NCBI GenBank assembly: GCA_026988435.1
Contig: JALSLH010000025.1
Span: 1 to 64,000 of the forward strand
DNA length: 64,000 nt
DNA from: Methylophaga sp.
GTDB lineage: Bacteria > Pseudomonadota > Gammaproteobacteria > Nitrosococcales > Methylophagaceae
Direction of reading: 5' to 3'
A program made the position numbers and the translations under genes. The notes beneath the pieces are model-generated. The model saw nothing but the letters and a program-made list of their open reading frames with translations. It searched no databases and had not been told where the DNA came from. Shown here piece by piece: positions 1-64,000 of this stretch; the first letter of the stretch is position 1; every line of letters begins with the position of its first letter.

Positions 1-51
1 TTGTTTTAAAATAGCTAATATTTGGCTATCGCTAAAATGTGCTTTTTTCAT
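1..51 (-). CDS. IS3-type transposase OrfA, N-terminal fragment (partial)
   Basis: Seventeen codons are visible: MKKAHFSDSQILAILKQ. This is the characteristic beginning of OrfA proteins of IS3-type elements (M-K-K-x-F-S-x-x-Q-I-x-x-I-L-K), which carry a helix-turn-helix for binding the element ends. The reading frame continues past the window edge. The start is supported by AGGAG upstream (minus strand, about 60-64). Only the family can be assigned from so short a piece. Confidence 0.6.
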   Translation of the reverse strand, partial: MKKAHFSDSQILAILKQ

Positions 52-122
52 GAATAATCTCCTGCTGTTAAGCATAAGAGAAAATTCCACTTTTGACTTC
101 AATTATTTTTCGGGGGGATTAC
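1..122 (-). mobile_element. IS3-family insertion sequence, terminal part (runs off left edge)
   Basis: The left edge holds the start of a transposase OrfA read on the minus strand (1-51). Its leader has a clear AGGAG ribosome site 8 bases before the ATG. The outer end is probably the C-rich stretch at about 108-122, which reads GTAATCCCCCCG on the minus strand and resembles an IS terminal repeat. The other end lies outside the window, so neither the terminal repeat pair nor a target duplication can be confirmed. The element ends only about 20 bases beyond the stop codon of the outer-membrane protein gene, so it does not disrupt it. Confidence 0.6.
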
Positions 123-141
123 CTTATCTGCCTGCACTAAT

Positions 142-1254
142 CTAAAACTGGTAAGCCAAACCAATATTTGCTCCGAAAGACTTCCAGTTTACGCCATTGA
201 AACCTGTTTCGAGTGATGTGCCATTAGAGAAAAAGGTTTTATCTACGCCGTTACGATCTGCCTGCCAATCTTGATATTTCATTGATAGTGTTAATAATAG
301 ATCGTTACTGACTTGATATTGACCGTTAATATTGCCAACTAAGCCATAACCCTCTGCTTCATGGGTGAAACTCTCGGGGTGCGCAAAGTCCGCACGTAAA
401 TTCCAATTTGCAGTTGCATTATAAAAGGCGTAATGGTATTCAAAATTAAGCCCCATTTTAAATTTTTGGTTGATTTTAAATTGGCTTTCAATACCAACCC
501 ACGGTCCCATCCAGGTGGCATCATAATTTGAGTCAAGCCCAGAAAATGCACCACGAGCAGGTATCGTTTGAAAACCATCGGTCATATTAAAAAACTGTGA
601 ATGATATGAAAAACCGACTTTCGGAATTAAATAAATATTCTGTTGAGCGCTCCACTGATAACCAGCATGAATACTCGCATCAATAACCGACCCCTTATCA
701 GCACTATTATTTGAGCGAGAAAATTCTAAGGTTCTATTATTACCGAAATAATCTGAATCTTGATTATCACCATCAAAAATATGACCGTAACTGAAATCAA
801 AATTGAGTAGCCAATTAGGTTGGAAGTAGAGTGTTGTTCCAATGTTAATAGTTGCGATTTCAATATCTTCCCACTCTAATTCAGATAGGATATTAGGCGT
901 GCCATTAATGCCTGAAATAGACCAATTTAAATCGTCTTTACGATAGCCAGTTGAGGCATAAAATTCAGCACGTTGATATTGTAAAATGGGCTTTTTATTT
1001 TCAAGCTTCTTAGCTGTATCAGCCGGTATAGCATGGTATTGCTCTAGTAAATTATCGCTAGCTTCAAAAACATGTGTTTGTAAGCGGTGTTTACGGGCAG
1101 GTGATTGCTCTGTGTTGATGTGTGAAAGCTGTTGCTCGGCCGAATGTGTTACCAGTTGTTCGTCATCGAACACGTGCATCTGCAATGTCGGGGCGGCAGT
1201 GACGGCTTTTATTGAAAGCAGTGCGGCTGAAGCGATGATGACGAACCCTCTCAT
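142..1254 (-). CDS. outer-membrane beta-barrel protein (omptin/Pom-like fold), last gene of the filament locus
   Basis: A 370-residue exported protein. A signal peptide covers residues 1-20 (cleavage near AVTA|AP). A polar linker to about residue 95 is followed by alternating aromatic/polar strands typical of a barrel. It ends in ...GLAYQF, a terminal aromatic residue as expected for BAM-inserted proteins. Acidic segments such as DGDNQDSDYFGNN recall the Protochlamydia-type outer-membrane protein/omptin-like families, but the omptin catalytic residues are not recognisable, so no protease activity is claimed. The gene starts at the last bases of the secretin gene (shared position 1254), so the two are probably translated together. 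The barrel may be an accessory outer-membrane part of the secretion/pilus system. This role is inferred from position only. Confidence 0.6.
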   Translation of the reverse strand: MRGFVIIASAALLSIKAVTAAPTLQMHVFDDEQLVTHSAEQQLSHINTEQSPARKHRLQTHVFEASDNLLEQYHAIPADTAKKLENKKPILQYQRAEFYASTGYRKDDLNWSISGINGTPNILSELEWEDIEIATINIGTTLYFQPNWLLNFDFSYGHIFDGDNQDSDYFGNNRTLEFSRSNNSADKGSVIDASIHAGYQWSAQQNIYLIPKVGFSYHSQFFNMTDGFQTIPARGAFSGLDSNYDATWMGPWVGIESQFKINQKFKMGLNFEYHYAFYNATANWNLRADFAHPESFTHEAEGYGLVGNINGQYQVSNDLLLTLSMKYQDWQADRNGVDKTFFSNGTSLETGFNGVNWKSFGANIGLAYQF

Positions 1255-3308
1255 TATTGAATGCTCGCGATTGTTTCATCAAAAGGCAATACTGATACCA
1301 CATACATAAATGTTGAATCATTAGATTGTCCTCGTCGGGCTAATAGATTATTTTCAACCGAAGAAGCCAACCATTTACCTTTTATCTTTGTATAATCAAC
1401 AGGCAAAGCTGAGTTCGCTTTATTGACAAGCTCTAATGCTGTTACGTACATTCCTCCACGGTTCCAACTCGCCAATGGCATCACTTTAATTTTATTATTA
1501 TCAAATAAGTTTGTTACAGCAATACGTTTCACTTTATCAGGTAAATACTTAGCATCGAGTTTGCGATCAATTTCAGCGATGCGGATAGTATCAGCCGCAT
1601 ATTGACTCATTTCCAGATAAACCTTCTGACTTTTGTTCGCTTTGTTATTAGTCGATGGTGTTGGATCTTTATCTATAAACTTATTAGGGTAGGGTGCAAG
1701 ATCGGGGAAACCATCATTATAAGATTGATAAAATTGATTATCTGCTTGTCGTATTTTTTCACTGTCTTCTGGATTGTAAATAATATGAGGAGTAATAAGT
1801 AGAACTGTTTCTGTATCTTGCTCACTTTCTATATCTGTTCTAAAAATCCTACCTAAAACTGGAATTTCTCCTAAAATAGGTACTTTTTTCTGATCTTTTG
1901 ATTTACTTGTACGAATTAAGCCGCCAACAGCAACAGTTAATCCGTCTTTTGCCACAACAGTGCCTGATAAGCGGGCAGTGTTCACCGTGTCAATTGCTAA
2001 ATTTACGATATCTCCCTCACCATTTGGTACAGGAAATGTACCTCCTGCTTTATTCACCGAGGAGCTCTCCTGTTCTAGCTCAATAGTCACAGTTTTATCA
2101 GAATTTATTCGTGGTGTTAACCGCAGAGTAATACCAATATCTTCCCGAACAACATTAGCATTAACATAAGCTCTTTGTACGATTATGCCATTATCAATAA
2201 GGGCTTGAAAGTAGGTGAAACCTTCAGTTATTAACTGCTCTTCACCAATAAATAATTCTGCTTCGCGGTGATTTGAGGCTAAAACCATCGGGTTTGATAA
2301 GACTTTTACACGTTTATTTTGTTCTAGAAATTCAATGTTAGCTCTAAGCTTAGAGTTTAAAAATTCATAGATCATTGACCCACTATTTAATAATGCATTA
2401 TTACCTATTTTAATTGGTTGCAATGATTGATTTCCGCCAGTAGGTTGTAATTCAAAGTTAAATATTGAATTAAAGTCTTCCCCCAAAATGATACTTAAAA
2501 TTTTCATTTCTAACATAACTTGAGGGATAGCAATATCTAGTTTTTTAATTAAACCATCAATGGCAGAAATTGCTTTGCGATCATCCGTTCTAACAAGGAT
2601 TATGCTGTGTTCATTATTGACAGTGATATAGATGGACTGAGAAGTGGTTGTCACTTTTTGTAATGTTTCAGTGTTGACTTCTTGACCTGATAAGCTAGTA
2701 GAAATATCTTCAACCTGATCCGCTGTTAATGTTGCAGTTGATAGTGTTGAACTTCCTGAACTAGTATTTCTTCTGCTACCTGCAGATCTTCTGCCACCTG
2801 TAGATCTTGAATTTCGTACGCCGTTACGGTTAGAGCTAGTTGAGGCTGATCCTGATTGTCCTGCTGCCGTTCCTAAAGACAAGATAACGCGGCTACCATA
2901 TAAATCTTGAATCGCTTGAGCAATGAGCTGGACATTAGCATTAAGTAAGTGAAAGACTTCAATATGTTCGCTATCGCGAATAATCAAGTCTTTACCATAT
3001 TCGTCACGTGTCATGATGCGATATGTTTTTGTATCCTCATCATAGCGGTACCATAAATTGGTAATTCGGCTAATGGATTTGATAGCATCAAGAACGGTGA
3101 CATTTCTCAGGCGAATAGTGACTTTATTTTTAGTCGCAGCAGGGGTGGCAATGACATTACTGTTCGATAATTCAGATAAAGTACGAATGACATCTGTTAA
3201 TTGTGTATCTGCAAATTCAATATCTTTTATTCGGCTATCAGCAAATGCAGAAAAGCTGACACTATAAAAGACTAGTAAGAATGAGGTAATAGAGAGCGTT
3301 TTTTTCAT
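1254..3308 (-). CDS. secretin (GspD/MshL/PilQ-type outer-membrane channel) with a TraK/DUF3438-like C-terminal extension
   Basis: A 684-residue outer-membrane pore subunit of a type IV filament or type II secretion machine. Signal peptide at residues 1-23. N0-like domain at 27-108 (IEFADTQLTDVIRTLSELS). N1-like domain at about 115-146. Then a Ser/Arg/Gly-rich low-complexity loop at 148-200 and the secretin core at about 215-512, with the signature VPILGEIPVLGRIFR at 476-490 and VLLITPHI near its end. Residues 513-684 are extra: after a linker, the segment RGGMYVTALELVNKA...KGKWLASS resembles the C-terminal domain of TraK/DUF3438 conjugation proteins. The PilP-like gene lies just upstream, 6 bases away. 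MshL is the nearest well-known relative by operon content. Exact subfamily uncertain. Confidence 0.85.
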   Translation of the reverse strand: MKKTLSITSFLLVFYSVSFSAFADSRIKDIEFADTQLTDVIRTLSELSNSNVIATPAATKNKVTIRLRNVTVLDAIKSISRITNLWYRYDEDTKTYRIMTRDEYGKDLIIRDSEHIEVFHLLNANVQLIAQAIQDLYGSRVILSLGTAAGQSGSASTSSNRNGVRNSRSTGGRRSAGSRRNTSSGSSTLSTATLTADQVEDISTSLSGQEVNTETLQKVTTTSQSIYITVNNEHSIILVRTDDRKAISAIDGLIKKLDIAIPQVMLEMKILSIILGEDFNSIFNFELQPTGGNQSLQPIKIGNNALLNSGSMIYEFLNSKLRANIEFLEQNKRVKVLSNPMVLASNHREAELFIGEEQLITEGFTYFQALIDNGIIVQRAYVNANVVREDIGITLRLTPRINSDKTVTIELEQESSSVNKAGGTFPVPNGEGDIVNLAIDTVNTARLSGTVVAKDGLTVAVGGLIRTSKSKDQKKVPILGEIPVLGRIFRTDIESEQDTETVLLITPHIIYNPEDSEKIRQADNQFYQSYNDGFPDLAPYPNKFIDKDPTPSTNNKANKSQKVYLEMSQYAADTIRIAEIDRKLDAKYLPDKVKRIAVTNLFDNNKIKVMPLASWNRGGMYVTALELVNKANSALPVDYTKIKGKWLASSVENNLLARRGQSNDSTFMYVVSVLPFDETIASIQ

Positions 3309-3314
3309 GATGGA

Positions 3315-3761
3315 TTATCTTTGAACACGAATTGAGCCTAGTAAGCCCGTTTCTACGGTGATACTTTGGCGAGTTATTTTAGTAACGCGGATAACGCTAT
3401 TAGGTTGAGAGGGATCGATATTAATATCATCACCTTCACGGACTAAATAGGTTCTAGCGCCTGCCACTTCGAGCAGAGCCATGGGCGACTTTTGATTTTG
3501 ATCAATAAAACCGCGTAAACGCATTTTAGGAATAGGTACATTACCGGGCGCACTGGTAAAGCCATTATTATTAAGAGCAGCAGATTGACTAGCCACTTCA
3601 AACATCAATCCACTTGGCGTGAAGGGATCGCGTATTGCTTGGGGGGCGACATTATTATTTGTTTGGTAATAAGCATTATTTGTTTGACCTGCGGCGTAGG
3701 TAGCTAAGGGTAAAATAAACAGCAAAGTTAGCGTTATATAATCTTTTATTTTTAAGAACAT
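3315..3761 (-). CDS. PilP/MshK/GspC-like periplasmic clamp protein
   Basis: A 148-residue protein with an N-terminal signal or anchor (residues 6-23). It carries the motif RDPFTPSG (about 44-51), shared by PilP and MshK-type proteins, then a small beta domain (about 80-148) with ALLEV, REGDDI and VTKITRQSITVE, as in the HR/PilP domains that link inner-membrane components to the secretin. It lies between the secretin and GspF genes, matching this job. It is short and divergent, so assignment rests on the RDPF motif, the domain pattern and context. Confidence 0.65.
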   Translation of the reverse strand: MFLKIKDYITLTLLFILPLATYAAGQTNNAYYQTNNNVAPQAIRDPFTPSGLMFEVASQSAALNNNGFTSAPGNVPIPKMRLRGFIDQNQKSPMALLEVAGARTYLVREGDDINIDPSQPNSVIRVTKITRQSITVETGLLGSIRVQR

Positions 3762-3764
3762 GTT

Positions 3765-4985
3765 TTAACCTCCGACCAAGGAAAAGAGTGCTTGGAAAAA
3801 TGCATAATAAACAAAGCCCACCATGCCACCGATAAATAAAATCATTGCGGGTTCAATGAGTGCAGATAGACGTTTGACGGCAATTTCTAATAACTGTTGA
3901 TAATAGCTTCCTAGTTCTTGCAGAATTCGGTCAAGACTTCCCGTCTTCTCACCAACGGTTATCATTTGCAAAACTAAAGCGGGCATTTGTGGGTGTTGTA
4001 GACTACTGACCATATCTTTACCGGTTAAAACATGATCAGAACCACGTTTCAGCAGATCAACATAAACACGATTATTAATAAGACCAGCTGTGATATTTAA
4101 TGCATCAAACACAGTGACACCACTGCGCAATAAGGTTGATAACCCCCACGTCATTTGCGCCATAGAGCTGGTGGTAATCATACCGCCAAATACGGGCACG
4201 CGAAGTAAAATACTATCGATAATGTAACGGCCTCGTTTTAGTTGGTATATAAGTAAAATAACAACGATTACAGCAATAGCTCCGCCAACAATATAAATTC
4301 CATTTTCTTCTACAAATGCAGAAGTATCGATAAGCGCTTGGGTTGACGCTGGTAAAGCTCTACCTTGAGCAAGTAAAAAGTCAGCAAATTTGGGTATAAT
4401 ATTGAGCGTCATAAATGCACCCACACCAATTGCAGCAACCAATACCACTGTGGGATAAATCATGGCATTAATCATTTGTGAACGGATAGCGGCCTTTTTT
4501 TCTAAATGAACTGCAAGTCGCTCCATTATTTCATCAAGATTACCGGTGTTTTCACCCGCAAAAATAAGATTGATAACCATTTCAGAAAAAACATCTTGGT
4601 GCTTTTTTAATGCTGTGGAGAGTGCTGTACCGGCTTCAATATCTTTTAACATCAGTTTAAGAACAAGTCTTAGGCGTGCACTCGACATTTGAGTTTTCGC
4701 TAATTCAAGTGCCTGTAATATTGGCAAACCAGCACGTAGCATAAAAGCCATTTGACGAAAGAAAAAGACTAAAGAGGCCGGTGAAACCGAACGTTGAGAA
4801 GCAAACCAGTCAGATACGTTTTCTTGACCTAAAAAGCCACTGCTACCACGTGCCGCTTTTATTTCAAGTACTCGCAAACCACGCTCACGTAAATCATTTG
4901 CCGCAGTAGCCATATCATCTGCTTGTTGTTTTCCTGACAGTTCTCCACCCGAAGAGGTCAATGCAGTATAGGCAAATAGTGCCAT
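3765..4985 (-). CDS. GspF/PilC/MshG-type inner-membrane platform protein
   Basis: About 406 residues. It contains two repeated GspF domains (roughly 75-195 and 280-400) with LVFFFRQMAFMLRAGLPILQALE in the first and TWGLSTLLRSGVTVFDAL in the second, and three hydrophobic segments. It forms the cytoplasmic-membrane platform on which the ATPase works to assemble filaments. I prefer the start at 4985 (MALFAYTAL), the usual GspF beginning, which has GAGG 10 to 13 bases upstream. An upstream in-frame ATG at 5009 would add eight residues and overlap the ATPase gene. Confidence 0.9.
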   Translation of the reverse strand: MALFAYTALTSSGGELSGKQQADDMATAANDLRERGLRVLEIKAARGSSGFLGQENVSDWFASQRSVSPASLVFFFRQMAFMLRAGLPILQALELAKTQMSSARLRLVLKLMLKDIEAGTALSTALKKHQDVFSEMVINLIFAGENTGNLDEIMERLAVHLEKKAAIRSQMINAMIYPTVVLVAAIGVGAFMTLNIIPKFADFLLAQGRALPASTQALIDTSAFVEENGIYIVGGAIAVIVVILLIYQLKRGRYIIDSILLRVPVFGGMITTSSMAQMTWGLSTLLRSGVTVFDALNITAGLINNRVYVDLLKRGSDHVLTGKDMVSSLQHPQMPALVLQMITVGEKTGSLDRILQELGSYYQQLLEIAVKRLSALIEPAMILFIGGMVGFVYYAFFQALFSLVGG

Positions 4986-4986
4986 C

Positions 4987-6633
4987 TTAGTGTGCCTCAA
5001 CCATGGCATGAGTCTTATGAATGGCTACATTTTGAAGCTCATCTAAGGTGGTCATGCCGTTTAGCACTTTTTGGCAGCCGTCTTCCCACATAAATTGAAG
5101 ATTGTCGCCGGCTTCTCTTTCAATTTTATCTTCGTCAGCACCTTGGGCAATTAAGCGTGATAGTGTGTCATCTATCCAAAAAGTTTCAAATAAACCTAAT
5201 CGACCACGAAATCCTCGACCTTGGCAAATAGCACAACCCACCGAATCATAAATGTTAATATCTTCTTCAGTTGTTCCTAATAGATTACGCTCATCATCCG
5301 TTGCTGTGCGAGATTTTCGGCAATGTGTGCATAAGCGACGCACTAATCGTTGAGCGATTACGGCGGTGAGTGTTGAACCTATTAAAAAAGGTTCACAGCC
5401 AATATCAATAAGACGTGTAACCGCACTCACCGCATTATTAGTATGTAATGTAGAAAAAACCAAATGACCGGTCATTGCGGCTTTTACTGATACATCTGCC
5501 GTTTCATGATCACGTATCTCACCCACCATTAATACATCAGGATCATGGCGTAATAACGATCGTAATGCGTCGGCAAAGCTTATTTTATGGCCTGTTTGAA
5601 TTTGTGAAACACCTTCCATCACATATTCAATCGGGTTTTCGACGGTCATGATATTCACTTCGGGATCATTAATTTCTTGTAAAGCAGCAAACAAAGTGGT
5701 TGATTTACCGCTCCCAGTTGGACCTGTGAGCAAAATCAGGCCATACGGTTTTTTAATGGTGGTTCTAAAGCTGTCGAGATCGTCAGCTAACATACCTAAA
5801 TCTGTTAGGCTCAAACCGCCGGACTCTTGCCCTAATAAACGCATGGTAATACGTTCGCCTAATCGGGTAGGCGCTGTTGCAACACGAACATTAAATTCAC
5901 GATCGATAGGCGCGACTAAATGATAAGAAAAGCCCCCATCTTGTGGTTGGCGCGTTTCGGCAATATCTAGACCAGATAATACTTTCACACGTGATACTAA
6001 ACCTGCCGCTACGGAAGCATTGGCATCAACTGGATGATCACGTAATTTACCATCAATTCGCAGGCGCACCCTTAAACCTTCTTCTTCAGTCACAAAGTGA
6101 ATATCGGATGCTTGGTTGAGATAAGCTTCACGGATAATAGAATCTAATAGCTCAACGAGATCGATTTCATCTTCAACTGTGTTTTCAGAATCGGTTGAGG
6201 TCGTGCTTGGCAGCGCGCGTTCAATCATTAACCGTAATACTTGAACATCAGCCATCACTAAAGGCAGGTTTGCCCCTAATAACCTTAAAATAGAATCAAT
6301 GGTGCCGCGATCTTTGGGATCAGAAATAACTAACTGCGCCCCGTCACCATCAATAATAGGTAATAATTGTTTTCGTTTGATAAGATTCGCCGGCACTTTT
6401 TTAAGAAGATCTGCATGGGGTTTTCGGCTACTAAGATCAATATAATCTAGCCCATTACTTTCTGCCACAGCACGATATAAGGCAGAAGTAGGGAAGCGAT
6501 ATTGCGCTAAGATCAAAGGTAAAATGGCGGTGCGTTGACGGCGGGCATCAATGCGCAAACGTTCTAATACCGGCGCTTCAATTAGGCCCGTATTTACGCC
6601 TGCTTTGATTAATGTTTCGTCTGAAATCGCCAT
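4987..6633 (-). CDS. GspE/PilB/MshE-type assembly ATPase
   Basis: A 548-residue hexameric ATPase that powers filament assembly at the inner membrane. Residues 1-130 form an MshEN-type N-terminal domain. The ATPase core follows, with Walker A GPTGSGKST at 304-312, Asp box near VENPIEY, Walker B LMVGEIRD, and a His box (FSTLHTNN). The tetracysteine zinc motif is C435-x2-C438 and C467-x2-C470. The length matches the family. Start supported by AGGAAAT a few bases upstream. The only filament ATPase here; no PilT-type retraction ATPase is encoded in the window. Confidence 0.92.
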   Translation of the reverse strand: MAISDETLIKAGVNTGLIEAPVLERLRIDARRQRTAILPLILAQYRFPTSALYRAVAESNGLDYIDLSSRKPHADLLKKVPANLIKRKQLLPIIDGDGAQLVISDPKDRGTIDSILRLLGANLPLVMADVQVLRLMIERALPSTTSTDSENTVEDEIDLVELLDSIIREAYLNQASDIHFVTEEEGLRVRLRIDGKLRDHPVDANASVAAGLVSRVKVLSGLDIAETRQPQDGGFSYHLVAPIDREFNVRVATAPTRLGERITMRLLGQESGGLSLTDLGMLADDLDSFRTTIKKPYGLILLTGPTGSGKSTTLFAALQEINDPEVNIMTVENPIEYVMEGVSQIQTGHKISFADALRSLLRHDPDVLMVGEIRDHETADVSVKAAMTGHLVFSTLHTNNAVSAVTRLIDIGCEPFLIGSTLTAVIAQRLVRRLCTHCRKSRTATDDERNLLGTTEEDINIYDSVGCAICQGRGFRGRLGLFETFWIDDTLSRLIAQGADEDKIEREAGDNLQFMWEDGCQKVLNGMTTLDELQNVAIHKTHAMVEAH

Positions 6634-6641
6634 CGTATTTC

Positions 6642-7322
6642 CTATAAAGCCAACACAAGTTCAGCTTTAAGTCTTTGTGGCTGACCCCGCAAAGGGCTAA
6701 TGGGCAATATTTCAATAGACACCCGAACAGGCGTAACCTGCCACTGTAGTTTTTCAAGGCCATGAATGAAGCTACGTATGGATTGATAGTTACCATCTAA
6801 TACTAATAGTTGTAGTGGGCGGTGAAAAACCGATTGTTGTGACAAACGGTCAATCCAACTTCGATTAACAGGTAAAATTAAATTTGATGCATTAATTGGT
6901 GTTTTGGCTTTAGCCTTTGCTTTGGGTTTGTTAATTTTTGTTAGAATAGGGGGGCGAAACTCTTCATTGGTTCTGATGCGAACGCCTGAGCGTGTTGCAA
7001 GTTCTGAGATACGCACTTTTAGTTCCTGTGAATTAAAAGGTGCTAAATGTTGTGCGACGCTATCAGCCATGCTTTGGGTTAACGCCAAAGTGCGCTCTTT
7101 CTCATCAAGCTCTTTTAATAATTCTTCAACATCTTTTTCTGGTTCATTAGGGATATCGGCTTTAAACAGTTTACTTTGTGTTTTTTCTACTTGCCGATGT
7201 AGTTTATCGATAGCATCATTTTTAGGAATAAAACGCAAGAACGAATAAGCACCAAGAATTAATACCGCAATGACAAGAGCAAACAGAATTTGTTCTGTTT
7301 TTTTTAATTTCGAGAGCGTCAT
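6642..7322 (-). CDS. PilO/GspM/MshJ-like inner-membrane protein
   Basis: A 226-residue bitopic protein with one transmembrane helix (about residues 11-30), a coiled-coil stretch (about 36-90) and a small periplasmic domain at the end (VLDGNYQSIRSFIHGLEKLQWQV, residues about 175-197, the PilO/GspM ferredoxin-like pattern). Its ATG overlaps the stop of the PilM/N-like gene by four bases, the order pilM-N-O of pilus operons. It presumably pairs with the PilN-like part of its neighbour to form the alignment ring. Sequence identity to named families is low, so the call rests on architecture and position. Confidence 0.65.
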   Translation of the reverse strand: MTLSKLKKTEQILFALVIAVLILGAYSFLRFIPKNDAIDKLHRQVEKTQSKLFKADIPNEPEKDVEELLKELDEKERTLALTQSMADSVAQHLAPFNSQELKVRISELATRSGVRIRTNEEFRPPILTKINKPKAKAKAKTPINASNLILPVNRSWIDRLSQQSVFHRPLQLLVLDGNYQSIRSFIHGLEKLQWQVTPVRVSIEILPISPLRGQPQRLKAELVLAL

Positions 7323-9088
7323 TGTATCGCCTGTTGCTTTTTAATCGAATCAGCAGACACTAATTTAACTAAGCGCATAGATACCGCAAAGCCATCAATC
7401 TTCATTGGGCCAGGGCGCGAAAACACTTTGCTATCGCGTACTTCTAAACCCCAAGGTTCAAGCGCCTCTTTCATGCTTTGAATAAATGTTTGTGCGGCTG
7501 ATTCTGTTAATGCCCATGCGGCAATATTAAAGTTTTCTACCTCGACACGATTGTCTTTAACTCTTGTCGGTAAAGCAGGCATAACACTAACGCGTTTACC
7601 TAATTCATCGATGTTAGTAATAAGAATCTCATCACTTGCTGCCGTGGGCAAAACACCTAACACAGCTTGAACTAATGCAACGCGATCAGGAATGTCTTCA
7701 CTAAAAAATTTTAATCGTGCTTGCGCGCGCTGGTTTTTTGTTTCTTGTTCTTTGAGGAGTGCTTTTCGTTTCTCAACTTGCTGTATTTGACTATTCACCC
7801 GTTGCATGGCGCTATTGATTGTTTTCCAGCGGGAATCAACTTCTGCTTTAGTAGATTGAATTTGATGATCGCGAATAAGTAAGCTAACTTCAGTACCAGC
7901 AATGATAAGAAACAAGGCTAAAAATAAAGCAATAGCACGCACCTCGACCCGCTCCCAAAGCGAGGGTAATGGCCCACCCAAGCGCACATTAGTACATCGG
8001 TTTGAGCTTGCCGCTGATAAAGCGTGCAAACTTGCACCTGCCATGCCGGGGCTAACGCCATCTGTTATAAGTGCTTGATCTAAAATTATTGGCGTTATAT
8101 CAAGCGTGTCTTTTAACTCATTGGCTAGCTCTTGGCTATCATCTTGCCAATCGGCTAAATATGCCGCCTCTGTTGCAGATGGATTTAAAGTATGGAAGCT
8201 TTCTATGCACAACTCAACAGGTTGTTTAGCAGGATTAACCAGTAGAAATTGCGCGACTATTTTGTCTTCAACAAGTTGTTGCACAAAAGCAGAATCAGCA
8301 TGAGACTCTAGCAGAATTGCATCAGATGCTTTATCCGCCAATAAAACAGAGCTACAACCAGCAAGCGGGTACATTGCCTGTAAAGTTACACCCTGTGTGC
8401 TGAATGTTTTTGTCCAACGCTGTAATAATGACTTGCTTGTGCAACTGACCAGCCAATTATATGTTCCGGGAATGTCAGGCACTTCACCTTGAGGGATCCA
8501 ACCACATTCAATTTCTTCATCATCTGATTTAAGCCATTCTTGGCCAGCAAGGCAAGCTTTAAGTTGGCTAGAGCGAATATAACCGAGTTCTTCGGCTAAT
8601 TCACCAAAACGACGCAAGGCAAATTTATCTGCTATTCCAAGACCACCAGCAGTATTAGGTTTGGACTGTTGCATGTCTATTACTGCTTCGGCTTGCTCTG
8701 CTGTCATATAACCTCGACCAACTAATAAATGACCTACAGACCACTTCGTGGCATGTTGCATTAATAAGGGTTCAGCTTCCCATCGAACCAGCTCTTGCAT
8801 CTGTGGCAATGGGCGAGGTTTTTTAGGGTTAACAGGTAATTCTATAATCGTAGATAAAACAGTAGGAGAGAGCAAAACAGCTTGATCGCCATCCCAACCC
8901 TCATTTTTTAATTGTTTGATTAAGTCAGCAACCGCATCAGCCATATTAGCTTGTTGTGATTGCGCCTTATGAATAACAACGATTTCTTTGCCTGCACGGG
9001 TAAACACCGCACCACGCATAATAAAACCATCTGTTTCACAGACTAAAAGTGATTTGGCTTTGCCGAAATTAAAAAGGGATTTCAGCAT
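7319..9088 (-). CDS. PilM-PilN/GspL-like fused inner-membrane assembly protein with inserted MshEN-like repeats
   Basis: 589 residues. The N-terminal cytoplasmic part (1-120 and about 205-340) looks like the actin-like PilM/GspL fold. A transmembrane helix lies at about 383-404, preceded by GGPLPSLWERVEVR. A coiled coil and a PilN-like periplasmic domain follow (about 410-575). Between residues about 120 and 187 are two short repeats, LVGRGYMTAEQAEAVIDMQ and FGELAEELGYIRSSQLKACL, that resemble the MshEN-type module normally found at the N-terminus of GspE-like ATPases. The start overlaps the stop of the pseudopilin gene upstream (TAATG), so translation is probably coupled. The fusion of PilM- and PilN-like parts resembles GspL. 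Function is inferred. Confidence 0.65.
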   Translation of the reverse strand: MLKSLFNFGKAKSLLVCETDGFIMRGAVFTRAGKEIVVIHKAQSQQANMADAVADLIKQLKNEGWDGDQAVLLSPTVLSTIIELPVNPKKPRPLPQMQELVRWEAEPLLMQHATKWSVGHLLVGRGYMTAEQAEAVIDMQQSKPNTAGGLGIADKFALRRFGELAEELGYIRSSQLKACLAGQEWLKSDDEEIECGWIPQGEVPDIPGTYNWLVSCTSKSLLQRWTKTFSTQGVTLQAMYPLAGCSSVLLADKASDAILLESHADSAFVQQLVEDKIVAQFLLVNPAKQPVELCIESFHTLNPSATEAAYLADWQDDSQELANELKDTLDITPIILDQALITDGVSPGMAGASLHALSAASSNRCTNVRLGGPLPSLWERVEVRAIALFLALFLIIAGTEVSLLIRDHQIQSTKAEVDSRWKTINSAMQRVNSQIQQVEKRKALLKEQETKNQRAQARLKFFSEDIPDRVALVQAVLGVLPTAASDEILITNIDELGKRVSVMPALPTRVKDNRVEVENFNIAAWALTESAAQTFIQSMKEALEPWGLEVRDSKVFSRPGPMKIDGFAVSMRLVKLVSADSIKKQQAIQ

Positions 9089-10221
9089 TATTGGATGATC
9101 CAGTCTAGTGTGATATTTTGGCGGGGGGCAACATTAAACTTGCGAATATCATTCAAAGCTGGGATTGCATTGCTCGCACTGTTGCAATCACCATCGAATA
9201 GAACATAGTTGTCTGGGTCGCCCGCTGGTGTTTCATAGCAAACTACAGCATAGCCATGCATTCCGATTGGCACGGCATTGGATGAATCAAAATAAAATAA
9301 CTTAGAATGGTTATTGTTTGAAGGTATAGCATCAGTTGGGAGATTTAATGTCGTTGTCGAGCCATCATCACCTGTTTTGTAATCTGTGATTGAAGATAAA
9401 TAGATCCGTAAGTTTACATTTTCACCCAAGACTGCTGTTGGAAGTGCATCACTGGTATTACGATTGATAAAGTTGATATTAATATTATTAATCCGCCAGT
9501 CAGAGGCTTCAATCAATGGCGTGACACTAATATCATCTGCAGAATTAGTTAAATCATAACTAGCGCTACTGACATCAATACCAAAAGTTGCACCACTTGC
9601 ATCAATTAATGGGGTAAAAGTCCAGCCAGAGTTCTTAGAATCAATTGCGATTACATTGTCAGAGGTACCGTAACCATCACGAAAGCGAAGATCAGGCTTA
9701 CCATCACTATCTTTATCTCTTTCCGGAATAACTTGAATATAAGGGCCGCGCCAGCCTGAGCCAATTCCAGTTGCGGGATTAATATTCCAAGCTGATAAAA
9801 TAGTAGCAGGATCCGCACAATTTTTTTGTTCGATAAGTTCGCGCACACAATTAGGCAACCGCCCCATATCCGCCACAAAGCCACTGATTTCAGGGCCGCC
9901 ATTAATGGTGCGGGTGGGGGCGCCGACAATGGCTTTACGCATCATCTCCATCCGGCGTTTGGTTTCATCGTATTTGGCTTGGTCTTCTACATTCTCAGTC
10001 AGCATTAAGGTGGCAGAAGCCATTAAACCAATTAAAAATAGCACTAACACCATTTCTAATAAAGTAAACCCAGATTGCATGCCACGCCCAATCCTTATCA
10101 TTCCGGTATTTACACCCCCCGTCATTCCGGTAGCTTTTAGCCGGAATCTTCTAGCTGTTAAAACCTGAAGGTCAGACTTCACAGGGCTAATGTGGAATAA
10201 AGTTGAGCATTTATTTATCAT
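9088..10221 (-). CDS. type IV pilin-like / pseudopilin protein (GspG-like), start uncertain
   Basis: The prepilin peptidase site is G|FTLLEMVLVLFLIGLMASA, followed by a hydrophobic helix and a soluble domain with SGWRGPYI and RDGYG patterns of GspG-type pseudopilins. The open frame is 377 codons. The first ATG (10221) overlaps the upstream stop (ATGA), suggesting coupling, but gives a 50-residue leader that runs through a dispersed repeat (10121-10150). More conventional leaders start at 10101 (MIRIGRGMQSG) or 10080 (MQSG). The C-terminal 200 residues, low in charge and with two cysteines (CYETP, GDCNS), are not recognised. Probably a minor filament subunit. Confidence 0.75.
   Translation of the reverse strand: MINKCSTLFHISPVKSDLQVLTARRFRLKATGMTGGVNTGMIRIGRGMQSGFTLLEMVLVLFLIGLMASATLMLTENVEDQAKYDETKRRMEMMRKAIVGAPTRTINGGPEISGFVADMGRLPNCVRELIEQKNCADPATILSAWNINPATGIGSGWRGPYIQVIPERDKDSDGKPDLRFRDGYGTSDNVIAIDSKNSGWTFTPLIDASGATFGIDVSSASYDLTNSADDISVTPLIEASDWRINNININFINRNTSDALPTAVLGENVNLRIYLSSITDYKTGDDGSTTTLNLPTDAIPSNNNHSKLFYFDSSNAVPIGMHGYAVVCYETPAGDPDNYVLFDGDCNSASNAIPALNDIRKFNVAPRQNITLDWIIQ
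10121..10150. repeat. dispersed GTCATTCC-type repeat, single arm
   Basis: The sequence beginning GTCATTCCGGTAGCTTTTAG and ending CCGGAATCTT is closely similar to each arm of the inverted repeat at 58789-58899 (GTCATTC..., ...TCTTTTA..., CGGGAATCT). A further CATTCCGG copy starts at about 10099. Such CCGGAATGAC-containing repeats are usually extragenic and mobile. Here the repeat lies inside the leader region of the pseudopilin frame. Confidence 0.5.
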
Positions 10222-10877
10222 CGTAATAAAAACACCACGAAATCATCATCTGCACCCATGCTCACAATCGCGGCAGAATTGTCATTAGATAAGTCTACAA
10301 GAAAATAAGGGGTGTCATAGGGGGTCTTTACACTTGGGATACCATCGATGCCTGAATCGCTAACGAGTACACTCTTGTTTTGAAGATAGGGACCATTCCA
10401 CCCTCGGTGGGTATCAGGATCCCATTCACCTTCTTCGATAGCATTGGTATTAGGATCATCTTTCGGGTTGGTGAATAGCATCCAAAAGTTAGCGGTGCTG
10501 GCACACCAATCTTCCCAATCTGTTTGATTGGCTTGTGCTGAAGGTGCACTTGCTGGCCAATTATCAGCAAGACCATTAGCAGTATCAAAAATAACAGCAT
10601 CATTAGAAAGAGTAGCGCAGTCATATGCGCCAATCGTTGGAAAATCATTACTACCACTATCACGCCGAAATTGCAGTAATGCTTTGCGCAGTTCTGCCAT
10701 TTCAAACTTTGTGGCATCAGCACGCCCTTGCTCTTTTACGCCATCATAAGCGGTGATTACCACACCGGCCACAATCGCTAATAATGCAATGACAACCAAA
10801 AGTTCAAGTAGGGTGAAACCTAACTGTTTTTGTTGTTTTATTGTGCGGTTAAGTTGAAAAAACAATAAACACCTCAT
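10218..10877 (-). CDS. GspG/GspH-like pseudopilin
   Basis: 219 residues. Leader of about 20 residues (basic, with KQQKQLG), then the prepilin cleavage motif G|FTLLELLVVIALLAIVAGVV and a long N-terminal helix. The soluble part contains WNGPYLQNKS and TPYDTPYFLVDL, resembling the WxGPYL and calcium-loop region of GspG-type major pseudopilins. It lies downstream of the probable major pilin and upstream of another pseudopilin, separated from the former by two stem-loops. No strong ribosome site is visible before the ATG. Likely a filament subunit; whether it is major or minor is unknown. Confidence 0.8.
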   Translation of the reverse strand: MRCLLFFQLNRTIKQQKQLGFTLLELLVVIALLAIVAGVVITAYDGVKEQGRADATKFEMAELRKALLQFRRDSGSNDFPTIGAYDCATLSNDAVIFDTANGLADNWPASAPSAQANQTDWEDWCASTANFWMLFTNPKDDPNTNAIEEGEWDPDTHRGWNGPYLQNKSVLVSDSGIDGIPSVKTPYDTPYFLVDLSNDNSAAIVSMGADDDFVVFLLR

Positions 10878-10906
10878 TTACTTGTTTTTATAAATTAATT
10901 TCAAAT

Positions 10907-10947
10907 ACTATGCTAAACCGTGTTGGCTTAACCGTGTTTAGCATAGT
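10907..10947. other. 12-bp inverted repeat (stem-loop) upstream of the pseudopilin gene
   Basis: ACTATGCTAAAC at 10907-10918 pairs perfectly with GTTTAGCATAGT at 10936-10947 across a 17-base loop. It lies 30 bases before the pseudopilin start (10877). Together with the stronger hairpin at 10983-11010 it could limit transcription or protect the upstream pilin mRNA, or act as an operator. Confidence 0.4.
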
Positions 10948-10982
10948 AGTCGTCATCATTAAGGAGAATAAAAGATAAGAAA

Positions 10983-11010
10983 GCGGGACAAGATAATTAC
11001 CTTGCCCCGC
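10983..11010 (-). terminator. stem-loop after the pilin gene, probable partial terminator
   Basis: On the minus strand GCGGGGCAAG pairs with CTTGTCCCGC around an 8-base loop and is followed by TTTCTTATCTTTT. It lies 43 bases past the pilin stop codon and inside the otherwise collinear filament operon. This suggests partial termination or 3' end protection that leaves pilin mRNA in excess over the downstream genes. Confidence 0.65.
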
Positions 11011-11052
11011 AGTCCTTTTACGTTGTTAACTTGATGTTATAAAAACGTCAAA

Positions 11053-12123
11053 TTAGCCTGCCGCGTTTGCTGCAGCAATCACTTCATCACGTGTGCGACC
11101 TTCAGGGTCAACCACACCGATTAAACGTGCTTTGTTCAGGATTTCAGTTGCATCAATAACGCCATCTTCATTATCGTCTGTACCGAGATGGAATAATGCG
11201 ATAGCACGTGCATATTCAGTTGAAGGATTCACATTATTAGTTCCTAAAGTAGGAACTTGCGCAATTTCAACTTTGTCGCCCGATGTTGAACCTGGGACGT
11301 CTTTTCCAAAACCCACTGCAATAACTAAAGAACAGATTTCACTATCCAGTGCATCATTGATTAAGTTTAAGCGTGTATTATTAGTAACTGTGACTGCTGC
11401 AAAATCAGTAGCGAGAGAAGGGCCACCTGTACCTAACACACAACCAGCACCTAGTGTAACTGATGGCACAATTGAAACACCTACACTAGTACTTGCGATA
11501 GCTGCGCCATCAAAAAGTGCACCTGATACATCACTTTCCCATACTGAAAATTCACTACCTGGGTTGGTAGTTAAAGGGTAACTTTCATTTAACGCTAGGT
11601 TAGGCACATAACCGACAGCAAATGCAGCGGTACTATCAACGGCCTGAAGCTCTTCAACACCTACTGAATTCAGTGAGTTACCGACTGCTCGCCAAACAGA
11701 AGTCGTGCTAGGAGCTACATCTGCAGCTGCAAGAGTCAATTGACCAAAGAACGCATTGGTTGCTGTACCGCGTAGTATTTTCATACCACCAGTATCAATA
11801 CCATCTACATTGGCCAAATTATCCCATTGATTTGGGTAGCCCGCTTCAATCGCACGGTAGTTATTTAATGAGCTTTGTGCATCTAACAAGTTGTTTGCAG
11901 CAGCAGTATCAGAAGCTGATTCGCCGATGCCGTTATAAGCTGTTAGTGCAGCTGTTGCTAAAACTGCAATCAATGTGATTACGATTAATAGCTCTAGTAA
12001 TGTGAAACCTTTTTGTTTCGCTTGTAGTTTTTGTGCTTGTGCACGTGTTGCATCATCTTTGATGATGGATACATCAGCCGCGCGGAATGTGCTTAATGCA
12101 CTTTTCATTTGTTTGATATTCAT
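11053..12123 (-). CDS. probable major type IV pilin-like subunit with a long leader
   Basis: 356 residues from the preferred start at 12123 (MNIKQMKSAL), which has GAGAGA just upstream; an earlier in-frame ATG at 12180 lacks a ribosome site. A leader of about 39 charged residues precedes the cleavage motif G|FTLLELLIVITLIAVLATAA. The mature part begins with the usual helix and is rich in Ala, Thr, Ser and Asn, with two cysteines (GCVLG, EICSL). First gene of the operon and followed by a strong hairpin, so I take it as the most abundant subunit. Class III-like leaders are normally shorter than 15 residues, so the leader length is unusual. Its C-terminal domain is not recognised. Confidence 0.75.
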   Translation of the reverse strand: MNIKQMKSALSTFRAADVSIIKDDATRAQAQKLQAKQKGFTLLELLIVITLIAVLATAALTAYNGIGESASDTAAANNLLDAQSSLNNYRAIEAGYPNQWDNLANVDGIDTGGMKILRGTATNAFFGQLTLAAADVAPSTTSVWRAVGNSLNSVGVEELQAVDSTAAFAVGYVPNLALNESYPLTTNPGSEFSVWESDVSGALFDGAAIASTSVGVSIVPSVTLGAGCVLGTGGPSLATDFAAVTVTNNTRLNLINDALDSEICSLVIAVGFGKDVPGSTSGDKVEIAQVPTLGTNNVNPSTEYARAIALFHLGTDDNEDGVIDATEILNKARLIGVVDPEGRTRDEVIAAANAAG

Positions 12124-12206
12124 TATCGTCTCTCTTGTTATTTGGGATGCCGCAATTGCGCCGCGCAATCTGTTGGTCATTTAAGTTTTACTTTCAAATA
12201 ATCAGA

Positions 12207-12223
12207 TGTGAACCCAAATCACA
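12207..12223. promoter_or_regulatory. degenerate CRP-like palindrome upstream of the pilin operon
   Basis: Both half-sites of the CRP/Vfr consensus are present (TGTGA and TCACA), but they are separated by seven bases instead of six. The site lies about 84-100 bases upstream of the preferred pilin start, a sensible distance for an activator. The non-standard spacing makes it only a candidate. Confidence 0.3.
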
Positions 12224-12235
12224 CTCTGTCCTTGC

Positions 12236-12433
12236 TTATGCTTGTTGCGGTGTGTCTACAACAAAGCGATATTGTTTGCCACAGTGAATGATGACTTCTT
12301 TTTGCTTGCGCTTAAGAATTTTGACTTCAACTTTTATTTCACCAAAACCATCGTGTTTCAGTATTTCATCAAAAAGTGCCAACATTTTTTTCTCGGCGGG
12401 CACTGAACTGTGTTGTATGCTATCTGTCGTCAT
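12236..12433 (-). CDS. small conserved-looking protein of unknown function
   Basis: 65 residues, charged, no signal peptide or membrane helix. The C-terminal half (residues about 30-60, KVEVKILKRKQKEVIIHCG) is predicted strand-rich and basic; one cysteine. It lies between the pilin gene and the divergent sensor kinase, and reads in the same direction as the filament operon. I do not recognise a family. It may be a small regulator or assembly factor for the filament genes, by position only. Confidence 0.5.
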   Translation of the reverse strand: MTTDSIQHSSVPAEKKMLALFDEILKHDGFGEIKVEVKILKRKQKEVIIHCGKQYRFVVDTPQQA

Positions 12434-12519
12434 TCGTTATTTTGTCGTTTGCTGATTTCGTTGAGGTGCATCATAGCCGCGAGTTTGAAAAAAGCGTTAT
12501 AGGAAAATTTCCTTTTGAG

Positions 12520-12535
12520 TGTGATCGGGGTCACA
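12520..12535. promoter_or_regulatory. CRP/Vfr-type operator (perfect TGTGA-N6-TCACA)
   Basis: TGTGATCGGGGTCACA matches the core CRP consensus exactly and continues into ATTT on the right side, as in the best sites. It is placed between the divergent small gene (start 12433) and the sensor kinase (start 12676), about 85 bases from the former and 140 from the latter. A CRP-family regulator (CRP or Vfr) is the likely ligand; Vfr controls type IV pili in Pseudomonas. No CRP gene is in the window. Confidence 0.65.
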
Positions 12536-12675
12536 TTTCTTTAGGAATGGCTCGGTGTCATCAAGATTTATTTTTCATGTGAAATATAATGAATATCTGT
12601 TATCTTGTTGATTTCAGGTTTAATATTAGCTTTTAATTATGTTCTAATGGTTTTTTGAGGGGTTAATTTGGCAAA

Positions 12676-14025
12676 GTGTATGGAAATAATGAAATGAGTC
12701 TACGCACATTAATTAATCTACGGATTGTGTTTTCAGTGATCTTTATTTTGCTATTAGGTGGCGCAACCGCTGTTTGGCAGGCGCGGCAATCGGTCGCAAA
12801 AGAGGTTCAGTCAACGATTACATTAGCTTTGCAGATGATTGAGTTTGGTTTTGCGCAAGCCCCGGCGGAAAGTAAAAATAATAGTGAATGGTTATCACAG
12901 ATAAGCGCTTTGCAGCAGGCTCGGCATTTGCAGATTTCTATTGCACAAGAGGGTGAAAAACCTGTTAAATTTGTTACTAAGCGCGTTGTGAAGGAGGATG
13001 AAAATAGGCCGCCTGAATGGTTTATTGAAGCGGTGATGACGGAATATTTGACAGAGCGTTATGATGTGAAAATGGCTGATGGTAGTAAAAAAACAATTCT
13101 TATTACAGCGAATCCGATGGATGAAATTACGGAGGCATGGGGCGAATCTAAAGCATTTTTCTGGTCAGTTGTGGTGATGTTATGGGTGATATTTTTAGCG
13201 ATTAACTTAGTATTTAGTTCGATGTTACGCGCAGTGCAAGGCATTTTAATGGGGCTGCATCAAGTGGAGCTGGGTAAATATGATAGTGTTATTGCACCAT
13301 CAAAAATTAGTGAGTTTGATGCGATTGCTGTTGAGATAAATGATATGGCGCGGGCATTGCAAAAAGCCCAAGAAAATAATCAGGCATTAGCTCGGCACAC
13401 GATGAATATTCAAGAAACAGAGCGCAAAACCATGTCGAGGGAGTTGCATGATGAGATGGGGCAGTCATTAACCGCAATCAAGGCGATGGCTGTTGCTTCA
13501 AAGCAGGGTAATGTTGATGCGCCATCAATAGCTGATTCAATTATTGAGATTTGTGATCATTTAGCCAAGGTGGTTCGTTCAATGATGCGAACGCTTCATC
13601 CATTAAGTTTAGCTGAGTTAGGTCTGGGTGCGACGATGACTGATTTAGTGAATGAATGGCGAAGACGTCAACCCTCGCTCGATATAGATTTTCATTATGA
13701 TGACAAACTAGAAATGCTTGATAATGAAGTTGCTATTAATGTTTATCGCGTGGTGCAGGAGTGTTTAACCAATGTTGTGCGCCATGCTAATGCTACAGAG
13801 GTTACTATAGAGGTTTATTCGGTGGCCGAAGGTTCTAATGAGCCCCGAGTATCATTAATGGTGAGTGATAATGGCGTGGGTGGTAAAGTAGGGGCGCAAG
13901 GTTTTGGTGTTTTAGGAATGCGTGAACGTGTTGAAAACTTGGGTGGCAAGTTTAGTTTTGAATCAGCTAAAGGTATGACGGTGAATGCGTGGATGCCATT
14001 CATAAGGAAGAAAGGTAATGAGTGA
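12676..14025 (+). CDS. sensor histidine kinase, NarX/UhpB-like with LapD/MoxY-type N-terminus
   Basis: 449 residues from a GTG at 12676; an ATG at 12694 (MSLRTLINLR) is an equally good start. Transmembrane helix 1 at about 17-35, a periplasmic domain to about 160 similar to the LapD_MoxY_N type, helix 2 at about 161-185, a HAMP-like segment, then HisKA_3 (ETERKTMSRELHDEMGQS, phosphoacceptor His in ELHDE) and HATPase (N box QECLTNVVRHANA, DNGVGG, GFGVLGMRERV). Stop overlaps the start of the response regulator by 8 bases. The signal is unknown. Adjacency to the pilus locus suggests but does not prove control of it. Confidence 0.88.
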   Translation: MYGNNEMSLRTLINLRIVFSVIFILLLGGATAVWQARQSVAKEVQSTITLALQMIEFGFAQAPAESKNNSEWLSQISALQQARHLQISIAQEGEKPVKFVTKRVVKEDENRPPEWFIEAVMTEYLTERYDVKMADGSKKTILITANPMDEITEAWGESKAFFWSVVVMLWVIFLAINLVFSSMLRAVQGILMGLHQVELGKYDSVIAPSKISEFDAIAVEINDMARALQKAQENNQALARHTMNIQETERKTMSRELHDEMGQSLTAIKAMAVASKQGNVDAPSIADSIIEICDHLAKVVRSMMRTLHPLSLAELGLGATMTDLVNEWRRRQPSLDIDFHYDDKLEMLDNEVAINVYRVVQECLTNVVRHANATEVTIEVYSVAEGSNEPRVSLMVSDNGVGGKVGAQGFGVLGMRERVENLGGKFSFESAKGMTVNAWMPFIRKKGNE

Positions 14026-14671
14026 GAAGCTTAAAGTGTTATTAGTTGATGACCACACTGTAGTACGTGCGGGCTTTCGAATATTGCTATCGACGCAAGA
14101 TTTTATTGACGAAATTATGGATGTTGATCGTGGTGAAGCGGCTTGCCAGAATTATAATGAATTTAAACCAAACGTGGTGGTCATGGACTTATCGATGCCC
14201 GGAATTGGTGGTTTAGAGACAATACGTCGTCTTATTCAACTTGATGCTGATGCTGTCGTGCTGGTTTATAGTATTCATGATGAGGCTATTTATGTAGAGC
14301 GGGCATTGCAAGCTGGGGCGAGAGGTTATGTCAGCAAAAACAGTGCGGCAGAAGTGTTAGCTGAAGCTGTGGCGGTAGTGGCATCAGGCAAGCGATATGT
14401 TGAAGATGGATTGTTAGTAGATCAGGAAAATAGCGCTTATAATGATGAAGATAAATTAAGAGAAGTGGTTGATGTATTATCACCACGAGAGTTTGATGTT
14501 TTTTGTTTATTGGCTAAAGGTATGACAGCACGCGAGGCGGCGACTGATTTGTGTTTAGGTTATAAAACTGTCGCAAATTACAGCACACAGATTAAAAATA
14601 AGTTAAATGCGAGCACGGCGGCAGACTTGGCGCGTATCGCAATGACGTTGGGAATTATAAAAAGTCATTAA
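14018..14671 (+). CDS. NarL/FixJ-family response regulator
   Basis: 217 residues. Receiver domain at 1-125 with the phosphoacceptor Asp57 (VVMDLSMPG), acidic pair VDDH at 10-13 and Lys of SKNS near 108. C-terminal LuxR-type helix-turn-helix at about 150-210 (LSPREFDVFCLLAKGMTAREAA). Overlaps the kinase gene, its obvious partner. The usual Thr/Ser region reads LVYSIHD. Targets unknown; the downstream PepSY gene and the divergent filament locus are candidates. Confidence 0.9.
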   Translation: MSEKLKVLLVDDHTVVRAGFRILLSTQDFIDEIMDVDRGEAACQNYNEFKPNVVVMDLSMPGIGGLETIRRLIQLDADAVVLVYSIHDEAIYVERALQAGARGYVSKNSAAEVLAEAVAVVASGKRYVEDGLLVDQENSAYNDEDKLREVVDVLSPREFDVFCLLAKGMTAREAATDLCLGYKTVANYSTQIKNKLNASTAADLARIAMTLGIIKSH

Positions 14672-14747
14672 ATATTCCTATATCCTATGATATTCAGGAA
14701 AAACTCCTATATAATAGTAGTCAGTGATTGTTGTTCTTGTGGGTAGA

Positions 14748-14765
14748 AAATAATCGATTATTTTT
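14748..14765. promoter_or_regulatory. 18-bp perfect palindrome in the PepSY gene leader
   Basis: AAAATAATCGATTATTTT lies 20 bases before the PepSY start codon, downstream of a TATAAT box at 14711-14716. It could be an operator for the adjacent response regulator or a weak hairpin in the 5' leader. No -35 box stands out, consistent with activator dependence. Confidence 0.35.
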
Positions 14766-14785
14766 AACTTTAACTGGATATAACA

Positions 14786-15334
14786 ATGAAAAATACATTC
14801 TTAAAAATAGTACCAGCTGCTCTGGCTGTTGCACTTTCTTCAAATATATACGCGAGCGATCAAGCTGACCTTGATGATATTAAAGGTTGGGGCTTAGTGG
14901 GTGTTGAAGTATGTTTAGATGCGGCATTAGACACTATTCCAGGTCAAGCACGTAAGCTTGAATTAAAAATGGAAGGCGATGATCCTACTTATGAATTTGA
15001 TATTCAAGCAGAAGATGGCACAACATATAATGTTGAATGTAATGCTGAAGAAGGCTTTGTAACTGAAGTAGAGCGTGAAGTTTCTGCTGATGATGCGACA
15101 TTCAAAAAATATGCAAAAATTACAGAAGCGCAAGCGCGCACAATCGCTTTAGACTTTAACCCAGGTAAAATTGTTGCTAATGAATATGAAATTGGTACTG
15201 ATGGTTCAGTTACTTATGAATTTGATATTCAAACTGTAGCGGGTTACGAAATTAAAGTTGACGTTGATGCGGCAACAGGTGAAATAGAAGAAGCAAACAT
15301 CGAATTATACGAAATTGGTATGGAGCAAGAATAA
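14786..15334 (+). CDS. periplasmic PepSY-domain protein
   Basis: 182 residues with signal peptide (1-23, cleavage after IYA). Two PepSY-like modules: about 40-95 and 108-175, the second with AKITEAQARTIALDFNPGKI and the repeat motif TYEFDIQ occurring in both. Acidic overall. PepSY proteins are often small exported proteins encoded beside two-component systems. The conserved double module here may inhibit a protease or bind a metal or the sensor domain of the neighbouring kinase. This is inference. A clear terminator follows. Confidence 0.8.
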   Translation: MKNTFLKIVPAALAVALSSNIYASDQADLDDIKGWGLVGVEVCLDAALDTIPGQARKLELKMEGDDPTYEFDIQAEDGTTYNVECNAEEGFVTEVEREVSADDATFKKYAKITEAQARTIALDFNPGKIVANEYEIGTDGSVTYEFDIQTVAGYEIKVDVDAATGEIEEANIELYEIGMEQE

Positions 15335-15362
15335 GCCGTAATTACTTATTTTTGAGCTAAAG

Positions 15363-15399
15363 AAAAGCCACTGGTGCAATCTGCATCAGTGGCTTTTTT
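15363..15399 (+). terminator. rho-independent terminator after the PepSY gene
   Basis: AAAAGCCACTG (15363-15373) pairs with CAGTGGCTTTT (15387-15397) and continues into a T run. The inverted A/T flanks allow it to work in both directions, here closing the PepSY transcript and the convergent small gene. Confidence 0.85.
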
Positions 15400-15473
15400 G
15401 TGTTTGCGACTTATGGCTGGCAAGCCTTTCGATGGTGATTGCCGCGCCTTTGCGTGCATTAGTGGCAGTATTG

Positions 15474-15764
15474 TTATTCAGTGGATTCTTCTTTAGTCGT
15501 GAGTTCCGTAGAAACAGGCTCAGCTTCAATTGATGTAGGTATGATTTCGTCTGGTACAGCTTCCACCGCCGCAGGAGCCATTTTTTCCTGTTGCCATTTT
15601 GCTAACCAATATTGGACACCACCTCCATACCAACCTTGAGAGGACGACCCAGAATAAACATTAGCTGCCGTTGTATAACCATTATTTGAACCCGCGAGCA
15701 GTGTGCTGGAACTAGCAAGTAGTAATGATGATATTAACAATGTATTTATAACGTTATTTTTCAT
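15474..15764 (-). CDS. small exported protein of unknown function
   Basis: 96 residues with a signal peptide (1-24, LLASSSTLLAG). The mature part has a Gly/Ser/Tyr-rich segment (GYTTAANVYSGSSSQGWYGGG), the motif VQYWLAKWQQEK, and an acidic tail rich in Glu and Pro. I recognise no family. It stands alone between a terminator and the hup operon, on the same strand as hupC, so it may be a monocistronic gene or be cotranscribed after hupC. Real by its signal peptide and codon use, but unproven. Confidence 0.5.
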   Translation of the reverse strand: MKNNVINTLLISSLLLASSSTLLAGSNNGYTTAANVYSGSSSQGWYGGGVQYWLAKWQQEKMAPAAVEAVPDEIIPTSIEAEPVSTELTTKEESTE

Positions 15765-15885
15765 GATATAGCCTTGTTAATTTAGGAGTAATTAAAGTCG
15801 GCTATATGTTACTTATTACTTCGTTATTCAGTAGGATGTACTAAGCAACAAATAGCCGATATCTACTATAAAGACAGATTAATGA

Positions 15886-16614
15886 TTAACGATCAGCATC
15901 TTTTATATCTTCAACTTTGCCATCATCTTTAAAATTACGCCAGCCACTGATCATGGAACTGATAATAGATTGACGAGACATAATATCTTCACGTACAGCC
16001 ACGTAAACATGAATTATGACAAAAATAATGATTATCCACATGGTGACATGGTGCCACGTATGTAAGGTAAAGCTATTGCCACCAAACAATGGAATCATCC
16101 ATGATGTGAAGAAGGTATTAGCCCAAGATCCTGGCATTGTACCTTGGCCATAAAGGGCGAAGCCGGAGAAGATCATGAAGATAACGGGCAATAGGAACAA
16201 CCAAAACATGGATAATATCGCCAATGGATTATGGCCTTTATATAGCTTTGGTTCTTTTACCAAGAACATATACCACTTAACTTCATGCCATAATTCGCTC
16301 CAATACGATCGTTTGAGAATATTATGGAAAAATATTTCTCTAGAAACTGAATTCCCCACAAAGAACCAATAAACTCTAAGGACAAAAGCAACCCCCAAAA
16401 TATAACCTGCTGAGAAATGAATAAATCGGATATAGCCCATCAGGTAATGATCACTTGCTTCCCCTGACATTGATGGCATAGGTGAACCTATAAAGTAGCC
16501 TGATATACAGAGTACAACAATCGCCAAGGCATTAGTCCAATGCCAAATACGCATCGGTGCCTCATAGACATAAACAGAAGGTTCGCTGTGTGCTTTGTAT
16601 GAATTAACACTCAT
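15886..16614 (-). CDS. hupC: hydrogenase b-type cytochrome subunit HupC/HyaC
   Basis: 242 residues, four membrane helices with the histidines that hold two b hemes (RIWHWTNA, HFSAGY, TLHTWHHVTMW). It anchors the uptake hydrogenase to the cytoplasmic membrane and passes electrons from the small subunit to quinone. Last gene of hupSLC, 13 bases after hupL. Length and motifs are normal for the family. An inverted repeat (TCGGCTAT with ATAGCCGA) lies just beyond the stop. Confidence 0.93.
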   Translation of the reverse strand: MSVNSYKAHSEPSVYVYEAPMRIWHWTNALAIVVLCISGYFIGSPMPSMSGEASDHYLMGYIRFIHFSAGYILGVAFVLRVYWFFVGNSVSREIFFHNILKRSYWSELWHEVKWYMFLVKEPKLYKGHNPLAILSMFWLFLLPVIFMIFSGFALYGQGTMPGSWANTFFTSWMIPLFGGNSFTLHTWHHVTMWIIIIFVIIHVYVAVREDIMSRQSIISSMISGWRNFKDDGKVEDIKDADR

Positions 16615-16627
16615 ATTTCACCTCCTA

Positions 16628-18445
16628 TTAACGTACTTTGACGTTGGCTAGCTCTTCGCCATCAGGACTCATAACATGAGTAGCACATGCCATGCACGGA
16701 TCGAAACTGTGTAATGTACGCAGTATTTCTACTGGCTCATCGGCACGTTCAACTGGCGTATTCATTAATGAGGCTTCGAATGCACCAATATTACCATCTA
16801 CATCACGCGGTGAGCTATTCCAAGTAGAAGGTACAACACACTGATAATTCTCAATTTTGCCATCGTTAATGACAATCCAATGACCTAGACCACCACGAGG
16901 GGCTGCTACAGTACCAACACCTTTTGCGTGTTTAGGCCAAGTAGAAGGATCCCATTTATCCATATTCGCAGTAGATGAGTCACCATTTTTGATGTTAGTA
17001 ACTAATTGATTCCAATCATCGACCATCATATCGCTACAGTATTCAGACTCTAGTGCACGAGCTAAGGTGCGGCCAATGGTGGAGTTGAGTGCTGTTTTAG
17101 CATCTAGATTAGTACCCGCCAATGAATTGAAAGCACTTAGGCTACGAGTAAGCTGCTCGGTAACGTATTCATTACCCTGAGCAAAGGCTAGCACATAACG
17201 TGATAATGGACCCACCTCAACTGCATTACCTTTCCAACGTGGTGATTTAACCCATGAATATTTTGCAGATTCATCGAACTGATCAACGTTTGAACGAGTT
17301 CCTTTGAAATTAGGACCAGATGGATCATAATTATTTTCAGTCATACCATCCCAAGGGTGTAAACCTTTTGTTTCATCTGGGTAGGTATACCAAGAATGGG
17401 AAACAAACTCTTGTACTTGTTCTGGATCACGAGGATCAACTTCATGGATCTCATTCCAGTTACCATTAAGAATAACGCCGCCCGGAAGTTGATCCGTTGA
17501 CTTATCATAAGGTGTTTTGGGATAAGCGCCATAATCCATCACGCTTAATGCACCAATACCGCCACCCCATAGTTGATTTTTGTAGAAGCTAGCAATGGCA
17601 ATTACATCTGGCACATAAACATTTTTATTGAAGTCGACCATTTCTTGAATACGCGCCATCACAAAGTTGAGGCGTTCCATATTTAATGGTGCTCCGGCTG
17701 ACATCTCACCGTCGATATTAATCGCACACGGCACGCCGCCTACCAAGTAATTTGGATGTGGGTTTTTACCACCAAATACAGTGTGTACTTTTACGAATTC
17801 TTTTTGTAAGTCTAAAGCCTCTAGGTAGTGAGCAACGGCCATAAGATCGGCTTCGGCTGGCAATTTATACGCAGGATTATCCCAGTAGCCATTTTTAAAC
17901 GGACCTAATTGACCAGATTCTATAAACTTCTTAATACGATTTTGTATATCTCTGAAATAGCCAGGGCTAGACATAGGGTGTGCCGGTGAAACCATTTTTT
18001 GTAATTCAGATGTTGCTTTAGGATCTGCCTTTAGCGCATTAACAGGGTTAACCCAGTCTAAGGCATGTAAATGATAAAAATGCACTACATGATCGTGAAC
18101 CTGCAGTGTTTTAGCCATCATTTCACGGATAAGGCTAGCATTGGGTGGGATGATGATATCTAGCGCATCCTCAACCGCACGAACAGAGGCTAGGGCATGA
18201 CAACCCGTACATACGCCACAGATACGCTCAACAAATGCCCATGCATCACGAGGGTCACGGTTTTTCAGAATCACTTCTAAGCCGCGCCACATAGTACCTG
18301 TAGATACTGCATTTCGGATCACATTATCTTCATCAAGGTTGACTTCGATGCGCATATGGCCTTCGATGCGAGTGATCGGATCAATAACGACACGCTTTCC
18401 TGAATTATCTAAGGTAAAACCGTTTGGTGTTTTAATAACGCTCAT
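16628..18445 (-). CDS. hupL: uptake [NiFe]-hydrogenase large subunit
   Basis: 605 residues, group 1 membrane-bound enzyme. The N-terminal nickel motif is [14 protein letters not shown] (C76, C79) and the C-terminal one DPCMACATH (C584, C587). After His590 a 15-residue tail remains for removal by the endopeptidase HupD. It holds the NiFe(CN)2CO site and oxidises H2 in the periplasm as partner of HupS, with which it is co-exported by the Tat pathway. It sits directly after hupS without a gap. Confidence 0.97.
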
Positions 18446-19519
18446 TTATACATTCTCCTTCTTATCTTGTGCCCGTTTAACAGCTGAAAGTGCAGCATGT
18501 GCCGCGATACCCGTTCCTACGACAGTAGCAGCGGTGGCGCCGACAGTGTCAGCATTTCCTTCAATAGCGAAATTATCGAAGTGTTGCAATCGGGCATACC
18601 ATGAGCCTTTATCCCAGAAACCATCTTCAGAACAGCCGATACACCCGTGGCCTGCTTGAATTGGGAAGGAGGTGCCTTCATTCCAACGAATGGTGGAACA
18701 CGCGTTATAGGTTGTTGGTCCTTTACAGCCCACTTTGTATAAACAGTAGCCACGACGTGCGCCTTCATCATCAAATTTCTCAACGAACTGGCCTGCATCA
18801 AAATGTGGTCGACGGTAGCATTTATCATGGATACGTTGACTATAGAACATTTTAGGTCGACCTTGGCGATCGAGTTCAGGGAATTTTTCGAAGGTTAGTA
18901 TATAAGTAATAACAGCCGTCATGACCTCGGCAATAGGAGGGCAGCCCGGTACTTTAATGATAGGTTTATTTGTTTTAATTGCTTTGTGAGTGGGGACCGC
19001 TTTTGTTGGGTTAGGTGCAGCTGCTTGCACACAGCCATAAGAAGCACAAGAACCCCAAGAAATAATAGCTTTACAATGTTTGGCTACGTGATCAAGCTGT
19101 TCTTGAAAAGGCTTACCGGCAATAATACAAGACATACCATCTTGATTTAAAGGAGCATTACCTTCAACTGCCAAAATAAAATTACCATCATATTTTTTGA
19201 TTGTTTCATCAATAATAGCTTCTGCTTGTGTGCCAGCGGCAGCCATAATGGTGTCATCATAATCTAAAGATACCATCGACAAGATAACATCTTTAGCTAA
19301 GGGATGAGCCGAGCGAATAAAGGATTCTGAACAACAGGTACATTCTAGTCCATGTAACCAAAGGATTGGTATTCGAGGCTTGGTTTCCATTGCATGAGCA
19401 ATCTTACCCGCAAATTCAGGGCCTAAACCTAATGCCGCAGCTGTTAGACTGCAATATTTTAAAAAGCTTCGACGGGATATTCCCTGACGGCGCATTACCT
19501 CATAAAATGTTTCTGTCAT
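18446..19519 (-). CDS. hupS: uptake [NiFe]-hydrogenase small subunit, oxygen-tolerant type
   Basis: 357 residues. Twin-arginine signal SRRSFLK at 15-21. Fe-S ligands include [19 protein letters not shown] and PGCPP, which supply six cysteines around the proximal cluster, the signature of the [4Fe-3S] cluster in oxygen-tolerant group 1d enzymes (standard enzymes have Gly at two of these places). The medial and distal cluster residues follow ([29 protein letters not shown]). A hydrophobic C-terminal anchor lies at about 322-345. First gene of hupSLC, preceded by a sigma-54 promoter at 19597-19612. Confidence 0.97.
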
Positions 19520-19596
19520 AATTAACTCTCCGGGTCTTTTTATAATTATTATTCGCTTGTTTCATTATTATTAAAGAACAAGTTACAAAAACGTGA

Positions 19597-19612
19597 AGCA
19601 ATTCACATGCCA
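19597..19612 (-). promoter_or_regulatory. sigma-54 (RpoN) promoter of hupSLC
   Basis: TGGCATGTGAATTGCT on the minus strand matches the -24/-12 consensus (TGGCAC-N5-TTGCW), with the invariant GG and GC ten bases apart. Transcription would begin near 19585, 65 bases before hupS. The NtrC-family regulator HupR encoded at 25458 is the natural activator. The remaining spacer to the divergent hupD gene (up to 19831) shows only AT-rich sequence and a badly spaced sigma-54-like match. Confidence 0.75.
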
Positions 19613-19619
19613 CAGCCAT

Positions 19620-19632
19620 TAAGTTATTGATA
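19620..19632 (-). promoter_or_regulatory. IHF binding site upstream of the hupSLC promoter
   Basis: TATCAATAACTTA on the minus strand fits the IHF consensus WATCAANNNNTTR at every defined position. It lies 8 bases upstream of the -24 element, where IHF bends DNA to bring a distant sigma-54 activator to the polymerase, as known for the hupSL promoters of Rhodobacter and Bradyrhizobium. Confidence 0.6.
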
Positions 19633-19831
19633 TAAAACAATCAACATCAAAATTATGTCTTGGCCGAGTTAATAATTGGTTAGCTTAGTAACCACCTTCA
19701 CGCTCAGAGTGATAACTTTCTTTCCGCCGACACGTTCCTGCTGGAATATTGTGCGTATTGGAAAGTAAAGTTGCACTATTTGCAATAAGTGTAATAGTAT
19801 CTTCCTATAAAAAGGCGCTGGAGATTTTTCA

Positions 19832-20533
19832 TTGATGAGTGACAAGCAGGTTTTAATATTGGGTATTGGCAATGTTCTTTGGGCTGATGAGGGCTTTGGT
19901 GTACGTTGCATTGAAGAACTAAATCGCCAATACTCATTTCCAGACAATGTTTTACTTATGGATGGGGGAACGCAAGGTATTTATTTAACCCCTCATGTAC
20001 AAGAGTGCGATATTTTGGTCATTTTTGATGCCATAGACTATGGGCTTGCACCGGGTGAAATGAAATTAATTAAAGATAGAGATGTGCCTAGTTTCATGGG
20101 GGCGAAAAAGCTGAGTTTGCATCAAATGGGCTTTCAAGAAGTTATGTTCACTGCGGATTTACTTGGGGACTATCCTGATAAAGTACTGTTGGTAGGCGTG
20201 CAACCTTTTGAGATTGAAGATTTTGGTGGCAGTTTAAGAGAGGGAGCTAAAGAGCAGATTGAGCCCTCATTAAGTGAAGCGATTGATTATTTGTCAGACC
20301 TAGGAATTGTTGCTACCAAGCGTGAAACCCCGTTATCTGACACAGATGTATTATCCCCACCAGAACTTGCGTTAGAGCAATATGAAACAGGTCGACCTTC
20401 AGCTGCAGATGCTTGTCGCGTTGGCGATGATCGTGTTTTAGCTTCTGATACTATAAAGTTTGATCCTAAACCTTCTCCTATTAATAACCCGATGAGCGTT
20501 GATGTGGATTATCGCGGCCAATACGATAAATGA
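19832..20533 (+). CDS. hupD: hydrogenase maturation endopeptidase HupD/HyaD
   Basis: 233 residues. It cleaves the C-terminal tail of HupL after nickel insertion. Family motifs are GIGNVLWADEGFGV (metal-binding acidic residue Glu/Asp), FDAIDYG and SLHQMGFQE (His). The last 50-60 residues after VATKRE are extra compared with short family members and contain LSPPELALEQYETG. First gene of the hupDFGHIJK accessory cluster, divergent from hupS. Confidence 0.92.
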   Translation: MMSDKQVLILGIGNVLWADEGFGVRCIEELNRQYSFPDNVLLMDGGTQGIYLTPHVQECDILVIFDAIDYGLAPGEMKLIKDRDVPSFMGAKKLSLHQMGFQEVMFTADLLGDYPDKVLLVGVQPFEIEDFGGSLREGAKEQIEPSLSEAIDYLSDLGIVATKRETPLSDTDVLSPPELALEQYETGRPSAADACRVGDDRVLASDTIKFDPKPSPINNPMSVDVDYRGQYDK

Positions 20534-20543
20534 GGACGCTATA

Positions 20544-20876
20544 ATGTGTATCGGTGTACCAATGCAGGTTATTGAAATGCGCGGAACCTTTGCTTTATGC
20601 GAAGCCGAGGGTAAGCAGGAGCTTGTGGATATGATTTTAGTCGGGGATCAAGTTCAAAATACGTGGATCCTCAATTTTTTAGGGGCGGCACGTGAGGTAT
20701 TGACGGCTGAGAATGCTGAAAATATTACACAAGCATTGTCGGCTCTGAATGATGTAACGCAAGGCACAGGAAGTCAAATTGATCATCTTTTCGCTGATTT
20801 AATCGATCGTGAACCAGAGTTACCGCCTCATTTACAAGCACAAGTTTTGGCTCAAAAACAAACAAAGGAATCATAA
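20544..20876 (+). CDS. hupF: HupF, HypC-like hydrogenase chaperone
   Basis: 110 residues from the ATG at 20544; the open frame extends upstream, but the conserved start MCIGVPMQV with the essential Cys2 fixes the beginning. HupF is a HypC relative that protects the large subunit during maturation in oxygen. C-terminal part (about 75-110) is the HupF-type extension missing in HypC. Eleven bases after hupD and 3 before hupG. Confidence 0.9.
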   Translation: MCIGVPMQVIEMRGTFALCEAEGKQELVDMILVGDQVQNTWILNFLGAAREVLTAENAENITQALSALNDVTQGTGSQIDHLFADLIDREPELPPHLQAQVLAQKQTKES

Positions 20877-20879
20877 ATT

Positions 20880-21293
20880 ATGACAACTGCTACGCCACTC
20901 ATTGATCGTTTGATTAATGAAATGAATTATCCATTGCTTGATTTAAGCAATATTGATGATTTTTTATCAAAAAACGAACATTCAGTGCTTTTTTTTACTG
21001 AAGATATAAAACGTTTTGCTGAATCAAACGATGTTGCAGTCGTCTTACCTGAATTAGTCGGTCTTTTCCCTGAGCTTGTTCCCGCTGTTATTGCGCGTGA
21101 AGATGAAAAGAAATTGCAATCACGTTATGGCTTTTTATCATGGCCAGCCTTGGTGTTTATGCGTGGTGATAAATATTTAGACACGATTACGGGTATTCAA
21201 GATTGGAATGACTATATCGAGCAAATCAAAACAATATTGGCATCAAAAACAAGCCGACCCAAGGCGATAGGCATTCCTGTCGTTAATGCTTAA
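20880..21293 (+). CDS. hupG: HupG/HyaE thioredoxin-like hydrogenase assembly protein
   Basis: 137 residues with a thioredoxin-like fold (VLFFTEDIKRFAES, SWPALVFMRGDKYL) that lacks the redox CxxC pair, as usual in HyaE/HupG. It is thought to bind the Tat signal of the small subunit and keep it from early export. The position between hupF and hupH is standard. Confidence 0.88.
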   Translation: MTTATPLIDRLINEMNYPLLDLSNIDDFLSKNEHSVLFFTEDIKRFAESNDVAVVLPELVGLFPELVPAVIAREDEKKLQSRYGFLSWPALVFMRGDKYLDTITGIQDWNDYIEQIKTILASKTSRPKAIGIPVVNA

Positions 21294-21318
21294 TTTAAAA
21301 CTATCGGAGATATAAGGT

Positions 21319-22206
21319 ATGGAAATAAAACAATTCAGTGGCAAACCTATTGATATTCCCGTCGTTGGGGAAGGCTCTCAACCTAAAGAAGGGGGAGATG
21401 AAAACTTTAATTTTGATAAGCCGCCGGGCGAAATGTATACCTATGATATGCCGCTTATCCCAGAGCCTGAAGAAGTAGAGAATCTAGATGTAGCTAAAAA
21501 AATGCTAGCGGAATTGTTTTATGCAGTTAAAGGTTATACCGCGGGTGAACCAGCAGTTCCTTTTAATATCAGTGATATGGACCCTGCGAATGTAGATTTA
21601 GTTAATCAGGTTTTGAATGAAGGTGAAGTAAGCGTCATTTATGAAGGTGATATGTCGATACAGATCCAAGAATCCGTATTAACAGGGATCTGGCGTGTAC
21701 GTCATGTAAATGAAGAAGGTATTGCCACAAGAGATGTCGTTGAGGTGGCGGATATTCCTGCCATCGTTCGTGAAAATACATTTATTGGCTCAACGCCTTT
21801 AATTGCCGATTTACAAAACTTACCTGAGGGCGTGTTGAATTCACCGCCACTCATTATTGAGCTTGCTGAAAAGATAGAAGAATGGAAACTGGGGGACACA
21901 CCACATGTGATTAACCTTACGCTTCTGCCTTTATCAGAAGAAGATCTCAGTTTTCTGGGGCATTGCCTTGGTGTCGGTCCCATTACTATTCTTTCACGAG
22001 GTTATGGCAATTGCCGAATCGGTAGTACAGCGAAAAAAAATGTGTGGTGGATTAAGTTTTATAATTCCGATGATAAACTCATTCTAAATACGATTGAGGT
22101 TGTTGATATACCCGGTGTCGCATTAGCGGCGCCTGAGGACTTGACCGATACTGCCGATCGACTAAAAGAAATTTTAGATGTGTATTCAATAGTAGTTATG
22201 CAATGA
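21319..22206 (+). CDS. hupH: HupH/HyaF hydrogenase expression/formation protein
   Basis: 295 residues of the HupH/HyaF family, with a Gly/Pro-rich start (PIPEPEEVENLDVA region) and a repeat of two similar halves; the second contains GHCLGVGPITILSRGYGNCRIGST typical of the family (given in pieces: GHCLGVG, RGYGNCR). It is needed for maturation of the small subunit Fe-S clusters, though the exact role is unknown. The stop overlaps the start of the rubredoxin gene by 4 bases. Confidence 0.9.
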   Translation: MEIKQFSGKPIDIPVVGEGSQPKEGGDENFNFDKPPGEMYTYDMPLIPEPEEVENLDVAKKMLAELFYAVKGYTAGEPAVPFNISDMDPANVDLVNQVLNEGEVSVIYEGDMSIQIQESVLTGIWRVRHVNEEGIATRDVVEVADIPAIVRENTFIGSTPLIADLQNLPEGVLNSPPLIIELAEKIEEWKLGDTPHVINLTLLPLSEEDLSFLGHCLGVGPITILSRGYGNCRIGSTAKKNVWWIKFYNSDDKLILNTIEVVDIPGVALAAPEDLTDTADRLKEILDVYSIVVMQ

Positions 22207-22436
22207 GCAGTGAAGGTAGCCATAGCCCTTTTGAGATGTCCTATGGGGGCGATAATTCTCGTATTAAGGATACGGATAGATTGGAGTGTAAAATTTGCTG
22301 GCGAGTTTACGATCCTGCTTTAGGGGATGATTATTGGCAAATTCCACCGAATACCCCTTTTTCTATGCTTCCTGACCATTGGCGATGCCCTGAATGTGAT
22401 GGCGTTAAAGAACAGTTTATGGTGCTTTCTGATTAG
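22203..22436 (+). CDS. hupI: HupI rubredoxin
   Basis: 77 residues. A one-iron rubredoxin with CKICWRVYD (first CxxC) and CPECDGVKEQF (second CxxC) and the aromatic core residues YDP, FSMLPDHW. Rubredoxins of hup clusters support hydrogenase assembly under oxygen. A 20-residue N-terminal extension precedes the domain, as in rhizobial HupI. Confidence 0.93.
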   Translation: MSSEGSHSPFEMSYGGDNSRIKDTDRLECKICWRVYDPALGDDYWQIPPNTPFSMLPDHWRCPECDGVKEQFMVLSD

Positions 22437-22439
22437 CTT

Positions 22440-23048
22440 ATGTCAAACCAAACCAATCTTGCACTGCTAGAACCGACTTTCCAAATGATTTTGGAAGATA
22501 GGATGGAAGGTGTGCCGGTTATTAATGATCGTTTGACTGTTAAAGCCATCGGTTTTCATAAGTGGCAGAGTTATCAATTAGGCATTTTAATTACCCCTTG
22601 GTTTATGAATTTAATTTTATTGCCAGAGATTGAAGCTGATGCAGAACAAGCTCAACTAGGCAGCAAAAAAACACATGTATTTCCTTCGGGATCATATGAG
22701 TTTATTATTGGGTTTGAAGAAGAATTGGGTTTTTATTTGAGCTGTTCATTGTTTTCACCGATGTTTGAATTTGAAGAACAGGCAGCGGCAGAGTTAACGG
22801 CACATGAAGCATTATCTGCAATTATGAATGAAGACAATGTTGATATTGAATCGCAACGTCGTGATAATGAAATAACACAAATTTGGGCTGGTGAAAAACC
22901 AGCACCTGATAAAACCGATAGTTTATTTACAAGACAAGATAACACAGCAGAAGGCGAGCAAAAAACACTTTCAGAACGCATTAAAGAGCCGACATCCAGA
23001 AGAGATTTTTTAAGGGGTAAAGTATTTACGGAAGGTGCGGACAAATGA
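22440..23048 (+). CDS. hupJ: HupJ/HybE-family hydrogenase assembly chaperone
   Basis: 202 residues. HybE-like domain at 5-130 (VKAIGFHKWQSYQLGILITP, residues about 29-48, and SYEFIIGFEEELGFYLSCSLFSPM, residues about 82-105, in pieces). A flexible acidic stretch follows, and a basic tail TSRRDFLRG that resembles those of other HupJ proteins. It is thought to act with Tat proofreading of the small subunit. Overlaps hupK by 4 bases. Confidence 0.87.
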   Translation: MSNQTNLALLEPTFQMILEDRMEGVPVINDRLTVKAIGFHKWQSYQLGILITPWFMNLILLPEIEADAEQAQLGSKKTHVFPSGSYEFIIGFEEELGFYLSCSLFSPMFEFEEQAAAELTAHEALSAIMNEDNVDIESQRRDNEITQIWAGEKPAPDKTDSLFTRQDNTAEGEQKTLSERIKEPTSRRDFLRGKVFTEGADK

Positions 23049-24205
23049 GTGTTCAAGGAGAATTAACGATTTCACTTGCGTCGCGTGAAGGACTACTTCA
23101 CAGTGATATTGTTTCATCTCGGCCAATGACTGTGGCACAGTTATTTTCGGGCAAAACGGTTGAACAAACACTACAGACTGTCCCCCTATTATTTAATATT
23201 TGTGCAAAAGCTCAAGCGGTCACGGCTGTCCGTGCAATTGAAAGTGCGATGGGCTTAGCAAAAGATGAAAATGTAGAATCGCACCGCGAAGCGCTCGTCT
23301 GTATTGAAAGCTTACGAGAACATAGCTTACAAGTATTAATGCAGTGGCCAAGTTATATTGGTGAAAATATCGATAATGGCACCTTAGCAAAATGTGTACA
23401 GTCTTTGAATCTGCTTATGCTGACAATAAGTGAGCAGAAAATACTTAATTTTGGCGTGAATTCAATGTCAGCACTCAGCGCCAAGATAAAATCACTGTGG
23501 GCAGATTGCATGGCAAACTTGAGCCAGATAATTTTTGGTTTGCCAGTAGAACAATGGCTACAAGATAGTCTTTCATCAATAGAAAATTGGGCGCAACAGG
23601 CACAAACCCCCGCCGCTTGTTTTATAAAGTGGTTGAGCCAACAGTCATGGAAGTATGCCGGTGATTCGAATATCCAAGTGTTACCCAATATAAATGATGC
23701 AGAGTTGGTCGCAAGGTTGCTAGCGGAACGAGAAAATTTTACTGCTAAACCAGATTGGTATACACGATCCTATGAACTGAGCTGGTTTAACTATCAGCAG
23801 GCTCATAATGTAATCAAAGACATGCAAAAAATGAACGGTCAAGGGATCTATACACGAATGATTGCACGGTTGTGTGAAATCGCTAGATTGATGCATAAAT
23901 TACAATCATTTTTTGAGGATGGCACGAGAATAGAAACGCCCATAAGTACTGTAGCAGGTTTGGCACATGTTGATGCCGCGCGGGGACGTTTAAGCCATTA
24001 TGTGCAATTAGAAGGTGACACTGTAAAACGGCTTTTTATTTTGGCTCCGACAGAGTGGAATTTTCACCCTCACGGCGTTGCAGCAAAGAGTTTATGTCAT
24101 TTAAATTCCTTATCAGATTTACGTTTACAAGCTGATTTATTGATCAACGCTATTGATCCTTGTGTGGGGTATCAATTACAGATCAGTGGCGAGGTCATAC
24201 ACTAA
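23045..24205 (+). CDS. hupK: HupK, degenerate large-subunit-like assembly scaffold
   Basis: 386 residues. The fold resembles a hydrogenase large subunit (VDAARGRLSHYVQLEG, APTEWNFHPHG match the region before the C-terminal nickel motif), but the nickel cysteines are gone: the end reads DPCVGYQLQ instead of DPCxxCxxH. Known HupK proteins help deliver the Fe(CN)2CO unit in oxygen. The stop overlaps the hypA start (TAATG). Confidence 0.88.
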   Translation: MSVQGELTISLASREGLLHSDIVSSRPMTVAQLFSGKTVEQTLQTVPLLFNICAKAQAVTAVRAIESAMGLAKDENVESHREALVCIESLREHSLQVLMQWPSYIGENIDNGTLAKCVQSLNLLMLTISEQKILNFGVNSMSALSAKIKSLWADCMANLSQIIFGLPVEQWLQDSLSSIENWAQQAQTPAACFIKWLSQQSWKYAGDSNIQVLPNINDAELVARLLAERENFTAKPDWYTRSYELSWFNYQQAHNVIKDMQKMNGQGIYTRMIARLCEIARLMHKLQSFFEDGTRIETPISTVAGLAHVDAARGRLSHYVQLEGDTVKRLFILAPTEWNFHPHGVAAKSLCHLNSLSDLRLQADLLINAIDPCVGYQLQISGEVIH

Positions 24206-24546
24206 TGCATGAAATGTCACTGTGTGAAGGAATATTACAAGTAATCGAGGCAGAAGCTCAGAAACAACAGTTCACAGAAGTGAAGCAGGTTGTATTAGAT
24301 ATTGGTGTATTATCAGGTGTAGAAATTCCGGCATTAGAGTTTGCTTTTGATGTGGTCATGCACGGTAGTGTTGCTGAAAAAGCGAGTTTGAAAATTAATG
24401 TTATTAAAGCACAAGCATGGTGTATGCCTTGCGCAAAAACAGTGATGATAACTCAGCGCTATGATGCATGCCCAAACTGTGAAAGCTACCAATTACAAGT
24501 TAATAGTGGTGATGAAATGAAGATTAAAGAACTGGAGGTAAATTAA
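24205..24546 (+). CDS. hypA: HypA, nickel metallochaperone
   Basis: 113 residues from the ATG at 24205. The N-terminal MHEMSLCEG holds the nickel ligand His2. A zinc site is formed by CMPC and CPNC (residues about 73-92). It delivers nickel to the large subunits with HypB. The open frame extends upstream into hupK, but the invariant MHE start decides. Confidence 0.95.
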
Positions 24547-24547
24547 T

Positions 24548-25456
24548 ATGTGTACTACATGTGGATGCGGGAGCGGTGAGGTGAAAATTGAAGGGCACGA
24601 TCATCATCATGGGCATAGTCACGAACATTCTCACGATGACCATGACCATAGCCATGATCACCATCATCATGAACATGGTGACAGTCAGGATATTCACTAT
24701 GGAACAGGACCTGCGCATGCACATGCGCCAGGTTTAAGTCAATCGCGTATGGTTGAAATTGAACAGAACATTCTTGGTAAAAATGATGAGTATGCGCAGC
24801 AAAATAGGCGTTATTTTTCCGAGAAAGGGATTTTGGCACTTAATTTAGTATCAAGTCCAGGATCAGGAAAAACAACACTGTTAACACGAACGATTAATGA
24901 TTTAAAAGAAGCCATGTCACTCGCCGTGATTGAAGGTGACCAGCAAACAACGCATGATGCAGAACGCATTCGTGAAACAGGTGTGTCTGCTGTGCAAATT
25001 AACACGGGAAAGGGCTGCCATTTAGATGCGCATATGGTCGGACATGCAATGGAAAACCTTGAACCGAAAACAGGCAGTGTTCTATTCGTTGAAAATGTAG
25101 GAAATTTAGTTTGTCCAGCAGCATTTGATTTAGGTGAGGCTCATAAAGTTGCCATTTTATCGGTAACTGAAGGTGAGGATAAACCACTCAAGTATCCGGA
25201 CATGTTTTTTGCAGCAGATATTATGTTGCTCAATAAAGTAGATTTATTACCTTATTTAGAATTTGATGTTGAAAAATGTATTGAATATGCGCGTCGAGTA
25301 AACCCTGATATTCAAGTTTTGCAAATATCAGCGACAAGTGGGCAGGGATTAGATGATTGGTATCAATGGATCCGTACAACACGAGAAATGCGTTTAATTG
25401 GTCGCTCAGATATATTAAATAAGGATGAATCATCACAAAAATTGGTCTCAGTTTAA
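24548..25456 (+). CDS. hypB: HypB, nickel-inserting GTPase with His-rich nickel store
   Basis: 302 residues. N-terminal CTTCGCG gives the high-affinity nickel site. A histidine-rich segment (about 16-60) can store nickel. G domain: P-loop [40 protein letters not shown]. It works with HypA. The His-rich stretch creates misleading open frames on the minus strand. Two bases after hypA. Confidence 0.97.
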
Positions 25457-25457
25457 A

Positions 25458-26942
25458 ATGAGTGGACTATTACCAAGTATTCTTGTTATTGATGATGAGT
25501 TACGCTCAATTGAAACATTAGAACGTATTTTGGATGAATATTTTGATGTACATACAGCGAATAATATTGCTGAGGCTAATAGTATTCTTGAGCGTGAATG
25601 GATCCAAGTCGTATTATGTGATCAACGCATGCCAGATAAAACAGGGGTTGAATTTTGTGCAGAAATTCGGGAACGATGGCCTGAAGTTATTCGTATGATT
25701 ATGTCAGGTTATGCTGATTCTGAAGACATTATTGCAGCCATTAATGAAGGTGGTATTTACCAATATATCAGCAAACCATGGCACCCAGAAGAGGTGATAT
25801 TAAAATTAAAAAATGCGATCGAAATTTTTGAACTACATCGTAAAAATGAACGTTTAGCAATTGAACTTAAATTGCAGCCGAAAACGCTTAAAGAGGCAAT
25901 TGAAGTACAGCGTGAGGCATTACAGGCTCATTTTAGCTGGGATACTATTGTCAGTAGTCCTAATAGTTGTATAAATAAAATTTGTTCTACTGTAAAACAA
26001 ATATCACCTTATGATGTAAACGTTCTGATTATGGGTGAGTCTGGAACGGGTAAAGAACTCTGTGCCCGAGCACTGCATTATAATAGTTTACGACGAGAAG
26101 AACCTTTTGTTGCCGAAAATTGTGGTGCGTTACCGGATGAATTGCTCGAAAGTGAGCTGTTTGGTCATAAACGAGGTGCGTTTACTGGCGCAATCGAAGA
26201 TCGCATTGGCTTATTTGAAAGCGCGCATGGTGGCACGATTTTTCTTGATGAAATCGGTGAAACATCACCTGCGTTTCAGCTAAAACTATTACGTGTATTA
26301 CAAGAAAAAGAGGTACGTCCATTAGGTGTTAATAAAAAGCGCCCGATAGATGTCAGAATTATTGCTGCAACAAATCGGAATTTAGAAGAAGATGTACGTG
26401 AAGGTCGCTTCCGCGAAGATCTCTATTATCGCCTTGCCACTTTCAGTGTGCAGCTACCTCCACTGCGTGATCGGCTTGAAGATATTCCATACCTGGCGTC
26501 TGATATTTTGATTAAAACTCAGGCTGAATTAGGTAAAAAAGTAGATGGTTTTACTGCAGAAGCTCTCGAATGTCTGCAAAAATATCAATGGCCTGGCAAT
26601 GTTAGGGAATTAGAGAATGAAATTAAACGTATGCTTGTGTTAACGCAGAGTTCAAGCTTAGGTGCAGAACTTATGTCGGCTCATGTATTACGCGCTATAC
26701 CGGATGAAATGCGACATGATATGAAGCTGGTTGCCAGTCAGTCTCAAGGTAACTTAAAAGATCGTATTGAACTGCTAGAAGCACATGTCATTAAAGAAAC
26801 CTTAGTTCGTCATCGCTGGAATAAAACTCGTGCTGCCGATGAACTCGGTCTTTCTAGAGTGGGTCTGCGTAGTAAACTAGATCGATATGGACTTGAACCG
26901 GTAGAACAAGACATTGTTCCACTATCTAAAACAGCACCTTAA
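25458..26942 (+). CDS. hupR: HupR/HoxA, NtrC-family sigma-54 activator for hydrogenase genes
   Basis: 494 residues from the ATG at 25458 (an ATG at 25425 overlaps hypB). Receiver domain 1-125 with Asp55 (VVLCDQRMPD). AAA+ domain about 170-405 with GESGTGKE (Walker A) and GAFTGA, the loop that contacts sigma-54. Helix-turn-helix at the end (TRAADELGLSRVGLRSKL). In Rhodobacter and Cupriavidus this regulator activates hydrogenase genes when not phosphorylated, and the kinase turns it off without H2. It should act on the sigma-54 promoter at 19597. Confidence 0.93.
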   Translation: MSGLLPSILVIDDELRSIETLERILDEYFDVHTANNIAEANSILEREWIQVVLCDQRMPDKTGVEFCAEIRERWPEVIRMIMSGYADSEDIIAAINEGGIYQYISKPWHPEEVILKLKNAIEIFELHRKNERLAIELKLQPKTLKEAIEVQREALQAHFSWDTIVSSPNSCINKICSTVKQISPYDVNVLIMGESGTGKELCARALHYNSLRREEPFVAENCGALPDELLESELFGHKRGAFTGAIEDRIGLFESAHGGTIFLDEIGETSPAFQLKLLRVLQEKEVRPLGVNKKRPIDVRIIAATNRNLEEDVREGRFREDLYYRLATFSVQLPPLRDRLEDIPYLASDILIKTQAELGKKVDGFTAEALECLQKYQWPGNVRELENEIKRMLVLTQSSSLGAELMSAHVLRAIPDEMRHDMKLVASQSQGNLKDRIELLEAHVIKETLVRHRWNKTRAADELGLSRVGLRSKLDRYGLEPVEQDIVPLSKTAP

Positions 26943-26962
26943 TATATAAAATAACGACGTTT

Positions 26963-28315
26963 ATGCAAGCATCATTATTAAAATCCAAACTGCGAGAGGT
27001 TGCTGAGTCACAGCAACCAGAAGCATTAATGGGTGACGGTGCCTGGGTCGAAGTTATTCAACAGATGGATGCGATATATACCGATCTTGTTACATCGCAG
27101 ATCGCACTTGAACAGAAAAATACCGAGCTAGAAGAAGCGCATCAATTTATAGAAAGTGTGCTTTCTGCTATGCACAATATCTTGATCGTTACCGATATCA
27201 ATGGAAGTATTTTAAGGGCTAATACGGCGGTTGAAGTGTTAATAGGTAAAACCAGTCTCGAACTTCGCGGTCAGTTATTAGAAAATTTATTCTTAAAATC
27301 AACATCTAATATAAAGTTGGTCAATAAATTATTAGAAAAGATTCATTCGGGTGGATTGTCAGATTGTGAGGTTGAGATCCTGAACAAGGAAGGTGAACCG
27401 GTGCCACTATCTATCACCAGTAAAGCGCACTACGATCACACTGGAAAATTGATAGGTTCTGTTTTAACTGGGCGACCTTTAGTTGAAATTCGCAAGGCTT
27501 ATCTTAAATTAAAAGAAACACATGAAAAATTAAAAACCACACAGCAACAATTATTACAATCAGAGAAAATGGCCTCTTTAGGTCGGCTTATTGCAGGTGT
27601 TGCCCATGAGTTGAATAATCCGATTAGTTTTGTGTTCGGCAATATGTATGCTTTGCAGCGCTATGAAGAACGCTTTCAGCGCTATATCGAAAGTATTCAC
27701 CAAGACATTAGTATTGACGAGCGAGAAAAGTTAAGACGAGAGCTTAAAATTGATCGTATTCTTAAAGATATTCCTTCCTTATTAGAAGGCTCGATAGAAA
27801 GTGCGGGGCGAGTGAAAAATATTGTGCAAGAATTACGGCGTTTTTCGACCCCAAATACTAAAAATAATAGCCCTGTTGATATTGTTAAATTACTAGATAA
27901 AGCCATTCATTTAATCGTTCATTCATCAGCAATAACGCCTGTAATATCAAGTGATATGCCGGATTCATTAATCATCACAGGCAATGAGGGTTATATTCAC
28001 CAGATTATAATTAATTTGTTGCAAAATTCGATAGATGCGATTGAAGATGTGACAAATCCAATGATAGAAGTCGTTGTTAAAAATAACGATAATTTTGTTG
28101 ATATTACAATTCGAGATAATGGATCAGGTATTAGTAAAAAGGATATGGTGTCTATTTTTGATCCATTTTTCACCACGAAACCTGTGGGCAAAGGAACAGG
28201 TTTAGGGCTTTATATCAGTTTTGGACTCGCTACAGAGCAATGTGACGGAAGTTTAGAAGCCACAAATCATGTTGATGGTGGCGCACTCTTTACCTTGAAG
28301 TTACCCAATGTTTAA
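26963..28315 (+). CDS. hupT: HupT/HoxJ sensor histidine kinase of the hydrogen-sensing system
   Basis: 450 residues and no membrane helices. Coiled coil then PAS domain (about 65-180, LIVTDINGSILRANTAVEVL). HisKA with GVAHELNNPISF (phosphorylated His) near residue 215. HATPase with NLLQNSIDAIED, DNGSGI and GTGLGLYIS. In known systems it forms a complex with the HupUV sensor through its PAS part and phosphorylates HupR when H2 is absent. Lies 20 bases after hupR and overlaps hupU by 8 bases. Confidence 0.92.
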   Translation: MQASLLKSKLREVAESQQPEALMGDGAWVEVIQQMDAIYTDLVTSQIALEQKNTELEEAHQFIESVLSAMHNILIVTDINGSILRANTAVEVLIGKTSLELRGQLLENLFLKSTSNIKLVNKLLEKIHSGGLSDCEVEILNKEGEPVPLSITSKAHYDHTGKLIGSVLTGRPLVEIRKAYLKLKETHEKLKTTQQQLLQSEKMASLGRLIAGVAHELNNPISFVFGNMYALQRYEERFQRYIESIHQDISIDEREKLRRELKIDRILKDIPSLLEGSIESAGRVKNIVQELRRFSTPNTKNNSPVDIVKLLDKAIHLIVHSSAITPVISSDMPDSLIITGNEGYIHQIIINLLQNSIDAIEDVTNPMIEVVVKNNDNFVDITIRDNGSGISKKDMVSIFDPFFTTKPVGKGTGLGLYISFGLATEQCDGSLEATNHVDGGALFTLKLPNV

Positions 28316-29303
28316 TGTGCTATGGCTACAATCAGGTGGCTGTGGTGGCTGTAGTATATCGCTATTAAATGCCGAGTCACCAGATGTTTTAACACGATTT
28401 AAAAGTGCTGATATTAATGTGCTATGGCATCCATCTTTAAGTGAAGCTTCAGTCGATGAGTTTTTACAACTACTAGACGATATTATTACAGATAAGATCC
28501 ACCTAGATGCGCTATGCCTTGAAGGTTCGGTAATGAAGGGGCCTAATGGAACAGGGCGATTTCATATGCTTGCTGGCACGGGTAAATCAATGATGTCATG
28601 GTTGAATGAATTATCAGAAAAAGCAGATTACACACTCGCTATGGGCTCATGTGCTGCTTTTGGTGGCGTTACGGCTGCGGGTAATAATCCGGGAGAGGCA
28701 TGCGGCCTACAATATGATGGCCAAATATCAGGCGGATTGTTAGGCGAGCAATGGCAATCATCTAAAGGCTTCCCTGTTATTAATGTTGCGGGTTGTCCGA
28801 CCCATCCTGATTGGGTCACTGATGTGCTGATGCAATTAGCTTTAGGCGACTTACAGTATGCAGATTTAGATGAGCTAAATCGCCCGAGAGCCTATACCGA
28901 TCATTTGGTACATCATGGCTGTGCCCGCAATGAATATTATGAATACAAGGCCAGTGCTGAAACATTAGGCGATATAGGCTGCATGATGGAGCATAAAGGT
29001 TGTCTTGGTACTCAAGCACGAGCAGATTGTAATATTCGGCCATGGAACGGAGGCGGCTCATGTTTGAAAGGCGGGTATCCCTGTATAAATTGTACTGCCC
29101 CAGAATTTGAAAAACCTCGATTAAGTTTTACTGAAACACCTAAGATAGCAGGAATACCTGTTGGCTTGCCAACAGATATGCCAAAAGCGTGGTTCGTTGC
29201 GCTGGCCTCACTTTCAAAAGCGGCTACACCTAAACGCTTAAAAGATAATGCCACAGCTAGCCAGATCATTACCCCTCCCGGAAAGCGAAAGGAAAGACCA
29301 TGA
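28308..29303 (+). CDS. hupU: regulatory (H2-sensing) hydrogenase small subunit HupU/HoxB
   Basis: 331 residues. No Tat signal peptide, so it stays in the cytoplasm. Proximal cluster cysteines in SGGCGGCS, GSCAAFGG and AGCPTHPDW; medial/distal ligands in HHGCARNEYY, GCMMEHKGC and YPCINCTAP. Together with HupV it senses H2 and signals to HupT. Standard four-cysteine proximal arrangement, unlike HupS in this window. Confidence 0.93.
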   Translation: MFNVLWLQSGGCGGCSISLLNAESPDVLTRFKSADINVLWHPSLSEASVDEFLQLLDDIITDKIHLDALCLEGSVMKGPNGTGRFHMLAGTGKSMMSWLNELSEKADYTLAMGSCAAFGGVTAAGNNPGEACGLQYDGQISGGLLGEQWQSSKGFPVINVAGCPTHPDWVTDVLMQLALGDLQYADLDELNRPRAYTDHLVHHGCARNEYYEYKASAETLGDIGCMMEHKGCLGTQARADCNIRPWNGGGSCLKGGYPCINCTAPEFEKPRLSFTETPKIAGIPVGLPTDMPKAWFVALASLSKAATPKRLKDNATASQIITPPGKRKERP

Positions 29304-30751
29304 CACGTAAAATTTATGGCCCTTTTAATCGAGTAGAAGGAGATCTTGAACTAGAGGTAGAAATTACCGATGGAGTAGTCAGTAAAGCATGGGTTAACTC
29401 ACCGCTTTATCGAGGTTTTGAGCAGATTATGCAAGATAAGCCGCCAATGGATGCTTTGATCTATACGCCAAGGATCTGTGGCATTTGTTCTGTATCTCAA
29501 TCTATAGCATGTGCTAACGCCTTGGCAGATGCTCAGGGTATTAAGGCTGAATCAAATGGGCAGTTAGCCAGTAATATTATTCTAGCCTGTGAGAATATGG
29601 CGGATCATCTTACTCATTTTTACTTGTTTTTTATGCCTGATTTTGCGCGTGATGAATATCAGCAAAGAAGTTGGTATGCTGATATTGAGCCGCGCTTTCG
29701 TGCACAGATTGGCACAGCAACGAATACCATGTTAAAAGCACGTGCTGAGTTCATACATATAACAGGTATATTGGCAGGAAAATGGCCACATACTTTGAGT
29801 ATTCAACCGGGCGGAACAACTACAACAGCGAGTGCTTCTGACAAAGTTAAATTATTAGCCATATTAATGAGTTTCCGACAGTTTCTTGAAACGCAACTTT
29901 TCGCGGATACTTTAGAGAATGTCATTCAACTAGCGAGTGAAAACGAACTTAAGCTATGGGCGGATAGTCATGCACAGGCTGATTTTTCTCGATTTTTACA
30001 CCTTGCCGATGATTTAGAGTTGAATAACTCGGGAAAAATAGATGCACATTTTATGAGTTATGGTGCATATGGTTTTGAAGACCAATTTCTATTTCCACAA
30101 GGGATCTGGACTGGAGACAGCGGATCAATAACATCGCTCAATACCCAGCTAATACGAGAAGACTTGAGTCATAGTTGGATGTTGTCGCAACAGAAACCTG
30201 CTCACCCGTATAAAGGAAAAACGTTACCTGACCCAGAACAGCTAGAGGGCTACAGTTGGTGTAAAGCTCCCCGTTATGATGAACGCGTAATTGAAGTGGG
30301 CGCGTTAGCACGCCAAACAATGTCGCAACATCCCTTAATACTAGATTTAGTAAAAAGCAATCAGAGCAATGTTGTCAATCGTATTGTTGCTCGTATGCTA
30401 GAGCTTGCACGAGTTATACCCGAAATGGAAAACTGGTGTAAACAAATCAAACCAAATGAACCGTTCTGTATTCAAGCTGATATGCCTGACGAAGCAGAAG
30501 GGCAAGGTCTTGTCGAAGCGGCGCGGGGTAGCTTAGGTCATTGGATCCGTATTGAGCAAGGAAAAATTAATAATTATCAGATTGTTGCACCAACAACATG
30601 GAATTTTTCTCCTAGAGATAAAGATAATGTTGCAGGTGCGCTTGAACAGGCATTGCTGGGGACACCTGTAGAAGAGCATGGAAATAAGGCGGTTTTAATT
30701 CAACATATTGTACGATCGTTTGATCCCTGCATGGTATGTACGGTTCATTAA
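29300..30751 (+). CDS. hupV: regulatory (H2-sensing) hydrogenase large subunit HupV/HoxC
   Basis: 483 residues. N-terminal motif RICGICSVSQS, C-terminal DPCMVCTVH, at which the protein ends. There is no cleavable tail, which is the hallmark of sensor hydrogenases and means no endopeptidase is needed. Overlaps hupU by 4 bases. Metal centre is made by the Hyp proteins encoded around it. Confidence 0.94.
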   Translation: MTRKIYGPFNRVEGDLELEVEITDGVVSKAWVNSPLYRGFEQIMQDKPPMDALIYTPRICGICSVSQSIACANALADAQGIKAESNGQLASNIILACENMADHLTHFYLFFMPDFARDEYQQRSWYADIEPRFRAQIGTATNTMLKARAEFIHITGILAGKWPHTLSIQPGGTTTTASASDKVKLLAILMSFRQFLETQLFADTLENVIQLASENELKLWADSHAQADFSRFLHLADDLELNNSGKIDAHFMSYGAYGFEDQFLFPQGIWTGDSGSITSLNTQLIREDLSHSWMLSQQKPAHPYKGKTLPDPEQLEGYSWCKAPRYDERVIEVGALARQTMSQHPLILDLVKSNQSNVVNRIVARMLELARVIPEMENWCKQIKPNEPFCIQADMPDEAEGQGLVEAARGSLGHWIRIEQGKINNYQIVAPTTWNFSPRDKDNVAGALEQALLGTPVEEHGNKAVLIQHIVRSFDPCMVCTVH

Positions 30752-30773
30752 TGATGTCACTGCAAAGTAATAG

Positions 30774-30795
30774 TACACTTTTGTTGAAAAGTGTA
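30774..30795. other. perfect stem-loop between hupV and hypF
   Basis: TACACTTTT and AAAAGTGTA flank a 4-base loop (GTTG). The stem is A/T-rich and lacks a T run, so it may be a weak terminator, an mRNA processing signal or an operator ahead of hypF. Confidence 0.4.
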
Positions 30796-30832
30796 ATAAT
30801 ATATTTCATTATTGGTTTTTGAGGAGTATCAG

Positions 30833-33193
30833 TTGCAAAAAGAAAGCATTACTTGCTCCAATACAATTCATGCCGAACACATTCATATACACGGCATTGT
30901 TCAGGGCGTGGGATTTCGCCCAACGGTTTGGCATTTAGCGAAACGATTTGAGCTAACTGGTAATGTTAGTAATGATGGTGATGGCGTTGTTATTAAGGTG
31001 CAGGGGTTAGATGCTGCTATCGATACGTTTGTTCAATGTTTGAGTAATGAAAAACCTGCACTAGCACGAATAGATTCAATAGAGCGGCGAGTACACACTA
31101 TCTCGCCTAGTTTAGACAATGATTTTGAGATTATTTCTTCCACACACTCCATCGCCAATACAGGTGTAACAGCCGATGCCGCAACATGCGACAAATGTAT
31201 AGAAGATATCTTAGATCCTACTAATCGCCGCTATGCTTATCCTTTTACTAACTGTACGCATTGCGGTCCTCGGCTAAGTATTGTTAGAGGTATTCCATAT
31301 GATCGGGCGCAAACGACCATGGCTGAATTTACCCTGTGTCCTAGCTGTCAAGATGAATATAATTCAGCAGATAATCGTCGTTTTCATGCTCAACCTAATG
31401 CGTGTCCCGACTGTGGGCCTGAATGCTGGTTAACAGATAAAAATGGAAAGAAACTTACCACTAGATCTGTCGTTTCTGATGCTGCAACATATATAAAGGA
31501 ACACTTTATTGTTGCCATCAAGGGCATTGGTGGTTTTCACTTAGCTATTGATGCTTGTAATGAAGCAGTGGTACAGCGATTACGAAACCGAAAACAACGT
31601 CCAAGTAAGCCTTTTGCTTTAATGGCCAAAAATATGGCAATGATTGAGCAATATTGTCATGTTGATGAACAAGAACGGGCGTTATTGACAAGTAGTGCCG
31701 CGCCGGTTGTTTTATTAGAAAAAAAGCCGCAAACAGCGTTAGCTAATAATATTGCTCCAGGGCACAATACGCTCGGTTTTATGCTGCCTTATAGTCCACT
31801 GCATCATTTGCTACTCAACGATATCGATCACCCAATAGTTTTAACGTCAGCAAATACGGCACATGAACCACAATGTATTAATAACGATGATGCGTTAACA
31901 CGGTTAGCTAATATTGCAGATTATTTTTTGCTTCATAATCGTGATATTGAAAATCGTGTTGATGACTCGGTGATGCGGATAATGGCGGGACAACCGCAGT
32001 TTTTGCGTCGTGGCAGAGGCTTTGCACCACATTCAATTGTTTTGCCCGATGACTTTAAGAGTGCGCCACAGATTTTAGCCATGGGTGGTGAATTAAAAAA
32101 TACCTTTTGTTTGCTCAACAATAGTCAGGCTATATTATCTCAGCACATTGGTGATCTTGAAAATTACCCAACTTATGAAAACTATCGACATACTATTACT
32201 TTATACCAAACGCTATTTCAGCATCAGGCTAGTCAATTAGCTGTTGATGCACATCCTGAATATCTCTCTAATAAGGCAGGGTGTGAAATTGCTGACGAAC
32301 AAGCGATAGAATTACAACTTATCCAACATCACCATGCTCACATAGCATCTTGTCTAGCAGATAACGACTATCCATTTGAAGGCGAACCTGTTTTGGGCGT
32401 GGTATTGGATGGCTTGGGCTTTGGCGATGATGGGAATCTTTGGGGCGGTGAGTTTTTAATAGCTGATTATGCACACAGTGAGCGAATGGCGCATTTTAAA
32501 CCCGTCGCTTTATTAGGTGGAACAGTTGCCATGAAACAACCATGGCGCAATACCTATGCACATTTACAGGCATGTTTAGGCTGGGATTGGGTCAGCAAAC
32601 ATTATGCTGAATTAGACCTTGTGCAGATGCTATCACAAAAACCATTAGCGACTTTTAATGCGATGCTTGAAAAAAAGTTGAATTGCCCATTAGCTTCATC
32701 GGCTGGACGTTTATTTGATGCGGTTGCTGCTGCAGTGGGTATTTGTTCTGAGAAGATCCAGTATGAAGGGCAGGCTGCTATTGAATTAGAAGCGTGTATT
32801 ACAGAACAAGCATGGCTCGAAGCAGGGCAAGCAGCGTATCCTTTTTTGCTAGAAGAAGGTGTGCTTGATCCTGCTCCTATGTGGAAGGCGTTATTAAATG
32901 ATTTATCAAATGTGACAGATCTCGCCATTATTTCTGCACGATTTCATAAAGGTTTATCACTGGCGGTTCAGCAATTAGCTATTGAGTTGGCTAATAATAA
33001 TAAGATTAATACAATTGCTTTATCCGGTGGCGTTTTTCAAAATAAAACCTTATTTGAAGATGTGAAACAAGGTTTAGGGCAACAGTTTAGGGTGCTGACA
33101 CATAAAAATGTGCCAGCAAATGATGGTGGACTTTCACTTGGTCAGGCTGTTATTGCCGCAACAAGAATTATGAGGAAACAACAATGTGTTTAG
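30833..33193 (+). CDS. hypF: HypF, carbamoyltransferase for cyanide ligand synthesis
   Basis: 786 residues. It makes the thiocarboxamide on HypE from carbamoyl phosphate. Acylphosphatase domain at about 10-95 (GIVQGVGFRP), two zinc fingers (CDKC...CTHC and CPSC...CPDC), YrdC-like domain about 195-385, and Kae1-like domain with HHHAHIASC and DAHPEYLS. Start: TTG at 30833, 6 bases after GAGGAG; another TTG at 30812 would place the ribosome site inside the gene. Confidence 0.95.
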   Translation: MQKESITCSNTIHAEHIHIHGIVQGVGFRPTVWHLAKRFELTGNVSNDGDGVVIKVQGLDAAIDTFVQCLSNEKPALARIDSIERRVHTISPSLDNDFEIISSTHSIANTGVTADAATCDKCIEDILDPTNRRYAYPFTNCTHCGPRLSIVRGIPYDRAQTTMAEFTLCPSCQDEYNSADNRRFHAQPNACPDCGPECWLTDKNGKKLTTRSVVSDAATYIKEHFIVAIKGIGGFHLAIDACNEAVVQRLRNRKQRPSKPFALMAKNMAMIEQYCHVDEQERALLTSSAAPVVLLEKKPQTALANNIAPGHNTLGFMLPYSPLHHLLLNDIDHPIVLTSANTAHEPQCINNDDALTRLANIADYFLLHNRDIENRVDDSVMRIMAGQPQFLRRGRGFAPHSIVLPDDFKSAPQILAMGGELKNTFCLLNNSQAILSQHIGDLENYPTYENYRHTITLYQTLFQHQASQLAVDAHPEYLSNKAGCEIADEQAIELQLIQHHHAHIASCLADNDYPFEGEPVLGVVLDGLGFGDDGNLWGGEFLIADYAHSERMAHFKPVALLGGTVAMKQPWRNTYAHLQACLGWDWVSKHYAELDLVQMLSQKPLATFNAMLEKKLNCPLASSAGRLFDAVAAAVGICSEKIQYEGQAAIELEACITEQAWLEAGQAAYPFLLEEGVLDPAPMWKALLNDLSNVTDLAIISARFHKGLSLAVQQLAIELANNNKINTIALSGGVFQNKTLFEDVKQGLGQQFRVLTHKNVPANDGGLSLGQAVIAATRIMRKQQCV

Positions 33194-33462
33194 GTATACC
33201 CGGTCAGATTATTGAAATAACAGATGCAGAACGTCTTTTGGCAAAAGTAGATGTATCAGGCGTGAAGCGTGAAGTGAATATTGCCTGTATTGTCAGTGAG
33301 GATCATCCTGTCGATGCGTGTATTGGAGATTGGGTGTTGGTGCATGTCGGTTTTGCCATGAGCCGAATTGATGAAGATGAAGCAAGCCGAACATTACAAA
33401 TTTTAGAAGAGCTTGGTGAGGTTCAAGAAGAGTTAGAAGCGATGCAACAAGGTGCGCAATAA
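33184..33462 (+). CDS. hypC: HypC, hydrogenase maturation chaperone
   Basis: 92 residues, beginning MCLGIPGQI with the essential Cys2. It carries the Fe(CN)2CO unit with HypD to the large subunit. Second HypC-family gene in the window, next to HupF at 20544. Overlaps hypF by 10 bases. A glutamate-rich tail. Confidence 0.95.
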   Translation: MCLGIPGQIIEITDAERLLAKVDVSGVKREVNIACIVSEDHPVDACIGDWVLVHVGFAMSRIDEDEASRTLQILEELGEVQEELEAMQQGAQ

Positions 33463-33464
33463 GC

Positions 33465-34148
33465 ATGAGTGAGACTGACAATAAACAGCACTTGCAGGAT
33501 TTATATCCTTTTTTGCACAATAAGTCTAAAGATCCCGAGCAGGATCAAATAGGATTATTGGAGTCAATCAAACAAAAATCGAATGAAAGTATCGATATTA
33601 AGCGTCGATTCTTTGCCAATCATTCTGAGGCTTTACTTGATGCCGCGCGGGCAATTGCGGGTGTCTATAAAAATAAAGGCCGGATGTATGCCATGGGCAA
33701 TGGCGGTTCAAGTTGTGATGCTTCCCATTTCTGTGTGGAATTTCAGCATCCAGTCACAGCCGGTCGTCCCGCCTTAGCAGCAATGAATTTATTGGCTGAT
33801 ACGGCAATGAATTCAGCGGTATCAAATGATGTTGGCTATCAACATATTTTTGTTAGGCAACTCAATGCTCATGCTAGAGAAGGTGATGGCTTGATGGGGT
33901 TTTCAACCAGTGGCTGTTCAGAGAATATGATGGCAGCCTATGCAAAAGCTAAGGAAATGAAACTGGTGACTTTAGGGCTTGTTGGTGGAAATGGTGGCGA
34001 TATGAAATCAAGTGGTTTGCTTGATCATTGTCTTATTGTTGACAGTGATTCGATACACCGTATTCAAGAAGTACATGTGGCGTGTTATCACATTATTTGG
34101 GATTTGGTACATACATTATTAGCGGATAGTCGAGGAAAAGTAACATGA
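33465..34148 (+). CDS. SIS-domain protein of the GmhA/DiaA (phosphoheptose isomerase-like) family
   Basis: 227 residues. One SIS domain about 45-220 with AMGNGGSSCDASHFCVEF (sugar-phosphate and metal His/Glu as in GmhA), FSTSGCSENMMAAY and RIQEVHVACYHIIWDLVH (Gln/Glu/His as in GmhA). The two extra cysteines in SSCDASHFC are unusual. GmhA converts sedoheptulose 7-phosphate to a heptose 7-phosphate for lipopolysaccharide. Here the gene is set between hypC and hypD, 2 bases after one and overlapping the other by 4, which suggests a role tied to hydrogenase maturation or to Calvin-cycle sugar phosphates. Role unproven. Confidence 0.8.
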   Translation: MSETDNKQHLQDLYPFLHNKSKDPEQDQIGLLESIKQKSNESIDIKRRFFANHSEALLDAARAIAGVYKNKGRMYAMGNGGSSCDASHFCVEFQHPVTAGRPALAAMNLLADTAMNSAVSNDVGYQHIFVRQLNAHAREGDGLMGFSTSGCSENMMAAYAKAKEMKLVTLGLVGGNGGDMKSSGLLDHCLIVDSDSIHRIQEVHVACYHIIWDLVHTLLADSRGKVT

Positions 34149-35269
34149 AGTTTGTTGATGAATTCCGTGATACGGAAAAAGCAAAAACACTGACTAAAGC
34201 AATTCATGAAATTGCTAAAAACTTAGAGCCAAGGTTAACAAAACCATTACAAATAATGGAGTTCTGTGGCGGACATACTCATACTATTTTTCGTTATGGT
34301 ATTGAACAAATGTTGCCTGATAATATCGAGATGGTGCATGGGCCAGGTTGTCCTGTTTGTGTGCTTCCGATGGGGCGTGTTGATGACTGTGTTGCTTTAG
34401 CTGAAAATCCTGACGTTATTTTCACTACTTTTGGTGATGCCATGCGTGTGCCAGGCTCGAAGAAAAGCTTATTACAGGCCAAAGCAGATGGAGCGGATAT
34501 ACGTATGACCTATTCACCAATGGATGCTTTGAATCTTGCGCGTAAAAATCCTGATAAAGAAGTGATATTTTTTGGTTTGGGTTTTGAAACTACCATGCCG
34601 AGTAGTGCCTTTACGGTGTTACAAGCTGAGCGTGAGGGCATCAGCAATTTTTCTTTGTTTTGTAATCATATTACGACTGTACCGACTATTAAAGCGGTAT
34701 TAGATTCACCTGATATGCGATTGGATGGTTTTCTTGCTCCGGGTCATGTGGCAATGGTGACGGGTGAGCGACCTTTTGATTTTATTGCCTTGGATTATCA
34801 TAAACCGATTGTTATTACAGGCTTTGAACCGCTCGATATCTTGCAATCGTTGTGGATGGTCTTGCAGCAAATTGAACAGGGTAAAAGCGTGGTTGAAAAT
34901 CAATACAAGCGGATTGTACAGCCTAATGGTAATACGCCAGCATTAGAAGCGATTAGTCAGGTGTTTGAAATTAGAGAGTTTTTTGAATGGCGTGGTTTGG
35001 GTTCTATTGATCATTCAGGTGTGCGAATGAAAGAAGCGTATGCGGCTTTTGATGCGGAACAAAAATTTTCGGTACCCAACCTAAAAATTGCTGATCCAAA
35101 ATCCTGTCAATGTGGTGAAGTAGTGAAAGGCGTGATTAAACCATGGGATTGTAAAATATTTGGTACAAAATGTAATCCTGAAAACCCGATGGGGGCGTTG
35201 ATGGTGTCAAGTGAAGGTGCTTGTGCCGCTTACTTTAACAATGGCTATCATGAGAAGAAAAGAGCATGA
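34145..35269 (+). CDS. hypD: HypD, Fe(CN)2CO scaffold enzyme
   Basis: 374 residues. Conserved motifs FCGGHTHT, GPGCPVC (redox cysteines) and the C-terminal [4Fe-4S] ligands in CQCGEV, FGTKCNPENP and EGACAAY. With HypC it builds the iron unit of the active site. Overlaps the SIS gene and hypE by 4 bases each. Confidence 0.96.
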   Translation: MKFVDEFRDTEKAKTLTKAIHEIAKNLEPRLTKPLQIMEFCGGHTHTIFRYGIEQMLPDNIEMVHGPGCPVCVLPMGRVDDCVALAENPDVIFTTFGDAMRVPGSKKSLLQAKADGADIRMTYSPMDALNLARKNPDKEVIFFGLGFETTMPSSAFTVLQAEREGISNFSLFCNHITTVPTIKAVLDSPDMRLDGFLAPGHVAMVTGERPFDFIALDYHKPIVITGFEPLDILQSLWMVLQQIEQGKSVVENQYKRIVQPNGNTPALEAISQVFEIREFFEWRGLGSIDHSGVRMKEAYAAFDAEQKFSVPNLKIADPKSCQCGEVVKGVIKPWDCKIFGTKCNPENPMGALMVSSEGACAAYFNNGYHEKKRA

Positions 35270-36318
35270 CTATTCCTTTACCCAAAACAAAATTTAGCGG
35301 CAAGACAATAACGCTTTCGCATGGTGCGGGTGGCAAAGCAATGCACGATCTCATTGATGAGATCTTTGTCGCCGGCTTTGATAGCGCAGAGTTAACGTTG
35401 CTTGAGGATCAAGCCCGTTTTGATTTAACTGAATTAACCAAACGGGGGAATCGTTTGGCTCTAACAACGGATTCTTATGTAGTTGATCCTTTGTTTTTCC
35501 CCGGAGGGGATATTGGTAAATTAGCGGTGACCGGTACGGTTAATGATTTGGCTGTTGGTGGTGCAATACCGCTTTATTTGACCTGTGGCATGATTATAGA
35601 AGAGGGCTTTGCCATTGATGACTTGCAACGTATTGTTGCATCAATGAAAGCAACAGCAGATGAGGCCGGTGTGCGTATCGTGACAGGTGATACTAAAGTG
35701 GTACCGCGTGGCGCCGCCGATAAACTCTTTATTAATACAGCGGGTGTCGGTGTGATTTCAGAATCAACAGATATTCGAGCCAATAGAGCCTTAGCAGGTG
35801 ACGTGGTGATCATTAACGGTTTTATCGGTGATCATGGCGCGGCTATTGTTGATGCGCGGGGTGAACTTGCACTAGAAATCAGTGTTGAAACAGATTGCCA
35901 ACCGTTAAATGATTTGATTCAGAACATGTTGGCGGTGTGTCCAGATATTCACTGTATGCGTGATGCAACCCGAGGTGGCTTAGCAACGGTACTAAATGAA
36001 TTTGCTGGCAATAGTGATATTTCTATAGCGCTTGATCAAACAAAGATCCCAGTACGAGAAGAAGTTCGGGGTGTTTGTGAGGTATTGGGGCTGGATCCAC
36101 TTTATCTGGCGAATGAAGGCAAACTGGTTGCTATAGTGGCAGCTGAAGATGCCGAACCTCTTATTAAACTAATGCAACAGCATCCAGCAGGAAAAAATAG
36201 TTGTGTGATTGGCAAGGTTGAAGCGTCGCCACAAGGAAAAGTGATATTAGAAACCGGTTTTGGCGGAAATAGAATTATTGATATGTTGGTCGGTGAACAA
36301 TTACCGAGGATTTGTTAA
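35266..36318 (+). CDS. hypE: HypE, cyanide-forming dehydratase
   Basis: 350 residues of the PurM-like family. It ends in PRIC, whose C-terminal cysteine is carbamoylated by HypF and dehydrated to thiocyanate. ATP-binding residues are in LSHGAGGKAMHDLI and DQARFDL. Length and end are exact for the family. Confidence 0.96.
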   Translation: MTIPLPKTKFSGKTITLSHGAGGKAMHDLIDEIFVAGFDSAELTLLEDQARFDLTELTKRGNRLALTTDSYVVDPLFFPGGDIGKLAVTGTVNDLAVGGAIPLYLTCGMIIEEGFAIDDLQRIVASMKATADEAGVRIVTGDTKVVPRGAADKLFINTAGVGVISESTDIRANRALAGDVVIINGFIGDHGAAIVDARGELALEISVETDCQPLNDLIQNMLAVCPDIHCMRDATRGGLATVLNEFAGNSDISIALDQTKIPVREEVRGVCEVLGLDPLYLANEGKLVAIVAAEDAEPLIKLMQQHPAGKNSCVIGKVEASPQGKVILETGFGGNRIIDMLVGEQLPRIC

Positions 36319-36320
36319 CA

Positions 36321-37022
36321 ATGACTACTTTACTTATATTTGGCTTTTTAATTGGTATGCGCCATGCCCTTGAAGCGGATCATTTAGCAGCGGTTGCTGC
36401 TATATCGACCAAAGAACACTCGCTTAGAGCTAGTATCAAACATGGTGCAATATGGGGGCTTGGTCACACGACCACGCTATTTTTATTTGGCTCCATCGTT
36501 ATCTTTATGAACACCATTATCTCCCAACAAATGGCTGACAGGCTTGAATTTGCAGTCGGTATTATGTTGGTGTTACTTGGTGTTGACGTGCTTCGCCGCT
36601 TTATTAAAGAAAGAATTCATTATCACAGTCATCAGCACAATAATGCGACAGCACATTTTCATGCACATTCACATGGTGGTGAAAGAGATCACGGTCAAAG
36701 CAAGCATGATCATCGCCATGAAAAGTTTCCTTACCGCACCCTCTTTATTGGTTTTATGCATGGCTTAGCAGGATCGGCGGCACTTATCTTGCTTACCCTC
36801 GATACAATAAAATCTGTGCCATTAAGCATGGTTTATATTTTGTTATTTGGTGTGGGTTCGATAGCGGGAATGGCCTTACTTTCGATGGTGATTGCGGTAC
36901 CGTTGCGAGCATCAAGTAAATTGACGTGGTTGCACAATAGCTTGCAGATTAGTATCGGGTTTTTGACGTTTGGATTAGGTTTTTCAATTATTTATCAATC
37001 AAATGTCTGGCTGGGAGTCTAA
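36321..37022 (+). CDS. nickel/cobalt transporter-like membrane protein (UreH/NiCoT/RcnA type)
   Basis: 233 residues from the ATG at 36321 (GAGGA 11 bases upstream; a TTG at 36312 overlaps hypE). About six membrane helices. The first helices carry RHALEADHLAAV, the HX4DH nickel signature, and GHTTTLF. A histidine-rich loop (about 92-134) follows. It probably brings Ni2+ in for the three hydrogenases, though UreH/RcnA relatives may export metal. Direction of transport is unproven. Confidence 0.8.
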   Translation: MTTLLIFGFLIGMRHALEADHLAAVAAISTKEHSLRASIKHGAIWGLGHTTTLFLFGSIVIFMNTIISQQMADRLEFAVGIMLVLLGVDVLRRFIKERIHYHSHQHNNATAHFHAHSHGGERDHGQSKHDHRHEKFPYRTLFIGFMHGLAGSAALILLTLDTIKSVPLSMVYILLFGVGSIAGMALLSMVIAVPLRASSKLTWLHNSLQISIGFLTFGLGFSIIYQSNVWLGV

Positions 37023-37211
37023 ATGAGCGTAGATGAAATAGTAAAAACAAAGGGCTCAGTCAATGCATAAGGATTTCTTATGGAAATGAAAAGAATAATT
37101 GAGTTTACTTATTGCTCTTGAGCGACATATGGTTAAAGGCAAGCAAGAAATAGAATGCTAACAATTAATCACGATAGATGATTTATTAAGATTTAACAGA
37201 GGTTTAAGAAT

Positions 37212-38282
37212 ATGGCTTTAGTATCATTACGACAATTATTAGATTATGCAGCAGAACATCAATTTGCGATCCCTGCGTTTAATGTGAGTAATATGGAACA
37301 AGTGCAGGCAATTATGCAAGCTGCGGATGCAGTTGATAGCCCCGTTATTTTGCAAGGCTCTGCAGGTGCACGATCGTATGCAGGTGAACCTTTTTTACGT
37401 CATTTGATTTTAGCCGCTATCGAGGAATACCCACATCTTCCTGTTGTTATGCATCAAGATCATGGATCAGAGCCTGCTGTTTGTGCGCGTTCAATCCAAT
37501 CTGGTTTTAGCTCGGTGATGATGGATGGATCGCTAATGGCAGATATGAAAACACCTTCTTCTTTTGAATATAATGCAGGTGTTACGCAAGAAGTAGCCAA
37601 GATGGCACATGCCTGTGGCGTGTCAGTTGAAGGTGAATTAGGTTGTTTAGGCTCATTAGAAACAGGCATGATGGGTGAAGAAGATGGCCATGGTAGTGAT
37701 GAAAAGCTTGATATGAGCCAATTACTTACCGATCCTGATGAAGCCGTTGCGTTTGTCAAACAAACGGAATGCGATGCCCTTGCCGTTGCGATTGGTACCA
37801 GTCATGGTGCCTACAAGTTCACCAGCCCACCTACGGGTGACGTGTTGGCGATTAGTCACCTGAAGAAGCTACAAGAACGTCTACCACATACACATTTTGT
37901 GATGCACGGTTCTAGCTCAGTGCCACAAGAGTGGTTAAAAATTATCAACACCTATGGCGGTGATATCAAACAAACGTATGGTGTACCCGTTGAAGAAATC
38001 GTAGAAGGTATTAAATACGGCGTGCGTAAAGTCAATATTGATACGGACTTACGAATGGCATCAACTGGCTCTATTCGTCAGTATTTAGCACAAGAAGAAA
38101 ATGCGGCTGATTTTGATCCACGTAAATTTTATAAAGTAGCGTTGGCCGCCATGCAGACAATTTGCCAAGATCGTTATGAAGCCCTTGGTAGTGCAGGTCA
38201 TGCCAGTAAAATAAAACCGATATCATTAGAAAAAATGATTGCACGCTATGCGAGCGGTGAATTAGCGCCAACGGGAATATAA
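37212..38282 (+). CDS. cbbA: class II fructose-1,6-bisphosphate aldolase, Calvin-cycle subtype
   Basis: 356 residues. It joins dihydroxyacetone phosphate with glyceraldehyde 3-phosphate, or sedoheptulose precursors, in the Calvin cycle. Zinc ligands in HQDHG, EGELG, SHGAYKF and HGSSS. Length is that of the Calvin-cycle CbbA group. Preceded by 190 bases of AT-rich spacer that hold a possible 15-codon frame and no confident promoter. Ribosome site AGAGG upstream. First of three sugar-phosphate genes on this strand. Confidence 0.92.
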
Positions 38283-38354
38283 AATTTACGCTCTCTCGTC
38301 TTTAAAACAAAATATAAAGACTATCAACTTAATTGAACTGGAGAATTCATTCTA

Positions 38355-39359
38355 ATGAACTCACATACAAACTTAACGCAATTTATTATTGAACAACAAC
38401 GTGCCAATTCGCAATCAACGGATGATCTATCTGGCTTAATGAATGACATTGCCAGTGCCTGTAAAAAAATATCACATTTAGTCAACCGTAGTGGCATTAT
38501 TGGCATCGGTGGTGCAGCTGAATCAGAAAATGTGCAAGGTGAGGTTCAAAAAGAACTCGATATTATCACCAATGACGTGATGGTTGATCACTTAAATTGG
38601 ACAGGGCATCTCGCCGCAATGGCTTCGGAAGAAATTGAAGAGATCATTCAAATCCCAGCCCACCTTCCTAAAGGGAAATATCTGATTTCATTCGATCCGC
38701 TCGATGGCTCCTCTAATATTGATATTAATTTATCTGTGGGTACGATATTTTCTATTTTACGCTGCCCAGAAGGTACAACTGAGCCGACTGTTGAAGACTT
38801 TAAACAAAAAGGCACCGAGCAAGTCTGTGCAGGTTTTTGTGTGTATGGCCCGACAACCATGATGATTTTAACCACTGGTAATGGTGTGGATGGGTTCACA
38901 CTCGATCACGATGTCGGTGAATTTATTCTAACGCATCCTAAAATGACGATTCCAGAAGATACCGCCGAATTTGCAATTAACATGTCAAATCAACGCTTTT
39001 GGGAGCCGCCCGTGCAACGTTATATTGACGAATGCATCAAAGGCGTGGATGGTGGACGTGAAAAGAATTTTAATATGCGTTGGGTTGCCTCGATGGTGGC
39101 CGAAGTGTATCGCGTATTGACTCGAGGTGGTGTTTTCCTTTACCCACTGGATAATAAACCGACCACACAAGGTGGCAAATTACGCCTTATGTATGAAGCC
39201 AGCCCAATGGCATTTATTGTTGAACAAGCAGGCGGTGTTTGCTCAACAGGACGTGAGCGTATTCTAGATATTATTCCTGAAGGTGTACACCAGCGTGTAC
39301 CGGTTATTTTGGGATCTAAAAACGAAGTTGAGCGAATCATTTCCTATCATCAGGAATAA
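38355..39359 (+). CDS. fbp: class I fructose-1,6-bisphosphatase
   Basis: 334 residues. It removes the 1-phosphate from fructose 1,6-bisphosphate in gluconeogenesis and the Calvin cycle. Metal-binding signature FDPLDGSSNIDINLSVG and ASEEIEE are present, along with a typical YPLDNKP-type C-terminal substrate site. A short stem-loop (GTCTTTA/TAAAGAC at 38298-38321) lies in front. Regulation not evident. Confidence 0.94.
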   Translation: MNSHTNLTQFIIEQQRANSQSTDDLSGLMNDIASACKKISHLVNRSGIIGIGGAAESENVQGEVQKELDIITNDVMVDHLNWTGHLAAMASEEIEEIIQIPAHLPKGKYLISFDPLDGSSNIDINLSVGTIFSILRCPEGTTEPTVEDFKQKGTEQVCAGFCVYGPTTMMILTTGNGVDGFTLDHDVGEFILTHPKMTIPEDTAEFAINMSNQRFWEPPVQRYIDECIKGVDGGREKNFNMRWVASMVAEVYRVLTRGGVFLYPLDNKPTTQGGKLRLMYEASPMAFIVEQAGGVCSTGRERILDIIPEGVHQRVPVILGSKNEVERIISYHQE

Positions 39360-39451
39360 TACCCACTTCAAGCCCCACTGTCGCCAGACAATCATTCCAT
39401 ATAAATCGTAGAACCTTAATCGGGAGCTACGTTATTTAAAGGTATTTAATT

Positions 39452-40264
39452 ATGCGTAAACCACTTGTTGCTGGAAACTGGAAAATGAACTCTCCAGACG
39501 AAAGTTGTACAAAATTACTACAAAAAATGCTGGAGCAAACTCATTTTATCGAGTCTATGCTGAAAACGATGCCGAATGCAGGGGTTGATATTGCCTTGTT
39601 TCCACCATCCGTATATCTAAAAGATACTCAAGAGATACTTTCAGGTAGCAATCTACAGTGGGGCGCTCAGAATGTATCAGCCTATAATGAAGGGGCTTAT
39701 ACGGGTGAAATTTCGGCGGCTATGATAAAAAGCTTTGGTTGCTCTTATGTATTGATTGGTCATTCTGAACGACGATGCCTCTATGAAAGTCTAGAGTTAG
39801 ACCAATATGTACTTGATAAAATTGTTGCTGAAAAATATTGCCGTTCTGTCAAAAATGGATTAACTCCTATTATCTGTATTGGGGAAACATCGGACGACTA
39901 TACCACTGGAAAAACGGAAGAAATAATTGCAAGGCTGCTAGATATATTGATCGAAGAGCGTGGAGTGAAAGAATTAGCCAAAACAGTACTTGCCTATGAA
40001 CCTGTTTGGGCAATTGGCACAGGGGAATCAGCGTCGCCGGAGTGGGCACAACAAGTACATTCTTTTATACGCCAACGAATTGCAAAGCATGATGCTGAAA
40101 CAGCAGAATCAATTCGTATCCTTTATGGTGGCAGTGTTAAAGCAAATAATGCCCCAGCAATTTTTGCACAGCCAGATGTTGATGGTGGCCTAATTGGTGG
40201 CGCATCACTGGATGTTGAAGAATTTATCCAGATTTGCTTTTCGGCGGCACTAAAAACAGGTTGA
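39452..40264 (+). CDS. tpiA: triosephosphate isomerase
   Basis: 270 residues. Catalytic residues are all seen: Lys11 in GNWKMN, His in IGHSERR and Glu in YEPVWAIGTG, with the phosphate loop YGGSVKANN. It is 15-20 residues longer than usual (inserts near LEQTHFIESMLK and after DQYVLDKI). The location next to CbbA and Fbp rather than secG suggests a Calvin-linked, perhaps second, copy. Confidence 0.92.
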   Translation: MRKPLVAGNWKMNSPDESCTKLLQKMLEQTHFIESMLKTMPNAGVDIALFPPSVYLKDTQEILSGSNLQWGAQNVSAYNEGAYTGEISAAMIKSFGCSYVLIGHSERRCLYESLELDQYVLDKIVAEKYCRSVKNGLTPIICIGETSDDYTTGKTEEIIARLLDILIEERGVKELAKTVLAYEPVWAIGTGESASPEWAQQVHSFIRQRIAKHDAETAESIRILYGGSVKANNAPAIFAQPDVDGGLIGGASLDVEEFIQICFSAALKTG

Positions 40265-40341
40265 TAAGATAGGGTTATCCGAATGCTTTAGTTAACCTTC
40301 CCTTTAGTGACAAATTACTAAATATTAAAGGATGTATAGTT

Positions 40342-42147
40342 ATGAATGTTGAAATTCAGTCGGTACTGAGCTGTTATAGCTCAGATAAAACAAGATTGAT
40401 GGATATGCTCTGGGATGTGCAAAACCAACAAGGCTATATATCTGATAAGGCGATAACACAGCTAGCGGATGGTTTGAAAATGTCCAGCGATGATGTGAGA
40501 GAAACATTAACGTTTTATCACTTCTTTCTAGATAAACCTTTTGGTAAGCATCAAGTTTACTTATGTAATACTGTTATCGCTAAAATGAACGGTTACCATG
40601 AAGTTCGAGAAGCCTTGGAGCAAGAAATAGGCTGTTCGTTTAATCGTGTCGACGATTCTGGATTAATTGGTTTAGGTGATGCAAACTGCATCGGCTTAAG
40701 TGACCAAGAACCAGCTATGATGGTTGATCATGTGGTTTTTACTCGGCTTACTCCTGCAAAAGTCAAAGACATTATTGGTCAACTAAAACAAGGTAAATCA
40801 GCCGACGAAATTGCCAATCCCGATGAGGTTTTAAATACCAAGCAGGATTATGTTGAAGCTATAGTTGATGCAAACCTGCGAACTGAAAGCCGTGTGCTGT
40901 TTAAGCCAAACCGTGACTATAAATCTATTTTACAAAAGTGTTTAGATACTAATATTCCTGAAGATGTTATTGAAATGATAACGGAGTCTAATCTTCGCGG
41001 GCGTGGTGGAGCAGGCTTTCCCACGGGGCTCAAATGGAAGATGGGGCGCGAAGCTGAAGGTGCCGAAAAATATGTTATTTGTAATGCTGATGAAGGCGAG
41101 CCGGGAACCTTTAAAGATCGAGTGTTATTAAGTCACTCTCCCAAAGACGTATTGTTAGGTATGATTGCAGCCGCTTATGCGATAGGCTCTCGGCACGGTA
41201 TCATTTATTTACGTGCCGAATATTGGTATCTCAAAGAGTTTTTACAACAACAAATTCAAGATTTTCGAGATGATGGCCTGTTAGGTAAGCAAATTTTAGG
41301 TAACAACTTTGAGTTTGATATTCGCATTCAGATGGGGGCAGGCGCCTATGTGTGTGGCGATGAAACAGCATTGATCGAATCTTGCGAAGGCAAGCGAGGT
41401 ACCCCAAGAGTTAAACCACCTTATCCGATTCAACAAGGTTATCTTGGCATGCCGACCAGTGTCAATAATGTTGAAACTCTAGCCTGTGCAAGTCGAATTA
41501 TTGAAGAAGGAGCGACTTGGTTCAGTGCTACGGGAACGGATGAGTCAACAGGAACTCGATTACTCAGCGTATCAGGTGATTGTGAAAAACCAGGAATTTA
41601 CGAAATTGAATGGGGTACAACACTTAATGAAGTGATGACGATGATTGGTGCCGTTGATCCTAAATATGTACAAATTAGTGGCCCTGCCGGAGATAGTTTA
41701 TCAGTTGAACAAGATGGTGACCGAGAGTTTTGTTATAGCGACTTATCATGCAATGGTTCTTTAATGGTATTTGATCATACTCGTGACATCTTGGAAATTG
41801 TCAGAGATTATTCAGAATTTTTTGTTGAAGAATCATGTGGGATTTGTGTTCCCTGCCGAGCGGGTGGTGTCGATTTAATGCACAAGATGGAGCGTATTAT
41901 TGCAGGTAGAGGCACTCAGCAAGATCTTGAAGAAATAACGACATGGAGCAACTTACTCAAAGGCACCAGTCGTTGTGGATTGGGCACGGCTGCCCCCAAT
42001 CCCATTTTGGCAACACTTGATAAGTTTCCGGAAGTTTATGCCGAAAAATTGGTTGTGCAGAAAGGGCCGCTATTGCCCTCTTTCGATATGGATGAGGCTA
42101 TGAGTGCACATGAATTGGCAGTTAAAAATCTTATGGAGGAGGAATAA
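40342..42147 (+). CDS. hoxF: HoxF, diaphorase subunit of the NAD-reducing hydrogenase
   Basis: 601 residues. N-terminal NuoE-like domain (1-170), then NuoF-like domain binding FMN and NAD (ESNLRGRGGAGF, NADEGEPGTFKDR, GAGAYVCGDETA) and a [4Fe-4S] site ESCGICVPC...RCGLG. In the NuoE-like part only two of four [2Fe-2S] cysteines are kept (YLCNTVIAK, ANCIGLSDQ), as in the C. necator protein. It reduces NAD+ with electrons from H2. It is fused HoxE-like plus HoxF, so no separate hoxE gene exists here. Confidence 0.96.
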   Translation: MNVEIQSVLSCYSSDKTRLMDMLWDVQNQQGYISDKAITQLADGLKMSSDDVRETLTFYHFFLDKPFGKHQVYLCNTVIAKMNGYHEVREALEQEIGCSFNRVDDSGLIGLGDANCIGLSDQEPAMMVDHVVFTRLTPAKVKDIIGQLKQGKSADEIANPDEVLNTKQDYVEAIVDANLRTESRVLFKPNRDYKSILQKCLDTNIPEDVIEMITESNLRGRGGAGFPTGLKWKMGREAEGAEKYVICNADEGEPGTFKDRVLLSHSPKDVLLGMIAAAYAIGSRHGIIYLRAEYWYLKEFLQQQIQDFRDDGLLGKQILGNNFEFDIRIQMGAGAYVCGDETALIESCEGKRGTPRVKPPYPIQQGYLGMPTSVNNVETLACASRIIEEGATWFSATGTDESTGTRLLSVSGDCEKPGIYEIEWGTTLNEVMTMIGAVDPKYVQISGPAGDSLSVEQDGDREFCYSDLSCNGSLMVFDHTRDILEIVRDYSEFFVEESCGICVPCRAGGVDLMHKMERIIAGRGTQQDLEEITTWSNLLKGTSRCGLGTAAPNPILATLDKFPEVYAEKLVVQKGPLLPSFDMDEAMSAHELAVKNLMEEE

Positions 42148-42854
42148 TGTCGATTAAGCTTACTATTGATGGCCAGGAAGTACAGGCTCGTTCTGGCGAT
42201 AACATTATTGATGTTGCCGCTCAAAATGGTGTCTATATACCCTCCTTGTGTTATGTGAAAGGCAAACCCTGTTTAGGCACTTGCCGTACCTGTTCCGTCA
42301 AGGTGAATGGCAGGGTAATGGCGGCATGTACGATGCCAGTGAGTGATGGCATGGAAATAGAAGTGAACGATGATGCTGAAATTGTCGATATGCGTAAAGC
42401 ATTGGTAGAGTTATTGTTCTCGGAAGGTAATCATAATTGCCCTAGTTGTGAGAAGAGTGGGCGCTGTGAATTACAAGCAACAGGCTATGAAGTGGGGATG
42501 ATGGTTTCACGCTTCCCATACCGCTTTACACCGCGCGTGGTTGATCATGCCTCTAAGACTATTTTCTTGCAACGTGATAGGTGTATATTTTGTCAGCGCT
42601 GTGTTGATATGGTGCGCGATAAAAAAACGGGTAAAAAGATTTTCAGTATCAAAAGTCGTGGTACGCATGCCAGTATCGAAATTGATGCCGAATTAGCCAA
42701 TAAGATGTCGCCAGAGCAGGTCCGCGCTGCATCCGATCTCTGTCCTGTAGGCTGCATCATTGATAAAACACAAGGCTACGATGATCCGATAGGAAAACGT
42801 AAATTTGAAATTAAATCAATTAAAGAACGTGCGCTAGAAAAGGAGCACCGATGA
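42147..42854 (+). CDS. hoxU: HoxU, Fe-S electron-transfer subunit of the diaphorase
   Basis: 235 residues. An N-terminal [2Fe-2S] domain has CYVKGKPCLGTCRTC, followed by CPSCEKSGRCELQ and the [4Fe-4S] ligands CIFCQRCVD and CPVGC. It wires the HoxHY hydrogenase to HoxF. Its start overlaps hoxF by one base and its stop overlaps hoxY. Confidence 0.96.
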   Translation: MSIKLTIDGQEVQARSGDNIIDVAAQNGVYIPSLCYVKGKPCLGTCRTCSVKVNGRVMAACTMPVSDGMEIEVNDDAEIVDMRKALVELLFSEGNHNCPSCEKSGRCELQATGYEVGMMVSRFPYRFTPRVVDHASKTIFLQRDRCIFCQRCVDMVRDKKTGKKIFSIKSRGTHASIEIDAELANKMSPEQVRAASDLCPVGCIIDKTQGYDDPIGKRKFEIKSIKERALEKEHR

Positions 42855-43483
42855 GCCATTCAACGAATAAAAATGAGATCTTGTCTCATGAGCTACCAGC
42901 AACACCATTAGATCCTAAAATACAAGCCGAACGTGATGCAAAAATACAAGTAGCGATGATCGGTTTATGTGGCTGTTGGGGTTGCACGCTGTCATTTCTT
43001 GATATGGATGAACGTATATTAGGATTATTGGACAAAGTGGCGATTACGCGTTCGTCTTTCACCGATATAAAGCGTATCCCTCATCGCTGTACCATAGGTT
43101 TTGTAGAAGGTGGTGTTGCCAATTCAGAAAATATTGAAACGTTAGAAGAGTTTAGAGAAAATTGCGATATTTTAATTTCTGTCGGTGCCTGTGCTGTTTG
43201 GGGCGGCGTGCCCGCTATGCGTAACGTCGTGCCGCTGGAAGAATGTTTTATAGAGGCTTATGTTGATTCAGCTACTGCAGTGCCGGGTGCAAAAAAAGTG
43301 ATTCCTTTTCATGATGACTTACCTATCATAACTACCAAAGTCAAACCATTGCATGAAGTTGTGAAAATGGACTATTTCATCCCGGGCTGTCCGCCCGATG
43401 GCGATGCGATCATTAAAGTGTTAGATGATTTTGTTAATGGTCGTGGCTTTGACTTACCAACCGAAATGAACCGTTATGATTAA
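42851..43483 (+). CDS. hoxY: HoxY, small subunit of the NAD-reducing hydrogenase
   Basis: 210 residues. One [4Fe-4S] cluster with ligands in GLCGCWGCTLS, VGACAVWGGVPA and PGCPPDGDA. There is no Tat signal, as expected for a soluble cytoplasmic enzyme. It may also bind FMN, known for this family. Overlaps hoxU by 4 bases. Confidence 0.96.
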   Translation: MSHSTNKNEILSHELPATPLDPKIQAERDAKIQVAMIGLCGCWGCTLSFLDMDERILGLLDKVAITRSSFTDIKRIPHRCTIGFVEGGVANSENIETLEEFRENCDILISVGACAVWGGVPAMRNVVPLEECFIEAYVDSATAVPGAKKVIPFHDDLPIITTKVKPLHEVVKMDYFIPGCPPDGDAIIKVLDDFVNGRGFDLPTEMNRYD

Positions 43484-43497
43484 CGGAGGAGAGTAAA

Positions 43498-44970
43498 ATG
43501 AGTAAGAAATTAGTTATTGATCCCGTTACACGTATAGAAGGTCACGGTAAAGTGACAATTCATCTTGATGATGATAATCAAGTGGTTGATGCAAAGTTAC
43601 ATGTGGTTGAGTTTCGTGGTTTTGAGAAATTTATCCAAGGTCATCCTTACTGGGAAGCACCGATGCTACTACAGCGCATTTGTGGTATCTGTTTTGTGAG
43701 TCACCATTTATGCGGTGCCAAGGCGCTGGATGATATTGTCGGCGTGGGCTATAGTACAGGTACTCCCATGTTACCGACACCTGAAAAAATGCGCCGACTA
43801 GGTCATTACGGGCAACAGCTACAATCACATGTGACGGCCTATTTTTACCTGATCGTGCCAGAAATGTTATTTGGTATGGATGCGGCACCTGAGCAGAGAA
43901 ATGTGCTTGGATTAGTAGAGGCTGATCCGGCATTAGTCAAACGTGTTGTCGCCTTGCGTAAATGGGGGCAAGAAGTCATCAAGTCGGTGTTAGGTAAACG
44001 TATGCACGGTATTAGCTCTATTCCGGGCGGTGTAAACCAGAACCTCAGTATTGAAGCTAGAGATCGATTGTTAAATGGTGATGAAGGGCTTATTTCAATT
44101 GATGATGTGATTGAGTTTGCTCAAGATGGTTTAAATTTGTTTTATGACTTTCATGAAAAAAATCGTGAGCAAGTGGATACCTTTGCGGATGTGCCTGCAC
44201 TCAATATGTGTCTTGTCGGTGAAGATGATAATGTCGATTATTATCATGGAAAAATGCGTATTGTTGATAAAAACAAAGAGATCGTTGCTGAATTAGATTA
44301 TCACGATTATCTGGAACATTTTTCAGAAGCCACTGAAGAATGGAGCTATATGAAATTTCCTTTTCTTAAAGCATTAGGGCGAGAAGCTGGTTCTGTCCGA
44401 GTTGGCCCGTTAGCACGCGTTAATGTAACCAAAAGTTATTCTGATTCAACACCATTAGCAAAAGCAGCATTGGAACGTTTTCATGACTACACCAAGGGCA
44501 AAGCAAATGATATGACCTTGCATACCAATTGGGCACGGGCGATTGAGATTCTTCATTCTGCGGAACAGATTAAAGTGCTACTCAATGATCCTGAACTACA
44601 AAAAGAACAGCTTGTTTTAACCTATGATCAAAGTATGTGGACAGGTGAAGGTGTCGGCGTAGTTGAAGCGCCGCGTGGAACCTTATTGCATCATTATCGT
44701 GCTAATGAAGAAGGCAATATTACATTCGCTAATCTGGTGGTTGCAACCACGCAAAATAATACAGTGATGAATCGTAGTGTACGCTCTGTTGCGGAGGATT
44801 ATATAGGTGGTAATGCAGAAATAACCGAAGGCATGATGAATGCAATTGAAGTGAGTATTCGGGCTTATGACCCTTGTCTAAGTTGTGCGACCCACGCAGC
44901 AGGACAGATGCCACTTGTGGTTTCTGTACTGGATTCAAAAGGTAAGCTGGTTAATGAATTCATCCGTTGA
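43498..44970 (+). CDS. hoxH: HoxH, large subunit of the NAD-reducing hydrogenase
   Basis: 490 residues. NiFe ligands in RICGICFVSHH (N-terminal) and DPCLSCATH (C-terminal). A 24-residue tail follows the final His and is removed by HoxW. Group 3d bidirectional enzyme that couples H2 oxidation to NAD+ reduction. A strong GGAGGAGAG ribosome site precedes it. Confidence 0.97.
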   Translation: MSKKLVIDPVTRIEGHGKVTIHLDDDNQVVDAKLHVVEFRGFEKFIQGHPYWEAPMLLQRICGICFVSHHLCGAKALDDIVGVGYSTGTPMLPTPEKMRRLGHYGQQLQSHVTAYFYLIVPEMLFGMDAAPEQRNVLGLVEADPALVKRVVALRKWGQEVIKSVLGKRMHGISSIPGGVNQNLSIEARDRLLNGDEGLISIDDVIEFAQDGLNLFYDFHEKNREQVDTFADVPALNMCLVGEDDNVDYYHGKMRIVDKNKEIVAELDYHDYLEHFSEATEEWSYMKFPFLKALGREAGSVRVGPLARVNVTKSYSDSTPLAKAALERFHDYTKGKANDMTLHTNWARAIEILHSAEQIKVLLNDPELQKEQLVLTYDQSMWTGEGVGVVEAPRGTLLHHYRANEEGNITFANLVVATTQNNTVMNRSVRSVAEDYIGGNAEITEGMMNAIEVSIRAYDPCLSCATHAAGQMPLVVSVLDSKGKLVNEFIR

Positions 44971-45472
44971 AAACATGGCCGCTTTGTTAGCGGACTACAA
45001 TAATAGCGATAGCTTAATTTATGGCATTGGTAATATTGGCCGGCAAGATGATGGTTTAGGTTGGGCATTTATTGATTGGTTAGAAGCAGAATCGATTTGT
45101 CCTAAAGCAGAATTAATGCGGCATTATCAGCTTCATCTTGAAGATGCAGATATGATTAGCTATAAAAAACAGGTGTTATTTGTCGATGCAAGTAAAAATC
45201 CTGATTTGGAAATATTTCAATTGGAAAATATTAAGCCGAAAATGGATTTTAGTTTCACCTCACATGCTATTTCTGTTGAATCTATTTTGGCAACCTGCCA
45301 AACCTGCTTCGATTATATGCCCAAAGTTCAATTCCTAACCATTAAGGGTTATGAGTGGGAACTGCAACAAGGCTTAACAATAAAAGCAAAAGAAAATTTA
45401 GAAGTCACGACTAAGTTTTTCAAGAAAAAACACTTGCTCAATAAAACCGGAGAAGACCATGGCAAAACCTGA
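44954..45472 (+). CDS. hoxW: HoxW, endopeptidase for HoxH
   Basis: 172 residues from the ATG at 44954, overlapping the end of hoxH by 17 bases; an ATG at 44975 would also do. Family motifs are YGIGNIGRQDDGLGWAF (metal-binding Asp) and FVDASKN, with SHAISV (His). It trims the HoxH tail after nickel insertion. Order hoxH-W-I as in C. necator. Confidence 0.9.
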   Translation: MNSSVENMAALLADYNNSDSLIYGIGNIGRQDDGLGWAFIDWLEAESICPKAELMRHYQLHLEDADMISYKKQVLFVDASKNPDLEIFQLENIKPKMDFSFTSHAISVESILATCQTCFDYMPKVQFLTIKGYEWELQQGLTIKAKENLEVTTKFFKKKHLLNKTGEDHGKT

Positions 45473-45965
45473 TATTAATACACTAAAGGAAATGATCTTA
45501 GATGCACCGATTGGTCGTTATATTGGTGATAGAGGTGCGCTAATATTTGCAAAGTGTGCTGATTGCATTGATGATTTAGCAGATAATGACTTTTTGTTTA
45601 AAGAAGGTGAAACAACATCCTCTTTTTATATTATTACAAAAGGCAGGCTAGCTATTGTTAAGACAAAAAAGAAAAAGGATAGCAAGCCTAGAATTCTACA
45701 TGTACTAGAGAAAGGTGATTTAATTGGGGAGCTAAGTTTTATTGATGATACGCCCCATACCGCCTCAGTCATGGCGATAGGTGATGCTCAAGTGCTAGAG
45801 TTTACGGCTGAAAAGATAAAGCCTCTAATATTACAAGAACCACAGCTCATGTTTGATTTTATGCGGGCAGTTATAAAGCGTGTCCACCAAATCGTTTCAG
45901 CTGTCAATAAACAACAACAAGCACTATCTGATTATATTGCTACGGGTGGAAAAGGACGCACGTAA
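45459..45965 (+). CDS. hoxI: HoxI, cyclic-nucleotide-binding-fold subunit of the NAD-reducing hydrogenase
   Basis: 168 residues. One cNMP-binding-type beta roll (about 35-140; LFKEGETTSSFYIITKG, GDLIGELSFIDDTPH, ASVMAIGDAQVLEF). There is no DNA-binding domain. In C. necator two HoxI bind HoxFUYH and let NADPH activate the enzyme. The presence of HoxI marks this as the six-subunit type rather than the cyanobacterial type. Overlaps hoxW by 14 bases. Confidence 0.88.
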   Translation: MAKPDINTLKEMILDAPIGRYIGDRGALIFAKCADCIDDLADNDFLFKEGETTSSFYIITKGRLAIVKTKKKKDSKPRILHVLEKGDLIGELSFIDDTPHTASVMAIGDAQVLEFTAEKIKPLILQEPQLMFDFMRAVIKRVHQIVSAVNKQQQALSDYIATGGKGRT

Positions 45966-46016
45966 TAATAGCTTGGAAAGACTATACAACAATTATTTGT
46001 TCAAGGAAGCTACCGC

Positions 46017-47555
46017 ATGAAAATTGGCATACCAACAGAAATCTATCCAGATGAAAATCGTGTTGCGACTACTCCTGATGTAGCACAACAATTGATGAAG
46101 CTGGGCTTTGAAGTGGCCATTGAATCCGGTGCAGGTGCCAATGCCTCTTTTCCGGATGCGGCTTATAAAGAAGCGGGCGTTACTATTCGTAAAACGGCAA
46201 AATCATTGTATGAGAAAGCAGATATCATACTTAAAGTAAGGGCTCCGGATCTAGAAGAAATTCAGTTTCTTAAAGCTGGAGTAACGCTAATTAGTTTTAT
46301 TTGGCCAGCTCAAAATGTTGATCTAATGGCACAGCTAGCAGAGAAAAACATTACTGTTTTAGCGATGGATTCTGTGCCTCGGATATCACGTGCTCAGAAA
46401 ATGGATGCCTTGAGCTCAATGGCTAACATTTCTGGTTATCGTGCGGTCATTGAAGCAGCAGAACATTTTGGACGGTTCTTTACGGGTCAAATTACAGCGG
46501 CGGGTAAAATCCCCCCTGCTAAGCTCATGGTGATTGGCGCGGGTGTTGCCGGCCTTGCTGCCATTGGAACAGCAAAAGGTTTAGGCGCTATTGTTAGGGC
46601 ATTTGATACGCGACCTGAAGTTAAAGAGCAGATTGAAAGCATGAATGCTGAATTTCTTGAGCTGGATTTTGAGGAAGATGCCTCGGGTGAAGGTGGTTAT
46701 GCCAAAACCATGAGCAAAGAATTTATCGAAGCTGAAATGGCCTTGTTTGCAGAACAGGCAAAAGAAGTGGATATTATTATCACCACGGCACTCATCCCCG
46801 GTAAACCTGCCCCGAAATTGATTACCACCGAGATGGTGAAATCAATGAAAGAAGGTAGCGTGATTGTTGATCTCGCGGCAGAACAGGGGGGTAATTGTGA
46901 GCTAACAGAAAAAGGAAAAGTAGCGAAAAAATATGGAGTGAGTATTATTGGTTACACCGATCTTCCTAGTCGTTTAGCCACACAAGCAAGTCAACTTTAT
47001 GCGACTAATATTCGTCATCTATTGACTGATATGACACCTGAAAAAGACGGCACTATAACGGTTAATATGGATGATGAAGCCATTCGTGGTGCAACTGTTA
47101 TCAATGAAGGTGAGATAACATGGCCGCCACCTGCGCCAAAACTATCAGCTACACCACCGAAAAAATCGGCGGAGCCGATCGCAGCTGTAGTTGCTGAATC
47201 TGATCAAGAAAAACCACAATGGAAACAACTTGTTCCTGTTGGCATCGCTGCAGTAGCAATGCTATGGATGGGGGCGGTAGCACCAGAATCCTTTATGGCA
47301 CACTTTACAGTATTTGTATTGTCTTGCTTTATCGGTTACATGGTGATTTGGAATGTTTCACCTTCTTTGCATACACCACTGATGAGCGTTACTAATGCGA
47401 TCAGTAGTATTATCATTATTGGTGCATTAGTACAGGTGTCAGCTCCCAGTGGTTTGGCCTCATTATTAGCAATTGTCGCCGTCTTTATCACGAGCATCAA
47501 TATTTTTGGTGGCTTTGCCGTCACCCGTCGCATGCTAGAAATGTTTAGGAAATAG
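46017..47555 (+). CDS. pntA: PntA, NAD(P) transhydrogenase alpha subunit
   Basis: 512 residues. NAD(H)-binding domain I (1-380; [27 protein letters not shown]-like start [16 protein letters not shown]), then three or more membrane helices (about 400-495). It makes NADPH from NADH using the proton gradient. Single-chain alpha subunit of the E. coli type. Only 51 bases after hoxI, so probably cotranscribed with the hydrogenase. Confidence 0.96.
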
Positions 47556-47565
47556 GGGAATTATT

Positions 47566-48972
47566 TTGTCTCAAGGTATTGTTACAATTTGTTATATTGC
47601 TGCGAGTATTTTATTTATCCTTGCTCTTAGCGGTTTAAATAATCAAGAATCAGCACGTCGCGGTAATTTATATGGCATGTTAGGTATGGCTATCGCTATT
47701 ATTGCTACCCTTCTTAGTGGTGCAGTTACCAGTTATTGGGGAATTATATTTGCCATGGTTGCGGGTGGTGCGATTGGCTTAACAATGGCAAAACGTGTAC
47801 AGATGACAGAAATGCCCGAGTTGGTTGCCGTTTTACATAGTCTGGTTGGCTTAGCCGCAGTGCTGGTAGGTTATGTTAATTTTATGGACACCAGTATTTC
47901 ACTTGTGGGTGCAGAGAAAACCATTCATGAAATAGAAATCTATATCGGGATCTTTATCGGTGCCGTGACTTTTTCTGCATCGGTTATTGCCTATGGCAAA
48001 CTTAGCGGAAAAATTGATGGAAAACCGCTTATTTTACAAGGCAAGCACTGGCTTAATCTTGCTTCGCTGGTCTTAGTGGCTATATTAGCTAATGTATTTC
48101 TTCACGGAGCAGAAACCGGTGGCGGTATGACTCCGCTATTATTTATGACCTTAATAGCACTATTTTTTGGTATACATATGGTGTTATCTATTGGTGGTGC
48201 TGATATGCCTGTTGTTATTTCCATGTTAAATAGTTATTCAGGTTGGGCAGCGGCCGCTACAGGGTTTATGCTTGATAATGACTTACTTATTGTTGTAGGT
48301 GCGCTGGTAGGGAGTAGTGGTGCAATTTTAAGCTATATTATGTGCAAGGCAATGAATAGAAGTTTTATCAGTGTTATTGCTGGTGGCTTTGGCACGTCTG
48401 TGGGGGGTATGATTGGATCATCCTCTAGCGATGAAGAACAGGGCGAAGTCAATTCAATCGATGCAGATGAAACGGCTAGGTTATTGTTGGACGCAGAAAA
48501 AGTAATGATCATTCCTGGCTATGGTATGGCCGTTGCACAAGCACAACACGTGGTTCACGAATTATCACGTTCTTTAATTGATAAGGGTATAGATGTTCAG
48601 TTTGGAATTCACCCCGTTGCAGGACGAATGCCTGGACATATGAATGTATTATTGGCTGAAGCGCGTGTTCCATATGACATTGTATTTGAAATGGATGAAA
48701 TAAATGAAGACTTTCCAGATATTGATGTGACCATTGTGATAGGTGCTAACGATATTGTTAACCCTTCAGCACTGACCGACCCTAATAGCCCTATTGCAGG
48801 GATGCCAGTTCTTGAATGCTGGCAGGGGAAAATGACGATTGTCTCTAAACGAAGCATGGCGTCAGGCTATGCAGGAGTAGATAACCCTCTTTTTTATAAA
48901 GAAAATACCCGTATGCTATTTGGTGATGCTAAAGAGATGGTTGAAGCAATTCATAAGATAATGTCCATTTAA
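47566..48972 (+). CDS. pntB: PntB, NAD(P) transhydrogenase beta subunit
   Basis: 468 residues. About eight or nine membrane helices (5-250), then the NADP(H)-binding domain III (about 290-468; [41 protein letters not shown]). It starts with TTG at 47566, with AGGGGA 8 bases upstream; no nearby ATG fits the conserved N-terminus. Partner of PntA. Confidence 0.95.
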
Positions 48973-49069
48973 GAATTTATTACGATTTTAGGTTGTCAGT
49001 TGGGTTTGATATATAAGCTTGCTACAAATAAGACGAATATTGGAGACTGTAAATTAAATTGTGTATCTG

Positions 49070-49179
49070 CCTATTTTCTTTGCTACCAAAGCGATATTTG
49101 AACCGCCAGCATTTACTGGTGGTGGCTCCGTCAGGCTTTATACATGCAGGGCTTTTACTTTAATCTCTGATAGTGGCAT
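49070..49179 (-). pseudogene. remnant of a tyrosine recombinase (P4-type integrase) N-terminus
   Basis: On the minus strand the ATG at 49179 opens MPLSEIKVKAL, the usual start of DUF4102-type integrases. A stop follows at once, but another frame from 49132 continues DGATTSKCWRFKYRFGSKEN, which matches the next conserved part (GxKYWRFKYRFGGKE). The frameshift and the absence of the rest show a dead gene. Upstream are the GGGGTAA-type direct repeats typical of integrase promoters. It sits 165 bases from the tRNA-Leu 3' end, as an integration scar would. The rest of 48973-49343 holds nothing else recognisable apart from the terminator at 49285. Confidence 0.65.
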
Positions 49180-49284
49180 TTGGGGGTAACTCACTTTTCA
49201 AGGTAGTGGTTACCCCCCAAATTACCCCGGTTAGTTGGGGTATATCAAGGAATGTTATGAGGTGTTACCGGACGCCAGATACAG

Positions 49285-49307
49285 AAAACCCCGCATGGTA
49301 GCAGGGC
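49285..49307 (-). terminator. rho-independent terminator of tRNA-Leu
   Basis: On the minus strand CCCTGC and GCGGGG pair around the loop TACCAT and are followed by TTTT. It lies 37 bases past the tRNA 3' end and in its direction. Confidence 0.7.
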
Positions 49308-49343
49308 TTAAAGGTCTTTCTGGTATGTCGTGAAACGCTTAAT

Positions 49344-49428
49344 TGGTACCGAGGGTCGGAATCGAACCGACACTTCCGAAGAAACCGGATTTTGAATCCG
49401 GCGCGTCTACCAGTTCCGCCACCCCGGC
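49344..49428 (-). tRNA. tRNA-Leu (anticodon CAA)
   Basis: An 85-base tRNA with long variable arm. On the minus strand it begins GCCGGGG, has D-loop AACTGGTAGAC, anticodon stem-loop CCGGA-TTCAAAA-TCCGG (anticodon CAA, reads UUG), the T arm GTCGGTTCGATTCCGAC, and an encoded CCA. Class II length is right for leucine. The 3' end faces the integrase remnant, so it was probably an attachment site. Confidence 0.95.
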
Positions 49429-49490
49429 CAAATTAAGAATGCGAATTATACCGAGATAAGGCTATTATTGGAAGTTTTATATTGGTGGAT

Positions 49491-50268
49491 TCAGCGCTTG
49501 TAACCCGTGGCATGCATAATCATTTTTGTTATAGGGGGCGTTAACCAGTTTAAGAACAAAATAATGCGAGCCATAAAGGGTGCAGTTATATCTCGCTGAC
49601 CTTTTTCAACACCATTTACAACTGCTCTAGCGGCTGTTTCAGTGCTAATAATTGGAATAAGTTTTTGTGCTAATGGCAACCGTTCTTCGCTGCCGGGATT
49701 ATTCTCCCAAAAGCTACTATCAACCTTAGCAAAATAACTAAGTGATGCCGGTGCCATACAGATCCATTGTTAAGGCTTCATGGAGACCTATCATTGCTTT
49801 ACGTGATGCAACATAGGCCGTCGCACCAGAAAAAGGCATTTTAGCTGCCATTGATGTCATATTTATTATTTGACCTGAATTTCGTTCTAACATTTCTGAC
49901 ATAAAAGCTTTGGACATGTAGGCTGCCGCTAGGTAAGGTACTTTAATATTAGCTAGGATTTCTTCATAACTTGTTTCTTCAATAAAGCGCCATAATCCGC
50001 TGCCGGCATTATTGATGATGACATCAGGGGTGCCATGACTTTCTTTTATGGTATTTGTAATTGTTTGCACTTGATCATATTCCCCGACATCACAGCTATA
50101 CGAATAAGCTTGCCCACCACTTTTTTTAATTTCAGAGCATACGTCATCAAGTTTTTTCGAATTTCTGGCAAGCAATAATAATGTGTGACCTTGTTGTGCA
50201 AATTGTTTGGCCATTTCTGCGCCTATGCCGCTTGAAGCACCTGTGATAAGAATTAGTTTTGTTGACAT
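49491..50268 (-). pseudogene. short-chain dehydrogenase/reductase, frameshifted
   Basis: Two adjacent frames together spell one SDR of about 260 residues. The first (50268-49738) has the NAD(P) motif TGASSGIGAEMA, NNAG and the active site S-(x)-YVASRK with Tyr and Lys. It ends at a stop just after LYGTGIT. The second frame continues SYFAKVDSSFW and runs to ...HATGYKR at 49491. One lost or gained base near 49740 explains this. Could be a genuine pseudogene or an assembly error. Upstream and in the same direction is the DUF2269 gene, 12 bases before. Confidence 0.8.
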
Positions 50269-50280
50269 GGTCTACTCCGG

Positions 50281-50751
50281 TTACATGGGTTTCAATACCA
50301 TTAATGAAATACTAATCAAGGGAAGAAGTGTGGTAATAATGCCGAAAATTATCCACAGATTCTCACGGCGCCAATAGTCTGGTGAAATAGTTGTTTCAGG
50401 TGTAAATGTTTTGGCTTCTCGAGCTTGCTTGATTTGCAGAGGAATGAGAATTGCGACCCAGATGATTCCTGATAGTGTAAAAAGTGCAAGTGCCCAATAA
50501 ACCCACAATGTGCTACTAATACTTATACTGTGAATACCTATATTTGCCATACCTGTAATAAGTAGGAGTGCTGACCCACCTGCAGTGAAAATAAAGTCGG
50601 TGAGGGTTACTTGTCGCTGTGCAAAAGAAATTATAACGGGGTTATTTGTTCTGTTAGCCATTATCTTCCACCAGCCGGTGATAATAATATTACCTAAAAA
50701 CAAAACAGCAGCGATGATATGAATTGTTTTTAAAATTAAGTAAGACTCCAT
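50281..50751 (-). CDS. DUF2269-family integral membrane protein
   Basis: 156 residues, four membrane helices (about 7-27, 50-70, 83-105, 131-152). HIIAAVLFLGNIIITGWWK at the start matches the DUF2269 pattern. Function unknown. It seems to form a two-gene unit with the broken SDR, and both probably answer to the divergent TetR gene. Confidence 0.75.
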   Translation of the reverse strand: MESYLILKTIHIIAAVLFLGNIIITGWWKIMANRTNNPVIISFAQRQVTLTDFIFTAGGSALLLITGMANIGIHSISISSTLWVYWALALFTLSGIIWVAILIPLQIKQAREAKTFTPETTISPDYWRRENLWIIFGIITTLLPLISISLMVLKPM

Positions 50752-50810
50752 AAGGCATGTCCTTTTAAACCATTAGTTAAGTGTTTAATGAGAGGGTAGC
50801 CAAAAAAGTA

Positions 50811-50819
50811 GACAGTGTC
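50811..50819. promoter_or_regulatory. candidate operator for the divergent TetR regulator
   Basis: GACAGTGTC is a perfect short palindrome in the 92-base spacer between the DUF2269 gene (start 50751) and the tetR-like gene (start 50844). A second inverted pair, TTAAAC and GTTTAA, spans about 50765-50788. TetR proteins normally bind such sites and control both neighbours. Short palindromes occur by chance, so confidence is low. Confidence 0.3.
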
Positions 50820-50843
50820 AACATTAGGTGGTAAATTATTGTT

Positions 50844-51443
50844 ATGTATGAAGATCTACAACAACGATATCATCATGGCGATTTGCGATCTAGCCTAATA
50901 AACGCAACGGTCGACATGATAAACAAACAAGGCGTTGAAGCAATAACGATGCGCAGCTTAAGTAATTGGGTGGGTGTTTCTAGAACGGCGGCTTATCGAC
51001 ATTTCTCAAATAAAGTCGACTTACTAACGGCAACGGCAACGGAAGGATTTAAGAAATTTAGCCTTGCATTGAGAGTAGCACGCTTGGATTATTCTGAGGA
51101 TGAAATAGGCCGGTTTGGATTAATGGGGCAAGCCTATGTGCAATTTGCTGTTGAATATTCTGCATATTATGGCTTAATGTTCGGTGATGCTTCTATTGAA
51201 AAAACAGATGAATACAATAAAGCGTCGAATGAGGCTTTTGAAGAGCTTGAGGAAATATTAGTCACGTTGCAACAGGCATATATAATTAAAGAAGAAGATC
51301 CTAAAATGCAGGCAAACTTTGTTTGGTCACTGATGCATGGTTTTTCTAGTTTGTTGATTAACGGTAAGCTAGAACATATAGCTGATCTTCAAGAAGAGAT
51401 GGCATATTTAGAGCAAAAAATTATGGCAAGTTTGATAGAATGA
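50844..51443 (+). CDS. TetR-family transcriptional regulator
   Basis: 199 residues. N-terminal helix-turn-helix about 27-60 (MRSLSNWVGVSRTAAYRHFSNK), as usual for TetR. C-terminal helical ligand domain of the WHG type. Divergent from the DUF2269-SDR pair, which it probably represses. Ligand unknown. Confidence 0.85.
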   Translation: MYEDLQQRYHHGDLRSSLINATVDMINKQGVEAITMRSLSNWVGVSRTAAYRHFSNKVDLLTATATEGFKKFSLALRVARLDYSEDEIGRFGLMGQAYVQFAVEYSAYYGLMFGDASIEKTDEYNKASNEAFEELEEILVTLQQAYIIKEEDPKMQANFVWSLMHGFSSLLINGKLEHIADLQEEMAYLEQKIMASLIE

Positions 51444-51450
51444 CGACTTC

Positions 51451-51466
51451 GCACGTTTAAACGTGC
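51451..51466. other. 16-bp perfect palindrome between tetR-like gene and queA
   Basis: GCACGTTTAAACGTGC starts 8 bases after the regulator stop codon and 26 bases before the queA start. No T run follows, so it is either a weak hairpin at the 3' end of the first transcript or a protein-binding site ahead of queA. Confidence 0.35.
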
Positions 51467-51491
51467 AATGTCTCCTTATGTGATCTATCTT

Positions 51492-52532
51492 ATGCAACGT
51501 AGCGATTTCCAATTTGAACTTCCAGAGCAGCTTATTGCTCAATATCCACCTGCTGAACGAAATGCCAGTCGTTTATTAGTGCTTGATGGCAGCACGGCAC
51601 AGTTAACAGATCGTCACTTTATTGATTTACCGTCCTTGTTACAGCCGAATGATTTATTGGTGTTTAATAATACAAAAGTAATACCTGCTCGTTTATTAGG
51701 TAAAAAAGACAGTGGTGGTCAAATTGAGGTATTGATTGAACGTGTGTTGGATGATCACCGTGTATTGGCGCATATTCGTAGTAGTAAATCCCCTAAGGCT
51801 GGGCGGCGAATAGTACTTGAAGGTTCATTAGATGTTGAAGTGCTAGGAAGACAAGAAGCCTTATTCGAACTCTATTTTCATGATGATGATACGGTGAGTA
51901 ACCTGCTTGAGAAATATGGAAGGTTACCGTTGCCACCTTATATTGAACGGGAAGTTGATAAAAATGATTTAGAACGTTATCAGACTGTTTATGCTGAGCA
52001 TACGGGGGCAGTAGCTGCGCCAACAGCGGGTTTACACTTTGACCAGACAATGCTTGATACGATTAATGAATTAGGGATAGAAACCGCACAGGTAACTTTG
52101 CATGTGGGGGCGGGAACATTTCAGCCTGTGCGGGTGGATGATATTAAAACGCATCAAATGCATTTTGAGCGAATTGATGTTTCAAAGGGAGTATGTGAGC
52201 AAGTCAATGCCGCACGTGCACGAGGCGGGCGGGTTATTGCGGTTGGCACTACCAGTGTTCGTGCTTTAGAAAGTGCTTCGCAATCAGGTGAAATACAGCC
52301 ATTTAACGGTGAGACAGATATTTTTATCTACCCCGGATATCAATTTAAAAGTGTAGATGCAATGATTACTAATTTTCATTTATCAGAATCGACGTTACTG
52401 ATGTTAGTGTCGGCATTTTCTGGCCGAGAGAATATAATGGCAGCATATCATCATGCCATTGAAGAGCAATACCGCTTTTTTAGTTACGGTGATGCCATGT
52501 TTTTGACCAGAGAAAATAATGAAAACACTTGA
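51492..52532 (+). CDS. queA: QueA, S-adenosylmethionine:tRNA ribosyltransferase-isomerase
   Basis: 346 residues from the ATG at 51492 ([17 protein letters not shown], the usual N-terminus); the frame extends 8 codons upstream. It adds the epoxycyclopentane ring to tRNA in queuosine synthesis. Conserved parts: [28 protein letters not shown]. Overlaps trmJ by 14 bases. Confidence 0.94.
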
Positions 52533-53253
52533 GAATATTCGCTTTATATTAGTCGGTACAACCCATCCAGGTAATATTGGTGCGGCGGCACGTGCTATGA
52601 AAACAATGGGCTTATCTAATCTACATTTAGTGCAACCTAAACATTATCCTAGTGCTGAGGCAACGGCGCGCGCTTCGGGTGCAGATGATGTGTTGGCGAG
52701 TGCGGTAGTTCATGATAGCCTTGCATCAGCAATTTCTGATTGCCAGCATGTTTATGGCATGAGTGCGCGGCTACGGCATTTGCCTGTGCCCGTTGTTAAC
52801 CCGAGACAAGCAATAACACATATTCAGCAACTGCCTGATGGTGCTGAGATTGCTATTGTATTTGGACGAGAACATTCTGGTTTATCTAATGAAGAGTTAG
52901 ATCGTTGCCAGCATTTGATAAATATTCCAGCAAACCCTGATTATAGCTCGTTGAACTTAGCAGCAGCTGTGCAGGTCTTAGCCTATGAAATTAAAATGAG
53001 CTTTGATCCCAGTATTACAGTTGGGCGAATTGGTGAAGATCGAGAAGCAATAGATGCAAGTGATTTAGAACATTTATACACACATTTTGAACAGGCATTA
53101 ATAAGCATCGGTTTCTTAGATCCCGAAAACCCACGAAATTTAATGCGCCGATTACGTAGGTTGTATAATCGAGCAGAGTTAGATCGTAATGAGTTACAAA
53201 TTCTACATGGCATTTTGCGAGCGGCAGAAACGACAAGAGGGTTAGATAAATGA
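52519..53253 (+). CDS. trmJ: TrmJ, tRNA (cytidine/uridine-32-2'-O)-methyltransferase
   Basis: 244 residues of the SPOUT family. Motifs: [45 protein letters not shown], the trefoil-knot SAM site. C-terminal extension typical of TrmJ. Overlaps queA before and cysE after. Confidence 0.93.
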
Positions 53254-54050
53254 GCGAAAAAGTCACCTTATGGCAACAAATTAAGGAAGATATAAACTGC
53301 GTATTTGATCGCGATCCTGCTGCGCGTAATGTATTTGAAATTGTTACAACGTATCCCGGCGTGCAAGCACTGCAATGGCATCGTCTAAGTCACTGGTTTT
53401 GGGTGCATAACCTTAAATGGGTGGCCCGTTTTATGTCGACGATAAGTCGATGGTTGACCGGCATTGAAATTCATCCTGCCGTTAAAATCGGTCGACGTTT
53501 TTTTATCGATCACGGTATGGGCGTTGTGATTGGTGAAACAGCGGAGATTGGCGATGATTGCACGCTTTATCACGGCGTGACATTAGGTGGTACGTCGTGG
53601 AAAGAGGGTAAGCGTCATCCCACTTTAGCTAATAATGTAGTGGTTGGAGCAGGCGCAAAAGTATTAGGGCCAATCTGCGTGCATGAAGGCGCTCGAGTCG
53701 GCTCAAATGCTGTGGTTATTAAAGATGTTCCTGCAGGTGAAACAGTAATTGGTGTACCAGGCCGAGTAGTCAGAAGAGATATCAGTGACGATAAAAAGCA
53801 GCAGCAAAAATTGGCGGAAGCTGTTGGCTTTGATGCTTACGGCACATCGAATGAGACGTTAGATCCTGTTGAAGCAGCGATACACGGTTTAATTGAGCAT
53901 ATCCATGCTTTAGACAAACGTGTTGAAATGATGCTGGAGACGATTGAAAGTTTGGGTGGTAAAGTGACTGATATTGAAATGCCAGAGTTATCTAAATGCA
54001 ATTTAGAACAAGCTGTCGAAACAGAATCATCAGATATAAAAGTTGACTGA
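53250..54050 (+). CDS. cysE: CysE, serine O-acetyltransferase
   Basis: 266 residues. Makes O-acetylserine for cysteine synthesis. N-terminal helical domain, then left-handed beta-helix hexapeptide repeats (about 70-175) with [21 protein letters not shown] and [22 protein letters not shown] (given in parts). Placed before iscR, as in several gammaproteobacteria, which makes sense since cysteine supplies the sulfur for Fe-S clusters. Overlaps trmJ by 4 bases. Confidence 0.94.
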
Positions 54051-54101
54051 TTTAGTTGGTTATGTGAAGATCATAGCTATATGACAGATTAAGGTTTTGA
54101 T

Positions 54102-54548
54102 ATGCGTTTAACAACAAAAGGTCGTTATGCTGTAACAGCGATGCTCGATTTAGGCTTAAATTATGGTGCAGGCTCAATTACATTAGCTGATATTTCAGAA
54201 CGACAATCAATTTCACTGTCGTACTTAGAGCAATTGTTTTCGAAACTGCGTAAGCACAAATTAGTAAGCAGTGCTCGTGGACCAGGCGGCGGTTATCAGT
54301 TAAGTAGGCCGGCGGAAGAAATTACCATTTTTGATGTAATTTCAGCGGTTGATGAAAATATTGATAGCACGGCATGCAAGGGGCAATCTAATTGTCGAGA
54401 TGGCGAAGCTTGTTTGAGCCACCATTTATGGTGTGATTTGAGTGAACAAATTCAAAATTACTTGGCAAGTATTACGCTAGGTAAAGTTATCCGCGACCAC
54501 CACAGAGATAAAATTAAAGAAAAGACGATAAATTTAGATAAATTATAA
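54102..54548 (+). CDS. iscR: IscR, Rrf2-family Fe-S cluster-sensing regulator
   Basis: 148 residues. Winged helix [19 protein letters not shown] and three cluster cysteines C92, C98 and C104 ([15 protein letters not shown]), the IscR spacing. It senses Fe-S status and adjusts cluster assembly genes. Upstream a possible -35/-10 pair (TTGGTT, TATATG) exists. A full isc operon does not follow, only iscA. Confidence 0.93.
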
Positions 54549-54566
54549 GATGAGACGAAATCCAGC

Positions 54567-54893
54567 ATGATTACATTAACAAACTCTGCCGTGGAACGTG
54601 TGCGTGAAATGATGGCAAAACACCAAGATAAAATCGGCTTGCGGATAGGCGTGACTGAAAGTGGTTGTTCTGGTTATAGTTATGCGCTCGATTTTGCTGA
54701 AATAGCTACCGATGCTGATAGTGTGATTGAACAAGATGGCGTTAAAATAGTGATTCAACAATCAAGCCTACCTTTACTTGATGGAATGGAGTTAGACTTT
54801 GTTAAACAAGGTTTAAATCAAAGCTTTAAGTTTAATAACCCGAATGTAGTTTCATCTTGTGGCTGTGGTGAGAGTTTTAGCGTAACAAAGTAA
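54567..54893 (+). CDS. iscA: A-type Fe-S carrier (IscA/ErpA/SufA family)
   Basis: 108 residues. Cluster cysteines C34 (ESGCSGYSYALDF), C98 and C100 (SSCGCGESF). It carries Fe-S clusters to target proteins. The name IscA follows its place directly after iscR; ErpA cannot be excluded. iscS, iscU, hscBA and fdx are missing here. Confidence 0.9.
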   Translation: MITLTNSAVERVREMMAKHQDKIGLRIGVTESGCSGYSYALDFAEIATDADSVIEQDGVKIVIQQSSLPLLDGMELDFVKQGLNQSFKFNNPNVVSSCGCGESFSVTK

Positions 54894-54896
54894 AAT

Positions 54897-55061
54897 ATAT
54901 ACCCGTTATCATTGAAAGTGCAGATTTCTATCGCACATACTGATTGCGATGACTTTGTTATATTATTGAGCAATAGAATGACTATTACATCAATAATATG
55001 CCTTGTCCTCACAACCATTATGCACACTATAAAACTGCACTTTCAATGATAACGGGTATAT
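54897..55061. repeat. 165-bp MITE-like element with 27-bp perfect terminal inverted repeats
   Basis: The left arm (54897-54923, starting ATATACCCGTTATCATTGAA) and the right arm (55035-55061) are exact inverted copies. The 111-base interior has no coding capacity. It starts 3 bases after the iscA stop and lies between convergent genes, where its RNA would fold into a long hairpin that could serve as a terminator for both. The ends suggest mobilisation in trans by a transposase elsewhere. Confidence 0.8.
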
Positions 55062-55076
55062 TCACGCAGTAAATGC

Positions 55077-55826
55077 TTATTTAATCCATCCACCCGTTGC
55101 TTGTAATGGTGTTAAGCTCTTTTCTGTGTTGAGCCATGTGCTAATGGCAAGCTTATTGGCTGGTTGGCTAAGCGCAGGTAGCTGTTCTAGTGTGGCAGTA
55201 TACATACCCTTTTCAGACAATTTCATTGCGACGCGCTGAAAGCCCAGCACAACAAAATCATGGGTGAATATATGGCCATTATTTTCGCCGGCATTAACGT
55301 CACTTTTAACATCAAATCCTAGCACTGCAACATTGAGTATTAAGCTTGATGTTTGTAGTTCGGAAGTCTGATAACTGGCAGTAACTTTTCCGCTGTCAAG
55401 AGTAAGTGATAGTTTACCTGCCTTAGCACTGCTTGAAGGTAAGTTTAGTCGAGCCTGGCGACGCCATGAAGTCCATTCTTGTCCATTGAGCAACATGCCG
55501 GGCGTATACACGCTTGAAAGCTTGGATTCTCGTGCATATTGACGTTGGCGTGCACTAAATTGAGAGTTGCCAAAGGGGTCTTTCCAACCAATGTAATCCC
55601 AATAGTCGACATGAAAAGCAACGGGAATAAAGGCTGACCATAATTTAGGATTATGTTTTAGTTTGTTTAGCCATCTATCGGCAGGGGGACAGCTACTACA
55701 CCCTTCTGAGGTATAGAGTTCAATGAGCTGAGTAGGTTTGTTAGTGCTGGCAAAAGTTTGAGAAAATGTGACAGAGCAGAATACGGATAATAATACTGCA
55801 AAAATGCTACAAGTTAATATTTTCAT
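55077..55826 (-). CDS. DUF1223-family exported thioredoxin-like protein
   Basis: 249 residues with signal peptide (1-22). LIELYTSEGCSSCPPADRWL is the DUF1223 signature, with CSSC resembling a thioredoxin active site. Then HVDYWDYIGWKDPF. Members are secreted proteins of unknown redox function. Monocistronic, with the 17-bp tandem repeats in its upstream region and the FKBP gene's terminator beyond. Confidence 0.85.
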   Translation of the reverse strand: MKILTCSIFAVLLSVFCSVTFSQTFASTNKPTQLIELYTSEGCSSCPPADRWLNKLKHNPKLWSAFIPVAFHVDYWDYIGWKDPFGNSQFSARQRQYARESKLSSVYTPGMLLNGQEWTSWRRQARLNLPSSSAKAGKLSLTLDSGKVTASYQTSELQTSSLILNVAVLGFDVKSDVNAGENNGHIFTHDFVVLGFQRVAMKLSEKGMYTATLEQLPALSQPANKLAISTWLNTEKSLTPLQATGGWIK

Positions 55827-55843
55827 ATTTTACTCTCCACATT

Positions 55844-55894
55844 ATAAAATACCCAGAATGATAAAATACCTAGCAAGATAAAATACCCAGCAAG
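55844..55894. repeat. three tandem copies of a 17-bp AT-rich unit
   Basis: ATAAAATACCCAGAATG, ATAAAATACCTAGCAAG and ATAAAATACCCAGCAAG follow directly, and a fourth copy begins (ATAAAATAA) at 55895. They lie upstream of the DUF1223 gene (minus strand), where they may affect its promoter, and copy number might vary between strains. Confidence 0.7.
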
Positions 55895-55901
55895 ATAAAA
55901 T

Positions 55902-55931
55902 AAAAGTGCCAGCAAGAAAGCTGGCACTTTT
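55902..55931 (-). terminator. rho-independent terminator of the FKBP gene (probably bidirectional)
   Basis: AAAAGTGCCAGC pairs with GCTGGCACTTTT across AAGAAA. It begins 11 bases past the FKBP stop codon. The symmetrical A/T flanks give a T run in both directions. Confidence 0.85.
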
Positions 55932-55942
55932 ATTATTTGAGC

Positions 55943-56632
55943 TTATTTTGTAATTGCAATTAACTCAATGTCGAAAATTAATGTTTCATTAGGACCAATA
56001 GGTGAGTTAGGACCTGCACCTTGAGGGCCATATGCTAAATTTCCAGGAATCACAACTTCATATTTAGCGCCTTCTTTCATCATAGGTAGAATTTCTTGCC
56101 AGCCTTGAATAACACCTTTTACAGGGAATGTTGCAGGTTCACCACGATCATAAGAGCTATCAAACACTGTGCCGTCTAATAAAGTGCCTTTATAGTGTGC
56201 AATAACTTTATCTTCTGCGGTTGGTTTTGCGCCGTCACCTTCTTTAAGAACACGGTATTGTAAGCCACTAGCAGTAGTGATTACGCCATCTTTTTTAGCA
56301 TTTTCATCCATATAGGCTTGTGATGCTTGTTGCTTTTTATTCATGACTTCTGCCATTTCAGCTGCTTTCTTTTGTTGGAATACGCCAATAACTTTGCCAG
56401 CTTCTTCTTGGCTAAGCTGTGGTTGTTTGCCTGCAAACATATCAGCAACACCAGCAGTGAATGCATCCATTTCTAAATCAACGCCTTCAGCCATCATGTT
56501 TTGTCCAACTTGAATACCAAAGATATAACTTAGTTTTTGTTGTTCTGTGTCTAACGTTGCGGCGTTTGTATCAGCCATTGCATGTGCTCCAAAAAATAAA
56601 AAGGGGATAAGTATGAGAGATTTTAAATTCAT
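55943..56632 (-). CDS. fkpA: FKBP-type peptidyl-prolyl isomerase (FkpA/Mip type), exported
   Basis: 229 residues. Signal peptide 1-20 (FGAHAMA). N-terminal dimerisation helix domain (about 25-115, LSYIFGIQVGQNMMAEG). C-terminal FKBP domain (about 120-228, VIAHYKGTLLDGTVFDSSYDR, FDIELIAI). It folds periplasmic or outer-membrane proteins. Monocistronic with its own terminator. Confidence 0.92.
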   Translation of the reverse strand: MNLKSLILIPFLFFGAHAMADTNAATLDTEQQKLSYIFGIQVGQNMMAEGVDLEMDAFTAGVADMFAGKQPQLSQEEAGKVIGVFQQKKAAEMAEVMNKKQQASQAYMDENAKKDGVITTASGLQYRVLKEGDGAKPTAEDKVIAHYKGTLLDGTVFDSSYDRGEPATFPVKGVIQGWQEILPMMKEGAKYEVVIPGNLAYGPQGAGPNSPIGPNETLIFDIELIAITK

Positions 56633-56811
56633 TTATGTGCTCTTTTAAATAGTAAATTAAGTTAATAATGCGATCATCACTTTAAATGATGTTGGCATAT
56701 TAGTAAGCGAAACAGTTAAAAAGTTCAGCAATTGCAAATTATCTCATAAAAATGATGGCAATTGATAGCTCTCAAGTGGGTAAGTTTACTCCGAATATCT
56801 GACTTTTAGAC

Positions 56812-56840
56812 TTGGTTATTATTTTAATTGGTACTATAAT
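56812..56840 (+). promoter_or_regulatory. sigma-70 promoter of the suf operon
   Basis: TTGGTT (56812-56817) and TATAAT (56835-56840) are 17 bases apart, an excellent match. Transcription should start near 56847, 16 bases before the sufR start codon at 56863. Confidence 0.75.
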
Positions 56841-56850
56841 AGTCCTATTA
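56837..56850. promoter_or_regulatory. 14-bp palindrome over the suf -10 box and start site, likely SufR operator
   Basis: TAATAGTCCTATTA is a perfect inverted repeat (TAATAG-TC-CTATTA) overlapping the -10 box. An Rrf2 regulator bound here would block transcription, so autoregulation by the first gene of the operon is likely. It differs from classic IscR type 1 boxes. Confidence 0.55.
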
Positions 56851-56862
56851 GGAGATATTCAT

Positions 56863-57333
56863 ATGTTACGCATGAGTAAATTAACAGATTACGGCATTGT
56901 TTTGATGAGTTATCTAGCATCGAAAACATACCAGCAACATAGCGCACACACCTTATCTGAATCGGTAAATATGCCGTTGCCGACAGTCCGTAAAGTATTG
57001 AAGGCATTATCAGCTAGTGGATTATTAACCTCTGAACGTGGTGCGCAAGGTGGTTACAATTTGAGCCGAAATCCAAAACAAATATCGGTTGCTGAAATTA
57101 TTGCAGCCATTGAAGGTCCGATTGCGCTGACCGAATGTGTTAGTGATGAAAGTCATTGTGAACAAGAAGCACATTGTGATGTGCAAACAAATTGGACGCG
57201 CATTAATAACGCGGTTTTCCATGCATTAGATGAAGTAAAACTATCTGATATGTTGGTACCACAATCCTCAGGCGTAAGCCCAATACATTTTTATCCATCA
57301 GAAAATTCACAAAGTGGTGAACTACATGCCTGA
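56863..57333 (+). CDS. sufR: SufR-like Rrf2-family regulator of the SUF operon
   Basis: 156 residues from the ATG at 56863 ([19 protein letters not shown] upstream). Winged helix 1-85 ([19 protein letters not shown]). Three cysteines near 100-118 ([13 protein letters not shown]) probably bind an Fe-S cluster. Belongs to the proteobacterial SUF-regulator branch of Rrf2, not to the cyanobacterial SufR. First gene of sufR-B-C-D-S-U-T and overlaps sufB by 8 bases. Confidence 0.9.
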
Positions 57334-58777
57334 ACAAGAACTAAAACAGATAGATGACGTACTCGATACTGATTATCAGGCGGGATTCGTTACGGATATT
57401 GAAGCAGATACCTTTTTACCGGGTTTAACTGAACAAACGGTTCGTGATATTTCACGCATTAAAGGCGAGCCGGAGTTTTTGTTAGAGTGGCGTTTGCAGG
57501 CCTACCATCATTGGTTGACCCTTGAAACACCTGAATGGGCGCATGTTAGCTATCCTGAAATCGACTATCAATCGATCAGTTATTATTCATCGCCAAAACA
57601 AAAGAAAGATGGGCCTAAGAGTTTAGATGAAGTTGATCCGGAATTATTGCGGACCTATGAAAAATTAGGTGTGCCCCTTGATGAGCGTGCACGATTAGCC
57701 GGTGTGGCAGTTGATGCCGTATTTGATAGTGTCTCTGTTGCCAACACCTTTCAAGATAAATTGGCAGAAGACGGCATTATTTTTATGCCATTTTCAAAAG
57801 CGGTACATGAGCACCCCGAGCTGATAAAGAAATATTTAGGCAGTGTAGTCCCTTATAAAGATAATTTTTATGCGGCGTTAAATTCAGCTGTATTTAGTGA
57901 TGGTTCATTTGTCTATATTCCTAAGGGTGTACGTTGCCCAATGGAGCTATCAACCTATTTCCGTATTAATGCGGCTAATACAGGGCAGTTTGAACGTACA
58001 TTGATTATTGCTGATGATGATGCTTATGTTAGTTATTTAGAAGGTTGTACGGCACCGATGCGTGATGAAAATCAGTTGCATGCCGCCGTAGTGGAATTAG
58101 TGGCACATGATCGTGCTGAAATTAAATATTCAACGGTACAGAACTGGTATCCCGGTGATGAAAATGGTGTTGGTGGTATTTTTAATTTTGTAACAAAACG
58201 TGCCGCATGCCGAGGTGAAAGCTCAAAAGTATCGTGGACACAAGTAGAAACAGGTTCTGCAATTACTTGGAAGTATCCCAGCATTATATTGCAAGGTGAT
58301 AATTCAGTAGGTGAATTCTACTCAGTGGCTGTGACCAATAATATGCAGCAGGCTGATACGGGCACCAAGATGATTCATCTTGGTAAAAATACTAGTTCAA
58401 CTATTATTTCTAAGGGTATATCAGCTGGGCGCTCACAAAATGCTTACCGTGGTTTAGTGCGTGTTGGACCCAATGCAGAAAATGCTCGAAATTATACTGA
58501 ATGTGATTCTTTATTGATGGGTGATCAGTGTGGTGCACATACTTTCCCGTATATAGAGGTGAAGAATCCAACAGCACACGTTGAACATGAAGCCTCAACT
58601 TCAAAAATAAGTGAAGATCAGCTGTTTTATTGTAAACAGCGTGGTCTCGATGTCGAAGATGCCGTATCGATGATTGTAAATGGTTTTTGCAAGCAGGTAA
58701 TGCGTCAATTACCGATGGAGTTTGCTGTTGAGGCTCAGAACCTGCTTGGTTTATCACTTGAAGGATCGGTTGGTTAG
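57326..58777 (+). CDS. sufB: SufB, Fe-S cluster assembly scaffold
   Basis: 483 residues from the ATG at 57326 (MPEQELKQ); the open frame begins 4 codons earlier. With SufC and SufD it forms the scaffold on which clusters are built from SufS sulfur. Conserved parts: [32 protein letters not shown], and the C-terminal [17 protein letters not shown]. Confidence 0.96.
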
Positions 58778-58788
58778 TTAAGCTTATT

Positions 58789-58899
58789 GTCATTCTCGAG
58801 ATCTTTTATCGGGAATCTATGGATAAGTGATGTGAAATAGTGCTTAGATGATTATTTAAGCAAATAGTTAGATCCCCGATAAAAGATCTCGGGGATGAC
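58789..58899. repeat. imperfect inverted-repeat element between sufB and sufC
   Basis: The left arm (58789-58819, GTCATTCTCGAGATCTTTTA and so on) and the right arm (58869-58899) are inverted copies of 31 bases with a few mismatches around a 49-base AT-rich middle. The arms resemble the half-element at 10121-10150. The RNA would form a long hairpin inside the suf mRNA, so it may separate sufB expression from sufCDSUT. Confidence 0.75.
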
Positions 58900-58921
58900 G
58901 ATTTAAATAAAGAGATTATAA

Positions 58922-59683
58922 ATGTTAGAAATTAAAAACCTTCATGCCAGCATTGATGGCAAAGAAATATTACGTGGTATTAATTTAACGGTTAATGCAG
59001 GCGAAGTGCACGCTATTATGGGGCCAAATGGTGCTGGCAAAAGTACCTTGTCAAATGTACTTGCAGGGCGAGATGGTTATGAAATAACGCAAGGAACAGT
59101 CACCTATAAAGGTGAAGATTTATTGGAATTAAAAGCAGAAGAGCGTGCCCAACGAGGTGTGTTTTTAGCTTTTCAATATCCAGTTGAAATTCCGGGTGTT
59201 AGTAATATCTATTTACTTAAAGCCGCGCTAAATGCCGTACGTAAATATCAAGGTTTAGATGATCTTGATGCCATCGACTTTTTAAGTTTAGTTCGTAGCA
59301 AACTAGAATTAGTAAAAATGGATGAAGAATTTTTGCATCGGGGCGTTAATGAAGGCTTCTCTGGAGGTGAAAAGAAACGCAATGAAATTTTGCAAATGGC
59401 ATTATTAGAACCTTCACTAGCGATTTTAGATGAAACAGACTCTGGCTTAGATATTGATGCCTTAAAAACCGTATCAGATGGTGTAAATGCCTTACGTTCA
59501 GCAGACCGCTCAATTGTAATGATCACTCACTATCAACGTTTGCTTGATTATATTGTGCCTGATTATGTGCATGTTTTATCGAATGGACAGATTGTTAAAT
59601 CGGGCGATAAAGAGTTAGCAAAAGAATTAGAAGCTAAAGGTTACAGCTGGATCCATAGTTCGCCTGAAGGTCAACCAGCATGA
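58922..59683 (+). CDS. sufC: SufC, ABC-type ATPase of the SufBCD complex
   Basis: 253 residues. Walker A GPNGAGKST, signature FSGGEKKRNE, Walker B LAILDETDSGLD. A soluble ABC ATPase that drives shape changes in SufBD. Weak AAAGAG ribosome site about 9 bases upstream, after the inverted repeat. Confidence 0.97.
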   Translation: MLEIKNLHASIDGKEILRGINLTVNAGEVHAIMGPNGAGKSTLSNVLAGRDGYEITQGTVTYKGEDLLELKAEERAQRGVFLAFQYPVEIPGVSNIYLLKAALNAVRKYQGLDDLDAIDFLSLVRSKLELVKMDEEFLHRGVNEGFSGGEKKRNEILQMALLEPSLAILDETDSGLDIDALKTVSDGVNALRSADRSIVMITHYQRLLDYIVPDYVHVLSNGQIVKSGDKELAKELEAKGYSWIHSSPEGQPA

Positions 59684-60984
59684 AGCAACTGACTGATCTA
59701 GCGACACCCTTTGCTAGTATTGCTGAAACTAATCAGCTTGTCGGCGATGATTTGACGTGGCTGAAAGACTTGCGCTTACAAGCATTAAATCAATTTAATG
59801 AAAATGGTTTGCCTGCAAAAAAACAAGAAGACTGGAAATACACTAGTTTATGGGCATTATCACAGCAAGAATTTAATCATAACGCGGAAATAAATACGCT
59901 TACTGCAACGCAATGTGATCAATCAGCATTATTAAATGACAGCTACCGAGTGGTCATTGTTGATGGTATATTTTCAGAACAGTATTCTCAGCTCTCAGAA
60001 TTACAAAACGGCTTAACCATTAGCCCATTATCTTATGGTCTAAAACACATTCAATCATACCTCGGCCAGCAACTTGATATTGAAAAAGAAGGCTTAAATG
60101 CGCTGAATACCTTATTAATGAATGATGGCGTAGTAATTACTGTTGACACTAATATTAGTGTATCAAAACCGATTGAAATATTAGTTGTGAACACAGGCAA
60201 TACAGATAATCTAGCAACACATTTACGCCATGTCATTGTGCTGTCAGAAAACAGCAAAGCAACGGTAATTGAGCATTATGTGGGTTTAACAGAGGCTAGC
60301 TCATTGACTAATGTTGTCAGTGAAGTGGTTTTGGCAGAAAGTGCCGAATTGAATCACTATAAATTACAACAAGAATCATCTAATGCAACACATATTGCAA
60401 CCTTAGCGACTAAACAAGCTGCCCATAGCCAGTGGAAAACCAATAGTATTTCACTTGGTGCAAAATTAGCCAGAAATGATGTGCATACTCAGTTATTAGG
60501 TGAACACGCACATGTGGTGATGGATGGTTTATATTTGCCGATTAATGATCAACATGTTGATTTTCATACTCGAATTGACCATATTGTACCGAATACGACC
60601 AGTGAAGAATTATTCAAAGGTGTTATTGATGATAATGCGCATGGTGTATTCAATGGCAAGGTTATTGTACATAAAGATGCCCAAAAAACAGATTCTAACC
60701 AGCAAAATCACAATTTATTATTATCACGACGTTGCGAAATTGATAGTAAGCCAGAATTAGAAATTTACGCCGATGATGTTAAGTGTGCTCATGGTAGTAC
60801 GGTGGGTCAAATGAATGAAGATCATTTGTTCTTTTTACGTGCACGAGGATTGGACGAGGTCAGTGCACGTAGCTTATTAACCTATGCGTTTGCTGTTGAA
60901 GTATTAGAGCGGATCCCTGCTAATGATATCCGTCAGGCATTGTCTGCTGTGATCGAAAAACGCTTGCCGCAAGGTGGCAACTAA
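59680..60984 (+). CDS. sufD: SufD, SufBCD scaffold partner
   Basis: 434 residues, SufB-like beta helix. Conserved end part DDVKCAHGSTVGQMNEDHLFFLRARGL (given in part as CAHGSTVGQ and FFLRARGL) with the Cys/His pair of SufD. Overlaps sufC by 4 bases and abuts sufS. Confidence 0.95.
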   Translation: MKQLTDLATPFASIAETNQLVGDDLTWLKDLRLQALNQFNENGLPAKKQEDWKYTSLWALSQQEFNHNAEINTLTATQCDQSALLNDSYRVVIVDGIFSEQYSQLSELQNGLTISPLSYGLKHIQSYLGQQLDIEKEGLNALNTLLMNDGVVITVDTNISVSKPIEILVVNTGNTDNLATHLRHVIVLSENSKATVIEHYVGLTEASSLTNVVSEVVLAESAELNHYKLQQESSNATHIATLATKQAAHSQWKTNSISLGAKLARNDVHTQLLGEHAHVVMDGLYLPINDQHVDFHTRIDHIVPNTTSEELFKGVIDDNAHGVFNGKVIVHKDAQKTDSNQQNHNLLLSRRCEIDSKPELEIYADDVKCAHGSTVGQMNEDHLFFLRARGLDEVSARSLLTYAFAVEVLERIPANDIRQALSAVIEKRLPQGGN

Positions 60985-62202
60985 ATGTTAGATTTACAGA
61001 CAATCAGAAATGACTTCCCTATTCTTGATCAAGAGGTTAATGGTTTTCCTCTAGTCTATTTAGATAATGCTGCCAGCAGTCAGAAACCCATTCAAGTAAT
61101 TGATGCAGTAGCGAATTATTATCGACACGATAATGCGAACGTACATCGTGGTGTACATAAATTAAGTCAGCGAGCGACGGATGCGTATGAAGGTTCGCGT
61201 AGCAAGGTGCGCGGCTTTTTAAATGCAAAATCTGATAAAGAAATAATCTTTGTTCGTGGCGCAACCGAAGCGATTAATTTAATTGCCCAAAGTTTTGTTC
61301 GGCCTAAACTTAATGCCGGTGATGAAATTGTTATTAGCCATATGGAACATCACGCTAATATCGTGCCGTGGCAGATATTATGTGAGCAAACTGGTGCTAG
61401 TTTAAAAATTATTCCGATGACAACCGCGGGTGAACTAGATTTATCGACAATTGATGAATTGCTGAACGATCGTACTAAGATCTTAGCCGTAGGGCATGTA
61501 TCAAATGCTTTGGGTACGATAAACCCAATCAAAGATCTGATCAAAAAAGCCCATGCTAAAGATATTCCAGTATTGATCGATGGTGCCCAAGCCGTACCGC
61601 ATATGATAGTGGACGTGCAAGACTTAGAGTGTGATTTTTATGTGTTTTCAGGTCACAAAATGTTTGCACCAACAGGTATTGGTGCCTTGTATGGTAAGCA
61701 GGATTTACTAGAAGCAATGCCACCATGGCAGGGTGGCGGCGATATGATCTTATCGGTCAGTTTTGAACACACGCAATACAATGAATTGCCCTATAAGTTT
61801 GAAGCGGGTACACCTAATATTGCCGGTGCGATCGGAATGGGGGCTGCAATTGATTATATGCAAGGCCTAGGTATTGCTAATTTAGCTCAGCATGAACATG
61901 CGTTATTGGTGGCTGCAACAGAAAAAGTAACGGCATTGGATGGCGTGCAGATTATTGGTACAGCTAAACAAAAAGCCAGTGTGTTGTCGTTTATGATTGA
62001 AGGTGTGCACCCGCATGATGTCGGTACGATTTTCGATCAACAAGGCGTGGCGATTCGTACAGGCCATCACTGTGCACAACCGGTGATGCAGTTTTTTGGC
62101 ATACCCGCAACTGCACGAGCTTCATTTGCATTTTACAATACGATGGAAGAGGTGGATGCACTGGTTGATGGCATTAAAAAAGTACAGGAGCTTTTTGCAT
62201 GA
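60985..62202 (+). CDS. sufS: SufS, cysteine desulfurase
   Basis: 405 residues, PLP enzyme of group II. PLP lysine in FSGHKMFAPTGIG, active-site cysteine in RTGHHCAQPVM. It gives sulfur to SufU. Overlaps sufU by 4 bases. Confidence 0.96.
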   Translation: MLDLQTIRNDFPILDQEVNGFPLVYLDNAASSQKPIQVIDAVANYYRHDNANVHRGVHKLSQRATDAYEGSRSKVRGFLNAKSDKEIIFVRGATEAINLIAQSFVRPKLNAGDEIVISHMEHHANIVPWQILCEQTGASLKIIPMTTAGELDLSTIDELLNDRTKILAVGHVSNALGTINPIKDLIKKAHAKDIPVLIDGAQAVPHMIVDVQDLECDFYVFSGHKMFAPTGIGALYGKQDLLEAMPPWQGGGDMILSVSFEHTQYNELPYKFEAGTPNIAGAIGMGAAIDYMQGLGIANLAQHEHALLVAATEKVTALDGVQIIGTAKQKASVLSFMIEGVHPHDVGTIFDQQGVAIRTGHHCAQPVMQFFGIPATARASFAFYNTMEEVDALVDGIKKVQELFA

Positions 62203-62651
62203 GCAGCGCAGACTTAAGAGATCTTTATCAACAAGTGATTATGGATCACAATAAAAAACCCCGTAATTTCCGTGAAATGGAAGATGCGAATCATTTAGCG
62301 CATGGTAATAACCCATTATGTGGTGACGCCTTGGTGGTGTTTGTGAAGCTTGATGGTGATGTGATTGAAGATCTTAGTTTTCAAGGTAGTGGCTGTGCAA
62401 TTTCAGTGGCTTCAGCATCATTGATGACAGAAACATTAAAAGGCAAAACCTTAGAGCAAGCTGAGCATATTTATCAGCAAATGCATAAGCAGTTAACGGG
62501 TGAAGAATTTGATCACGCTGCCTTAGGAAAGCTAGAGGTATTGGGCGGGGTTAAAGAATTCCCTGCACGTGTTAAGTGTGCAACATTATCGTGGCATACC
62601 ATGCATGCCGCGATGGATAATGATCACGATATTTCAGTATCGACAGAATAA
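62199..62651 (+). CDS. sufU: SufU, zinc-dependent sulfurtransferase/scaffold
   Basis: 150 residues of the IscU fold. Cysteines in NPLCGD, GSGCAIS and RVKCATLSW. The insertion before the third cysteine (GKLEVLGGVKEFPARVKC) marks SufU rather than IscU. It takes the place of SufE here: no sufE is found in the operon. Confidence 0.92.
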   Translation: MSSADLRDLYQQVIMDHNKKPRNFREMEDANHLAHGNNPLCGDALVVFVKLDGDVIEDLSFQGSGCAISVASASLMTETLKGKTLEQAEHIYQQMHKQLTGEEFDHAALGKLEVLGGVKEFPARVKCATLSWHTMHAAMDNDHDISVSTE

Positions 62652-62664
62652 GGCAGGCAATACA

Positions 62665-62997
62665 ATGAGTGAACATTATTTCGAGATTACAGCTGACGAA
62701 CTGAAAGATGACGTGATTGAGATGTTAAAAACTATCTACGATCCAGAAATCCCCGTCAATATTTATGAGTTGGGCTTAATTTATGATATCGACATTGATG
62801 ATGATAAAAATGTGGCGATCAATATGACGCTAACAGCCCCGGGCTGCCCAGTGGCGCAATCATTCCCGGGTGATATTGAAGCTAAAGTATCAACCGTGCC
62901 AAACGTAAATACGGTTAAGGTCGAGTTAGTATGGGAGCCGCCTTGGACTAAAGATCAAATGAGCGAAGCGGCCCAACTACAATTAGGCATGTTCTAA
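62665..62997 (+). CDS. sufT: SufT, MIP18/DUF59-family Fe-S maturation factor
   Basis: 110 residues from the ATG at 62665 (MSEHYFEITADEL); the open frame begins further up inside sufU on a GTG, but the spaced AAGGCAGG ribosome site supports 62665. DUF59 motifs YDPEIPVNIYELGLIYDI and TAPGCPVAQSFP with its Cys. Needed under high demand for Fe-S clusters in other bacteria. It ends 4 bases into the convergent gene. Confidence 0.92.
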   Translation: MSEHYFEITADELKDDVIEMLKTIYDPEIPVNIYELGLIYDIDIDDDKNVAINMTLTAPGCPVAQSFPGDIEAKVSTVPNVNTVKVELVWEPPWTKDQMSEAAQLQLGMF

Positions 62998-64000
62998 AGA
63001 TTTCTTTGTTCACAGCGCCCTAAAATCTCAATTAACGTGGTATCGTCAGGATAAATTGTTAACCCTTCCCGCGTAATTTCACAGGCATGCTTATTTTTTT
63101 TCAAATAACTCAATGCCTCAACGGTCAGTTTGTAATACAAGATATGCGGATTGTGTTTTAATTCTTGTTCGCTCCAGTCAGCAAATGATCGCACATTATC
63201 ATCAAGGCCATATTTCGCACTAGAATAAAATAGAGACGTTATCATTGTTTCCGTTGCAAGTTGTTTGAAATAAGGGTTATGAATAGATATTGGAAAAGAT
63301 TTATCGGCTGAGCTTTTTTTCAATATAAAGTTTTTAAATTCTAACGTAGATGCCATGGTATGCGATAAAAAGACAGTCGCAGATAAACCAGCTAAAACAG
63401 CAAAAATCCGAATTGATTTTCTAGCAGTATTAGACAGAATGACACGACGGCGGCGATGGAATGGATGCATTACGGAAAATAATAGAATTAGAAAAACAAA
63501 CCAATGGCTAGCCGAAATATAAAAGGGTAATTCTACTTGTGTATGCAATGCGATCGGAAGCAGTAACGCGGCATAGGCATACCTTCTGCTAGGCGGTAAT
63601 TGTTTCAATGTCAGTAATACGGCAATTAAAAATAACAATAAGCCTGAACCTGCAACTAATCCTCCTTCCATTAACCAGAAAATAGTTTCATTATGAGGGT
63701 GGGCGACGCGTTGATTAGGCAAGTTTGCATTAGGGTGATCGGCATAGAATTGCGGTTTCCCTAACTGCCATACACGAATAAAACTACCTATTCCGTGACC
63801 AAAAATAGGCTGCTCTTTAAAAGCATCATAGGCGATAGTGTAAATGCCTAATCGTGAAGAACCTGAAAATCCAGAATTCATGGCAGTCGTTTTTTCTATA
63901 ACGCTTGTAATGCCTGAATTAGCATGCTTGCTATTATTGAGAAGGTTACTAGAAAAAATTGAGATAAGGATTATTGAAGCGATTAACCACCACCTCTTTT
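62994..64000 (-). CDS. O-antigen ligase / PglL-type oligosaccharyltransferase-like membrane protein (partial)
   Basis: The frame stays open upstream of the first visible ATG (63881) to the window edge, so the N-terminal half is missing. The visible 335 codons include the Wzy_C pattern SSRLGIYTIAYDAFKEQPIFGHGIGS, several helices (about residues 90-110, 115-130, 135-155, 170-185), HTQVELPFYISASHWFVFL as in PglL-like proteins, and a soluble C-terminal domain. It may attach glycans to lipid A core or to proteins such as pilins. The subtype cannot be told. Convergent with sufT, overlapping it by 4 bases. Confidence 0.75.
   Translation of the reverse strand, partial: KRWWLIASIILISIFSSNLLNNSKHANSGITSVIEKTTAMNSGFSGSSRLGIYTIAYDAFKEQPIFGHGIGSFIRVWQLGKPQFYADHPNANLPNQRVAHPHNETIFWLMEGGLVAGSGLLLFLIAVLLTLKQLPPSRRYAYAALLLPIALHTQVELPFYISASHWFVFLILLFSVMHPFHRRRRVILSNTARKSIRIFAVLAGLSATVFLSHTMASTLEFKNFILKKSSADKSFPISIHNPYFKQLATETMITSLFYSSAKYGLDDNVRSFADWSEQELKHNPHILYYKLTVEALSYLKKNKHACEITREGLTIYPDDTTLIEILGRCEQRNL

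Follow-up and report, generated by a model that had tools for sequence, protein, structure and literature searches.

A separate type IV filament locus in Methylophaga and other gammaproteobacteria

The stretch of 64,000 nucleotides analysed here (the window) is part of the MAG of a Methylophaga-like bacterium, a marine methanol consumer, and encodes a full type IV filament machine, which it shares with a small number of other marine bacteria. The generic model of this superfamily consists of an ATPase, a platform protein and a pilin (PMC6668835), all three of which are encoded together in the locus. Measured against gammaproteobacterial and Omnitrophota references, the system is a new branch of the known superfamily and does not lie outside it. 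The explanation that we regard as probable is a type IV filament machine with a clade of its own, most likely an extracellular pilus and probably used for attachment.

Gene order, distribution and the prepilins

Ten open reading frames lie collinearly, as the sequence-only reading had described, on the minus strand from position 12180 to 142, and mostly overlap or have gaps of a few bases. In the window, Pfam and NCBIfam models recognise three prepilins with N_methyl motifs, corresponding to the pilin and two pseudopilins of the earlier reading, together with a T2SSE and MshEN protein, a T2SSF protein, a secretin joined to DUF3438 and a Pom protein. The PilP-like protein, the PilO-like protein and the PilM/N-like fusion (MN) of the window have no significant Pfam match. 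The same gene order is found at 14 other Methylophagaceae loci, in two Colwellia and in one further Alteromonadales genome, and a sister type that includes PilT occurs in one Methylophaga, in Neptuniibacter and in three distant gammaproteobacteria. This order is not a matter of chance, since it is kept at 25–95% identity in many genomes. Spread by viruses or plasmids was considered and rejected: viral contigs contain no relative of MN, and plasmids gave no match to MN and only other secretins, over about half of the query, when searched with the secretin.

The gene list of the locus includes neither PilT nor a prepilin peptidase, as had been claimed, but neither absence sets the system as a whole apart. 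PilT is missing from subtype A alone, to which the window belongs; subtypes B and C have PilT, which in the sister loci sits between O and E. A missing prepilin peptidase is likewise not distinctive, as MSH loci are also without one (PMC6668835). Elsewhere the same genome encodes PilT and PilU, a further ATPase resembling PilU, its own T4aP and one prepilin peptidase, located beside PilB/PilC on contig C53. It also has an MSH-type locus, which includes an MSH ATPase and a DUF6701 protein of 1445 aa. A PilT hidden elsewhere for the subtype of the window was considered and rejected, as all three genes of PilT/PilU type in the genome fall among ordinary PilT/PilU (85/80) and not with the PilT of the core loci.

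The operon begins with the gene for a 65-aa protein (12236..12433, minus strand; no significant Pfam family), which has the signature HDGFGEI(K/R)VE..ILKR.QKEVI.HCGKQYRFVVD. This gene precedes the pilin in all of the Methylophaga, Colwellia, alter-6D02 and distant (L192, L193 and L194) loci with enough upstream sequence, and was not found at three loci of Neptuniibacter, where the upstream DNA is truncated. The 65-aa gene, a hairpin behind the first pilin gene, an MxaY-like two-component system and nearby PglL-like ligase genes are all additions to the sequence-only reading.

The probable major pilin, pil1 (11053..12180, minus strand; N_methyl E 4e-9), has a long leader before its GFTLLELL cleavage motif. 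If pil1 supplies one abundant subunit, a terminator-like hairpin would be expected behind its gene, and one of 12 pairs with a T tail lies at 10983..11010 on the minus strand. A hairpin with a T-rich tail is present at the pil1/pp2 junction of 21 of the 23 loci, with differing sequences. The second prepilin, pp2 (10218..10877, minus strand; N_methyl E 3.6e-8), is a GspG-like minor pilin that matches TIGR01710 over its N-terminal part (E 9e-11) and T2SSG at 0.006. The third, pp3 (9088..10221, minus strand; N_methyl), is a minor pilin and candidate tip subunit whose size is very variable, ranging from about 330 to 640 aa among the loci. Between the window and locus L025 the three are 69% (pil1), 54% (pp2) and 59% (pp3) identical, compared to 95% for the ATPase and 93% for the platform protein. 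The PilO-like protein is also fast-evolving, and fast pilin evolution is therefore not an exclusive argument. Genes for PglL-like ligases, with a PglL_A signature, are found beside several of the loci.

Platform, secretin and barrel

The motor of the system is formed of the assembly ATPase E (4987..6633, minus strand; T2SSE E 2.8e-119, MshEN E 5e-10) and the GspF/PilC-type inner-membrane platform protein F (3765..5009, minus strand; T2SSF E 3e-51). Binding of c-di-GMP by the ATPase was considered and rejected, as its N-terminus fails even a relaxed MshEN motif. The PilM/N-like fusion proposed earlier, MN (7319..9088, minus strand), is supported by its AlphaFold2 model (pLDDT 82.5), in which a predicted PilM/GspL-like cytoplasmic domain of actin fold is followed by a long transmembrane helix and a PilN/GspL-like periplasmic domain. 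Matches to this fold in the PDB are PilM, FtsA and GspL/EpsL, with Z scores of 18.2 to PilM (2ych) and 13.5 to EpsL (1yf5). Because of its position in the operon, MN is taken as a PilM/GspL-like protein rather than as FtsA, which scored equally. The GspL family TIGR01709 matches two of the 21 MN members (9e-5).

In addition to this fold, MN contains an MshEN-like segment at about residues 105–190 (8519..8776, minus strand), with half-motifs at residues 117–140 and 160–183. The NF053729 model matches the segment in 19 of the 21 MN members (best 7e-5), and Vibrio cholerae MshE (5htl) is matched at positions 119–186 of the MN profile (E 0.0018). By sequence, the segment thus appears to be homologous to MshEN, the c-di-GMP receptor domain, with which it shares two tandem half-motifs (PMC5013675). 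It differs in residing in a PilM/GspL-like protein and not in an ATPase, and in having a spacer of about 19 residues in the window, compared to five in MshEN, between the half-motifs (PMC5013675). Moreover, the segment does not have the two RLGxx..Q half-motifs with key Arg and Gln of MshEN: motif I of MN has Ser, Thr, Asp or Asn where the key Arg stands, beginning with SVG instead of RLG in the window, and motif II reads RFG..Q. Binding of c-di-GMP by the segment is hence not supported by the motif comparison.

The PilO/GspM-like platform protein (6642..7322, minus strand) is assigned from its position and size, with a weak T2SSM match (0.026), and its L058 homologue matches PilO weakly, at 0.003. 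The PilP-like protein (3315..3761, minus strand) matches PilP at 0.15 in the window and at 0.0011, also weakly, in its L058 homologue; no lipobox was seen in this protein.

The secretin is a protein of 684 aa (1254..3308, minus strand; PF00263 E 1e-36). Its C-terminus, which had been described as foreign, is a TraK-type (VirB9-like) domain (1257..1643, minus strand; DUF3438 E 2.6e-14) made up of the last ~125 residues. The AlphaFold2 model of this tail (pLDDT 92.5) has the predicted fold of the C-terminal domain of TraK, a component of the F-plasmid T4SS core complex. Its best match in the PDB is TraK 7spb (Z 10.0; 2.9 Å over 105 residues), followed by 7oko (Z 9.1), with the next unrelated structure at 5.9; a sequence search of the tail against the PDB gave no match, and the structural assignment comes from fold comparison only. 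The domain is shared with the TraK/VirB9-like T4SS subunit and with the ICE family TIGR03749/DUF3438, but here it is fused to a secretin, and the N-terminal domain of TraK and the T4SS partner genes are absent. No TraV-like gene was seen in the locus, a profile of the tail, run to look for it in other secretins, recognised no other open reading frame of the gathered loci, and a literature search returned no paper linking DUF3438 with a secretin. The barrel protein proposed for the end of the locus proves to be an outer-membrane beta-barrel of the Pom family (142..1254, minus strand; PF17251 E 1.5e-76), which has the corresponding position in most loci and also in the distant L193.

Place among known type IV filaments

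The references for the trees were gammaproteobacterial (MSH, T2SS and T4aP) and Omnitrophota sequences only, and against these the core loci form a clade of their own for the ATPase (100/100, in all bootstrap trees), the platform protein (support 99) and the secretin (support 100). The separate family suggested by the sequence-only reading is thus supported, in that all three proteins stand apart from gammaproteobacterial MSH, T2SS and T4aP. Neptuniibacter, with secretins that have no tail and with PilT, was considered as a different system, but gene order and trees place its loci in the same clade. The secretin and ATPase trees attach them at different branch points, a conflict that suggests module exchange. 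No description of the system was found in the literature for Methylophaga, Neptuniibacter or Colwellia.

A divergent MSHA pilus is a highly improbable reading. It would draw on the secretin clade, which neighbours MSH (support 81), on the MshEN domain of the ATPase and on the organisation of MSH as a single large locus without a prepilin peptidase. Topology tests reject neither core plus MSH nor core plus T4aP as sister groups, but they do reject a core nested within MSH (p-AU 1.3e-5). The sequence-only reading had set a deep clade with the same gene order in other genomes against placement within MSHA, and it is the clade that was found. Moreover, MSH has another gene order and includes mshM, mandatory in MSH (PMC6668835), which is absent from the gene lists of the locus and its homologues. 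PilM and PilN are fused here, the secretin tail differs, MshL reaches 109.6 of the 250.2 bits of its curated cut-off, and the genome has a separate MSH-type locus.

It is also unlikely that the locus encodes secretion of the T2SS type, in which a short periplasmic pseudopilus pushes exoproteins through the secretin. The resemblance is one of content, as T2SS (GspC-M) has a GspL-like protein corresponding to MN, GspF, GspE and GspG-like pilins in one operon. The prepilins have GspG/GspH-like N-termini, with pp2 and pp3 looking GspG-like, subtype A is without a PilT of its own, GspD is the best secretin model for the window (147 bits), and a subtilase gene adjoining the distant locus L192 could provide an exported substrate. 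However, all T2SS models remain far under their curated cut-offs (GspE 487 of 630 bits, GspD 147 of 351, GspF 294 of 424), and in the trees of both the ATPase and the platform protein the T2SS sequences group by themselves with a support of 100, compared to 50 for core plus T2SS. GspC, mandatory in T2SS (PMC6668835), was not found in the locus at the sequence level (open reading frame list and Pfam), and there are three prepilins rather than five. PilT in the sister loci, the hairpin behind pil1 and the fast evolution of the pilins also speak against it. With models below cut-off, separate clades, mshM absent and GspC not found at the sequence level, the claim that the locus fits neither MSHA nor T2SS exactly holds.

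An ordinary type IVa pilus lineage rearranged into one operon is a distinctly improbable alternative. In common with T4aP (PilMNOPQ, PilBCD, PilT) are a PilM/N/O/P-like set, a secretin and, in subtypes B and C, PilT; T4aP is itself polyphyletic (PMC6668835). In contrast to T4aP, a single operon here includes the pilins and has the ATPase and platform genes between O and P. PilM is fused to PilN with an MshEN-like segment, the secretin has a TraK-type tail, and the models for PilB (457 of 676 bits) and PilQ (106 of 284) stay below their curated cut-offs. Core and gammaproteobacterial T4aP form separate clades (100 in the ATPase tree, 99/100 in the platform tree), and a genuine T4aP is encoded in the same genome.

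Pilus assembly, regulation and significance

A pilus, rather than a pseudopilus or a secretion system, is the best reading of the locus. It is drawn from PilT in the sister type, the hairpin behind pil1, the much faster divergence of the pilins than of the motor together with the variable size of pp3, the PglL-like ligase genes and the lack of a GspC-like gene at the sequence level. The three prepilins would be matured by a prepilin peptidase encoded elsewhere. The ATPase, acting via MN and with O, P and F, would then polymerise mainly pil1, to which pp2 and pp3 would be added as minor subunits, probably at the tip. The filament would exit through the secretin. At the outer membrane, where T2SS secretins have their pilotin-binding S domain, the TraK-type tail would probably build an outer ring or hold one in place. 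The Pom barrel, which many but not all loci have, may act as a partner in this membrane.

A linked two-component system (12676–14671, plus strand) diverges upstream of the filament operon and probably controls its expression. The system consists of a histidine kinase with a LapD_MoxY periplasmic domain (12676..14025, plus strand; domain E 5.9e-6) and a NarL/LuxR-type response regulator (14018..14671, plus strand; Response_reg and GerE). The kinase resembles MxaY, a sensor kinase of the lanthanide-switch type, and is also directly upstream in Colwellia, alter-6D02 and Methylophaga SAT92/OBS4. Its Glu 147, numbered from MSLR and not by alignment with MxaY, is invariant in 19 homologues. Next to it is encoded an acidic exported protein (14786..15334, plus strand; 22% D+E) with two PepSY domains (PF03413 E 1.4e-17, two stretches) and LanPepSY-like character. 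A signal may also reach the platform through the MshEN-like segment of MN. It is possible, though doubtful, that the filament is under lanthanide control, with a kinase and regulator co-inherited across orders governing an attachment- or metal-related pilus whose secretin is held by a conjugation-derived outer ring, in hosts with lanthanide-type alcohol dehydrogenases.

Type IV filaments are classified into a small number of families, with hundreds of systems left unassigned as ‘generic’ (PMC6668835). One such generic group is now given a defined content and a rule for its recognition, namely the 65-aa first gene, an M-N fusion with an MshEN-like segment and the order pilins-MN-O-[T]-E-F-P-secretin-[Pom]. 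The group has cultured members in Methylophaga thiooxydans and Neptuniibacter strains. The fusion of secretin and TraK domain would mean that an outer-ring module of conjugation has been reused in a pilus machine, and the role of the ring becomes testable outside conjugation. The conserved neighbouring kinase raises, in addition, a regulatory question in marine methylotrophs.

Gene content and phylogenetic position

The window corresponds to contig C25 of a MAG of 2.57 Mb, which has Methylophaga as its closest named relatives. Ten collinear open reading frames occupy the minus strand between 12180 and 142, and the order proposed by the sequence-only reading was confirmed by these frames and by family searches: a probable major pilin (pil1), two minor pilins (pp2 and pp3), a PilM/GspL-like fusion (MN), a PilO-like protein (O), an ATPase (E), a platform protein (F), a PilP-like protein (P), a secretin and Pom. 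The searches identified three prepilins, the ATPase (T2SSE, 2.8e-119, with MshEN), the platform protein (T2SSF), the secretin with a DUF3438 tail and the barrel, Pom.

Contig C53 of the same MAG encodes PilB (above cut-off), PilC and the genome's only prepilin peptidase. C9 carries PilT and PilU, and another PilU-like ATPase is encoded on C52. An MSHA-type (MSH) locus, whose ATPase falls within the MSH clade, is apparently split across C24 and C31 (L196 9223-17941 and L195 1-1388). Genes for a platform protein, for pilins and for a DUF6701 protein of 1445 aa come after the ATPase gene, and those 5' of it do not resemble mshL-mshN. Since the genome has its own PilB/PilC, PilT/PilU and MSH-type ATPase elsewhere, the window locus represents an additional system.

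Reference ATPases, platform proteins and secretins for phylogeny came from MshL, GspE and PilB matches, nearly all above curated cut-offs, and from Omnitrophota loci. The window's proteins and their homologues, termed the core, form a single clade in the ATPase tree (support 100/100, present in all bootstrap trees), in the platform-protein tree (99) and in the secretin tree built without PilQ (100), where the core adjoins MSH at a support of 81. The separate clade that the sequence-only reading named as support for a new system was seen in all three trees, and within the sampled references (MshL/GspE/PilB-derived and Omnitrophota) the core is a clade of its own. Placement within MSHA, the outcome named as counting against a new system, was looked for, and a core nested inside MSH was rejected (p-AU 1.3e-5). 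Neither MSH nor the type IVa pilus is rejected as sister group of the core; grouping with the type II secretion system has a support of 50. The position of Neptuniibacter differs between the secretin and ATPase trees, which suggests exchange of parts. The Omnitrophota secretin-ATPase-platform loci (L065-L082) form well-supported clades of their own in all three trees and are possibly another undescribed filament family.

The MN protein and the secretin tail

The AlphaFold2 model of MN (pLDDT 82.5) has three parts: an actin-like domain, a helix of great length and, at the C-terminus, an alpha/beta domain that the structural match list hardly probes. PilM (2ych, Z 18.2) and EpsL (Z 13.5) match the actin-like domain, and FtsA scores equally well. 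Residues 105-190 contain two MshEN-like half-motifs; this segment matches the MshE structure 5htl (E 0.0018), and NF053729 is matched in 19 of 21 MN members. Every member has another residue in place of motif I's key Arg.

The last 129 secretin residues, modelled alone (pLDDT 92.5), have as their top PDB match chain C1 of 7spb (Foldseek E 2.3e-4; Z 10.0 over 105 residues at 2.9 A, chain residues 132-241), followed by 7oko (Z 9.1) and then by unrelated eukaryotic adaptor domains (Z 5.9). The 7spb entry is the outer-membrane core complex of the F-plasmid type IV secretion system, in which the TraK C-terminal domain (residues 136-238) packs with TraV and makes the outer ring (PMC8770708). These boundaries match the aligned region, identifying chain C1 as TraK; the predicted tail thus shares the fold of the TraK C-terminal domain. 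We infer that the tail may act as an anchor or ring. A tail profile run against every ORF of all fetched loci matched core secretins and nothing outside them. The secretin of the distant locus L193 has the tail (2.3e-5), those of Neptuniibacter are without it, and a search for a precedent of a secretin fused to a TraK-type tail found none. In the closest relative, L025, the secretin stops early within the tail (15741-15858), probably through a frameshift or assembly error, because tblastn spans the full query.

Distribution of the locus

MN is found in 17 of 75 related genomes. The same gene order is present in Methylophagaceae loci L025-L037 (32-95% identity), in two Colwellia and in Alteromonadales bacterium alter-6D02 (L280), with Pom absent from some of these loci. 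In a sister type, L038 and Neptuniibacter L058-L062, Pom is absent and a gene for a PilT-like ATPase separates O from E. PilT occupies the same site in three distant loci from Gammaproteobacteria (L192, L193 and L194); L193 has Pom, and genes for a prepilin peptidase and a subtilase lie in the vicinity of L192. In L194 an ISL3-type transposase gene (14156-15454) is inserted between pil1 and pp2, and MN and E are each broken into two frames. The fusion is rare: an evenly drawn sample of the class yields strong matches in 5 genomes out of 369, and a phylum sample drawn in the same way (398 genomes) has them in the window's genome and alter-6D02 alone. Further matches are short and weak, mostly covering the MshEN-like segment or coiled coil.

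Neighbouring genes and the pilins

A gene for a 65-aa protein (12236-12433) precedes pil1, as it does in the other loci with sufficient upstream DNA. Divergent genes upstream encode a NarL-type regulator and a histidine kinase that contains a LapD_MoxY domain. This arrangement is shared with alter-6D02 and, by position, with four further genomes, two of Colwellia and two of Methylophaga; other Methylophaga loci have the pair 3' of the secretin or Pom. Within Methylophaga, the kinase has orthologues in 8 of 9 MN-bearing versus 2 of 20 MN-less genomes (Fisher p 8.6e-5, counting genomes as independent despite kinship). The pair adjoins a PQQ methanol dehydrogenase in the filament-less genome G006 and shares its contig with a PQQ dehydrogenase in G009, so alcohol oxidation may be its first role.

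In Methylomicrobium buryatense the lanthanide-switch kinase is MxaY, which has a LapD/MoxY domain (PMC5018670; PMC6115532), and the kinase beside the filament is MxaY-like in having a domain of this type. Glu 147, in the own numbering of the kinases compared here, is invariant in all 19 of them. PQQ alcohol dehydrogenases score above cut-off in all eight genomes tested, seven of which have the filament or its MN gene, and those read contain the lanthanide-type signature WDxDG. Because this set consists almost entirely of genomes with the filament or MN, lanthanide control of the filament is only a lead. Together with an acidic exported protein with two PepSY domains that resembles LanPepSY, the kinase and regulator occupy 12676-15334, a possible lanthanide-response module.

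Translations of the remaining window reveal three NiFe-hydrogenase gene sets, accompanied by genes for maturation and regulation (16628-25456, 28308-37022 and 40342-45472), here occurring in a Methylophaga-like genome, and a row of aldolase, fructose-bisphosphatase and triosephosphate isomerase genes (37212-40264) falls between hydrogenase clusters. A partial O-antigen-ligase-like gene (Wzy_C/Wzy_C_2) lies at 62994-63881; its homologues with a PglL_A signature directly adjoin the filament in L030, L031 and other loci, suggesting that the pilins may be glycosylated.

A terminator-like hairpin lies 43 bases 3' of pil1. Of 23 loci, 21 have a hairpin followed by a T-rich tail at this junction, its sequence differing among them, which would be expected were pil1 produced in excess. 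Pilin identity between the window and L025 is 54-69%, compared with 95% for the ATPase and 93% for the platform protein, and pp3 ranges from about 330 to 640 aa across loci. Such rapid change and size variation fit surface-exposed subunits, with the caveat that O (57%) is fast-evolving as well. The window locus is a real, conserved and separate clade within the type IV filament superfamily, and its machine is most likely an extracellular pilus.
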